Source: Akkermansiaceae bacterium (GTDB lineage Bacteria > Verrucomicrobiota > Verrucomicrobiia > Verrucomicrobiales > Akkermansiaceae). From it: DNA of 41,893 nucleotides. Under the pieces are notes generated by a model. The model ran no database searches, had not been told where the DNA came from, and saw only the letters and a program-made list of their open reading frames with translations. The DNA lies in NCBI GenBank assembly GCA_903906515.1, contig CAIVKO010000186.1:1-41893 (forward strand), read 5' to 3'. The position numbers and the translations under genes were made by a program. Positions 1 through 41,893 of this stretch are shown piece by piece (position 1 is the stretch's first letter; each line of letters opens with the position of its first letter).

Positions 1-226
1 ATGGCTTGAATGTGAAATATTAAAACTCAAAAAATATTATCCGTGATCATCTGTGAAATCCGTGGTTAAGAAATCTTTAACCACGGATGGCACGGATAGG
101 CACGGATGAAGAGAATTTGGATTGGGTGGTTTTTGATGGATTAGAATTCCGAATGCAAGGTGATGGCTTGAATGTGAAATATTAAAACTCAAAAATCTTA
201 TCCGTGATCATCCGTGCCATCCGTGG
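1..226. repeat. 162-bp-spaced direct repeat with CCGTG-rich hairpin
   Basis: A block of at least 33 identical bases beginning ATGGCTTGAATG occurs at 1 and again at 163, and both copies run into ATCCGTG-type motifs (about 35-65 and 197-226). Between them a perfect 10-bp inverted repeat, CCGTGGTTAA at 60-69 and its complement at 77-86, is followed by further CACGGAT motifs. The first copy starts at base 1, so the repeat probably continues to the left. No gene is visible here. Related CCGTG/CACGGAT repeats are, as far as I recall, common between genes in Verrucomicrobia and Planctomycetes; that attribution is from memory. Confidence 0.75.
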
Positions 227-236
227 TCAAAATTCT

Positions 237-3023
237 TCATGCGGTGAGTGCTTGGTTCATTTCGGTGATCATGCAGTCCATTGGGTCGCCGAAGAGTTGG
301 TGCATTTTGCCGAGGCCGCCTTGGGCGTCGAAGGGGGCGAAGTCGAGGTCGTCGCGCTCGAAGCGGAGGGAGGTCATGATGTGGTCGCGGATCATTTCGA
401 GGAAGGCAGTCTGGGTTTGATTGAAAGGTTGTCCGGCGTTCTTTTTGAGAATCCAGTCGCGGTAGTTGCGGCGGACGGTGGCATCGAAGGGTGTGAGGGC
501 GGCATCGAAACCGCAGGCACGGCGGATGAGGGCGACGAGGGCGGTCAACTCGGTGAGGGGTTTGGCATTGTCCGGCAGGGCGTCGAGCTGGGCGTAGGCT
601 TCCCAGACGCGGAGCGGGGCGAGGCGCGGGGCGTCCTGCTTGAGGGCGGCGAGCACGTCCTTGATTTGGGTTAGGGTGACTTCCTGACGGCGCTGCGGTT
701 GCTGATAGTAGATGGTGAGGGCGTCGAGCTTGTCCTGATGCTCGCGGCAGAAGGTCTCGAATTCGGAGACAAAGGCGGCGGAGCGCTCGCGGGCGTCGGC
801 ATCCCACTCGGCGCGGACGAGGGTGTCCTGGGTATCGAGGTCGATGGTCTGGAGATTGGCGGTGCAGGTCTCGACGATGAGTTTCACAGCGGCTCCGGTG
901 AGCGGCGCGGCGGCGGCGGTGACGAGTTGTTGCTGGGCTTTTTCGCGGGCAAAGTCGCCGGGTTCGGTGCCGGGCTGCTGGCCGGTGAGTTCGAGGGCTT
1001 TTTGCTCGATGGCCTCGCCGTCGATGGAGTGGAAGAGGTTTCTAACAAGGTGGCCGATGGAAGTGCCGCCGAGTTTTTCGGCGATCGCTTGTTTCTGGTC
1101 GTCCGTGAGCATGCGGTCGATGCGGGCGAGGCGACCGGCGAGGGAGGAGATGGTATCGGCATCGGTGGCCCCCATGACGACTTCCATGGCGAGATCCTTG
1201 AAGGGCACGGAGGGCTTGGTGATGGGCGGGCGGCTGGCGGTCTTGAGCGACTTGGTGACGCCGATGGCATCGACGATGACGTAGTGGGTCTTGGCGGTCT
1301 TCGCGGCGGGTGAGGCTTTGCGCAAACCATCGTGATCGAGCGTGCGGGTGCCGCGGCCTTTCATCTGCTCGAAGTAGCCGCGCGATTTCACGTCGCGCAT
1401 GAAGAGTAGGCATTCGAGCGGTTTCACGTCGGTGCCGGTGGCGATCATGTCCACGGTCACGGCGATGCGCGGGTGGTATTCGTTGCGGAACTGTTGGAGG
1501 ACGGATTTGGGGTCTTCCTCGTTCTTGTAGGTGACCTTTTTGCAGAAGGCGTTTCCCTCATCGAATTCTTCGCGGACAATGTTGATAATATCGTCGGCGT
1601 GGGAATCCGTCTTGGCGAAGATCAGGGTTTTGGGGACTTCGTATGCGCCATCGGTGCCGGTGCGGTCGGGGAAAATTTCCGGGAGCTTGTCGCGGAAGGT
1701 TTTCACGACCGTGCGGATCTGCGAGGGATTCACGATGTCGCGGTCGAGAGCTTTGTTAGAATACGCTTCATCCTCGTCCTGGGCTTCCCAGCGTTTGGCG
1801 CGGGTGAGTTTCTCGCGTTTTTCGACCAGGCCTTTGAGGACGGTGCCGCCGTTTTGGGTGACCTCGGTTTCGATGACGTAGATTTCGCCCTGGACGTTCA
1901 CGCCATCGGCCACGGCATCCTCGTGGGTGTATTCGGAGACGACGTTCTGGTTGAAGAAGGCATAGGTGCGGGCATCCGGCGTGGCGGTGAGGCCGACGAG
2001 GAAGGCATCGAAGTAATCGATTACCTGCCGCCAGAGATTGTAAATCGAGCGGTGGCATTCATCGATGATGATGAGGTCGAAGTGCTCGATGGAGACTTTT
2101 TCGTTATAGACGACGGGGAATGGCTCCTTGCGGGTGGATTTCCGTTCACCGGGGTTTTCGTCTTCGGCGGATTCGTCGAGCTCCTTGTTTTGAAGGATCG
2201 AATACATCCGCTGGATGGTGGAGATGCAGACCTCGGCATCTTTCGGGACGTGGGAGGAGTTGAGTCGCTGGACGGAGTAGAGTTCGGTGAACTTCCGGTT
2301 GTCGTCGGACGGCTGATAAGCGAGGAACTCCTGTTCGGCCTGTTCGCCGAGGTTGCGGGTATCGACGAGAAAGAGGACGCGTTTCACCCGGGCGTGCTTG
2401 AGCAGGCGGTAGATGGCCGTGATGGCGGTGAAGGTCTTCCCCGAGCCGGTGGCCATCTGGACGAGCGCGCGGGGTTTGACGAGCTTGAGGGATTTATCGA
2501 GCGCGGTGATGGCGGTGATCTGGCAATCCCGGAGGTCGGTGGGATCGAGAGGTGGAAGATCGAGGAGCCGGGAGCGGAGGGATTTTTCCTGTGAGAGAAA
2601 TTCGCGGAGGGTTTCCGGGCGGTGGAAGGTGAAGACTTCGCGCGAGCGGGGTTTCGGGTCACGCTGGTCGGTGAAGCGGGTGATGACGCCGGTGGCTTCG
2701 TAGAGAAAGGGGAGGGGAATGCCGGTTTGTTGGACCCACTTGAGCTTGGAGACGGAGTATTCATGCGTCTGCAACTCGACGGTGGTGATGTTTTGGCCAA
2801 GGTTCTCCTTTTTTGCTTCGATGACACCGACGGGTTTGCGATCCACAAATAGGACATAGTCGGCAGGACCGGAGTCCGTGGTGTATTCGCGGACGGCCTG
2901 GCCTTCGCCATCGTTCGGGTTGAAATCGTCTTTGTTTTGAACGGCCCAACCTGCGGCGCGGAGTTGTGCGTCGATCCGGTCGCGGGCTTTTTGCTCAGGA
3001 TTTTGGTTGGGCATTTGTGTCAT
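237..3023 (-). CDS. hsdR: Type I restriction enzyme R subunit (HsdR-like)
   Basis: This 928-aa protein would be the motor and nuclease subunit of a type I restriction system, translocating DNA by ATP hydrolysis and cutting it. An N-terminal PD-(D/E)xK nuclease is visible (D55, then E69-A-K71). The SF2 helicase follows: Walker A ATGSGKT at 191-197, DECH at 321-324, GLTATP near 346 and a GRGTR motif VI near 560. A long helical C-terminal region follows, normally used to contact HsdM. Length fits the EcoKI-like branch. Neither hsdM nor hsdS lies upstream, where a tRNA and hypE sit; they may lie left of the window or be missing. The stop is close to the repeat block at 1-226. Family assignment is firm; activity depends on absent partners. 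Confidence 0.9.
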   Translation of the reverse strand: MTQMPNQNPEQKARDRIDAQLRAAGWAVQNKDDFNPNDGEGQAVREYTTDSGPADYVLFVDRKPVGVIEAKKENLGQNITTVELQTHEYSVSKLKWVQQTGIPLPFLYEATGVITRFTDQRDPKPRSREVFTFHRPETLREFLSQEKSLRSRLLDLPPLDPTDLRDCQITAITALDKSLKLVKPRALVQMATGSGKTFTAITAIYRLLKHARVKRVLFLVDTRNLGEQAEQEFLAYQPSDDNRKFTELYSVQRLNSSHVPKDAEVCISTIQRMYSILQNKELDESAEDENPGERKSTRKEPFPVVYNEKVSIEHFDLIIIDECHRSIYNLWRQVIDYFDAFLVGLTATPDARTYAFFNQNVVSEYTHEDAVADGVNVQGEIYVIETEVTQNGGTVLKGLVEKREKLTRAKRWEAQDEDEAYSNKALDRDIVNPSQIRTVVKTFRDKLPEIFPDRTGTDGAYEVPKTLIFAKTDSHADDIINIVREEFDEGNAFCKKVTYKNEEDPKSVLQQFRNEYHPRIAVTVDMIATGTDVKPLECLLFMRDVKSRGYFEQMKGRGTRTLDHDGLRKASPAAKTAKTHYVIVDAIGVTKSLKTASRPPITKPSVPFKDLAMEVVMGATDADTISSLAGRLARIDRMLTDDQKQAIAEKLGGTSIGHLVRNLFHSIDGEAIEQKALELTGQQPGTEPGDFAREKAQQQLVTAAAAPLTGAAVKLIVETCTANLQTIDLDTQDTLVRAEWDADARERSAAFVSEFETFCREHQDKLDALTIYYQQPQRRQEVTLTQIKDVLAALKQDAPRLAPLRVWEAYAQLDALPDNAKPLTELTALVALIRRACGFDAALTPFDATVRRNYRDWILKKNAGQPFNQTQTAFLEMIRDHIMTSLRFERDDLDFAPFDAQGGLGKMHQLFGDPMDCMITEMNQALTA

Positions 3024-3196
3024 GGAAGCGGAATTCCACTAACGGCGAGGTCAATACGTCACAAAACACGTCAGAGTGGAAGCGTAATTGCGGGGGCTGT
3101 CCAGTCCACCAAACCCACCGTTTTGGTTGCAGTAATCCTTTTTCTTGATCCGCGTCCGTCCGCCGTTTATGGTCCCGCCCAGCCGCGAGGCACCTT

Positions 3197-3281
3197 GGAG
3201 GGGTGGTAGAGTGGTCGATTGCGCCAGTCTTGAAAACTGGAGAGCCGAAAGGTTCCGTGGGTTCGAATCCCACCCCCTCCG
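3197..3281 (+). tRNA. tRNA-Ser (anticodon UGA)
   Basis: The acceptor strands GGAGGGG (3197-3203) and CCCCTCC pair, with discriminator G at 3281 and no encoded CCA. The anticodon stem is CCAGT/ACTGG around loop CTTGAAA, giving anticodon TGA. A long variable arm of class II type and a T-arm with GTTCGAATC are present. The gene stands between hsdR and hypE, which are transcribed away from it. Confidence 0.95.
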
Positions 3282-3403
3282 CTCTTCTTTGCTTCCGTGC
3301 CGGAAGCTAAGAATGGCAAGCCATTGGATTGTCTATACCGCTAGTAATTCCTATTGTGTCCGCACTTCAATCCGCCGCCGCGTTTTCCTCCTGTCCCACT
3401 CCG

Positions 3404-4420
3404 ATGTTTCACCGGACCGAGATCACCATGGCTCATGGCGGCGGGGGGAGCCTGACACAGGATTTGATTAACCGCATTTTCCGGCCTGCTTTCGCCAATG
3501 CCGGACTCGAAGCACAACACGATGGGGCCTTGCTGGATTTCCCCGGTGGCGGTCGACTGGCATTCACCACCGACTCTCATGTCGTGAGTCCGTTGTTTTT
3601 CCCCGGCGGTAACATCGGCACCATCGCCGTCAATGGCACGGTCAACGACCTTTGCATGTGCGGGGCCCGCCCGCTTTGGTTGAGCGCGGGCTTCATTCTG
3701 GAAGAGGGCTTTGAAATCGAAACCCTGCAAAAAATCGTCGCTTCGATGAAATCGGCGGCGGAAGCTGCGGGAGTCGTGATCGTTACCGGCGACACCAAGG
3801 TCGTCGAGAGAGGAAAAGGAGATGGCTTGTACATCACCACCTCCGGCGTGGGTGTCATCGAAACCCCTCTGACCATCGCGCCAACAAGCATCCGTCCGGG
3901 AGATGCCGTGATTCTCAGCGGTGATATTGGCAGACACGGGATGGCAATCATGGCGACACGGGCGGGTCTGTCATTCGAGAGTGAGATCGAAAGCGACTGT
4001 GCGCCGTTGGTGGCTCCGGTGATGGCTTTGTTAGATGCTGGATTGGAGATCCACTGCCTGCGCGATCTTACCCGGGGAGGGCTCGCGACATCGCTCGTCG
4101 AACTCGCGGAAGCTTCGGCACTCGCCATTTCGATTGACGCTTCCCTGCTACCGGTTTTCGAACCCGTAGGAGGTGCGTGCGAAATTCTTGGCCTGGATCC
4201 GATGTATGTGGCCAACGAAGGGCGGTTTGTCTGCGTGCTGCCGCAAGACCAGGCGGACCGCGCGCTCGAAATCATCGCCCGCACCGCTCCCGGCGGGCCG
4301 CCGGTGAGAATCGGCAAGGTGCTCGACGGCCCACCAGGAAGAGTCACCCAACGCAGTGTGATCGGATCCGAAAGAATCGTCGATCGCTTGAGCGGTGAAC
4401 AGCTTCCTCGGATTTGTTAG
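3404..4420 (+). CDS. hypE: Hydrogenase maturation factor HypE
   Basis: HypE dehydrates the carbamoyl group that HypF places on its C-terminal cysteine, making the thiocyanate that becomes the CN ligands of the NiFe-site iron. The sequence has the glycine-rich AHGGGGS start, the AIR-synthase-like ATP-binding fold ([23 protein letters not shown]) and ends in PRIC with the required terminal Cys. I place the start at the Met of MFHRTEIT (3404); an upstream in-frame ATG at 3329 would add 25 residues not expected for the family, and neither has a clear ribosome site. It is the only hyp gene on the plus strand and ends 2 bp from the 3' end of hypD, so it needs its own promoter. Confidence 0.95.
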
Positions 4421-4422
4421 AG

Positions 4423-5514
4423 TCAGGCGGTTCTTCCCCGGTAGCGAAAGTACGCTGCGCATGCACCCTCGCTGGACACCATGGGTGCGCCGAGCGGATG
4501 ATCGGGTTGGCAACGTGTGCCGAATGCGGGACAGTCGTGCGGTTTTTTCACTCCGCGCATGATCGCGCCGCTGATGCATTCCGATGCGGCGTCGGCAGCG
4601 GTATCCTTCAGCTGGAATCGGAGGTTCGCATCGAAAGCGGAGTATGCCGGCCTGAGTGAAAGTCCGCTGTCCGGGATCACGCCGATGCCGCGCCAATCGC
4701 GGTCGGCGATTTCGAAAACCTGCTCGATGATGCGGCGGGCGTGGGGATTCCCCACGTGTTTGACCGCACGGGAATATGCATTCTCCACCTCAGCCCGTCC
4801 TTCTTCCAACTGCTTCACGCAAAGGTGGATTCCTTCGAGAATGTCAACCGGTTCAAAGCCGGTGATGATGATGGGGGCTCCGTATTCAGCGGCAATCGGT
4901 CCGTATTCCTCCAGTCCCATGATCGTGCAGACGTGACCCGCTGCTAGAAAACCCTGCACTTGATTGTCGTCCGCTCCGAGGATCGCTCGCATCGCCGGTG
5001 GAACCAGAACATGTGATGTTAGAATACTGAAATTCCCCAAACCTTCGTGTTCCGCACGGAGGACGGACATCGCATTCGCCGGAGCGGTGGTTTCAAAACC
5101 CACCGCGAAAAAAACCACTTGTTTTTCAGGGTTTTCTCTGGCGATCGCGACCGCATCCAGCGGAGAATACACGATGCGCACATCCCCGCCACGTGCCTTG
5201 GCCGTGAGCAGGTCGATCGAATTTCCGGGAACCCGAAGCATGTCGCCGAAAGAACAAAGAATCACCTTGTGAGACAACGCGAGCTCCACTGCCTGATCGA
5301 TCAATCCGGCACTGGTCACACACACCGGACATCCCGGTCCATGCACCAGGGTGATCAAATCTGGCAGCAATTCATCCAGGCCGAAGCGAACGATGGCATG
5401 GGTCTGGCCACCGCAGATTTCCATGATAGTCCATGGTCGTGTGACAATGCGCTGGATCGAATCCGCCAATTTGCGGACCAGAGCTGCATCGCGGTATTCA
5501 TCGACGTATTTCAC
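4423..5514 (-). CDS. hypD: Hydrogenase maturation factor HypD
   Basis: HypD is the iron-sulfur scaffold that, with HypC, assembles the Fe(CN)2CO unit. The 363-aa product has the family hallmarks: CGGQTH near residue 35, GPGCPVC near 60, GFETT near 150 and a C-terminal cysteine set (ECISG, DCPAFG, RCQP, GACAAYF) consistent with 4Fe-4S ligation. Its start overlaps the hypC stop by 4 bp, so the two are translationally coupled. It is last in the hypABFCD run and converges with hypE. Confidence 0.96.
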
Positions 5515-5780
5515 CGTTCACCTGCACCTTCCACTTCTGATTCCAATCCATCGAGGTCGCCCATTTGTTTTAGATAGGAAAACGTTTCCTCCGCCTCTTT
5601 TTCATCGATGACGCTGATGGCCACACCCACGTGAACGAGCACATAGTCACCGGGCTTCGCCTCCGGCGCGCAGGTAAGGCTCACATGCTTGATGACGCCG
5701 GCAAAACTCACGCGGGCACTGCGTAAAAGCGGGTCATCTCCCTGAATATCGATTACTTTTCCTGGAACGGCGAGGCACAT
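5511..5780 (-). CDS. hypC: Hydrogenase maturation chaperone HypC
   Basis: This 89-aa chaperone begins MCLAVPGKV; the N-terminal Cys2, exposed after Met removal, binds iron or the large subunit, which fixes the start. HypC partners with HypD and then delivers the Fe(CN)2CO group to the large-subunit precursor. The start lies inside the last 28 bp of hypF and the stop overlaps hypD, a tightly coupled arrangement. The C-terminal tail is slightly longer and more acidic than in minimal HypC proteins. Confidence 0.95.
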
Positions 5781-8104
5781 GGTGGTGGTGGGTTTTGGGG
5801 TGGTTCAACAGTCGTCAGATTCCAAAGCGCTGCGAGCGCCTGACCTGCTGCTATGGCTCCATCATTCGATGGCAACTCGATTGGCGCAAGTACCTTCATG
5901 CCGGATTTCACCAGGCCGGATTCCGCCAGGTCACGCAAAAGGGCGTTTTGAAAACACCCGCCGGATAGAACCACCGTCCGGACGCCGGACAAACGGCAGA
6001 CTTCCACCAAGGCATCGGCGAGACCACGGTGGAATGCGGCGGATAAGGCACAGGCCGGACGCTCCGGTCCGGATAACAACGGGAGAATCGCGGGAGTCCA
6101 ATCCATTTCCCAACAGACACCGTCCGTGGAAGGTGTGATGGAAAATGGCAGGGATTCAGTGTCGGTTGGAGATGCCAACGCTGCGGTCTCAACTGCGAGC
6201 GGCAACTGGCCTTCAAAGAAATTGGTGTTGCCCAGACCCGCCAGAGCGGCGAAACCATCGAACATGCGTCCGATGCTGCTGCATACAGGTGAATGAATCC
6301 CCTGGTCCATCATGGTCCGCAACGTATCGGCCTCGCGTGATGAAAATCCAAAACGCGCAGACGTTTTCGCTAACAGAGAAGCATCACAGGCGTGGGCCAG
6401 CGCCACCGCCATTCTGCGGGCATCTTTCACCGAAGCCTCACCGCCTGGCAGGCGGAACGGGCGCAAACGCGCAAATCGTGTGGCAACCCCGCCTTGCAGC
6501 AGGATGAATTCACCACCCCAAATGGTGCCGTCCTCACCATAACCGGTTCCATCCCATGCCACGCCGAGCACTCCGTCGGGTGGATGGCGGTGTTCTAACA
6601 AAACTGCCAACACATGTGCGAGGTGATGTTGCACGGAAATCACCGGAAGGCCGGATTCGATCGCATGACGGGTGGAATGATAATCCGGATGTTTGTCGCA
6701 AACCACCATGCGTGGATCGGATGCCAACAAGGATTGCAAGGTGTGAATCGTGCGGGTGAAAACCTCGTGGGTTGCAACGCCGCCGAGATCCCCAATATGC
6801 GGACTGATGACCAATCTTTGTCCGGAAGCGACGGCAACCGTGTTTTTCATCTGCGCACCCACGCACAACACCGGATGCGGTAGGGACGATGGCAATTCTA
6901 CGGGTGCCGGTGCATATCCACGCGCCCGCCGTAACAAAATCCTGCTTCCCGCAGGCGTGAATCTCACAACCGAATCATCGATCGGTCGGGCAACCTCACG
7001 ATTGTGAGTGAGAAACAACTCCGCGATTCCACCGAGTCGTTCGCGAGCTTCGTCGTTGTCGTAGCAAAGCGGTTCTTCGGAATGATTCGCACTGGTGGCC
7101 ACCAGCGGCCTGCGGATTTTTTCCATCAGGATCCAGTGCATCGGCGACGACGGCAAAAGCGCCCCGATCCACGGGTTTCCAGGCGCCACCGATTCCGCCA
7201 GTTCCGCAGTGGATTTTTTCCCGACCAACACGATGGGAGCCTGCGGAGAAACTAACAACTCGGCGGCACTCCCGCTGACATCCGCCCACAGCCGGAGCAT
7301 ATCGAGATCCCGGAACATCACTGCGAACGGTTTTTCCTCGCGATGCTTGTGACGCCGTAGTTCGAAAACCGAACGCTGGTTGGTCGCATCCGCCATCAGA
7401 TGAAACCCACCGACGCCTTTCGCCGCGAGAATTCCGCCGCCTATCAGGAAATCGACCGCCATCGCAATCCCCGCATCGCCACGGGCCAACGATTTCCCGG
7501 AATTGTCAGTTAGATTGAGAACAGGACCACATGCCGGGCAAGCATTCGGTTCGGCGTGAAACCTCCGGTCGGAAGGGTCGGCGTATTCCCGCAAGCAATC
7601 GGGACACATCGAAAACCCGCGCATGGTGGTCCTTGGGCGGTCGTAGGGAAGGGATTCGATGATCGAATAGCGGGGGCCGCATTGCGTGCAATTGATGAAC
7701 GGATACTGATAACGGCGGTTTTCGGGGTCGCACATTTCACGCATGCAATCGGCGCAGGGCGCGAGATCCACAGGAATTGCGGTTTCAATTTCCCCGCTTG
7801 CGGCGGTGCTTTCCAGAATGTGGAACCCTGCGATGGCTTCGGAATCATCCGGAGTATCATCAAGCCAGCCGACGCTTGTAACACGGGCGGCTGGCGGTTG
7901 TCGCATCACGATTTGCGTGCCAAACCGCTCCAAGGTTTCCGCCTCACCGATCGCGCGGATCAACACCCCCACCGCATCGTTTTTCACCCAACCGTCCACA
8001 CCCAATTCACGGGCCAAGCGAAGCACAAACGGGCGGAAACCGATCCCCTGCACCGTGCCACGCACCCGCAACATGCGATCAACGGTGGGCGGTAAGGAAT
8101 CCAT
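5753..8104 (-). CDS. hypF: Carbamoyltransferase HypF
   Basis: HypF makes carbamoyl-adenylate from carbamoyl phosphate and ATP and transfers the carbamoyl group to HypE. The 783-aa order is standard: acylphosphatase domain (RVRGTVQGIGFRPF, residues 13-26); two zinc-finger-like CxxC pairs (CADC, CTQC, CPDC, CPAC, about 115-190); a YrdC-like domain (about 205-390); and a Kae1-like domain with VAWDGTGYGEDG near 550 and the C-terminal SGGCFQN. No active-site residue appears lost. Only 25 bp separate it from hypB upstream, and it overlaps hypC downstream. Confidence 0.96.
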   Translation of the reverse strand: MDSLPPTVDRMLRVRGTVQGIGFRPFVLRLARELGVDGWVKNDAVGVLIRAIGEAETLERFGTQIVMRQPPAARVTSVGWLDDTPDDSEAIAGFHILESTAASGEIETAIPVDLAPCADCMREMCDPENRRYQYPFINCTQCGPRYSIIESLPYDRPRTTMRGFSMCPDCLREYADPSDRRFHAEPNACPACGPVLNLTDNSGKSLARGDAGIAMAVDFLIGGGILAAKGVGGFHLMADATNQRSVFELRRHKHREEKPFAVMFRDLDMLRLWADVSGSAAELLVSPQAPIVLVGKKSTAELAESVAPGNPWIGALLPSSPMHWILMEKIRRPLVATSANHSEEPLCYDNDEARERLGGIAELFLTHNREVARPIDDSVVRFTPAGSRILLRRARGYAPAPVELPSSLPHPVLCVGAQMKNTVAVASGQRLVISPHIGDLGGVATHEVFTRTIHTLQSLLASDPRMVVCDKHPDYHSTRHAIESGLPVISVQHHLAHVLAVLLEHRHPPDGVLGVAWDGTGYGEDGTIWGGEFILLQGGVATRFARLRPFRLPGGEASVKDARRMAVALAHACDASLLAKTSARFGFSSREADTLRTMMDQGIHSPVCSSIGRMFDGFAALAGLGNTNFFEGQLPLAVETAALASPTDTESLPFSITPSTDGVCWEMDWTPAILPLLSGPERPACALSAAFHRGLADALVEVCRLSGVRTVVLSGGCFQNALLRDLAESGLVKSGMKVLAPIELPSNDGAIAAGQALAALWNLTTVEPPQNPPPPCASPFQEK

Positions 8105-8129
8105 CGGGCGGGTGGGGTGGCGTCGCGGT

Positions 8130-8912
8130 TTATTCGACCGATGTCAAATGGGATTCAAGATAGCGATACCACGCTTCCATGCCTTCTCCGCTGCGGGCGG
8201 ACAACTCGATGCACTCTGCCCGAGGGGCCATCCGGCGGATGTTATCGAGCGCCTGAAGGCGATCAAATCCAAGCACTTCCGCGATATCGATTTTTGTGAG
8301 AAGGACCAAATCCGCGGACTTGAATATCGGTGGGTATTTCAAGGGTTTGTCCTCACCCTCGGTTGCGGAAAGCAGGACAACGCGCAGGGTTTCCCCGAGA
8401 TCGAAATCCGCGGGGCAAACGAGGTTTCCTACATTTTCGATGAACAACACACGGACATCGGTTAGATCCAGAGCCTTGACTCCGCGGGCCACCATATCCG
8501 CATCCAGATGGCACGCCGTTCCGGTGGTGATCTGCGCGACCTGCACATGTGGGCGATGCAAACGCCGGGCGTCGTTGTCGGTTTCGAGGTCCCCGACGAC
8601 CACCGCACAACGGTTGCCAAGGCCGAACTCATCCACCGTCCGCGACAGCAGGGTGGTTTTTCCCGAACCCGGTGAGGAAAGCAGATTGAGGGTGAGAATC
8701 CGCCGCTGTGAAAACAACGCGCGGTTAGCAGCCGCCAAATCATCGTTTTTCGCGAGCAATGACGTGTGAATCTCGATGGAATGTGGAGGCGACGATGTCG
8801 TGGATGCTCCATCCGATTCCGCGACACGGGGTTTCAACATTCCCGGAGCGATCCAACTCAGGACCTTCACGCCGAATGGCACTTTGTGATTGCAACCGCA
8901 TTCCTTACACAT
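8130..8912 (-). CDS. hypB: Hydrogenase nickel-insertion GTPase HypB
   Basis: HypB is the GTPase that, with HypA, inserts nickel into the large subunit. The N-terminal metal-binding motif CKECGC is present (residues 2-7). After a linker of about 60 residues comes the G domain: Walker A SSPGSGKTT, the GDLETDNDA switch region, ITTGTACHLDA with metal-site residues and the LLTKID base-recognition motif. No histidine-rich nickel-storage stretch is seen, so delivery rather than storage is likely. It starts 4 bp after the hypA stop. Confidence 0.96.
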   Translation of the reverse strand: MCKECGCNHKVPFGVKVLSWIAPGMLKPRVAESDGASTTSSPPHSIEIHTSLLAKNDDLAAANRALFSQRRILTLNLLSSPGSGKTTLLSRTVDEFGLGNRCAVVVGDLETDNDARRLHRPHVQVAQITTGTACHLDADMVARGVKALDLTDVRVLFIENVGNLVCPADFDLGETLRVVLLSATEGEDKPLKYPPIFKSADLVLLTKIDIAEVLGFDRLQALDNIRRMAPRAECIELSARSGEGMEAWYRYLESHLTSVE

Positions 8913-8916
8913 GGCA

Positions 8917-9264
8917 TCAGTTCATTTCGATTCGGCTGAGTTCAAGTTCACGTCCGCGCCTGATTTCGCCGCAGAGATCACCGCAAGTCGGGCAGATGAA
9001 AATATATCCTGCCGTATCCTGAATAAATTCATCGTTGCAACCCTGACAGAAAACCGAAGCAGGAACAATCTCGATTTCAAAATCCGCATTTTCCGCAAGC
9101 GTTCCCCGGGAAACCACGTCAAAGGCAAAACGCAGGGATTCCACTTCCACACCGGCAAGCGTCCCGATCCGCAATACCACGCGACTGACCTTCCGGGCAC
9201 GATTTTCCGTAGCATGTTGCAAAACGAAGGTCATCGCGGATTCCATGATGCCGATTTCGTGCAT
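8917..9264 (-). CDS. hypA: Hydrogenase nickel chaperone HypA
   Basis: HypA binds nickel through the N-terminal Met-His-Glu and zinc through two CxxC pairs (CQGC and CPTC, near residues 75 and 92). The start is fixed at the Met of MHEIGIM (9264), because the amino group and His2 are nickel ligands; an ATG four codons upstream (9276) would bury them. It is first of the minus-strand hypABFCD run and diverges from the hydrogenase structural operon, so the two probably share regulation from the intervening 165 bp. Confidence 0.93.
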   Translation of the reverse strand: MHEIGIMESAMTFVLQHATENRARKVSRVVLRIGTLAGVEVESLRFAFDVVSRGTLAENADFEIEIVPASVFCQGCNDEFIQDTAGYIFICPTCGDLCGEIRRGRELELSRIEMN

Positions 9265-9429
9265 AGGATGACTCAAAACAAATTCTGTTGGTTTCGTCGA
9301 GCCCGAGGTGAGTGATCAGAGGATACGCGTAAATCATAAGAGAATATGCATAGCTTTAATGAGAGAAATTTCATATCGTGAAACCCTGCTAATAGAGATG
9401 CAGGATTCCAAACCTAAACTCCTCATGTT
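9265..9429. promoter_or_regulatory. Divergent promoter region between hypA and the hydrogenase operon
   Basis: This 165-bp gap is the only space from which both hypABFCD and the structural operon can be transcribed. It is AT-richer than its flanks around 9330-9420 (for example AATCATAAGAGAATATGCAT), as expected for promoters. I see no convincing sigma-54 -24/-12 element and no clear activator palindrome, so the regulator cannot be named. Confidence 0.5.
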
Positions 9430-10599
9430 ATGGAAACGATTGGTGATTCCTCACTGCCTGATTCTCAGGACCGCGCGACGATCTACGAACAAATCACATC
9501 CCGAGGCGTTCCCCGGCGTGAGTTTCTCAAGTTCTGTGGATGGATGAGTGTCTGCATGGGATTGGGACCCGCAGGTGCCGCACAAGTGGCCGCCGCTTTG
9601 GAAAACAAACGCCGATTGCCAGTGGTTTGGCTGCATTTCCAGGAGTGCACATGCTGCAGCGAATCGTTCCTGCGCTCATCCCATCCGATCGTGGCGGACA
9701 TCCTGCTCGACAAGCTTTCCCTCGACTACACCGAAACCTTGATGGCTGCTTCTGGTCACCAAGCGGAGTCTTGCCTGCAGGATACGATCAAGAAATACAA
9801 AGGAGAATATGTCCTGTGCGTCGAGGGTTCCATTCCGCTCGGCGAGGATGGTGCCTATTGTTGCATCGGCGGGAAATCGGCCAAGCAAATCATCGAAGAA
9901 GTTGCGGCCGATGCCAAGGCAATCATCGCATGGGGGAATTGCGCCACCGCCGGTTGTGTCCAGGCGGCGAAACCAAATCCAACGATGGCGGCGCCGGTGC
10001 ATAAAGTCATCGCAGGAAAACCCATCATTCATGTGCAGGGCTGCCCACCGATCGCCGAGGTGATGGCCGGAGTCCTTGTCCACCTGCTGACATTCGACAG
10101 GATCCCCGAACTCGATTCTCTCGGGCGGCCGAAAGCATTTTATTCCCGCCGCGTTCACGACACCTGCTACCGCAGACCGAATTACGACGCGGGATTGTTT
10201 GTTGAATCATTCGATGACGAAAACGCACGCAAAGGATATTGCCTCTATAAAATGGGATGCCGAGGCCCGACCACCTACAATTCCTGCGGCACTATCCGTT
10301 GGAATGGAGGCGTCAGTTTCCCCATCCAGTCCGGCCACCCATGCATCGGATGTTCGGAAGAGAACTTCTGGGACAACGGACCCTTCTATCAGCGCTTGTC
10401 GAATCTGCCCGGCTTCGGCATCGAATCCACGGCGGACAAGATTGGAGGTGCCGTGCTTGGCGTCGCGGCCGTTGGCGCGGCAGCGCATGCGGTGATGACC
10501 AATCTGCGAAAACGCCATGCCATCGGCGAACAAGCCGGTGAAAGCGCTGAAAAAGCGGAGGAGAGCAACGCCAGCCAACATCCAGAAACCGAATCCTGA
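9430..10599 (+). CDS. hyaA: [NiFe]-hydrogenase small subunit, group 1, oxygen-tolerant type
   Basis: The 389-aa electron-transfer subunit carries three Fe-S clusters. A Tat signal is seen ([10 protein letters not shown] at 28-37, then a hydrophobic stretch), so the folded heterodimer is exported. The proximal-cluster motif is ECTCCSES (C73, C75, C76) and a second motif is GNCATAGC (C171, C176), with another ligand in HVQGCPP. With offset 56 these equal C17, C19, C20, C115, C120 and C149 of E. coli Hyd-1, so both supernumerary cysteines of the 4Fe-3S cluster are present. Medial and distal cluster motifs ([22 protein letters not shown]) follow, and a C-terminal hydrophobic segment near 337-355 anchors it. 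It is first in the operon, 20 bp before the large subunit. Confidence 0.96.
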
Positions 10600-10619
10600 G
10601 CCCCTGACCCATTGATCTT

Positions 10620-12335
10620 ATGAGTGAGCGAATTGTAGTGGACCCTGTCACCCGCATCGAAGGACATCTTCGTATCGAAGCCGAGGTGAAAGATGGAAAA
10701 ATCGTCGATGCATGGAGTGCCGGCACGATGGTGCGCGGGCTCGAAATCATCCTCAAAGGCCGCGACCCGCGGGACGCGTGGGCATTTGCCGAACGGGTTT
10801 GCGGCGTATGCACGACTGTGCACGCGCTGGCATCCGTGCGCTCGGTCGAAGACGCGCTGGCCATCAAGATCCCGCCGAATGCCGAACTGATCCGCAACAT
10901 CATGTTCTGCACCCAATACATCCACGACCATGTGGTGCATTTCTATCATTTGCACGCGCTCGACTGGGTGGATGTTGTTAGCGCGCTCAAGGCGGATCCT
11001 GCGGCAACATCGCAACTGGCGCAGAAACTCTCAAAATACCCGAAAAGTTCGCCCGGCTATTTTTCCGACGTCCAGAAGCGGTTGACAAAATTTGTGGAAA
11101 GCGGGCAGTTGGGGATTTTCGCCAATGGATACTGGGGGCACCCGGCATTCAAACTTCCGCCGGAAGCGAATTTGATGGCGGTGGCACACTACCTCGAAGC
11201 CCTCGAATGGCAGAAGGAAATCGTCAAAATCCATGCCATTTTCGGTGGAAAGAACCCCCATCCGAACTACCTCGTTGGCGGAGCGCCCTGTTCTATCAAC
11301 ATCGACGAAGCCAATGCCATCAACGCCGAACGCCTCGCGTTTGTCGGTCAAGCGCTGCAGCGTGGACTCGAGTTTGTCGAACAGGTTTACATTCCGGATG
11401 TCATGGCGGTGGCACCGTTTTATCTGGACTGGGCCGGGATCGGTGGCGGGTTGGAAAACTATCTGTGCTATGGCGACTTGCCGACTAACGGATTTTCCGA
11501 TATTTCCAGTTTCAAATTCCCCCGCGGTGCGATCCTCGGCCGCGATCTGACAAAAGTGCACCCGGTGGATCCCAAGGATGATACCGGCGTTCAGGAATTC
11601 ATCGATCACTCGTGGTATGAATACTCCAGCGAAGGTGGAAAACACCCGTGGAAAGGGGAAACCAACCTCAAATACTCAGGGCCGAAACCACCCTATGAAC
11701 ATCTCGACGTGGAGAAAAAATACAGCTGGCTCAAAACCCCGCGCTGGAAAGGACACGCTATGGAAGTCGGTCCCCTCGCCCGCATGTTGGTCGGATATGC
11801 TTCCGGCCAACCGGAAATCAAGGAGGTGGTGACGGAAGCCCTCACCGCGCTCAACGCACAACCTGCCGTGCTTTTCTCCACGCTCGGTCGCACGGCCGCG
11901 CGCGCCATCGAATCGCGTCTGGCCGCGCGCTGGGGATTGGAGTTTTTCCAACAACTGTTAGCCAACATCAAGGCCGGCGACACCCGCACGTTTACCCGGG
12001 ATCGCTGGGAGCCGTCCACTTGGCCATCAGAAGCCCGAGGGGTTGGTTGCAGCGAAGCCCCGCGCGGTGCACTCGCCCACTGGATCGTCATCAAGGATTC
12101 GAAAATCGCGAATTATCAATTGGTGGTTCCGAGCACTTGGAACGCATCACCACGAGATGGCAAAGGTCAACGATCGGCTTATGAGCAGGCGCTCATCGGC
12201 ACACCGGTACATGACCCGCAACAACCGCTTGAATTGATCCGCACCATCCACTCGTTCGACCCCTGTCTGGCGTGTGCCGTCCACCTTTATGAGGATCAAA
12301 AGGAAATCGCCAGGCACGAACTGCTGGTGAAATAA
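10620..12335 (+). CDS. hyaB: [NiFe]-hydrogenase large subunit
   Basis: The 571-aa catalytic subunit holds the NiFe site. The N-terminal cysteine pair is in ERVCGVCTTVH (about residues 59-69) and the C-terminal pair in DPCLACAVH. After the final His a 16-residue tail (LYEDQKEI...) remains, which the maturation protease encoded downstream should remove once nickel is in place. DPVTRIEGHLRIE near the N-terminus contains the conserved Glu of the proton path. It has no signal and travels with the small subunit through Tat. Sequence style fits group 1 membrane-bound uptake enzymes. Confidence 0.96.
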   Translation: MSERIVVDPVTRIEGHLRIEAEVKDGKIVDAWSAGTMVRGLEIILKGRDPRDAWAFAERVCGVCTTVHALASVRSVEDALAIKIPPNAELIRNIMFCTQYIHDHVVHFYHLHALDWVDVVSALKADPAATSQLAQKLSKYPKSSPGYFSDVQKRLTKFVESGQLGIFANGYWGHPAFKLPPEANLMAVAHYLEALEWQKEIVKIHAIFGGKNPHPNYLVGGAPCSINIDEANAINAERLAFVGQALQRGLEFVEQVYIPDVMAVAPFYLDWAGIGGGLENYLCYGDLPTNGFSDISSFKFPRGAILGRDLTKVHPVDPKDDTGVQEFIDHSWYEYSSEGGKHPWKGETNLKYSGPKPPYEHLDVEKKYSWLKTPRWKGHAMEVGPLARMLVGYASGQPEIKEVVTEALTALNAQPAVLFSTLGRTAARAIESRLAARWGLEFFQQLLANIKAGDTRTFTRDRWEPSTWPSEARGVGCSEAPRGALAHWIVIKDSKIANYQLVVPSTWNASPRDGKGQRSAYEQALIGTPVHDPQQPLELIRTIHSFDPCLACAVHLYEDQKEIARHELLVK

Positions 12336-12355
12336 ACCCCAACCTTGGAATCGCC

Positions 12356-13123
12356 ATGCAAAATTCACACGATTACCAGCGCGTTTACGTGTGGGAACAG
12401 CCAGTGCGCTGGTTCCATTGGATCAACGCACTCTGCATCCTTGTCCTCGGCGTTACCGGATATCTGATCGCGCATCCGCCCGCACTGATGAATTCAGGCG
12501 AGGCGAATTTCAGTTATTGGTTCGGCAAGCTGCGCTTCGCGCATTTTCTGACAGGATATGTGTTTCTGGCGAACTTCCTGTTCCGTCTCTACTGGGCTTC
12601 GGTTGGGAATAAATACACCCATTGGAGGAATTTTTTCCCGGTCTCGAAAAAACAAATCCAACAGGTATGGGCCGTGCTCAAGGTGGATGTCCTGCAATCC
12701 AGCGACAAACCCGTTCATGTGCTCGGGCACAACTCGGTGGCCTATTTCACCTACATGGGCACGGGATTGCTGACGGTTTTCCAGGTGGTCTCGGGTTTTG
12801 CGCTCTACGCCCCGATGAGCCAGTTCTGGTTTACCCACCTTTTCGATTGGGTTGTGCCGATTTTCGGTAGTGAACAAAATCTGCGGTTATTCCACTATAC
12901 CGTCCTCTGGTTGTTCGCGGTGTTCACGTTCATCCACGTGTATCTTGTGTTCTATCATGATTATGTCGAAGGACATGGTGTTCTTTCCTCCATGGTCGGC
13001 GGATGGAAGTTCATGGAAACCGAAAAAGTCAGTCAAGAGGAGTCCGCCAACATCGCTGGTATCCCGACAAAAACCGCCGCTCCAAAACCGGTGAAACAGG
13101 CGCAGGGAAAACCCAATGCATAG
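12356..13123 (+). CDS. hyaC: Hydrogenase cytochrome b subunit (HyaC-like)
   Basis: This 255-aa integral membrane diheme cytochrome b takes electrons from the small subunit and reduces quinone. Four hydrophobic segments are visible (about 23-43, 58-80, 125-150 and 180-205), and candidate heme ligands are the histidines in VRWFHWIN, RFAHFLTG, LRLFHYTV and FTFIHVYL. The last 30 residues form a charged, Ala/Pro-rich tail. It lies 20 bp after the large subunit and overlaps the protease gene by 8 bp. Confidence 0.94.
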   Translation: MQNSHDYQRVYVWEQPVRWFHWINALCILVLGVTGYLIAHPPALMNSGEANFSYWFGKLRFAHFLTGYVFLANFLFRLYWASVGNKYTHWRNFFPVSKKQIQQVWAVLKVDVLQSSDKPVHVLGHNSVAYFTYMGTGLLTVFQVVSGFALYAPMSQFWFTHLFDWVVPIFGSEQNLRLFHYTVLWLFAVFTFIHVYLVFYHDYVEGHGVLSSMVGGWKFMETEKVSQEESANIAGIPTKTAAPKPVKQAQGKPNA

Positions 13124-13646
13124 CCTGATCGATAATCCGCTCGTCGGAGAAAATTCAGCCAGACACTCGGGAGATTCCCGGACCCAATGTCCTGTGCTGG
13201 TGCTGGGTGTGGGCAACCTGCTCATGGGTGACGAAGGCGTGGGAGTGCATGTTTTGCGCGCGTTGGAAAATGAAGCGCCAGTTGATGGAGTGAGATTGTT
13301 AGACGGTGGAACCGGCGGCATCAACATCCTCATGGAATTCGACGGAGTGAGCGACGTCATTCTTATCGATGCCACACGCGACGGAAAACCTGCGGGAAGC
13401 ATCGCATTTCTCCAACCCGAAAATGTTGGAGATCTCCCGAGGGGTTTGGGGGCGCACGATTTCGGGTTGAAGGATTTGTTTGCGGTATCCGCCCTGCTCG
13501 GGAAGATGCCGAAGATTCATCTTTTCACCATCTCGGTGGAGGAAATACGGCCGATGTGCATGGAATTATCGAACCCGGTGCGCGGGGCGATGCCCGAGGT
13601 CATGCGCGAGGTGCGTGAATTGGCTGGAAAATTGGCTCTCGAATGA
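13116..13646 (+). CDS. hyaD: Hydrogenase maturation protease (HyaD/HupD family)
   Basis: This 176-aa endopeptidase removes the C-terminal tail of the large subunit after nickel insertion. The family core is clear: VLGVGNLLMGDEGVGVHV (about 29-46) with the metal-binding Glu, ILIDATRDG with the second acid, and the His of GLGAHDFGLKD. The first 25 residues before CPVLVLGVGN are unusual and not conserved in style, so a later start is possible, but the 8-bp overlap with the cytochrome gene supports coupled translation from 13116. Confidence 0.93.
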   Translation: MHSLIDNPLVGENSARHSGDSRTQCPVLVLGVGNLLMGDEGVGVHVLRALENEAPVDGVRLLDGGTGGINILMEFDGVSDVILIDATRDGKPAGSIAFLQPENVGDLPRGLGAHDFGLKDLFAVSALLGKMPKIHLFTISVEEIRPMCMELSNPVRGAMPEVMREVRELAGKLALE

Positions 13647-14335
13647 TAACCGACATCAATGTTCTGGCGCTGGACGCGGCGGCGGTTGCCTTCATCCACA
13701 CCGTGATCGGGCCGGACCACTACATTCCGTTCATTGTGATGGCCAAGGCGCGGAATTGGTCCATGGCAAAAACAGCTACGATCACTTTCGCCTGTGGAAT
13801 CGGTCACGTGGCCGGGTCCATCGCGCTGGGGCTGATCGGATATGCGCTGGGGACCAGTCTGCGATACCTTGAATGGATCGAATCGGTGCGAGGCGAGATT
13901 GCCGCATGGTTGTTGATCGTGTTCGGCACCTTGTATGCCGCATGGGGATTGTGGAGATTGAAACGCCGATCACCCGACGGACACAGCCACGATCACCTCA
14001 TCCGCTTGCACTCTCATGATCACATTCACGATCCCAAAACCGGTGAGGAAATCAGTCTCACACCGTGGATTCTCTTTGCGATATTTGTATTCGGCCCCTG
14101 CGAACCGTTGATTCCACTCTTTATCTATCCTGCCGCAACCATGGGATGGAGCGGTGCCTGGTATGTCAGCGCCGCATTTTCCGCAGTCACCATTGGATCG
14201 ATGATGGTTCTGGTTCTTGCCGCGCGTTATGGACTTGAGTGGCTGCCGGCAAAAAAAATGGTGCGTTACAATCACGTCCTCGCCGGAAGTTCCATCGCAC
14301 TGACCGGTGTCATGATTGTGTTTCTCGGACTTTGA
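13643..14335 (+). CDS. NicO/UreH-like nickel or cobalt transporter
   Basis: This 230-aa membrane protein has about six hydrophobic segments, an HTVIGPDHY motif (residues 20-28) like the HxxxxDH signature of NicO/RcnA transporters, and a histidine-rich cytosolic loop (HSHDHLIRLHSHDHIHD, about 114-130) typical of nickel or cobalt handling. A second signature, FGPCEPLIPLF, precedes the last helices. The start overlaps the protease stop (ATGA), so it belongs to the hydrogenase operon, which favours nickel import. A UreH/sulfite-exporter-type role is the alternative. Its 3' end overlaps the opposing gene by 26 bp. Confidence 0.8.
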   Translation: MITDINVLALDAAAVAFIHTVIGPDHYIPFIVMAKARNWSMAKTATITFACGIGHVAGSIALGLIGYALGTSLRYLEWIESVRGEIAAWLLIVFGTLYAAWGLWRLKRRSPDGHSHDHLIRLHSHDHIHDPKTGEEISLTPWILFAIFVFGPCEPLIPLFIYPAATMGWSGAWYVSAAFSAVTIGSMMVLVLAARYGLEWLPAKKMVRYNHVLAGSSIALTGVMIVFLGL

Positions 14336-17300
14336 CTGGCATGGAATCGCCGAGAACCAGCACCGCATGGAATGGCAGCGTTTTGATGCTGATGGATTTC
14401 CCTGATGCGTCGATGGCACATTCTTGTTTGTTTTTTCCTGTCGTGGACTGGATGTTTTTCCCCGGTGGCAGGGGCGGCATGATAGAAAGTCCACCCGTTG
14501 GCATGGTTAGCGTGCCGCCGATATCCACTTGGATTGAATTCATCCCATTGGATTGAATTTTGAAATCAAGCGTGCCGTGGCGGGTGGGGAGTTTCTTGAC
14601 CAAGAATCCGTCCTCGTTGGCAATCCATGACCACGGCATTCCGGAGGCGAGCACCATCGAGTCGACCGCTTCGTGTTCGCAAGCGACCATCGAGGCCAGT
14701 GCCAGCAGGTATTCCGCGGCGATCCAGGTGTGCGGGACATCGCCGAGGTGGCCGGGCGAACGCGGGTTTTTCCATGTGATCTCGGGCCATTGGTTCCATT
14801 CGACCGGTCTGCGGTCGGATAGGAAAAACTCGAGAAGTTCATTCGCTTCGTCGCGTTTTCCGAGACGCACGAAGGCTCCGATGATGCGGATTTCGTATGC
14901 GGTGTAGTTGTTCCACTGCATTTCTCCCCGATGTTTGCGGTGGAAGCCATCGAGATAGATTTCTAACATCGAGTGAAGCGGTCCCTGTGGCAGGACGCCT
15001 GCGAAGTCGAGTTGGGCGATGGCGTTGGATGTGGCGGTGGGATCGAAGTCCGCCCATTCAACCGATCCGGGGATGTAGGTGAGTTGTTTGTCGGCGATGA
15101 CTTTGTCGATGGATTTCAGCAGGTCCTTCTGGAAACATCCGGCTTCGGATTTCCAACGCTTTGAATCATCGGATAGATCCATGGTGGAGGCGACATCAGC
15201 GGCAGCCTCGAGACCGCGCACTCCCCAGAAATCATCCCAATAGGAATGCACCGGATGGGCGAGATATCCTTCGTGGCTTGCGGACTCCGGGAGTAGGCCG
15301 AAACACGCGGCGTGCTCACCCGTTAGATAATCATCCGTCATGCGCTCCTTGCGCAGAAGGACCAGATAGTCCGCCGCCTTGCGCACATGGGGTAGCATTT
15401 TTTTGAGAAAACGTCTGTCGCCGCCATTGCGGAAAACCTCCCGGACTCCCCAGAGGAACTGACCGTGGCTGTCATGTTCGACCAGCCAATCCACGCCATC
15501 GCGATCCACCACGCAGGGAATGAATCCGTCATCGCGCTGGAATTGCGCATACCACGTCAGAAACTCGCGCAATGACTTGGGAAGCCCGGCTTTGGCGAGG
15601 GCCGCGCCCATGATCACACAGTCGCGGACCCATGACCGCGTGTAGCGACGCGGACCCGGTTGGATGGCGGGTCCGTCGCGGTTGATCAGGATGTGGCCGG
15701 CGGTTGTGTGGAAACAATCGAAGGCGGGTTGTGCGCATTCCGGGACCTGCCATTTTACACCGCCGAGGGTTTTCCGCCAGAAGGCGAGTGCGGCGGCCCT
15801 GCTGGTTTTGGCGGGCTTTTTGGCTTTGTCGAAATACGGAACGGAAACAGTGACCTCGAGAGTTGTTTTCCCAGCGGGGAGTTCCCATGACATCGCTGCG
15901 GAGGCAAGACCGGAAGTGTCATCGACCTGCTGCTGCGGTGGGATGTCTCCATTTGTCAGAAATGCATACGCACCGCCTTGGTCGAAGGCTGCGGCTCCCA
16001 TGCCTTGAGGGCGGGGGGTGCATGAGAGTTGGCGGTTCTCGACGCACATTTCGTTTTCCTGACAGGTGATCTTATGGATCGGACTGCGGCCGCCGAGATT
16101 GCGGAATGCCTGCCAAGGTGGATTCACCTGAAACGGTCGCACGGCGACGACCAGGCGGGTATCCGGGTGTTTGCATTTCAACCGATAGGTGACATGTAGC
16201 GTGAGCCGGTCGCCACGGCCATCGACCCAGGGTAGAATCTCTAACCGGATGTCGCGTGTTTTCCATGTCACGGATGGCATGGGTGCGCCGCCCTTGGGCA
16301 GTCCGAGGGAGGATTTTATCTCCGCCCATGTGATCATGTCGCCGTTTGTCAGGATGACCGGTTCTAACGAAAATCCGGCCTCGTCGACTTCCACCATGCC
16401 TTCTTCGTTGATCAACGCCCGGCGTTTTCCTTCCGGGCTGCCGACCGGTGTCCAGTAGGATTGCTCGCGGTGCCAGTAACGGGGGAACCAGCCTCGCGGA
16501 AAATCCGCAGCAATGGAGTGGATGAATTCGTTAGGTGTGCTCGAAAAGGCGTCCGGCCTCAACTTGATGGAACATAGCGCAGCGCAGCCGGGATTGTCGA
16601 AAGTGATCCGCAGGTGCCGTGCCTCCGCTCCCGGTGCGGGAATATGGCTTTTCGCCCCAAGTGCGGCCGTCGAGTGATGGATGGAAGTCCATGATTGGCC
16701 GTCATTTGAAATTTCCACATCGAAATTTCTCGGCGGTAGGGACTCAGGCCAATCGATCACCAGACCGCCGAAACGCAGGGGATAACCGAAATCCACTAGC
16801 CATGAGGGCTTTGGATCATTACAGGCAGATCTCCAGCCTTGGGTGGAATCCACATCAAATACCGCCTGCGGAGGAAATCCCGGTTGATGGCTGGAGGCCG
16901 TGATCGCGCGGGGTTTGCGCAGTGTTTGATCATCGAGTTCCGGAGATGCGAGTTCCAGCATGCCCTTGCCTCCTGGTCCTGCGGCAATGACGAACTCGAC
17001 TGCCTCGACCTCGGATGGTCCACCTCCACCCGCAGGTCCCCAGGCAAACGGCAGATCGCGTTCGCGGATGTGCCATTGGGTCGAGACCTCCGGGATCTTG
17101 AAGTCCAGTCGCTGATGCCGCCATACGTTGGCACCTCCGGGGTCGGCCACTTTGAATTCGAAATGATTTGGCGGGCCTTCGCCGCGCAGGTGGAACGAGA
17201 TTTGAAAAGTCTCCGGCAGTTTGAAATGAAGCAACCGCCGCAGCACCACGAATCCGCCGCCACCATGGAAATCATAGTCGAGACGCAGTCCGGGTTTTCC

Positions 17301-17405
17301 ATCAATGGTGGGGCCTCGGGAAATCTTTCCTTCCGCCTGGCCCGATGCAAAGACCTGCCAGGTGTTGAGGTCGTCGAATAGTGCAGCGAATGGGTGGGTT
17401 TTCAC
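14310..17405 (-). CDS. F5/8-type (discoidin) domain protein with six-hairpin glycosidase-like domain
   Basis: A 1031-aa protein probably acting on carbohydrate. Residues 1-165 look like a beta-sandwich (DLNTWQVFASGQAEGKI onward). Residues about 168-295 resemble an F5/8 type C carbohydrate-binding domain (ITASSHQPG, DVDSTQGWRS, DVEISNDGQSW). The C-terminal half, from RSWVRDCVIMGAALAKAG, is an (alpha/alpha)6 toroid like glucoamylase or debranching enzymes, with acidic candidates in QRDDGF, HDSHGQFLWG and EWNQWPEITW. No signal peptide is seen, so it may be cytoplasmic, which is odd for a discoidin protein. Substrate unknown. It converges on the nickel transporter and is followed upstream by an exported protein gene. 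Confidence 0.75.
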   Translation of the reverse strand: MKTHPFAALFDDLNTWQVFASGQAEGKISRGPTIDGKPGLRLDYDFHGGGGFVVLRRLLHFKLPETFQISFHLRGEGPPNHFEFKVADPGGANVWRHQRLDFKIPEVSTQWHIRERDLPFAWGPAGGGGPSEVEAVEFVIAAGPGGKGMLELASPELDDQTLRKPRAITASSHQPGFPPQAVFDVDSTQGWRSACNDPKPSWLVDFGYPLRFGGLVIDWPESLPPRNFDVEISNDGQSWTSIHHSTAALGAKSHIPAPGAEARHLRITFDNPGCAALCSIKLRPDAFSSTPNEFIHSIAADFPRGWFPRYWHREQSYWTPVGSPEGKRRALINEEGMVEVDEAGFSLEPVILTNGDMITWAEIKSSLGLPKGGAPMPSVTWKTRDIRLEILPWVDGRGDRLTLHVTYRLKCKHPDTRLVVAVRPFQVNPPWQAFRNLGGRSPIHKITCQENEMCVENRQLSCTPRPQGMGAAAFDQGGAYAFLTNGDIPPQQQVDDTSGLASAAMSWELPAGKTTLEVTVSVPYFDKAKKPAKTSRAAALAFWRKTLGGVKWQVPECAQPAFDCFHTTAGHILINRDGPAIQPGPRRYTRSWVRDCVIMGAALAKAGLPKSLREFLTWYAQFQRDDGFIPCVVDRDGVDWLVEHDSHGQFLWGVREVFRNGGDRRFLKKMLPHVRKAADYLVLLRKERMTDDYLTGEHAACFGLLPESASHEGYLAHPVHSYWDDFWGVRGLEAAADVASTMDLSDDSKRWKSEAGCFQKDLLKSIDKVIADKQLTYIPGSVEWADFDPTATSNAIAQLDFAGVLPQGPLHSMLEIYLDGFHRKHRGEMQWNNYTAYEIRIIGAFVRLGKRDEANELLEFFLSDRRPVEWNQWPEITWKNPRSPGHLGDVPHTWIAAEYLLALASMVACEHEAVDSMVLASGMPWSWIANEDGFLVKKLPTRHGTLDFKIQSNGMNSIQVDIGGTLTMPTGGLSIMPPLPPGKNIQSTTGKNKQECAIDASGKSISIKTLPFHAVLVLGDSMPVKVRETQS

Positions 17406-17413
17406 TAGTTTTG

Positions 17414-18289
17414 TTAGGGTGACGTCGTATCTCGTATGAACGACTTGTTGACGGTTAGGTTGATTGGAAGTTTGATTTTCCGGGTTTCTCCTGCCTTGTT
17501 GGTATCGATGTTGATGGTGCCCTTGAGTTCCAGGGATTCATCGAGCATGGTGTCCAGATTCACAGTGAGTTGACCGGATAGATCGACAGAAGCGGAGGAT
17601 TCCGAGCCATCGGCCTTGTAATCCCCGCCGGTGCTGCGGATAGTCACGTCGATGATCGCAATCTGGCGCTTCTCACCGCGGCGGATCTGGCGGAGTCTCA
17701 TGGTTCCGATGGTCTTGGCTTGGGAAAGGTCCTTTTCGACAATCATTTTGATCCATGCCGGGTCAAACTCCCAGGAATCACCGAGATTGACCTCTCTGGT
17801 CGGATACCACTCGCGTTTCAGATAGATTGTGAGTTCCTCGATCTCGGATTGCGACCGCGAGTATGGCACGGAACCGTCCAGTTCGAACTTCCATTCCCCT
17901 GATGGGGATTTGGACATGGAGAACATCTTGCCATTGAGGGGACTTGGCTCTGTGACGGTATCGTTCTTTCCGGCGATTTTGGTGATGGTGGTAGTGCTGA
18001 TGGAGGGAACCCTCACCATGCCGCGTTTCGTGCCATCCTGAGCGGGCGCGCGGAAGGTCCATACCAATTCGCGCTCACGGGTGATGGCAATGGTGCCCTT
18101 GCTGGATGTTCCATTGAGGGATCTTTGGATGGTGCCACCGGGAGTTTCCGAGTGGCTGAGCAGGCGGACGCTTTCACCGGGTTGCGCGCGGACCGGGCCA
18201 AAGGTGATACCGGCGGAGGTGGCTGAGGAGAAGATAGAGGCCAACAGTAAAGCGGAGGAAAGGGCGACTCTCATGCCAATAGCATTCAT
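17414..18289 (-). CDS. Exported protein of unknown function
   Basis: I do not recognise this family. From the Met at 18289 (or 18274, MRVALSS) a signal peptide is evident: a positive start, the hydrophobic run ALLLASIFSS and a likely cut after SSATSA. Upstream in-frame codons back to 18403 give a basic, unlikely extension. The mature part of about 265 aa is beta-rich, contains repeated Thr/Ser-rich strands and ends in two similar halves (VDLSGQLTVNLDT and LELKGTINIDTNKAG). A periplasmic or surface location is inferred. It is 8 bp from the glycosidase-like gene on the same strand, so co-transcription is likely. Confidence 0.65.
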   Translation of the reverse strand: MNAIGMRVALSSALLLASIFSSATSAGITFGPVRAQPGESVRLLSHSETPGGTIQRSLNGTSSKGTIAITRERELVWTFRAPAQDGTKRGMVRVPSISTTTITKIAGKNDTVTEPSPLNGKMFSMSKSPSGEWKFELDGSVPYSRSQSEIEELTIYLKREWYPTREVNLGDSWEFDPAWIKMIVEKDLSQAKTIGTMRLRQIRRGEKRQIAIIDVTIRSTGGDYKADGSESSASVDLSGQLTVNLDTMLDESLELKGTINIDTNKAGETRKIKLPINLTVNKSFIRDTTSP

Positions 18290-18498
18290 GACGACGGAAG
18301 GCAGGTCAATGTGAAAGAGTCCAATTTGGGACGGCGCATGGATGGGAGAGCGTCGCCGTTGCAGACGAGCGGGGATTTTTTCCCGGAAGCGTGCCTTGGA
18401 CAATCAGGTGAATTTCCTCATCGAGCCGCCTGCCGTTGGAAGAGATGTCACCCTTGGCGGAGGAGTGAATCAAACAGGTGGCGCTCCAAGGTCTGGTT

Positions 18499-19968
18499 TC
18501 ACTTCAAAAGCGCGAGAATCGGCTGCGGCCAAATGCCGAATACGAGTGTGGCCACGGTTAGAATCGTGACGCAGGTTTTGCTGATCCCCGGCAGGGTGAC
18601 CGGGACCGATTCTCCCGGAGAGGACCACCACATTGCGCGGATGACTTTGAAGTAGTAGTAAAATCCGGCTGCGGCGGCGATGAAGGCGACGCCGACACCG
18701 GCCCAAAGGTTGGATTTCACCGCGAGCGAGAAGACAAGGAATTTTCCGATGAAGCCTGCGGTGAGAGGGACGCCTGCCAATGCTGCCAATAGGACCGTGA
18801 GTGAAAGCGCCAGGATGGGGTTGGTTTTCCCAAGACCATTGAAATCGGTGATGTTCTCGCCGTCGCGCTGGATGCGGACTTGGGAGAGGATGAAAAACAC
18901 ACCGAGTGTCATGATCAGATAGGTCGCAAGGTAGAAGGAAACTACTTGGGTGGAACCCAGATTATCTGCGGATGGCGATACACCGGCGGCTAGTGCGAGC
19001 AGGAGGAATCCGGCGTGTGCGATGGAGGAATAGGCAAGCAGGCGCTTGAAATTGGTCTGCGGAATGGCGGCGAGGTTTCCGAAAAGCAGCGTGGCGATGG
19101 ATAGAATGATGAGGAGTTTCATCACCGGGCCGCGGGTGAGTTCACTGGAGAGGAAGGGTTCGAGGAACCGGATCATCAAGATGAAACCCGCAGCTTTGGA
19201 GCCTACTGAAAGAAATGCGGTGGTGGGGGTAGGTGCTCCTTGATAAACATCCGGAATCCAGATCTGCATGGGGACCGCACCGATCTTGAATCCGAGTCCG
19301 ACCATGACAAGCGCGATGCCGAAGAGCAGGGGGATTGGAGATTGGAGATTGGAGATTGAGGATTGGAGATTGGAAAGGTTCATCGTTCCGGTGGAACCGT
19401 AAACCCAAGCGATGCCGTAAACGAGGAACCCGGTGCTGAGAGCGCCGAGGATGAGGTATTTCACTCCGGCCTCCAGCGAGCCCACATTGCGGCGCATGTA
19501 GGCGACGAGGATGTAGAAGGTGATGGTCACCAGTTCGAGTGCGACAAAGGCTCCGGCAAGGTCTTTGGCGGAAGCGAGGAACATCATGCCGGTGCAGGCG
19601 AAGACCGGCAGCGCGTAGAATTCTCCGGTGCCATTTTCCGAATCCGGTTGTTCGGTGAAACGGGCGAGGATTTTCCGGTAATCGACCGACATCAGCACGA
19701 TGAAGATGGTGGTGACCAGCGCGAAGATCTTGTAAAACCGGGCGAGCGCATCAAATTTATAGAAGTTCCACAACGGCCACTTGGCCCATGCGGCGGCGGG
19801 TTTTGCCTCCGGGCCGATGGCGAGGGCGGTTAGGCTCAGGATCAAGCCTAGTCCGATCGCGGCGGCGATTCCCACCCAGCATTTGTTTTTCGTGGGGACA
19901 AACGCTTCGGCCAGCAGCAGGATGATGCCGAGGGTGACAGTGAGGGCTTCTAAGTAATAAGCGGGCAT
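18499..19968 (-). CDS. nuoN: NADH-quinone oxidoreductase subunit N
   Basis: This 489-aa antiporter-like membrane subunit of complex I has about 14 transmembrane segments and the proton-channel residues expected in LELVTITFYIL (Glu of helix 5), GLGFKIGAVPMQIWIPDVYQGAPTPTTAFL (Lys of helix 7) and QTNFKRLLAYSSIAHAGF. A 17-residue insertion-like stretch (NLSNLQSSISNLQSP) near residue 200 is encoded by a tandem DNA repeat and lies just before helix 7. It follows nuoM on the same strand with a gap of about 50 bp. The other nuo genes are not in the window. Confidence 0.95.
   Translation of the reverse strand: MPAYYLEALTVTLGIILLLAEAFVPTKNKCWVGIAAAIGLGLILSLTALAIGPEAKPAAAWAKWPLWNFYKFDALARFYKIFALVTTIFIVLMSVDYRKILARFTEQPDSENGTGEFYALPVFACTGMMFLASAKDLAGAFVALELVTITFYILVAYMRRNVGSLEAGVKYLILGALSTGFLVYGIAWVYGSTGTMNLSNLQSSISNLQSPIPLLFGIALVMVGLGFKIGAVPMQIWIPDVYQGAPTPTTAFLSVGSKAAGFILMIRFLEPFLSSELTRGPVMKLLIILSIATLLFGNLAAIPQTNFKRLLAYSSIAHAGFLLLALAAGVSPSADNLGSTQVVSFYLATYLIMTLGVFFILSQVRIQRDGENITDFNGLGKTNPILALSLTVLLAALAGVPLTAGFIGKFLVFSLAVKSNLWAGVGVAFIAAAAGFYYYFKVIRAMWWSSPGESVPVTLPGISKTCVTILTVATLVFGIWPQPILALLK
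19330..19377. repeat. GATTGGA tandem repeat inside nuoN
   Basis: Five or six consecutive GATTGGA(GATTGGA) units, with one GATTGAG variant, occupy these positions. On the coding strand they read as repeated CCAATCTCCAATC and encode the Ser-Asn-Leu-Gln-rich stretch of NuoN without breaking the frame. The unit of 7 bp is not a multiple of 3, so copy-number changes would usually frameshift unless they occur in threes. The same style of repeat is, from memory, intergenic in Verrucomicrobia. Confidence 0.85.
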
Positions 19969-20001
19969 GGGAAGAAGTGGAGAGTGAGCAGTGGTAGAAA
20001 T

Positions 20002-20026
20002 AGGTCCTATATGTCCTATAGGACCT
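20002..20026. repeat. Perfect inverted repeat at the nuoM-nuoN junction
   Basis: AGGTCCTATA (20002-20011) is exactly complementary to TATAGGACCT (20017-20026) around a 5-base loop TGTCC. It overlaps the nuoM stop codon. Without a following T tract it is not a classic terminator; it could be an mRNA-stabilising or translation-tuning hairpin, or one unit of the TCCTATA-type interspersed repeats that I associate from memory with Verrucomicrobia. Confidence 0.8.
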
Positions 20027-21461
20027 GTTTCAGTAGATTGAGGAGAATATTTGGATAGAGGCCCACAGCAAAGAGGGCGACGATTAGCAGGACTGCCGGA
20101 ATGCGGTCGGCGAGGCTGATGTCCATGGCGGATTCGGTGGCTTTCACGGACGGGCCATGGAAGATGTTGCGGTAGGCACGCAGCATGTAAACGGCGGAGA
20201 TCACCACGCCCCAGACCGAGCAGATGCCTGCGATCTGCACGGGGCCGAGCCCCGCCGTCCCGTTGTAGCTCTTGAATGCGGAAAGGAAGACCAGCACCTC
20301 GCCGGCGAAATTGGCGAGGCCGGGCAAGCCGATCGATGCCATCGCCGCAATGCCGAAGATGAAGGCGAGCTTCGGTGCTGCCTTGGCCAGGCCGCCGAGG
20401 TCGGCAAGATCGAGTGATCCGGTATGGCGCTCAATGACATCGGCCAGACCGAATAGCAGCGCGATGGAAATGCCGTGGGCGAACATCAACAGCACGGCGG
20501 CCGGCATGGCCAGTGTATTGCCGGGGAAGGCTATAAGAGCGGCGATCGCCAGGAAAATATACCCCATGTGCATCACCGAGGAGTAACCGAGCATGGAGTC
20601 GAGGCGCTTTTGGTTGATCGTCACGAAACCGATCCAGAGGATGTTTCCTAACAATAAAACAAGCAGCAGGTTAAGCCAGACGTTGAGTCCATCCGGCACC
20701 AGCGGGATGGCAATGCGCAGCAGCCCGTAAAGACCGAATTTTTTCAAAACTCCCGCGTGCAGCATCGCGACCGGGGCCGGAGCGCTGGCATAGGCGGGCG
20801 CGGCCCAGGAATGGAATGGAAAGAGCGAAACAAGCGTGCCGAAGCCGACCAGCAGCAGTGCGGCGATGCCTTTCTGGGCGGCGGGATCGACCGAGCCTTT
20901 GCATGCAATCATCGTGGCGATATCGAAAGTCCCGGTGAGATTGGCGAGCCAGACGAGGCCGGCGAGCAGAATGATCGATCCAAGGCCGAGATAAATGGTG
21001 ATTTTCCAAGCCGCTTCCTTGCGGTTTCCACGTCCGAGGATGCCGATCATCAGGAATGTCGGAATCAAGGCCAGTTCGTGGAAGGCGTAGAAAAAGAACA
21101 AATCCGTGGCGGCGAAGGCCCCGAGCGCGCCACCCGAAATCAATAGTGAGGAACCAAAGTAAAGTTTTTCACGGCCTTCGGGTGCCTTGCCGGACAGCAC
21201 GGCAGCCATGGTTACGATCACGGTTAACGCCACCATGATGACGCTCATGCCATCGGGCGGGAAACCGAATGCCAGATTCATCGCCGGTTTTTCCATCACC
21301 GGGACCGAAAAGCTCCATGACGGGCATTTCCATGTGAATACAGCACAAAGGCCGAGTGCGAGGTTTGTCGCAGATGCGCCCACTGCGGTCAATCGGGCGG
21401 GTGCACCGAGGAGAATCGCTATGAACGCGGCGATGGGAATGAGAACGAGAAGTGCGAGCAT
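20016..21461 (-). CDS. nuoM: NADH-quinone oxidoreductase subunit M
   Basis: A 481-aa proton-pumping complex I subunit. I place the start at MLALLVLIP (21461); the open frame extends to 21623 but those 54 residues are Arg/Phe/Pro-rich and lack membrane character. Hallmarks are the helix-5 Glu in FFFYAFHELALIPTF, the helix-7 Lys and loop in FPFHSWAAPAYASAP and AMLHAGVLKKFGLYG, and TINQKRLDSMLGYSSVMHMG. About 14 helices are visible. The stop codon sits within an inverted repeat (20002-20026) before nuoN. nuoL, usually just upstream, is absent. Confidence 0.94.
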   Translation of the reverse strand: MLALLVLIPIAAFIAILLGAPARLTAVGASATNLALGLCAVFTWKCPSWSFSVPVMEKPAMNLAFGFPPDGMSVIMVALTVIVTMAAVLSGKAPEGREKLYFGSSLLISGGALGAFAATDLFFFYAFHELALIPTFLMIGILGRGNRKEAAWKITIYLGLGSIILLAGLVWLANLTGTFDIATMIACKGSVDPAAQKGIAALLLVGFGTLVSLFPFHSWAAPAYASAPAPVAMLHAGVLKKFGLYGLLRIAIPLVPDGLNVWLNLLLVLLLGNILWIGFVTINQKRLDSMLGYSSVMHMGYIFLAIAALIAFPGNTLAMPAAVLLMFAHGISIALLFGLADVIERHTGSLDLADLGGLAKAAPKLAFIFGIAAMASIGLPGLANFAGEVLVFLSAFKSYNGTAGLGPVQIAGICSVWGVVISAVYMLRAYRNIFHGPSVKATESAMDISLADRIPAVLLIVALFAVGLYPNILLNLLKQVL

Positions 21462-21755
21462 GGGGAAAACGGATCTGGATGTCTGCCGAACACGGAAAAA
21501 GCTCCGGTGCGGCAAGAATAAAGAGGTCCACCAGCCCCGAAAAGGTAAAAAACCGCAAAAGTCGCTGGGATTGGGGTTTGGGGTGACCTGCGGCAGCGTC
21601 CCCTTACAGCTGCGGGCAATCATCCATCTTCGTCTCGTGCAAAATCACCGTGATTTCCGCACATTTCCTGTAACCGAGCATGACGAATCGCAGTCCGAGC
21701 GTGGTGGGCAGGACTCTCCAATCATCACGTGATACATAGTGTAGGGTTTCACCCT

Positions 21756-21977
21756 ATGGATGCATCCACCGGATTGTGCGATTTTCTCCTTGTCACGCTC
21801 GGTATCGTGGTGCTCGCATTCTCGGGAATCACCTTTACCACACCTGGAGAAACCATCCAACTGCTCGGACTGCATGTCGAAACGACCCATAGCCACTTCA
21901 TCCCTCCCATGGCAGGAGCGCTAGCCTTGATCGGCGGAATCATATTGCTATTGATAAAAGTGAGACAGCTCGAATGA
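21756..21977 (+). CDS. Small two-helix membrane protein (DUF3185-like)
   Basis: From the Met at 21756 this is a 73-aa protein with two hydrophobic helices (about residues 9-26 and 49-67) flanking a polar loop with HVETTHSHFIPP. The layout, helix then a FTTPGETIQLLG loop then GALALIGGIILL, matches a widespread family of short membrane proteins near DUF3185. A start at 21729 is possible but adds nothing family-like. Function unknown; it stands alone between nuoM and the response regulator on its strand. Confidence 0.6.
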   Translation: MDASTGLCDFLLVTLGIVVLAFSGITFTTPGETIQLLGLHVETTHSHFIPPMAGALALIGGIILLLIKVRQLE

Positions 21978-22176
21978 GAGGAATTTCAATCAACGCATAA
22001 AATTCCACGAATCAACTCGCAATGCCAAGATGTTTGCTGTAAATTGCTACTGACTCTGGAGATCAGTCCACTGTAAGGCTGTGGGAAATTACTTAAGGCG
22101 AGGGATTCCGGTTCCATGAGATCATTGGAAGATGTGGAATTCTCTAAACTCAATTTAGCTTCTTCGTCGATAATTC

Positions 22177-22854
22177 ATGAAACACATCACAATACTGGTC
22201 GTTGACGATCACACCGTCGTTCGAGAGGGATTGCACAAAATGCTTGATCTGGAAGAAGATTTTGAAGTGGTCGGAGAGGCAAAGAACGGACGACAAGCGG
22301 TGACTCTTGCGCTGGATCTCAAGCCGGATGTGATCCTGATGGATATAGCCATGCCTGGACTTAATGGTCTGGAATCCACGCGGCAAATTCTCAAGGCGTT
22401 TCCTGACACGAAAATCATCATTCTCACCGCCCACAATGATGATGCCTATGTCAACAGTGCGACTTCGGCGGGAGCGGTTGGGTTTCTGCTCAAGCAAACC
22501 TCCGCGCACAACGTATGCAGGGCCGTCCGGGAAGTCCAGAACGGCAAGACGTTTTTTGGAAACTCAATCGCCCGGCGACTGTCCCGTCTTCACCAGCAAT
22601 CTTCGGAGCGCCCTGGCATGATCGGTAAAAAGCAAACCCTGTTGACATCACGCGAGGTGGAAGTTCTCCAGCTCATTGCCGAGGGCAAGGCCAACAAGGA
22701 AACCGCTTCGGACCTCGGGATCAGCATAAAGACCGTGGAAAAACACCGAGGAAATCTTATGGAAAAACTCGATATTCACGATACTGCCAGTCTTACCCGC
22801 TATGCCATCAGCGCGGGTATTATAGAGAGTAGTGTGCAAGTGACGATCATTTAA
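22177..22854 (+). CDS. NarL/FixJ-family response regulator
   Basis: A 225-aa two-component transcription regulator. The receiver domain has acidic residues D10 and D11, phospho-acceptor D56 (ILMDIAMPG), T84 and K106 (FLLKQTSA). The LuxR-type HTH (about 156-212: LTSREVEVLQLIAEGKANKE, TVEKHRGNLMEKL) binds DNA. Partner histidine kinase is not in the window, so the signal is unknown. The next gene, a broken NlpC/P60 protein, starts 3 bp after the stop, suggesting co-transcription. Confidence 0.92.
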   Translation: MKHITILVVDDHTVVREGLHKMLDLEEDFEVVGEAKNGRQAVTLALDLKPDVILMDIAMPGLNGLESTRQILKAFPDTKIIILTAHNDDAYVNSATSAGAVGFLLKQTSAHNVCRAVREVQNGKTFFGNSIARRLSRLHQQSSERPGMIGKKQTLLTSREVEVLQLIAEGKANKETASDLGISIKTVEKHRGNLMEKLDIHDTASLTRYAISAGIIESSVQVTII

Positions 22855-22856
22855 AA

Positions 22857-23641
22857 GTGACAGGAGGCTATATGGCCGCCGATGTGAGAAAGCTCTTTAG
22901 ATTATGGCGAGTGGTCCTGTCACTCATGATAATTACCACACCTCTCAATGCCCGATCAAAGGAGAAAAAGAAGGTTTCAATCGATCAAATTGAGAAATTG
23001 ACGTCTAAAGAGACGACGTCCGTGCATGGCCGACCTGCTATCATTTCTATCAAAGAGCTTGCGGATTTTGAAATATTGCCTGCGGGGCGGAAGCGCCTGA
23101 TCGAGGTTGCTATTGCTGTTGCCACGGATTTCCCGTGGTTGCCCTATCACTACGGGGGGCTGATCCTGCAGTGGGTGGTATGGATTGTTCTGGCGCGATG
23201 TATTATGTCATGAGCCGCGCCGGACTAACGCCGCCCCGGACCGCTGCGGCACAATATCTCTGGGTTAATGGATTCAATCGACTCCATCTTGTCCCAGAAG
23301 GAGCCGATACCACCAAACACCCGAGCCTGCGCTGGCTGAAACCAGGGGATCTCATGTTCTGGTCAACGGGCAATACCGCAGTCCCCGACGAAATAGTAAT
23401 CATCACACACGTGGCCATGTATCTCGGGCGTGAAACGCGAGACGCCATGGAAATCATGATCAACTCCACAGATGGAAGATCATATCGGGGTGTGCAGTCG
23501 AATGGATACGGCATCTATGACTTCAAGATGCCGACCAAGGAATCGAAATCCAAACTCATCGGTTATGGGACACCGCCGGGAATTCCTGAAATCATCATGA
23601 ATCCCAGTGACGTTCCGCAAGTCAAAGAACCCAAGCAATAA
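22857..23641 (+). pseudogene. NlpC/P60 family cell-wall hydrolase, frameshifted
   Basis: The reading frame starting at 22857 encodes an N-terminal signal-like helix (LWRVVLSLMIITTPLNA) and a linker, then reaches WLPYHYGG. The rest, with the catalytic motif GGMDCSGAMYYVMS and the His of IITHVAMYLG, continues in the next frame to 23641. The break is at a run of six G at 23154-23159; seven G would restore one frame of about 261 codons. The product would be an exported gamma-D-glutamyl-diaminopimelate endopeptidase. It could be a true pseudogene, a phase-variable tract or a one-base sequencing error. The gene follows the response regulator by 2 bp. Confidence 0.8.
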
Positions 23642-23735
23642 TTATGATACAACGGTAGGAGAACACCCCATGGCGTGCGTTCACATCAAGCGTCAGAGTC
23701 ATCTCGCTCCACTTAATCAAACAAGGAGCGAACCA

Positions 23736-23945
23736 ATGAACCAACAACCAATGATTATGAAAACACTGATTATATCATTTCTAACAGCATCAGTCGTGAT
23801 GTCTATATCTTCATGCACAACGGTAGTGGAAACACCTGCAGCGCCTGAACCATCACCGAAGATCACGACCACCACGACGGAACGCAGCTCGCTCCATCAT
23901 CCAGGTGTTGGAACCACGGAAACAAAGACAACACGCACTTACTAA
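23736..23945 (+). CDS. Small Thr-rich lipoprotein
   Basis: A clear ribosome site AAGGAG (23723-23728) lies 7 bases before the ATG at 23736. The 69-aa product has a hydrophobic signal (MKTLIISFLTASVVM) ending in a lipobox-like SISSC, so Cys23 is the probable lipidated residue. The mature part is Pro/Thr-rich with a run of six Thr and TTETKTTRTY at the end. Similar tiny lipoproteins are frequent in this lineage as I recall, with no known function. Confidence 0.7.
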   Translation: MNQQPMIMKTLIISFLTASVVMSISSCTTVVETPAAPEPSPKITTTTTERSSLHHPGVGTTETKTTRTY

Positions 23946-26695
23946 ACGGAGCGATCCGCTCAACGAGGCGGAACGTGCGTTTTAAAATTAGTGAGTCTTG
24001 ACAGTCGTGTCCTTGCCGCAATCCGGTATGGACACGGCTTATGTATAATGATGATGCCGCATTAAACATTGGACCCAAGTTCCGGGCCGCGATGAAAGCA
24101 TCGAGCGCAAAACACAAGATGCCTGTTACCCATGCTGATATTTTCCCATACTTTGCAAACCTGGAAGACCAGACAATCGCGTGCGGAGACGAACGAAACG
24201 CCATTGCGGGCCGAACTATTCAGTGTCGAACAACAGACACGTCACGCCCGTGTTTTGGCGGAAAATCACCGACTCAGCAGCCTTCGTTGCTCCAATCGGC
24301 TCTTGGATCGTCTGGATCGGAATGAGAAGGATCTGCGGGCCTTCAACCGCTCGACCCGGGCCGTTGATCCGAACCGTCGCATTACTCCAGCCGCCGAATG
24401 GTTGCTCGATAATCATTACCTGATTGAAGAGCAGATCCAGATGGCTAGGCAGCATTTGCCCAAGGGTTACAGCAGGGAATTGCCGCGTCTCGCCAATGGA
24501 ACATGCGCGGGACTTCCCCGCGTTTATGATATCGTCGTCGAACTGATCGCCCATGTGGATGCGCAGATTGAATCTGCCGAGCTTGCCGCCTTCATTGCCG
24601 CTTACCAAACGGTAAACTCCTTGAATCTGGGTGAATTGTGGGCTGTTCCTATCATGTTACGGCTTGGACTTATCGAAAATCTTCAACGAATTACTACTCG
24701 TCTCATCCGAGCTCGGGAAGATCGTGACCTTGCGGACCAGTGGGTGGGCCGGTTGCAGGATATGGCGGAGAAGACGCCGTCACAGCTCGTTGTGGTGGTG
24801 GCAGACATGGCCAAATCCAATCCGCCTGTTTCAAGTTCCTTCGTCGCGGAATTCTGTCAGCGGCTTTCCCATCATTCTCCGGTATTGCATCTCGCGCACG
24901 GGTGGCTCCAACACCGTTTGCTGGAGGATGGCTTGTCCATCGAACGTCTGATTGACCTTGAAAATCAAAACCAGGCGGCTGATCAGGTCTCGGTGAGCCA
25001 TAGTATCGCCAGCTTGCGTTTCCTCGGCGCCACCAATTGGAAAGATTTTGTGGAAGGCTTGAGTCAGGTTGAGGTGATTCTCCGCACCGATCCTGCGCAT
25101 TGTTATGAAAAAATGGATTTTGCCACACGCGATCAATACCGACATGTGGTAGAAGGAATATCCCGCCACAGCACGTTGACGGAAGGAGATGTCGCTCGGT
25201 TGGCTATCAAGAATGCCGTGGCGTCCTCCTCACAGATGGGGAGTGACGACCGGTGCGCGCACGTCGGCTATTATCTAATCGATCATGGACTCATTGTGAT
25301 GGAACGAATGGCGAAGGTGCGTTGGCCATGGCGATCCAGAATCGAACGTATTATCCGTCATTTTCCGCTTATATTCTATGTGGGGAAGATCGGAGTTTTG
25401 ACGTTTTTGATGACACTCGGATTCGCATGGCAGGCTCTGGCGTTGGGTGTTTCGGAGTGGAAGGTCATGTTGTTGTCTTTCATGTTTCTGGTTTGTGCAA
25501 GCCAACTGGCGGTTGCGTTGGTGAACTGGCTGACTACCATGTTGGTGCCTCCTCGTCTGCTCCCGCGCCTTGACTTTTCATCCGGAATCGCGCCTGAAAG
25601 TCGGACGATGGTTGTGGTGCCGACGATGCTCACCGACTCGGATGGGATTGATCGCCTGATTGAAACTTTGGAGATTCACTGCCTCGCCAACCGTGACATG
25701 CATCTTCATTTCGCTCTTCTGACCGACTTTTGTGACGCGAATCAGGAGAACCTGGCTGAAGATGATGCGCTGGTCCAGCAGGTGAGGGCGGGAGTGGATA
25801 TGTTGAATCTAAAATATCCATCCGAAGGGGAAAGCCGGTTCTTCCTGCTTCACCGTCCGCGTCGCTGGAATCCTGCGGACGGACTTTGGATGGGGTACGA
25901 ACGCAAGCGTGGGAAACTCACCGAATTCAATGCCCTGCTGCGCGGTGGCTCGGAAGATTGTTTCTCAACGATTGTCGGCGAAACCCACATATTTCCATTG
26001 ATCCGGTATGTCATCACACTGGATACCGATACCCAGCTTCCGCGTGATGCCGCCCGCCGACTCGTGGGCACGATGGCCCATCCGCTGAATCACCCGGTGT
26101 TTGACGCGATTCGAGGGGTTGTCACCGATGGATATGGAATTCTTCAACCGCGGGTTGGCGTCAGCCTGCCGAGCGCCAGGCGTTCGTGGTTCGTTCGTCT
26201 TTTTGCAAGTGATGCGGGCGTAGATCCCTACACGCGCGCGGTTTCCAATGTCTATCAGGATTTGTTTTTCGAAGGTTCTTTCATCGGGAAAGGAATCTAT
26301 CATGTGGATGCATTTCAGCGCGCCATGAATGGAAGGTTTCCTGAAAATACCATTCTCAGTCATGATCTTTTGGAATCGTGTCATGCGCGATCCGCGCTCA
26401 TCAGCGACGTGGAGTTCTATGAGGATTATCCCTCTCGATATCATGTGGATGTGGATCGCCGCCACCGCTGGATGCGCGGAGATTGGCAGATTGCCCAATG
26501 GTTGTTGCCAGGCGTTCCTGGTGAACAACCGGGGATCATTCCCAACCAGCTTTCCGGTCTTTCACGGTGGAAAATTTTTGACAACCTGCGTCGCAGTCTT
26601 GTTCCGGTGGCCATGATGGGATTCATTTTGGGAGGTTGTCTATTAGTTCCTATTTTAAATATATTCGCGACCCACGCATTATCAGCAATGAAAAG

Positions 26696-26750
26696 TGCCG
26701 CCGGGGGGACTCGAACCCCCACGCTGGTTGCCCAACAACGGATTTTAAGT
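26696..26750 (-). other. attachment site: 3' half of tRNA-Leu (UAA)
   Basis: Read on the minus strand this is the anticodon loop (CTTAAAA, anticodon TAA), the anticodon 3' strand TCCG, a long variable arm, the T-arm GGGGG-TTCGAGT-CCCCC, acceptor strand CGGCGGC and discriminator A. The 5' half of the tRNA is absent; the DNA on that side is element sequence next to the integrase. This is the direct repeat left at the distal end when an element integrates into a tRNA 3' half. The complete tRNA-Leu should be at the other end of the element; I find no second copy up to 41893. Confidence 0.85.
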
Positions 26751-26775
26751 CTGATTTCTAGCGAAATCAGGACTT
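26747..26775. repeat. Inverted repeat overlapping the att core
   Basis: AAGT-CTGATTTC (26747-26758) pairs with GAAATCAG-G-ACTT (26763-26775) around loop TAGC, 12 pairs with one bulged G. One arm begins in the tRNA anticodon loop, the usual crossover region for tyrosine integrases that use tRNA genes. The two arms could be the inverted core-binding sites of the adjacent integrase. Confidence 0.6.
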
Positions 26776-26915
26776 CGCGTAAATGCACCTGAATTCACTT
26801 TAATGTATTCTTTACGAATGTTTTATGTATTTTTCCGAGTGCATTCTCGTGGATTGAAATTCAGTCTTGTGAAGTCAGGATTGACATACTATTGACATAC
26901 TAAATCGACCCACAA

Positions 26916-28205
26916 ATGCCCTCAAAATCTGCCAAGAAGCCTGTCCAAAAAACCACCGCTCGCAAAGTGCAGTCGGCGGGCAAGAACGAATTCCGCCTTT
27001 TTACTCAGCCGCGTAGTCCGTATCTTCATGTTCGGGTGAGGGTGGAGGGGAAACGCAGACTGTTCTCGACTGGAGAAACCTCGCAGAAAGCCGCAAAAGC
27101 CAAGGCTAGAGCGATTCTTGCAGACATAAAAAGTCGAGGTTTTGAAGAAGCCATCACACTGCACGCCCGCAAGAAGAAAGAAGTGATTGGCAGCGATCCT
27201 ACAATTGAGGAGTTGGGCAAATTCTATGAGTGCAACCTGCGTCTTTTCGATAAGGCTCCTTCTCCTGAAACAGCACGCTATTACGCCTCCATGCTTGCTC
27301 GGATTGGCATACTAGCAGGGGTATCCCGGATTTCGGATCTGACTACGGACGCAATCCAGAAAGTGAAGACCAAATATCTGAAACTGGCGGAAAAGCAGGG
27401 ACGAGACCGCGAATCCGCCGTCACCACCTTGGCCGCCATGATCCGAAATGCCGCAGGGGTGTTCTCACGCCAGTCGTTGGAGGTTTTCCGTCAGCAAGGC
27501 CTCGAAATCACCAACCCCTTCGCAGGAACCAGAGTGCGCGGAGTGAAAGTGAAGTCTTACTCACCGATGTCGCGGGAGCTTGTGGCCTCGATCTGGACGA
27601 AGGCCTCGTTGCTGCGGGATGGTGATCCAGATGCAGGGCCGCCGGATGAGGACGACCGTTCAGGGACGGATTTTCGCAAGTCTCAGCCGGCCGTCTTCGC
27701 TCTGTTGATTTTGGAGTTGGGACTCGGATTGCGCCGCAACGAGGCTGATAAGGCGCGGTGGGACTGGATTTTCCAAGCTTCCGATGGACGACGTTACCTT
27801 GAGGTGCGGGAAACCGTCGACTTCAAGACGAAGTCACGGCAATCGCGGGTCATTCCGTTGGCGGAAGAAGTTTGGGAGTCCCTGAAATTTCTGAAGGAGG
27901 ATGATTCCGTGTTCGTGGTCCCTGGACCGGCCGCCGCCAAACCGTCCTTGAAACTTCAGCGGACATACCGCTGCCGCAAGTCGCATGAGGCACTCGCTTT
28001 TTGGCTGAAGAAGGCCGGTGTCACCGAGCAAAAACCTTGCCACGCGCTGAGGAAGGAGTTTGGCTCCTACGTTGCCACATCGTTCAGCCTGTTCCATGCC
28101 CAGAAACTATTAGGCCATTCTACACCCGCTGTGACGTCGGCTTATTATGCCAGCCTCACAGACCTTCCCGATCTCCAACCCTCCCGAATGGGACAATCAT
28201 CATGA
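26916..28205 (+). CDS. int: Tyrosine-type site-specific integrase
   Basis: A 429-aa recombinase. After a basic tail there is an arm/SAM-like N-terminal region (about 25-90) and core-binding helices (about 95-205). The catalytic domain shows Arg in LGLGLRRNEADK (R273/R274), Lys in VDFKTKSRQS (K304/K306), HALR (H376, R379), LLGH (H401) and the Tyr pair SAYY (Y410/Y411). All essential residues are present, so it should be active. It reads away from the tRNA-Leu att site 166 bp upstream. Its TGA overlaps the ATG of the next gene, so the two are translated together. Confidence 0.95.
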   Translation: MPSKSAKKPVQKTTARKVQSAGKNEFRLFTQPRSPYLHVRVRVEGKRRLFSTGETSQKAAKAKARAILADIKSRGFEEAITLHARKKKEVIGSDPTIEELGKFYECNLRLFDKAPSPETARYYASMLARIGILAGVSRISDLTTDAIQKVKTKYLKLAEKQGRDRESAVTTLAAMIRNAAGVFSRQSLEVFRQQGLEITNPFAGTRVRGVKVKSYSPMSRELVASIWTKASLLRDGDPDAGPPDEDDRSGTDFRKSQPAVFALLILELGLGLRRNEADKARWDWIFQASDGRRYLEVRETVDFKTKSRQSRVIPLAEEVWESLKFLKEDDSVFVVPGPAAAKPSLKLQRTYRCRKSHEALAFWLKKAGVTEQKPCHALRKEFGSYVATSFSLFHAQKLLGHSTPAVTSAYYASLTDLPDLQPSRMGQSS

Positions 28206-30037
28206 GCGCTAAAAATCTAGCAAAGAATTCCAGTGGTGTAAAAAAGACTAGGACAAAGTTGGAGGATGTCATGGCGGAGGCAGTGCCAACAACTGGGGAA
28301 ACCGATACCCAATCAAAAAATGGCAAGCAGACGACCATAGATCCGAAAGCAGAAGCATCCATTGCAGAGTCTGAAAAGATTCCCGAGGAAAAGGCTGGGG
28401 CGGATAACGCAAAGTCCTCGAACCCTGCCACCCCTACTCTATCGGAATTTCAGCATTATAAGCGGCACGTCAGGACCGTGGAGATAGCCACACGACTTGC
28501 CTGTGCACAGATCACCGCCGAGGCATATAGCAAATCAGCAAGGCTCACGGTCTCAGGAAACCAGAGGATTGCGGCCGCGTTTGTCATGGCTTCTGCAAGA
28601 ATCAAGATGGATCTTGAGAATCTCCGTTCGAACCCTGACCTGATCGACGCTGCATTTGTCGATAGAGCTTATGCTGATCTTATGAGAGCGGCGGAAGTCA
28701 ATGAACTACCCATCCACCAAGCCATACCCCTCAATCACCCCGACCATGACGATTTGTTTGAAGGCGCGATGTTCCGCGCTCATCGTCTGCTAAAACCGCT
28801 GTCCGAGGACACGACAGTGATTCATGCGGAGCAGTTGTTCGAAGCAGAGGAAACACTATCCGAAACACAGGTTGGAAAGATATTCGAGAAATGCGCATGG
28901 CCGGGGCTGGCCAACCGCGATGATTTTTATCCTTTCATCGTTCGTGTGGAAAGATGGTTTAGCGACCATCTTGGCAGACTTCATTTTCCGGAGGAAGACG
29001 AACTGTATGAGCAAGATGCTGAGATGATGGAAAGTGTCCTGAATGTCGGACGCAGGAGGCAGGAGAACGACCTGTTCCGGCAAATTTACGAATTAGTGAA
29101 GTCCCATAAGCCACCGAATCAACCAAGAGGGGCATGGACCGACATGGATGACTTGCATCATGCAATATGGACACAGTGTATAATCAACGTGATCTTCTGT
29201 GGGCGAAGTCCGTCCCATACGCGGGAAAATGAGAGAATAATCCGCCGTTACCGCCCATGGGGCCTCTTCCGGTTTCTCCGGATTCACGGCGCGAACGATC
29301 CTATTGGCAGCGACCTTCTTAAGTCGCTTGTATGCGAACGCAGGAACCTAACTCTGGATGCGGTCGTCCATCCCTTTCGGCAGAACTATCCTTTGACCTA
29401 TGATTTTGGTCCGCTCGATCGCCTTGTCAAAGAGTTGGAACGAGAGGATATGCAAAAATTTGCTATTCAGCGGGTAGTGAACTCGGAGGCCGCCTCCGGA
29501 CTGCTTGAGGCGGTGCATGCGGTGGAAACGCTACCAAAACCGATTACCGAAAAATTTCAGAAGGATGTCCTGGGTTCGGCCCGTTCGGGAAATTGCTTTG
29601 ATCCAAAATGGACCGGAACGATCAAGGACGGATTCAAGGCGATTCTACTCGCTGGAACCGAATTTCACATGCACCGCCTGGTCGGGTTTCTCACCAAGTT
29701 CTATCTTCCTCTGCTCGACGCCTATGGTGCTTTGGACGCTGTGGTTGACAATCATTACACTCACGAACTCATCGACCTGTTCCCTGATGGATGGAGCTTT
29801 TCCCTGTCCAGAAAAATTCCTGAATCCACATCACCACCGGATGCGTCGACGATCAATGCGGAAGGTCCTAGGAATTCGCAAGCCGCAGAGGCAATGACAC
29901 TCACCCTCCGGAACAGTGCTGGCAAGGAACTGAGTGTTCTCTTCCACAGATCTGCCAGTTTGAATCAGTCTTCGCCCGATGAAGTTTCGGATGACCTGTC
30001 CGTTGATCACGGCGTTGAAAAAGCAGCGCCCAGATAA
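28202..30037 (+). CDS. Integrase-coupled protein of unknown function (611 aa)
   Basis: I do not recognise this family. The start at 28202 (ATGAGCGCT, overlapping the integrase stop) is preferred over an in-frame ATG at 28001 inside the integrase gene. Residues 1-75 are charged and Pro/Ser-rich, likely disordered. From LSEFQHYKRHVRTVEIATRL onward the protein appears mainly helical, with no signal, membrane segment or zinc motif. Noticeable stretches are RRRQENDLFRQIYELVKSHK, WTDMDDLHHAIWTQ and HRLVGFLTKFYLPLLDAYGAL. The tail after about 545 is again low-complexity. Coupling to int suggests a role in recombination, element maintenance or a payload carried with the integrase. Confidence 0.85.
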   Translation: MSAKNLAKNSSGVKKTRTKLEDVMAEAVPTTGETDTQSKNGKQTTIDPKAEASIAESEKIPEEKAGADNAKSSNPATPTLSEFQHYKRHVRTVEIATRLACAQITAEAYSKSARLTVSGNQRIAAAFVMASARIKMDLENLRSNPDLIDAAFVDRAYADLMRAAEVNELPIHQAIPLNHPDHDDLFEGAMFRAHRLLKPLSEDTTVIHAEQLFEAEETLSETQVGKIFEKCAWPGLANRDDFYPFIVRVERWFSDHLGRLHFPEEDELYEQDAEMMESVLNVGRRRQENDLFRQIYELVKSHKPPNQPRGAWTDMDDLHHAIWTQCIINVIFCGRSPSHTRENERIIRRYRPWGLFRFLRIHGANDPIGSDLLKSLVCERRNLTLDAVVHPFRQNYPLTYDFGPLDRLVKELEREDMQKFAIQRVVNSEAASGLLEAVHAVETLPKPITEKFQKDVLGSARSGNCFDPKWTGTIKDGFKAILLAGTEFHMHRLVGFLTKFYLPLLDAYGALDAVVDNHYTHELIDLFPDGWSFSLSRKIPESTSPPDASTINAEGPRNSQAAEAMTLTLRNSAGKELSVLFHRSASLNQSSPDEVSDDLSVDHGVEKAAPR

Positions 30038-30077
30038 AACAGAGGTGGGATTGTGTGTGTCGCACACAGCCCAGTCC

Positions 30078-30734
30078 TCATTTCTCGAACTGAACGTTCC
30101 ACTGCGGTAGCGCTGTCCGGAGGAGTTCAGTGAGTTGCCGATGATTGCTCAGCACTGGTTTCCTTCGTTTCCTCAAACCTTTGACGATGGTGGTTGCAAC
30201 CTTCTTCAGAACTTCGGGGGATTCATCGGCGGTCAGCAAAAAACCCTCGGATCCGCGTCCGCTGTGGATCTGCCAGAGTATTCCCGTCAAAGGTATCGAG
30301 CTCGTTCGGAGAGTCACCTTTGGCTGTTCCCATGGAGTTTGCTTTACCGTGGCAATGCCTACCGGTCCCGCACGGTTGGGAACAAAACCACACTTCTGGA
30401 GAAGCCGTAATACAGATCTGCGACTCATCTGCACTCCTGATTGCACCCGGGCGGTATTCTGTACGCTTTTCCAGTCCTGAAGGCCAGCGTCCGCCAGCAA
30501 TAGTTTGAGGATCTCAGTTTCTTCAAACTGCCCCAGCTTTCTAGCGCGGCCACGTGGGCCGTTGTGACCTTGAAGCCACCCCCTCACGGTGCTGCGGGGA
30601 ACACCATGCGCACGCGCGAATGCCGCCACCGTGCCTCCGCAATTCACCCATCGCCGCACCCCCCTAACAAGATTATGTCGGCTATCTTGTTCCGCTTTTT
30701 GACTTAGTGGCGCATTTTTGGCACTTACTTGCAT
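30078..30734 (-). CDS. Paired HTH protein related to IS630-type DNA-binding domains
   Basis: This 218-aa protein has an N-terminal helix-turn-helix (GGTVAAFARAHGVPRSTVRG, about 33-52) and a second winged-helix segment (MSRRSVLRLLQKCGFVPNRA, about 103-122), the two-module layout of IS630-like transposase N-termini. There is no DDE catalytic domain; the C-terminal 90 residues are basic with KGLRKRRKP. It is therefore more likely a DNA-binding regulator than a transposase. It diverges from the excisionase-like gene across the 246-bp region holding the GAGTTGTC array, so it is a candidate binder of that array. Confidence 0.65.
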   Translation of the reverse strand: MQVSAKNAPLSQKAEQDSRHNLVRGVRRWVNCGGTVAAFARAHGVPRSTVRGWLQGHNGPRGRARKLGQFEETEILKLLLADAGLQDWKSVQNTARVQSGVQMSRRSVLRLLQKCGFVPNRAGPVGIATVKQTPWEQPKVTLRTSSIPLTGILWQIHSGRGSEGFLLTADESPEVLKKVATTIVKGLRKRRKPVLSNHRQLTELLRTALPQWNVQFEK

Positions 30735-30771
30735 TTTTCAATTCTCTCACACCTGAGGATGAGGACATAGC

Positions 30772-30900
30772 GAGTTGTCGCCGAGTTGTCACTCCGGGAT
30801 TACGAAGTAGCGGAAACCGGGTTTTTGAGTTGTCGGTGCCTTGTCATACTCCGTCCGTGATTTCTCTTAAATTCATGATTTGAGTTGTCGGAAAGCTGTT
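30772..30900 (+). repeat. Phased GAGTTGTC repeat array (iteron- or operator-like)
   Basis: Exact GAGTTGTC occurs at 30772, 30783, 30827 and 30882. Spacings are 11, 44 and 55 bp, all multiples of 11, and the copies at 30772, 30827 and 30882 are exactly 55 bp apart and each followed by G. Eleven bases after the second and third of these lie weaker copies (GCCTTGTC at 30838, AAGCTGTT at 30893), so the layout is three doublets. The phasing puts all sites on one DNA face, as in integrase arm sites, operators or replication iterons. It lies between the divergent HTH and excisionase-like genes. Confidence 0.8.
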
Positions 30901-30980
30901 GCTGCGTATACGGAACCCATTGGTTTCAAGACGATTGCGAACTTTCATGGCGTGATTTAAACTGAGTTCAGCCGCCAGCT

Positions 30981-31193
30981 ATGAAATCACACCCCATCAC
31001 CACCGACACCAACGGCCGCGCCGCCTACCGGCTTCGCGAAGCCTCGGCGTTGACCGGTATTCCGACCTCCACCTTCCGGACCTTGATCCGGCGCGGAGAC
31101 CTGAATCCCATTACGGGTTTTGGTGTCTGGCTCATTGCTGCGGACGATCTGCAGGCGCTCCTAAACAAGCGCCTGCGCAACAGCAGGGGGTAG
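30981..31193 (+). CDS. Excisionase-like HTH protein (AlpA/HTH_17 type)
   Basis: A 70-aa protein whose core YRLREASALTGIPTSTFRTL (about 21-40) and following wing (RRGDLNPITGFGVWLIAADD) match the MerR-like winged helix of excisionases and AlpA regulators. Such proteins bend DNA at att sites to drive excision or activate integrase genes. It is immediately downstream of the phased repeat array. A short GC-rich hairpin (GGGGG/CCCCC) overlaps its stop at 31186-31200. Confidence 0.8.
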   Translation: MKSHPITTDTNGRAAYRLREASALTGIPTSTFRTLIRRGDLNPITGFGVWLIAADDLQALLNKRLRNSRG

Positions 31194-31621
31194 CCCCCCG
31201 ACCCATGGTCAGGGGCACACTGCTGCCCCACGGACCCGAAGAGTCGCTTGCAGTCCAAGGATTGCGGCGGTTCCGAGGAAACCGGATGGCCAAGATCTTT
31301 GACATAACCAGAACGAAATTCTCCTTTTATATGCGACTTCGTCCGCCGTAAATCCGTGCTTAGGCCCGGAGGGATTGGCGGCGGTGGTGGGTCCGAACCC
31401 CACCCCGAAGGTACGTGGGTGAGCGGGTGAGGGCACCTTATGCCCAAACCCCGCCTCACATGTGACGTGTTGACGGAAATCTCCTTCGCCAGATCCCGGA
31501 CAAAAACCTGGCGGTGAAGCGGGAAAAAACATTCGCCCTTGCTCGGCATAGAGCGTCTAGCGAATGACCAGAGCAGAATGAGAGTGGACGAACAGAAAAA
31601 GTCTCAGCTGTCGTGAACTAC
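31194..31621 (+). other. Gene-free stretch, 5' flank of the group II intron
   Basis: I see no credible gene in these 428 bp. It holds a GC-rich hairpin at the upstream gene's stop, a GTGGG/CCCAC hairpin near 31389-31405 that resembles a tRNA T-arm but has no tRNA around it, and a stem CTTCGCCAG with CTGGCGGTGAAG at about 31483-31520. The segment is the natural leader of the gene at 33905, now split by the intron. A non-coding RNA or attenuator is possible but unsupported. Confidence 0.5.
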
Positions 31622-31958
31622 GTGCGGTGAATGGGTAATGCACCCTGATACACCGCGGTCAAATTAGGCAATGGGATCAGCACCGCCCGGGCGAGGAACC
31701 GGGCGGGTCACTTGCAAACGATCCCCGGCGGATAGACTTCCAGACTCACTGCATAAAACACCCACGGGCAACGAGGAAACCAGCGCCGTACGCTCCCCGA
31801 TTCAGTGCCACCCGGCATCGAACCATGGAGCAGGTTGTCCGCCGTATGGCGGCACGGGGTAGGACCTTCCACCAAGCAAACGCCGGTCTGTAATGGACTG
31901 GATAGGCAAAATTGGAAGGGGCATCCATCTGAACATCTAACCACTAAACACCAACATC

Positions 31959-33713
31959 ATGACGAACACAATCGATAAATGGGAAGACATCGACTGGGCG
32001 AAAGCCGAGGCCGAAGTCTTCAGTGTCCAACGACGGATCTTCAAAGCTTCCAAAGGAGGAGATCGTGCAAAAGTGCACAAACTGCAACAACTGCTCATCA
32101 CAAGTCACAGCGCCCGCTGTGTTGCGGTCCGCAGAGTCGCACAGAAGAACAAGGGCAAGAAGACAGCCGGGGTGGACGGGATCAAATCCCTCACACCTCC
32201 CCAAATGCTTCGCCTGGCCATCGATCTGAAGATCGATGGCCAGGCATCACCGCTGCGACGGATCCAGATCCCCAAAACCAACGGGAAAAAGCGCCCACTG
32301 TCGATTCCAACGATCGCCGACCGGGCACGCCAAACACTGATCGCCATGGCACTCTGGCCGCAATGGGAGGCCCGACTCCCTCCGCACATGTTCGGCTTCC
32401 GCCGGGGACGTAGCGTCCATGACGCCGTCGCCAGCATCCGCCATTACATACAGCGGACACCAAGGTGGCTCCTGGACGCGGACATCTCGTCCTTCTTCGA
32501 CAACATCTGCCGAGACGCCCTCATGAAGAAACTCGACACGCTCCCCAGCATACGCCGGGCCATCCGGAACATGCTCAAGAGTGGAATCGTCGAAAACTTC
32601 AAATGGATCAGGAACGACAAGGGAGTCCCTCAGGGGTCCGCTCTCAGCGTCCTTCTCGGCTGCATCATCCTCTCCGGGATTGAAGAAGACCTCGCTAAGG
32701 CCTTCCCTCCCACACGCAGGATCAATGGCCAGAAGATCGGAGAAACACCACGTCTGGTATGCTACGCTGACGACCTGGTCGTTTTCAGCAAACGCCGCGA
32801 TGTGATTGTAGAAGTCAAAGCATTCCTCTCCGAATGGCTTGCAGGCTACGGCCTCGGCTTCAACGAGGAAAAGACCCGCATCGCTCACACCCTCGACGGT
32901 GGAAGCGACGCCACGGGTTTTGACTTCCTGGGTTTCACATTCACTCAGCGCCGGGTTGGCAAACACCAACTCAGCCCCTGGTTCAACGGCGTGCTCACCC
33001 GAATCACCCCTTCACAGAAGGCCATCAAAGCCCTCAAGGAAAAGGTCTCCGGGATCATCATGAGCACCCGCCCGAATCCTAAGCGCAACGCCGTATACGC
33101 TCACCAAAGTTCCAAAGGCCTGCCGGGCCACCAGGAACGGATGATCAACGAACTCAATCCCATCCTCCGCGGATGGGCCAACCACTTCCGGTTCCAAAAC
33201 TCGAAGGAAACGTTCGCCGATATCGACCACTGGCTGTGGGTCAAACTCTGGCAGTGGACCAAGCGCCACCACGGCAAAAAGATATCCCGTCATGAACTGG
33301 TCAAACGGTTCTTCAACGGCGGCAACCCATGGATCTTCAAGGTGCTGAAGCCCGCTTCCGGAAAACCGACAGAGCTGCTTAAGCTCGCATCCATCAAGGT
33401 TGACCACAAGGACCACAAATGCGTCCGTGCAGACGCATCCTACTACGGTGAGTCCTGGATTTACTGGACGCGGATACGGGGCAAATACCCGGGAATCTCC
33501 ACAGGGGCGGCACACGCCATGCGAAAGCAGAATGGCATCTGCCCCAGATGCAAGAAAGCGATCCAGGAAGGCCAGCGCCTCTCGATGATCGTAACGTCGG
33601 GTTCCAACCTACAAGGCCAGAGCCAGCTTATAGTGCACGCAACATGCATGATCTCCACCGATAAGGAAGGCGGCTCCGGATCCATTGGATCTGCAGGCCG
33701 TGATCGCCAGTAG
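31959..33713 (+). CDS. ltrA: Group II intron reverse transcriptase/maturase
   Basis: A 584-aa intron-encoded protein. The RT core has GVDGIKSLTP, the FGFRRGRS region, DADISSFFDN (near 173), PQGSALSVLL (224-233, where PQGG(V/L)SPLL is usual) and active-site YADD (269-272). The thumb/maturase domain X follows (GLPGHQERMINELNPILRGW, FRFQNSKETF). Near the C-terminus GICPRCKKAI and HATC remain of a CxxC HNH endonuclease domain, but the catalytic His-His segment expected between them is replaced by MIVTSGSNLQG. Maturation and reverse transcription look intact; DNA cleavage probably is not. The stop codon overlaps the first bases of domain V. Confidence 0.93.
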   Translation: MTNTIDKWEDIDWAKAEAEVFSVQRRIFKASKGGDRAKVHKLQQLLITSHSARCVAVRRVAQKNKGKKTAGVDGIKSLTPPQMLRLAIDLKIDGQASPLRRIQIPKTNGKKRPLSIPTIADRARQTLIAMALWPQWEARLPPHMFGFRRGRSVHDAVASIRHYIQRTPRWLLDADISSFFDNICRDALMKKLDTLPSIRRAIRNMLKSGIVENFKWIRNDKGVPQGSALSVLLGCIILSGIEEDLAKAFPPTRRINGQKIGETPRLVCYADDLVVFSKRRDVIVEVKAFLSEWLAGYGLGFNEEKTRIAHTLDGGSDATGFDFLGFTFTQRRVGKHQLSPWFNGVLTRITPSQKAIKALKEKVSGIIMSTRPNPKRNAVYAHQSSKGLPGHQERMINELNPILRGWANHFRFQNSKETFADIDHWLWVKLWQWTKRHHGKKISRHELVKRFFNGGNPWIFKVLKPASGKPTELLKLASIKVDHKDHKCVRADASYYGESWIYWTRIRGKYPGISTGAAHAMRKQNGICPRCKKAIQEGQRLSMIVTSGSNLQGQSQLIVHATCMISTDKEGGSGSIGSAGRDRQ

Positions 33714-33780
33714 CCGTGTGCGCCGAGAGGTGCATGCACGGTTTTGAAACCCAATCCCATCGCGAGGTGGGGGCGGGTTT
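33712..33780 (+). ncRNA. Group II intron domains V and VI
   Basis: Domain V: AGCCGTG (33712-33718) pairs with CACGGTT (33737-33743), the 2-nt bulge is TG (33735-33736), the upper stem TGCGCC pairs with GGTGCA, and the loop is GAGA (33725-33728). The catalytic AGC triad is at its start. Domain VI: AAACCC (33747-33752) pairs with GGGTTT (33775-33780) and CCCATC pairs with GGTGGG around loop GCGA. The internal loop on the 3' strand is G/C only, so no bulged branch-point A is visible. Confidence 0.9.
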
Positions 33781-33805
33781 ACCGAAAGAAATTCGTTCTG
33801 GTCTT

Positions 33806-33860
33806 GCCCGTCCAATCGACGGGCGAAAAACACGGCACCGGCCGACATCCGGTCGGTGCC
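33806..33860. other. Two hairpins just after the intron
   Basis: GCCCGTC (33806-33812) pairs with GACGGGC (33818-33824) around CAATC and is followed by GAAAAA. GGCACCG (33834-33840) pairs with CGGTGCC (33854-33860), extended by CCG/CGG inside. Neither has a T tract on the plus strand, so they look like 5' leader structures of the gene at 33905 rather than terminators. Confidence 0.65.
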
Positions 33861-33868
33861 CACCCTTC

Positions 33869-33904
33869 TCCAAAACCAAACCAAACCAAAACTAAACCAA
33901 AACC
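33869..33904 (+). promoter_or_regulatory. CCAAA-repeat leader before the HTH gene
   Basis: Six copies of CCAAA or CCAAAA (one CTAAA variant) run directly into the ATG at 33905. There is no Shine-Dalgarno sequence. An unstructured A/C leader like this can itself allow ribosome loading, and a 5-bp repeat unit could vary in length. The other starts in this element (31959, 35024, 38467) also lack strong ribosome sites. Confidence 0.6.
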
Positions 33905-34537
33905 ATGACTAACAACCAAACCACCGAACATGAGGGCACCACCCTCGAAGTTGAAATCTGGCTCCCTCTCAAGGAAGCCTCCGCAGAAGCGCAATGCTGC
34001 GATGCCACCATCAAGCGCGCCATTAAAAGTGGCAAGCTTGTCGGCCGTAAAGTTGGCGAGAGTCACACTGCGAGCTACGAAGTCGACAAAGCCTCATTCG
34101 CAGAATGGCTTGCAACGAATGGCAAACTTAAACGTCAAGATCAACCTCATAGCCAGCAGCCGCGAAAAGACTCTCCGGCAACTGAATCGCAGGCAACCAC
34201 GCCGTCGGCCGTAGCTAATACTGATGAGACCGTTGATGGATCGGAAACGAAGCCGAAACTGAGCAAAGCCGAGCGCCGCAGGTTAAAGGCCGAGCGCAAG
34301 AAGCTGATTCCTGAATCCGCCCGCCGTTTGCGGCGCTGGAAAAACTTCATGCGCCACGCCGACCAACAGCAGGCACTGGCTATGATCAGGTGGCTGTCGG
34401 CGCGGATCAAGACAGGCGAGAAAACTCGAAACGGTCCACTCAATATGCAGGTCAAAGCGGCACGTTGCCGCAAAGCCAAGCCATCAAAGCGTCATAGGCA
34501 CCAAGACGAGACGACCAAAAATAACAATCCATCATGA
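33905..34537 (+). CDS. HTH (excisionase-fold) protein with basic C-terminus
   Basis: A 210-aa protein. The N-terminus, IWLPLKEASAEAQCCDATIK through AIKSGKLVGRKVGE and YEVDKASFAEWLA (about 18-70), has the HTH_17/excisionase layout. A Ser/Thr/Pro-rich linker (about 75-115) leads to a strongly basic helical segment (LSKAERRRLKAERKK, RRLRRWKNFMRHADQQQ) and a basic tail. It is likely a DNA- or RNA-binding regulator. The stop overlaps the next start (ATGA), so the pair is translationally coupled. Its leader is split by the group II intron. Confidence 0.65.
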   Translation: MTNNQTTEHEGTTLEVEIWLPLKEASAEAQCCDATIKRAIKSGKLVGRKVGESHTASYEVDKASFAEWLATNGKLKRQDQPHSQQPRKDSPATESQATTPSAVANTDETVDGSETKPKLSKAERRRLKAERKKLIPESARRLRRWKNFMRHADQQQALAMIRWLSARIKTGEKTRNGPLNMQVKAARCRKAKPSKRHRHQDETTKNNNPS

Positions 34538-35016
34538 AACCGAAACCATCTCCCTACCACCCCATCACCCCGGAGCTTGCCGCCAAAGGCCTGTTGATAA
34601 CGCTCAAAGAAGCAGCAGCAACAGAAGGAGCATGCGAAGGCACAATGAAGACCAACGCCAAAACCCGCCGACTCCGTGCCTACCAGGCTCGATTCGGCGC
34701 TCCCGTGATGGTCCTGCTTTCCGACGTCGAGACGTTCCTCAAATCGCGTCCCGACATCACGAGTAAACATCACCCCAAGGGTGGTCCGGCGACAATGCCC
34801 GCCGGGCGCCCTCCCTCCACTGCGAAACCGAAACCCAAAGAGGCCGTCACCTTACCCGACGCGGAAGCCACCTGTGACAGGATTGGCGTCACTATCCGTT
34901 CACTGGCGCACGCGACTCCGTCCGTGCGCGGACTGGTGGCGAAATGCCTGATCGAGATTGCCGACCAAATCAACGAAACCATGCCGGCCGATGCCGGAAA
35001 CCAACACCAACACTGA
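34534..35016 (+). CDS. Second HTH (excisionase-fold-like) protein
   Basis: A 160-aa protein whose residues about 19-70 (LLITLKEAAATEGACEGTMK, LRAYQARFGAPVMVLLSDVE) parallel the HTH segment of its upstream partner and the small protein at 30981: a LKEAA helix pair, a recognition helix and a wing ending in a (S/A)xVexFL helix. A Pro/Lys linker follows and a helical end (CDRIGVTIRSLAHATPSVRG). Function is inferred only from fold resemblance. It is coupled to its neighbours: ATGA overlap upstream and a 7-bp gap to the repeat-protein gene. Confidence 0.6.
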   Translation: MKPKPSPYHPITPELAAKGLLITLKEAAATEGACEGTMKTNAKTRRLRAYQARFGAPVMVLLSDVETFLKSRPDITSKHHPKGGPATMPAGRPPSTAKPKPKEAVTLPDAEATCDRIGVTIRSLAHATPSVRGLVAKCLIEIADQINETMPADAGNQHQH

Positions 35017-35023
35017 AAACACC

Positions 35024-36700
35024 ATGAGTATTATATCAGACATCGAATGCCCGAACCGTAAAGCAATGGATACATCAATCCCTGAAATGGGCGTTAACCC
35101 GCTAGACGCCAACTGCCAACTGATCTTCGAGCACATGAATCAGAGCTATCTTGAGAAGCTCTTCAAATTCTTGTCCGGAAACCAGACCACCCCCGGATGG
35201 GTATGGATCAGGCCAGGTTCGGAGGATAATCCCCGGAGCCGCTTCAAGGTCCTCACCCAGTCTTCATTCACTCCGATTCACATCGCAAACCCCACCCCGA
35301 ATACGTGTAGCGAATACCGTATGATCTGTTACGCACGGGTTGGAAAAGAGGGAGCGCCCCTCTGTGGACCCGGTGGCGAATTGACGGAATTACTGGACCG
35401 GTTCCCCGACCTGAAAACCTCCGGCTGTATCGAATCCGCGACCGGAGTCGGGACGATTCACGGCTTCGAATTTACTCCGAATGACCTGGGGTCGACCGGG
35501 AGTCACAAGTCGTCGGAAAAACACGCTTCAGTGCGTGAGCATTTGGCGAAGCTCTCCAATCTCGACCTTGAGATATTGATTGGAGACATCAACGTGGAAG
35601 GAGCGGAAACAGCAGAGAAACAAGCGGAGTTGCTTGAAGCTGCGGAGCTTCTGGTCGAGCGCACAGGTGATGTGACGATTTACAGGCTGGGCGTGCTTTC
35701 AACCAACCTCTCCAGGATTCTGGCACGTGTCGCCGGTCGTCTCGAAATTGACATCATTGACGACTATGATGAGGAAGCAGCGCAGCACTTGGCAAAGTGC
35801 CCGGGAGAACTTGACCTGTTGGGTCTCACCGAACTCTCAGAAAAGATGGCGGGGGCATTTGGTTGCCGTGTAGGGATGCTGTGTCTGGATGGCATTACAG
35901 CGCTCTCCCTCGCTGCTGCCCGCGCTCTGAGTAACCATCGTGGTTATCTCTCACTCATGTCGATTCACGGCGCGCCACCTGACGTCATCCGTGCGCTCGG
36001 TCAGCACAAAGGTGCCACCGTTCTTATGGAATTGCACGAAATCCCCGACAGTGCCGCGGACGGCTTCGCATTTCACGTGGGTGATCTGCATCTCCACAAG
36101 CTGACACAGATCTCCCGACACTTGGCGGAATGTCTCGCGACCAATGACGGTGGCTTGTATCTTGATGGGCTGACGACTCTGTCCGGGGAACTCGCAGAGG
36201 CCCTTTCACATCACTGCGGCGAACTGCGATTGTGGGGTCTCCGCTCCCTGTCGGACGAAGCCTGCACACACTTGGGCCGCCACAAGGGAAACCTGATCTT
36301 TGGACGTGAATTGAATCACGTGTCGGTCCAGGGTCTGAATGCCCTCGCTTCCAATGGCGGCGATCTTCACTTGGACGGTCTCAAGACGCTCTGCCCCGAA
36401 GGTGCCGCCGCACTGGCGAACCATCGCGGCGCGCTGCATCTCGGAGGCCTCACGGAATTGGATCCGGGTATCGCGGAGATCATCAGTTCTCATGCGGGTC
36501 CGCTCAGTTTCAGCGGTGTTCGTTACCTTAACCCTGCATCCGCCCGCGCGCTATCGCGGCACAGAGGAGAATTGCTACTCAAAGGTCTTCAGTCCCTTGT
36601 GCACCCCATGGCGGGGTTTCTGGAGAGCCACTATGGTCCGATCTACCTCGGGGACGCATTCAAGGATTCCACCGATGTCACCGCCCATTGGAACTATTGA
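35024..36700 (+). CDS. 559-aa protein with about thirteen 23-residue leucine-rich-like repeats
   Basis: I choose the ATG at 35024 (ACACCATGAGT); an in-frame ATG at 34958 lies within the previous gene. Residues 1-135 form a unique head domain with WVWIRPGSEDNP and CYARVG. From about 165 a helical region leads to tandem 23-aa units of the pattern LsxxxAxALsxHxGxLxLdGL, for example SGELAEALSHHCGELRLWGL and NPASARALSRHRGELLLKGL, running to about residue 545. Such repeats make an alpha/beta solenoid that usually binds protein or nucleic acid; similar HKGDLxLNGL repeats are, from memory, frequent in Planctomycetes and Verrucomicrobia. No catalytic motif or signal is seen. Role in the element unknown. 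Confidence 0.8.
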   Translation: MSIISDIECPNRKAMDTSIPEMGVNPLDANCQLIFEHMNQSYLEKLFKFLSGNQTTPGWVWIRPGSEDNPRSRFKVLTQSSFTPIHIANPTPNTCSEYRMICYARVGKEGAPLCGPGGELTELLDRFPDLKTSGCIESATGVGTIHGFEFTPNDLGSTGSHKSSEKHASVREHLAKLSNLDLEILIGDINVEGAETAEKQAELLEAAELLVERTGDVTIYRLGVLSTNLSRILARVAGRLEIDIIDDYDEEAAQHLAKCPGELDLLGLTELSEKMAGAFGCRVGMLCLDGITALSLAAARALSNHRGYLSLMSIHGAPPDVIRALGQHKGATVLMELHEIPDSAADGFAFHVGDLHLHKLTQISRHLAECLATNDGGLYLDGLTTLSGELAEALSHHCGELRLWGLRSLSDEACTHLGRHKGNLIFGRELNHVSVQGLNALASNGGDLHLDGLKTLCPEGAAALANHRGALHLGGLTELDPGIAEIISSHAGPLSFSGVRYLNPASARALSRHRGELLLKGLQSLVHPMAGFLESHYGPIYLGDAFKDSTDVTAHWNY

Positions 36701-36763
36701 TGACCCGAATATACCGTACCGTTCGCTGCGGAGGATGCGAAATCCTATAATATCTCTGATTCC

Positions 36764-38254
36764 ATGATCGACACACTCGGCCACCACCTCATTCCTCTGC
36801 TGTCCCTGCCCGGGGCGGCAGGGGCCTTGGGCTGCAAAGCCCACCTGGCCGCCGTTAAAGTGGCCTGTAAATCTGCTGAGCGCATCCATGGAGCGCTCGG
36901 CATCGCGGGACGATTCGAGATCGCCGTCGTTCCCGGCGTCCCGGACTTCTTTGACCCCTCGCATGGGATGACCAAGGCCAGAAACCTCGCATGGGAAATG
37001 ATCCGAAATACCCAGCGCCTCCAATGGGTGATTCCCACACGGCACCCGGAACACATCTGCCGGTCTCTTCCCGCCACATGGGTCTGCAAAGGCTATCAGA
37101 ATGTCTGCATCGGTCTCGTTGCCGACGGTGCGGACGGATTTCCGGAAAAACTCCAAGCCCTGCGGAACGCTCCGTTACAGCACCGCATGATGATTCTCAA
37201 CTCCAACAGTCCCCTGATCGAATTTGCTACTCATCTCCAGAACATCAGTTGGGTGGTCTTTTGTGGAAAAGCGGATGATAGATCACGTGCCGAGGAGATC
37301 AGTGCCTCATGCCACGAGGCCAATATTGCCTTCCTGTTCCACCAGACTGAGAGTGACATCAAATTTTCCGCACATCAGGACGCGTTTGGCGAGAACCCAC
37401 CCTGCCTACCTCATCCGTTCGGAACAAAATTCGATCTCTTTCAGCCTACGTTGCCGCACTTGAAATCGGCATCATTCTCCAACATTGCGCCAACAAACCC
37501 ACACGCAGAGGTCGTGATCAAATCCGAGCCCCCTGCCACTGCCGCCATGGAGATCACCGTGCCTTCTTTGGATGTCCCTCAGACATTGTCCATATCCACC
37601 ACAGAACCCCCAACTGAAATCATGAATATCGAAGTTGTCACACAGGATGCGGATAAACCGGGGATCAAGTCCCCTGTCCTCTCCTTGTCCGGCACCGGCG
37701 ATATGGATCTCGATGACTTCAATCGGCTCGACAACCTGGTGCGTCGTGGACTTGCCACTTTTATCGAAGTTGGACAGGCACTTGCCGAGATCCGCGTTCG
37801 TAAACTCTGGCGTGCGGGTGGACATGCCAATTGGGCCGCATATTGTCAGGTCGTTGGCGGTCTCACAAAAACCCATGCCAACAGGTTGATCAATTCGTCC
37901 GAAATCGCCGGTCACCTCGCACAGGTGACACCAATTGGTGTCACCCCGACAGCAGAGTCACAGGTTCGCCCGCTCTCCAAGTTGAAACAACCGGAACAGC
38001 AGGTGCTCGCATGGTCGCGTGCCACGGAACGCGCTAACGGACAACCTACCGCCAAATTGATCTGCGATGTCGTTGCCGAACTCATGGCGGATGAAACTCC
38101 GGTTGCTTCATCCAAGCCGAACCGCAAACAACTCGTCGCAGAAACGATCCGTAAAATCCGCACACTGAACGCGGCAGGCCGAGCGAAGGAACAGATCGAA
38201 ACCTTGCTCAACGAATTGGAGACCTTGCTGAATCTGCCTGATCCACAGCCGTAA
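36764..38254 (+). CDS. Fusion of a Gp37/Gp68 (DUF5131)-like domain and a ParB/DUF3102-like domain
   Basis: A 496-aa protein. Residues about 45-215 follow the order of phage Gp37/Gp68 proteins: VPGVPDFFDP, RNTQRLQWVIPTRHPEHICR, SLPATWVCKGYQNVCIGLVA, ISWVVFCGKADD and ANIAFLFHQTE. The N-terminal CxxxCxxC Fe-S motif of that family is missing, so it is probably catalytically dead or repurposed. A Ser/Thr/Pro linker (about 245-310) leads to a second module (about 318-430: FIEVGQALAEIRVRKLWRAG, WAAYCQVVGG, ESQVRPLSKLKQPEQQ) typical of ParB-like or DUF3102 proteins of plasmids and phages. The tail is a coiled-coil-like helix rich in Glu/Leu. The Gp37 assignment is moderate, the C-terminal one stronger. 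Confidence 0.6.
   Translation: MIDTLGHHLIPLLSLPGAAGALGCKAHLAAVKVACKSAERIHGALGIAGRFEIAVVPGVPDFFDPSHGMTKARNLAWEMIRNTQRLQWVIPTRHPEHICRSLPATWVCKGYQNVCIGLVADGADGFPEKLQALRNAPLQHRMMILNSNSPLIEFATHLQNISWVVFCGKADDRSRAEEISASCHEANIAFLFHQTESDIKFSAHQDAFGENPPCLPHPFGTKFDLFQPTLPHLKSASFSNIAPTNPHAEVVIKSEPPATAAMEITVPSLDVPQTLSISTTEPPTEIMNIEVVTQDADKPGIKSPVLSLSGTGDMDLDDFNRLDNLVRRGLATFIEVGQALAEIRVRKLWRAGGHANWAAYCQVVGGLTKTHANRLINSSEIAGHLAQVTPIGVTPTAESQVRPLSKLKQPEQQVLAWSRATERANGQPTAKLICDVVAELMADETPVASSKPNRKQLVAETIRKIRTLNAAGRAKEQIETLLNELETLLNLPDPQP
37924..37945. promoter_or_regulatory. 22-bp perfect palindrome within the ParB-like coding region
   Basis: The half-site GGTGACACCAA (37924-37934) is followed with no spacer by its exact reverse complement (37935-37945). 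It encodes QVTPIGVTP in the ParB-like domain. A perfect 11-bp half-site is unexpected by chance in a window this size, but the peptide PIG(V/A)TP is a recurrent feature of the family as I recall, so coding constraint may contribute. A protein-binding site, for example parS-like, is a hypothesis. Confidence 0.55.
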
Positions 38255-38466
38255 TACCGAATCTTTCACACGGAATCTCAGCCGGTAAAATATCGCCGCG
38301 TTATGTGTTATATGAAGATGTAGGGATCATTCACCCCTATTCCAACATCCCGATCTCCGCGTGTTCGCGGAAAGGGAGTCCCTTGGCAATCGCCACGGCA
38401 GGCTCCCGCGGTGGGGGTCGTCGTGTCGGTCGCCTTTCACAACACCAACCGAAAGGAAACCACACC

Positions 38467-39174
38467 ATGAGTCCCATGATGGATGAAATGTTAGTCAAGG
38501 AAGTCGTTCCGCGTCTGCGCTATGCGGCTCACACCATATCGAAAATCGGACACGAGGACGACGAGGAAATCGTCCAGGATACCACCCTGATGGCAGCGCG
38601 GATGATGGAATCCGCAGAAAACGCGGGACACCCGATCACCGCGGGAAATGCTTCGTATTACGCGGCAAAGGCGGCACGCAGTGGTCGTCGTAGCTACTAC
38701 AGCGGTCGCAGTGACGTCATGTCACCGGGCTGCGTGATCCATGGCAAGGCACATCACGAATGGTTGGATGATGAAATCGAGTTTGATGTCGGGGAATCCG
38801 GCACCTTGCACGATGTCATGGCACCATACGGATACCAGGGGCCGGAACCCGACCCCGCCGAGGAAGCAGCACGCAACCTCGACTGGGAAGCATTCCTCGC
38901 TTCGCACTCACAGCGCCACCGCATCGCCATCCTCGTGCTGGTGGAAGGTGGCACCATGCGTGAAGCAGGAAAGCGTTGCGGTATCAAGGACGGCGCGGCT
39001 GCGGCGCTGAAGAAACGCATCGCCGAGGACCTCATTGTGTTCTTCGGCGAAGACGTCATCGGAAGGCTCCTCAACGGAATCAAACCCGATTGGGAATCCG
39101 ATCTGAGGATGTCGCGCGAGCGGCATCTTCACCATGTGACGAGCAAGCACGATGCCGCACCACAAGCGCACTGA
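38467..39174 (+). CDS. Sigma-70-family-like factor
   Basis: From the ATG at 38467, preceded by GAAAGGAAA, the product is 235 aa. The first half resembles sigma region 2 (LVKEVVPRLRYAAHTISKIG, EEIVQDTTLMAARMM, ASYYAAKAARSGRRSYYSG). After an acidic loop, residues about 140-185 look like a region 4 HTH (WEAFLASHSQRHRIAILVLV, GTMREAGKRCGIKDGAAAALKK). An earlier in-frame ATG at 38305 adds a low-complexity, unlikely leader. It may direct transcription of element genes. A strong terminator follows. The match is by pattern only, so a non-sigma HTH protein is possible. Confidence 0.55.
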   Translation: MSPMMDEMLVKEVVPRLRYAAHTISKIGHEDDEEIVQDTTLMAARMMESAENAGHPITAGNASYYAAKAARSGRRSYYSGRSDVMSPGCVIHGKAHHEWLDDEIEFDVGESGTLHDVMAPYGYQGPEPDPAEEAARNLDWEAFLASHSQRHRIAILVLVEGGTMREAGKRCGIKDGAAAALKKRIAEDLIVFFGEDVIGRLLNGIKPDWESDLRMSRERHLHHVTSKHDAAPQAH

Positions 39175-39185
39175 TGAGAAACATC

Positions 39186-39230
39186 TCCACCCCGGATCTT
39201 CAATAGTAGAGGTCCGGGGTGGATGCTTTT
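39186..39230 (+). terminator. Intrinsic terminator after the sigma-like gene
   Basis: TCCACCCCGGA (39186-39196) is perfectly complementary to TCCGGGGTGGA (39213-39223) and is followed by TGCTTTTATAT. The 11-bp GC-rich stem and T-rich tail make a convincing rho-independent terminator, 12 bp after the stop codon at 39174. It probably ends the row of element genes that starts at 33905. Confidence 0.9.
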
Positions 39231-39303
39231 ATATTGAATCGACGGCGTGTCGTCGCGGCAGCGGGATGATTGTCAGGTCAGTTCACGGTTCAATTTCACA
39301 AAC

Positions 39304-39486
39304 TCAGCTGACATGGATCCGTTTGAGGCCGTCATACTTGATGCTAAATCCGTCGCCACGGTAGAGCGGAGCATTTCCGGTGAATCTCTCTGAGAGCGGA
39401 ATGACACGGCCATCCAAATCGCGTAGTACCGGCGCGCACGATGCCAGCGCAACGGTTGCAAAATAACTGCCGGTGCAAATACACAT
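39304..39486 (-). CDS. Possible small lipoprotein
   Basis: A 60-aa reading frame starting MCICTGSYFATVALASCAP has a short hydrophobic stretch and a lipobox-like LASC, then a compact polar domain (RDLDGRVIPLSERFTGNAPL, KYDGLKRIHVS). No ribosome site is obvious and the signal is short. It could equally be a chance frame. It is the only plausible gene between 39175 and 39595; the rest of that interval shows nothing further. Confidence 0.4.
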   Translation of the reverse strand: MCICTGSYFATVALASCAPVLRDLDGRVIPLSERFTGNAPLYRGDGFSIKYDGLKRIHVS

Positions 39487-39595
39487 ACAAGGCGCATGGG
39501 ACTACGCTTACACTACAACGCCCAATCCCGTCTCAGCACCGTCCTTATGGCGGGGGTCATGTTCGGTGCGGGGACCGAATAAGGTAAGAAAAAAT

Positions 39596-39825
39596 GAAAC
39601 TGGGGAATTTTCTTGAAAATATCCCGCGAGCCTCGATAGACATGAAGTCGCGCGGCGCGTCTGGCGATTGCAGGTCAGGCGGTTTACCCGGCTCGTTCCC
39701 ATGTCTTCCCATTTTGAACCCCATGCAGGCAGCAGCGCCTTTCCGGCGTCCTGCAGATCAGCGGGCTGCGCCATGCTCTGGCGCTGGCTTTTCTCGGGTA
39801 TGGCCATCGCCACTGCGTTGTTCGC
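39596..39825. repeat. Interspersed-repeat-like segment replacing the kduI 5' end
   Basis: This segment has no coding sense of its own on the plus strand (a TGA at 39715 closes the kduI frame). On the minus strand it reads [20 protein letters not shown] and then TSRVNRLTCNRQTRR, a peptide style I remember from many spurious ORFs in verrucomicrobial genomes, which suggests a high-copy repeat. It abuts the kduI remnant at about 39826. The identification is from memory and unverified. Confidence 0.45.
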
Positions 39826-40119
39826 TACACAGAACTCATCGAAGGCAGCGTCTGGAACACCTTCCCGCCCCACACCCACAACCGCCGCACGGAAATCTAT
39901 CACTACTTCGATATGGAGGACCGCGTGCTCGCCCACTTCATGGGTGAACCCACCGCCACCCGCCACCTGTTCCTCCAAAACGAGCAAACCGTGCTCTCGC
40001 CCTCATGGTCCATCCACTCAGGCTGCGGCCAGGGCAGCTACAAATTCATCTGGGGCATGGCCGGTGAAAACCAACTCTTCACCGATATGGATGCCATCAA
40101 ACCCACAGACCTCCGATAA
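39826..40119 (+). pseudogene. kduI: 5-keto-4-deoxyuronate isomerase (KduI), 3' remnant
   Basis: KduI interconverts 5-keto-4-deoxyuronate and 2,5-diketo-3-deoxygluconate in pectin and uronate breakdown. Only about 98 C-terminal residues remain, with strong family motifs: [13 protein letters not shown] (metal-binding His pair), [31 protein letters not shown] and [20 protein letters not shown]. The full protein is about 280 aa. The frame is open upstream to 39718, but residues before YTELIEG are not KduI. The gene directly precedes kduD, its usual partner. Confidence 0.85.
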
Positions 40120-40136
40120 TTCACCGATCTAACACC

Positions 40137-40913
40137 ATGAGCCGATTCACCAACAAAGTCGCCGTCGTCACCGGAGCCAGCCGTGGCATCGGTCAATCGA
40201 TTCTGTTAGCCTGCGCCCGCGAAGGTGCCCACGCCGTCAACATCGACATCGGCGACCATGGCGAGACCGCGGAAAAAGTCGCCGCCCTCGGCGGAAAATT
40301 CACCGGCATCACCGCGGACTTCCGCACGATGACGCAAGCCGACGCCAAGGACATTGTCGCACAAATCATCGCCGCCACCGGTCGTGTGGACATACTGGTC
40401 AACAACGCCGGCATCATCAAACGCAATCCCGCCGTGGATTTCCCGGAAGAGGATTGGAACGCCGTCATCCAGATCAATCTCACCGCACCATTCTTCCTCT
40501 GCCAGGCCTTTGCCAAATGGTGGCTGACAGGCGGTCGCGAAAAGTCGCCGGAAGACGCCCGACTCAAGATCGTCAACATCGCCTCCATGCTCTCATTCCA
40601 AGGTGGCATCCTTGTGCCATCCTACACCGCGGCCAAGAGCGGCATCGCCGGCATCACCCGCGCGCTCGCCTGCGAGTGGGCCAAGGAGCGCATCAATGTG
40701 AATGCCGTGGCCCCCGGCTACATCGCCACGGAGAACACCCGACCGATCCGCGAGGATGAAAAACGCAACCAGACGATCCTCGATCGGATCCCGGAAGGCC
40801 GTTGGGGCACTCCCGATGACATCGCCGGCAGCTGCCTGTTCCTCTCCTCCGCCGATGCCAACTACTTGAATGGCACGATCCTCAACGTGGATGGCGGCTG
40901 GCTCAGCCGCTGA
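40137..40913 (+). CDS. kduD: 2-deoxy-D-gluconate 3-dehydrogenase (KduD-type SDR)
   Basis: A 258-aa short-chain dehydrogenase that would convert 2,5-diketo-3-deoxygluconate to 2-keto-3-deoxygluconate using NAD(P)H. The Rossmann motif TGASRGIGQ (about 13-21), NNAGI, active-site S-Y-K (NIASMLSF, YTAAKSG) and C-terminal LNVDGGWLS are intact. It lies 17 bp after the kduI remnant; an ACACCATGAG start context recurs at other genes here. Adjacency to kduI is what favours KduD over other SDRs. Confidence 0.85.
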   Translation: MSRFTNKVAVVTGASRGIGQSILLACAREGAHAVNIDIGDHGETAEKVAALGGKFTGITADFRTMTQADAKDIVAQIIAATGRVDILVNNAGIIKRNPAVDFPEEDWNAVIQINLTAPFFLCQAFAKWWLTGGREKSPEDARLKIVNIASMLSFQGGILVPSYTAAKSGIAGITRALACEWAKERINVNAVAPGYIATENTRPIREDEKRNQTILDRIPEGRWGTPDDIAGSCLFLSSADANYLNGTILNVDGGWLSR

Positions 40914-41341
40914 GGCTCCTAGCTGCCCTCCAAACCGCGATAGAGAGCGGTATGAAAAAGGACCCTGAGAGTGCGTTAGACTTGGTGTTGGGTCATAGGA
41001 ATGCGGTCTCTTCATTCCGTCCTTTTGAATCGAAGTTGTTTGTTAAGAGCGATCCAGACTTTGCGATCGCCCTGCTTGATCAGGTTCCCGAGAAAGATCT
41101 TGATTTGTTTGTGACAAATATCGGTTCTGCATGGGCCGAGTCCGACCGCGAAGGCGGCGCTCGCCTGGGCTAACCAGCAGACCAAACCGGAGATCAAGGA
41201 ATGGATTCTTGGTGGAGTAATTCCCTACATGGCAAAGACCGATCTTCAAGGGGCGTTTGCTTATGTCCAGTCACTTCCGCCCGGCTATTTCCAAGATAAT
41301 TTGATCAGGTCGGCTTTCTCCTTAGTAGCGGAAGGTGGTGA
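40914..41341 (+). pseudogene. Fragment of a helical-repeat protein, frameshifted
   Basis: The frame from about 40916 (LAALQTAIESGMKKDPESAL, LLDQVPEKDLDLFVTN) meets a stop at 41171, but the next frame continues the same protein (AALAWANQQTKPEIKEWILG, GAFAYVQSLPPGYFQDNLIR). Joining them needs removal of one G near 41149. The WAxxDPxxAxxWxxxLP-style repeats resemble a protein family often seen, as I recall, in Verrucomicrobia. The N-terminus is missing and homology ends near 41341. Confidence 0.6.
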
Positions 41342-41344
41342 TGG

Positions 41345-41580
41345 AGCTCTCGTCGATGATAAACTCCAGGGAGCTCTCGCCATGATACAGTCGCTCCACG
41401 AGGGCCCGACTAAAGACATGGCTTCGAAGGGCGGAACTATTGATCCACTGGGTCGCGGCAGTGGGGGCTTTCCAGAACCACTCCCGGGCTACATTTTTCA
41501 GAGCTTGGGTGCGCAGGTTGGAGTCACCGATTCCTAAGGCCATGTCCATGCCTGCTTGCGGGTCCTTGTAATTGTAACAC
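41345..41580 (-). pseudogene. Second fragment of the same repeat-protein type, opposite strand
   Basis: On the minus strand the frame from about 41580 reads NYKDPQAGMDMALGIGDSNL and VAREWFWKAPTAATQWINSS, the same repeat style as the plus-strand fragment, and fades near 41345. Two partial copies thus face each other across a short junction containing a direct repeat GGAGCTCTCG (41343 and 41370). An inversion or collapse of tandem paralogues is likely. Confidence 0.5.
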
Positions 41581-41893
41581 CTACCTATTAAGGTCCCAGG
41601 CGCTTCCTGCGCCTCGAAGTCGTCCGGCCCTGATATCTATCATCATCGGTATTTTGGTGAAATGCGAAACTGACACCATGCGCATCGCCGGGGGCGATGC
41701 GGGCAGGCGGTCCGGTGGACGTGCTCGTCAGCGACAACCGGATGCTCAATGTCCCCCACCTCGGAAAAGATCCCACCCTAAAGCCACGGGAACGCGCCAA
41801 AGACGAAGTTTCCATCAAACTCCTGCTCCATCATTTGTATGACGCAAAATGTCCCTTTATCGACGCAATATCCATCTTGTGGCGGGTGCCTGA
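41581..41893. other. Unassigned right edge
   Basis: A plus-strand frame is open from 41661 to the window end and reads GGPVDVLVSDNRMLNVPHLG and KDEVSIKLLLHHLYDAK without a start codon I can defend. It may be the end of a degraded gene. I recognise no family. Confidence 0.3.

Follow-up and report, generated by a model that had tools for sequence, protein, structure and literature searches.

The closest described counterparts of the hydrogenase analyzed here are HoxKGZ of C. necator (structure 3rgw) and Hyd-1, or HyaABC, of E. coli (3uqy). Both have six-Cys small subunits, in which the Cys set binds a [4Fe-3S] proximal cluster, and the motif is used on genomes as a predictor of aerobic H2 oxidation. 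Hyd-5 requires Glu73 and His229 of its large subunit for H2 oxidation in air, an ability that the Ala variants lose; the available portion of that report describes Glu73 as highly conserved in O2-tolerant enzymes, with Gln usual in sensitive ones (PMC3940037). Aerobic cluster formation in C. necator appears to need auxiliary proteins, among which the accessible section discusses HoxR and does not name HoxO or HoxQ (PMC10583674), and R. leguminosarum is reported, in an excerpt, to be less dependent on HupGHIJ at ultra-low oxygen (PMC3534401). Published excerpts on oxygen phenotype are mixed: the group 1d (hup-type) enzyme of Methylacidiphilum fumariolicum SolV is described as sensitive to oxygen, with expression at less than 0.2% O2 (PMC5364354); a second source counts SolV, V4, Kam1, and RTK17.1 among the tolerant strains, notes that the data for SolV and RTK17.1 conflict, and states that "other factors are at play" (PMC6813726); and marine group 1d genes reach their highest abundance and expression in hypoxic waters (PMC10305171).

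We compared with these systems a hydrogenase locus on contig CAIVKO010000186.1 (assembly GCA_903906515.1) of an Akkermansiaceae bacterium. The window is the whole stretch analyzed, 41,893 nt. Its hydrogenase genes are as follows.

3329–4420, plus strand: hypE, named from its AIRS and AIRS_C domains and its place
4423–5514, minus strand: hypD (TIGR00075, over cut-off)
5514–5780, minus strand: hypC (PF01455)
5753–8104, minus strand: hypF (TIGR00143, over cut-off)
8130–8912, minus strand: hypB (TIGR00073, over cut-off)
8917–9264, minus strand: hypA (PF01155, 1.6e-31), with ATG at 9264 and two CxxC pairs
9430–10599, plus strand: hupS/hyaA-type small subunit (TIGR00391, 490 bits, over cut-off)
10620–12335, plus strand: hupL large subunit, 571 aa (PF00374, 792 bits)
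12356–13123, plus strand: hupC/hyaC b-type cytochrome subunit (TIGR02125, 164 bits, over cut-off)
13116–13646, plus strand: hupD/hyaD-type maturation endopeptidase (TIGR00072, over cut-off), overlapping hupC by 8 nt
13643–14335, plus strand: 230-aa membrane protein with six hydrophobic stretches and a His-rich loop, overlapping hupD by 4 nt

The genes hupS, hupL, hupC, and hupD and that of the 230-aa protein are spaced by 20 nt or overlap, and a promoter and terminator scan of 9200–14420 gave counts within the shuffle range (2 vs. 3.6; 8 vs. 6.1, SD 2.3). As judged from sequence, 9430–14335 forms an operon encoding a group 1d-type, membrane-bound respiratory [NiFe] uptake hydrogenase, with the hyp genes alongside. 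Hyd-1 shares the six Cys (59% identity) and the gene order S-L-C-D; its hyaD is followed by hyaE and hyaF, whereas hupD is followed by the gene of the 230-aa protein, a putative metal (possibly nickel) permease that reached no Pfam family at its gathering score. Homologues of this gene lie directly after hupD in a second genome of the genus (G570) and in 3 of 5 loci from family f5, which we infer to be Opitutaceae because its clade contains the named MAGs L002 and L010; an Ignavibacteriota MAG (L005) has one homologue. HoxKGZ has in common with HupSLC the six-Cys small subunit (66% identity to HupS over 274 mature positions), Glu and His at large-subunit positions 73 and 229, and a b-type cytochrome partner. 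It differs in its surroundings: HoxO, an expression/formation protein (HoxQ), a rubredoxin (HoxR), HybE (HoxT), and HoxV stand beside the C. necator structural genes, the names HoxQ, HoxR, and HoxT being assigned from gene order, and O, Q, R, and T gave no blastp match at the HupS locus. One further ORF (8890–9312, plus strand) was rejected as a gene: it is antisense to hypA, and its tblastn matches in G570 and three f5 loci fall between hypB and hupS.

The hupS ORF starts with ATG and encodes 389 aa, with a Tat-like motif (VPRREFLKF) at residues 27–35 and a single C-terminal hydrophobic stretch at residues 338–356. Its top structural matches were C. necator HoxK (3rgw_S, E = 2.7e-143) and variants, the membrane-bound hydrogenase 3ayx, and Hyd-1 (3uqy_S, E = 1.1e-131); in the alignments of the five best matches, all HoxK or variants, HupS ran gap-free until residue 320. 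Mature residue 1 of HoxK and Hyd-1 corresponds to HupS residue 57, and C73, C75, C76, C171, C176, and C205 align, as residues only, with HyaA mature positions 17, 19, 20, 115, 120, and 149. The preliminary description had reached these six Hyd-1 positions by counting and had predicted an oxygen-tolerant hydrogenase from them; on alignment to HyaA and HoxK the register is exact, and C75 and C176 coincide with positions 19 and 120, where E. coli HybO (Hyd-2) and the regulatory HoxB of C. necator have Gly. By sequence, HupS has the Cys set that holds the [4Fe-3S] cluster in Hyd-1 and HoxK and keeps the residues conserved for the other two clusters, and HupL has both Ni-Fe ligand motifs.

All six proximal Cys are kept in 80/80 fetched small-subunit relatives; because these were chosen by similarity, the conservation speaks for the close family and not for all hydrogenases. 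Glu at 76 and Pro at 242 are equally invariant (80/80), as are seven tabulated His/Cys positions that we take to be the ligands of the other two clusters. The adjacent pair C144–C145, earlier called unusual, turned out to be common: C144 (HyaA C88) is Cys in 80/80 relatives and in HyaA, HoxK, and HybO, and C145 (position 89) is Cys in 61/80 (Met in 16, Val in 3), with CC at 88–89 in 61/80. The pair was accordingly dropped as an oddity. Another candidate for an additional near-cluster Cys is C130, at position 74 and two residues ahead of E76; it is Cys in 31/80 relatives and in HoxB, which is not a six-Cys protein.

Several variants of the motif were observed in passing. In a genus of the same family (g3), 11/11 small subunits (L084–L093, L109) read C-G-C-C-S-C, with Ser at 120 and Asn at 76, and in each of the three large subunits examined position 73 is Glu, a residue otherwise characteristic of six-Cys enzymes. 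Two loci, L108 (genome G383) and L131 (a Sulfurimonas plasmid), have Asn for Cys at proximal position 20; the L108 genome has pMMO/AMO genes, which fits the Asn variant described, in the part of the source available, for mesophilic verrucomicrobial methanotrophs (PMC5364354). In a Parabacteroides distasonis record labelled plasmid (L128, NZ_OY725764.1), metabolic genes surround a complete six-Cys hydrogenase and hyp cluster.

A quick tree built from 118 small subunits united the 93 six-Cys rows in a single clade (SH-aLRT 97) and placed HupS inside an 11-row Opitutaceae/f5 set (99). The placement within the group 1 phylogeny thereby agrees with what the preliminary description proposed: HupS lies inside the six-Cys clade and not in an O2-sensitive one. 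A second tree, which included G570 and left out eleven rows that were long or distant, joined HupS to G570 (89) within a set of 12 rows (99) and recovered a 94-row six-Cys clade (87). Both trees were quick and without bootstrap, and their deep branching order differs: the second puts HyaA, HoxK, and the Methylacidiphilum-type rows amid rows from Bacteroidota. Together with the aligned positions, the clade bears out an oxygen-tolerant-type class (six-Cys, group 1d type). A standard oxygen-sensitive hydrogenase with coincidental extra cysteines has next to no probability, given the exact register at 19 and 120, the 80/80 conservation, the six-Cys clade, best structural matches to HoxK, Hyd-1, and similar enzymes, and the score of the Hyd-2 small-subunit model on HupS (317.6 bits, below its cut-off of 659); register, conservation, and clade likewise rule out a four-Cys enzyme with stray cysteines.

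The large subunit agrees with this class. HupL carries RVCGVC and DPCLAC motifs and a C-terminal extension beyond the last His; its L1 (ERVCGVCTTVH, Val for Ile) and L2 (SFDPCLACAVH) correspond to the group 1d motifs xxRICGVCTxxH and SFDPCLACxxH, as given in the accessible text of PMC5364354. HupSLC also has the Tat signal, C-terminal hydrophobic helix, and b-type cytochrome partner of group 1d. HydDB, as far as the excerpt goes, places Phaeodactylibacter xiamenensis (Bacteroidetes) in group 1d (PMC5037454); a Phaeodactylibacter MAG (L014) is among the HupS relatives. HupS/HupL is an ordinary member of an already known oxygen-tolerant class. We assign a probability of about 0.87 to a group 1d-type uptake hydrogenase with the following electron path. 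H2 would be split in the periplasm, and electrons would pass from the clusters through cytochrome b and the quinone pool to terminal oxidases; if O2 reached the active site, the [4Fe-3S] cluster would donate one further electron, allowing O2 to be reduced and the site to recover.

The nearest relatives of HupS are six-Cys hydrogenases of Bacteroidota, Ignavibacteriota, Acidobacteriota, and Opitutaceae type (e.g., L002, L014), and they share with its locus a lack of the HoxQ/HyaF family, in 48/48 genomes searched. This family (PF04809) was not found in the whole genome carrying HupS or in the one family member searched with a non-six-Cys enzyme (G101), and it occurred in 0/42 genomes of named six-Cys relatives (42 of the 80 being given) and 0/6 f5 genomes; the search control was positive in E. 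coli. A consistent zero over 42 genomes, whose completeness is not given, is hard to explain by gaps. The Methylacidiphilum-type enzymes (family f4, genus g28; G180, G207, G281) share with HupS the phylum of the host and the six Cys (3/3), but all three genomes have a HyaF/HoxQ-family gene, all three large subunits have Gln at 73, and the small subunits group with HyaA and HoxK. We infer the identity of g28 as Methylacidiphilum from pMMO/AMO genes in all three genomes and a second hydrogenase match in G180 and G281.

Other helpers gave a similar picture. The HyaE family (PF07449) was not found in the HupS-carrying genome; weak matches (E 5e-8 to 8e-4) in 8/53 genomes, and in 0/3 of Methylacidiphilum type, were set aside, uninspected, as thioredoxin-like noise, in a search whose control was positive in 7/14 genomes. 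Across ORFs of at least 60 aa in the window and in the 80 relative loci, which carry unequal amounts of flank, HyaE, HyaF, HoxO, HoxQ, HoxR, and HoxT had no blastp match at E < 1e-3; HoxV matched 51 loci (those shown being large-subunit ORFs) and HoxL matched 4, weakly. HoxQ/HyaF and HoxO/HyaE as found in proteobacterial systems, which are accessory to the class and do not define it, are hence missing from the set detected here. Where E. coli has hyaE and hyaF, the records of C. necator, R. leguminosarum, and Acidovorax carry annotations of HoxO, HupG, or hydrogenase and of a "hydrogenase expression/formation protein," and no such helper is annotated in the stretch shown of the Parabacteroides record. 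HupH of R. leguminosarum is presumably the HoxQ homologue. The literature searched yielded nothing on an absence of HoxO/HoxQ. Because HoxQ/HyaF and HyaE were not detected, HupSL might be assembled mainly at low oxygen, with activity that survives oxygen exposure; we hold this at somewhat less than even odds.

Two COX1-family genes and a single bd oxidase gene accompany HupS in its genome, and the host likely respires aerobically. These genes speak only faintly for aerobic H2 use, since such genes are common in relatives: a COX1-family match occurs in 51/53 genomes searched, among them 40/42 genomes of named six-Cys relatives, and bd oxidase was sought in the HupS-carrying genome only. The 51/53 count gives no backing to strict anaerobes as the main carriers of the motif, but the COX1 family can include nitric-oxide reductases. 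Carriers in which aerobic respiration is doubtful also exist: six-Cys relatives are found in two Dysgonomonadaceae genomes lacking a COX1-family gene (COX1 alone having been searched there) and in the Parabacteroides record. Parabacteroides is a gut anaerobe.

Whether the six Cys translate into H2 oxidation in air, as the preliminary description proposed for this bacterium, is a further step. From the sequence evidence it is plausible: the COX1-family and bd genes, the b-type cytochrome subunit gene, and Glu at large-subunit position 73 favor it; the conflicting SolV data, which raise doubt that six Cys suffice, and the failure to detect a HoxQ/HyaF gene in the genome weaken it. The enzyme could instead serve under anoxic or microoxic conditions only and be effectively oxygen-sensitive in vivo, like the reported SolV group 1d enzyme. 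We consider this less likely than not. The missing HoxQ/HyaF gene, the SolV sensitivity and expression data, the "other factors" remark, and the hypoxic peak of marine group 1d genes all favor such confinement; the tolerant listings of Methylacidiphilum strains, with the conflict noted for SolV and RTK17.1, the terminal oxidase genes, and the Gln of Methylacidiphilum-type enzymes where HupL has Glu count against it. We expect the host to oxidize H2 and pass the electrons to quinones when conditions are oxic to microoxic.

Position 73 separates HupL from many of its relatives. Taking HyaB Glu73 and His229 as equivalents of the Hyd-5 residues, HupL has Glu (E58) and His (H214) at these positions. 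The nearest six-Cys relatives vary: among 77 with a large-subunit match, position 73 is Glu in 29, Gly in 40, Gln in 7, and a gap in 1, that is, Gly or Gln in 47/76 readable sequences and Glu in 29/76. Glu is found in 5/5 f5 large subunits given (of 6 genomes) and in 4/4 proteobacterial six-Cys enzymes, and Gly in the Parabacteroides enzyme. At least four changes at this position map onto the 94 rows of the small-subunit tree, a count that implies no direction.

It is conceivable that real O2 tolerance across the six-Cys family needs both the six Cys and Glu73, while the Bacteroidota/Ignavibacteriota/Acidobacteriota/Opitutaceae-type set builds [4Fe-3S] without HoxQ/HyaF; Gly or Gln would then explain sensitive six-Cys enzymes, SolV included. 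We regard this combination as unlikely on balance, and lowered our estimate slightly because PMC6813726, in the part available, also lists Methylacidiphilum strains as tolerant. A simple Glu73 rule is further opposed by the non-six-Cys g3 enzymes, which have Glu in 3/3 given (of 11), and by the occurrence of Gly or Gln in many relatives with a COX1-family match in the genome. One factor that might underlie the conflicting Methylacidiphilum oxygen data is Gln at 73, against which the tolerant listings count; no statement to this effect was found in the literature searched. The motif alone may thus not predict hydrogen use in air: in many relatives it is uncoupled from a second residue whose importance for O2 tolerance has been demonstrated in one enzyme, and it is probably moving horizontally among relatives lacking a HoxQ/HyaF-family assembly protein. 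This yields a refinement, open to testing, of a widely used annotation rule, as well as a possible explanation of the discordant Methylacidiphilum reports.

The distribution of the cluster suggests how it reached this genome. In the family sample, 12/145 genomes match over the family cut-off, with six Cys only in the HupS-carrying one; in the genus, 4/73 match, two of them closely (the HupS-carrying genome and G570, at 83%), so that the hydrogenase occurs in 2/73. HupL is 93% identical to G570 and 81–88% to five f5 loci. NuoM, encoded on the same contig (20016–21623), is 83% identical to same-genus G013, the only same-genus genome among the matches listed, 75–78% to same-family G006, 63% to same-family G011, 51–55% to g3, and 43–48% to the best copies in f5 genomes. 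Because hupL is more conserved than NuoM, the tree and not these percentages carries the argument for transfer. The hydrogenase cluster was probably gained horizontally from an Opitutaceae-type verrucomicrobium, the contig itself looking native. A binning contaminant, from which nothing could be said of the host, would fit the contamination estimate of 3.45% and nearest hydrogenases that, G570 apart, are of Opitutaceae/f5 type and outside the genome's own family. It is nonetheless very improbable, in view of the NuoM affinity to the genus, the same cluster in G570, and a GC content of 56.4% at 3329–13643, near that of host stretches (57–58%) and below that of f5 loci (63–69%).

Other genes lie around the cluster. 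A type I restriction enzyme R-subunit-like gene (237–3023) adjoins hypE. Between the hydrogenase operon and nuoN, 14310–18403 encodes a 1031-aa protein with an F5/8 type C domain, which has no homologue in the fetched stretch of G013, and a 329-aa protein, for which that genome has a 61% homologue some 5.5 kb away from nuoN. Farther along the contig are a phage-integrase-family gene (26916–28205) and a group II intron reverse transcriptase/maturase (31959–33713).
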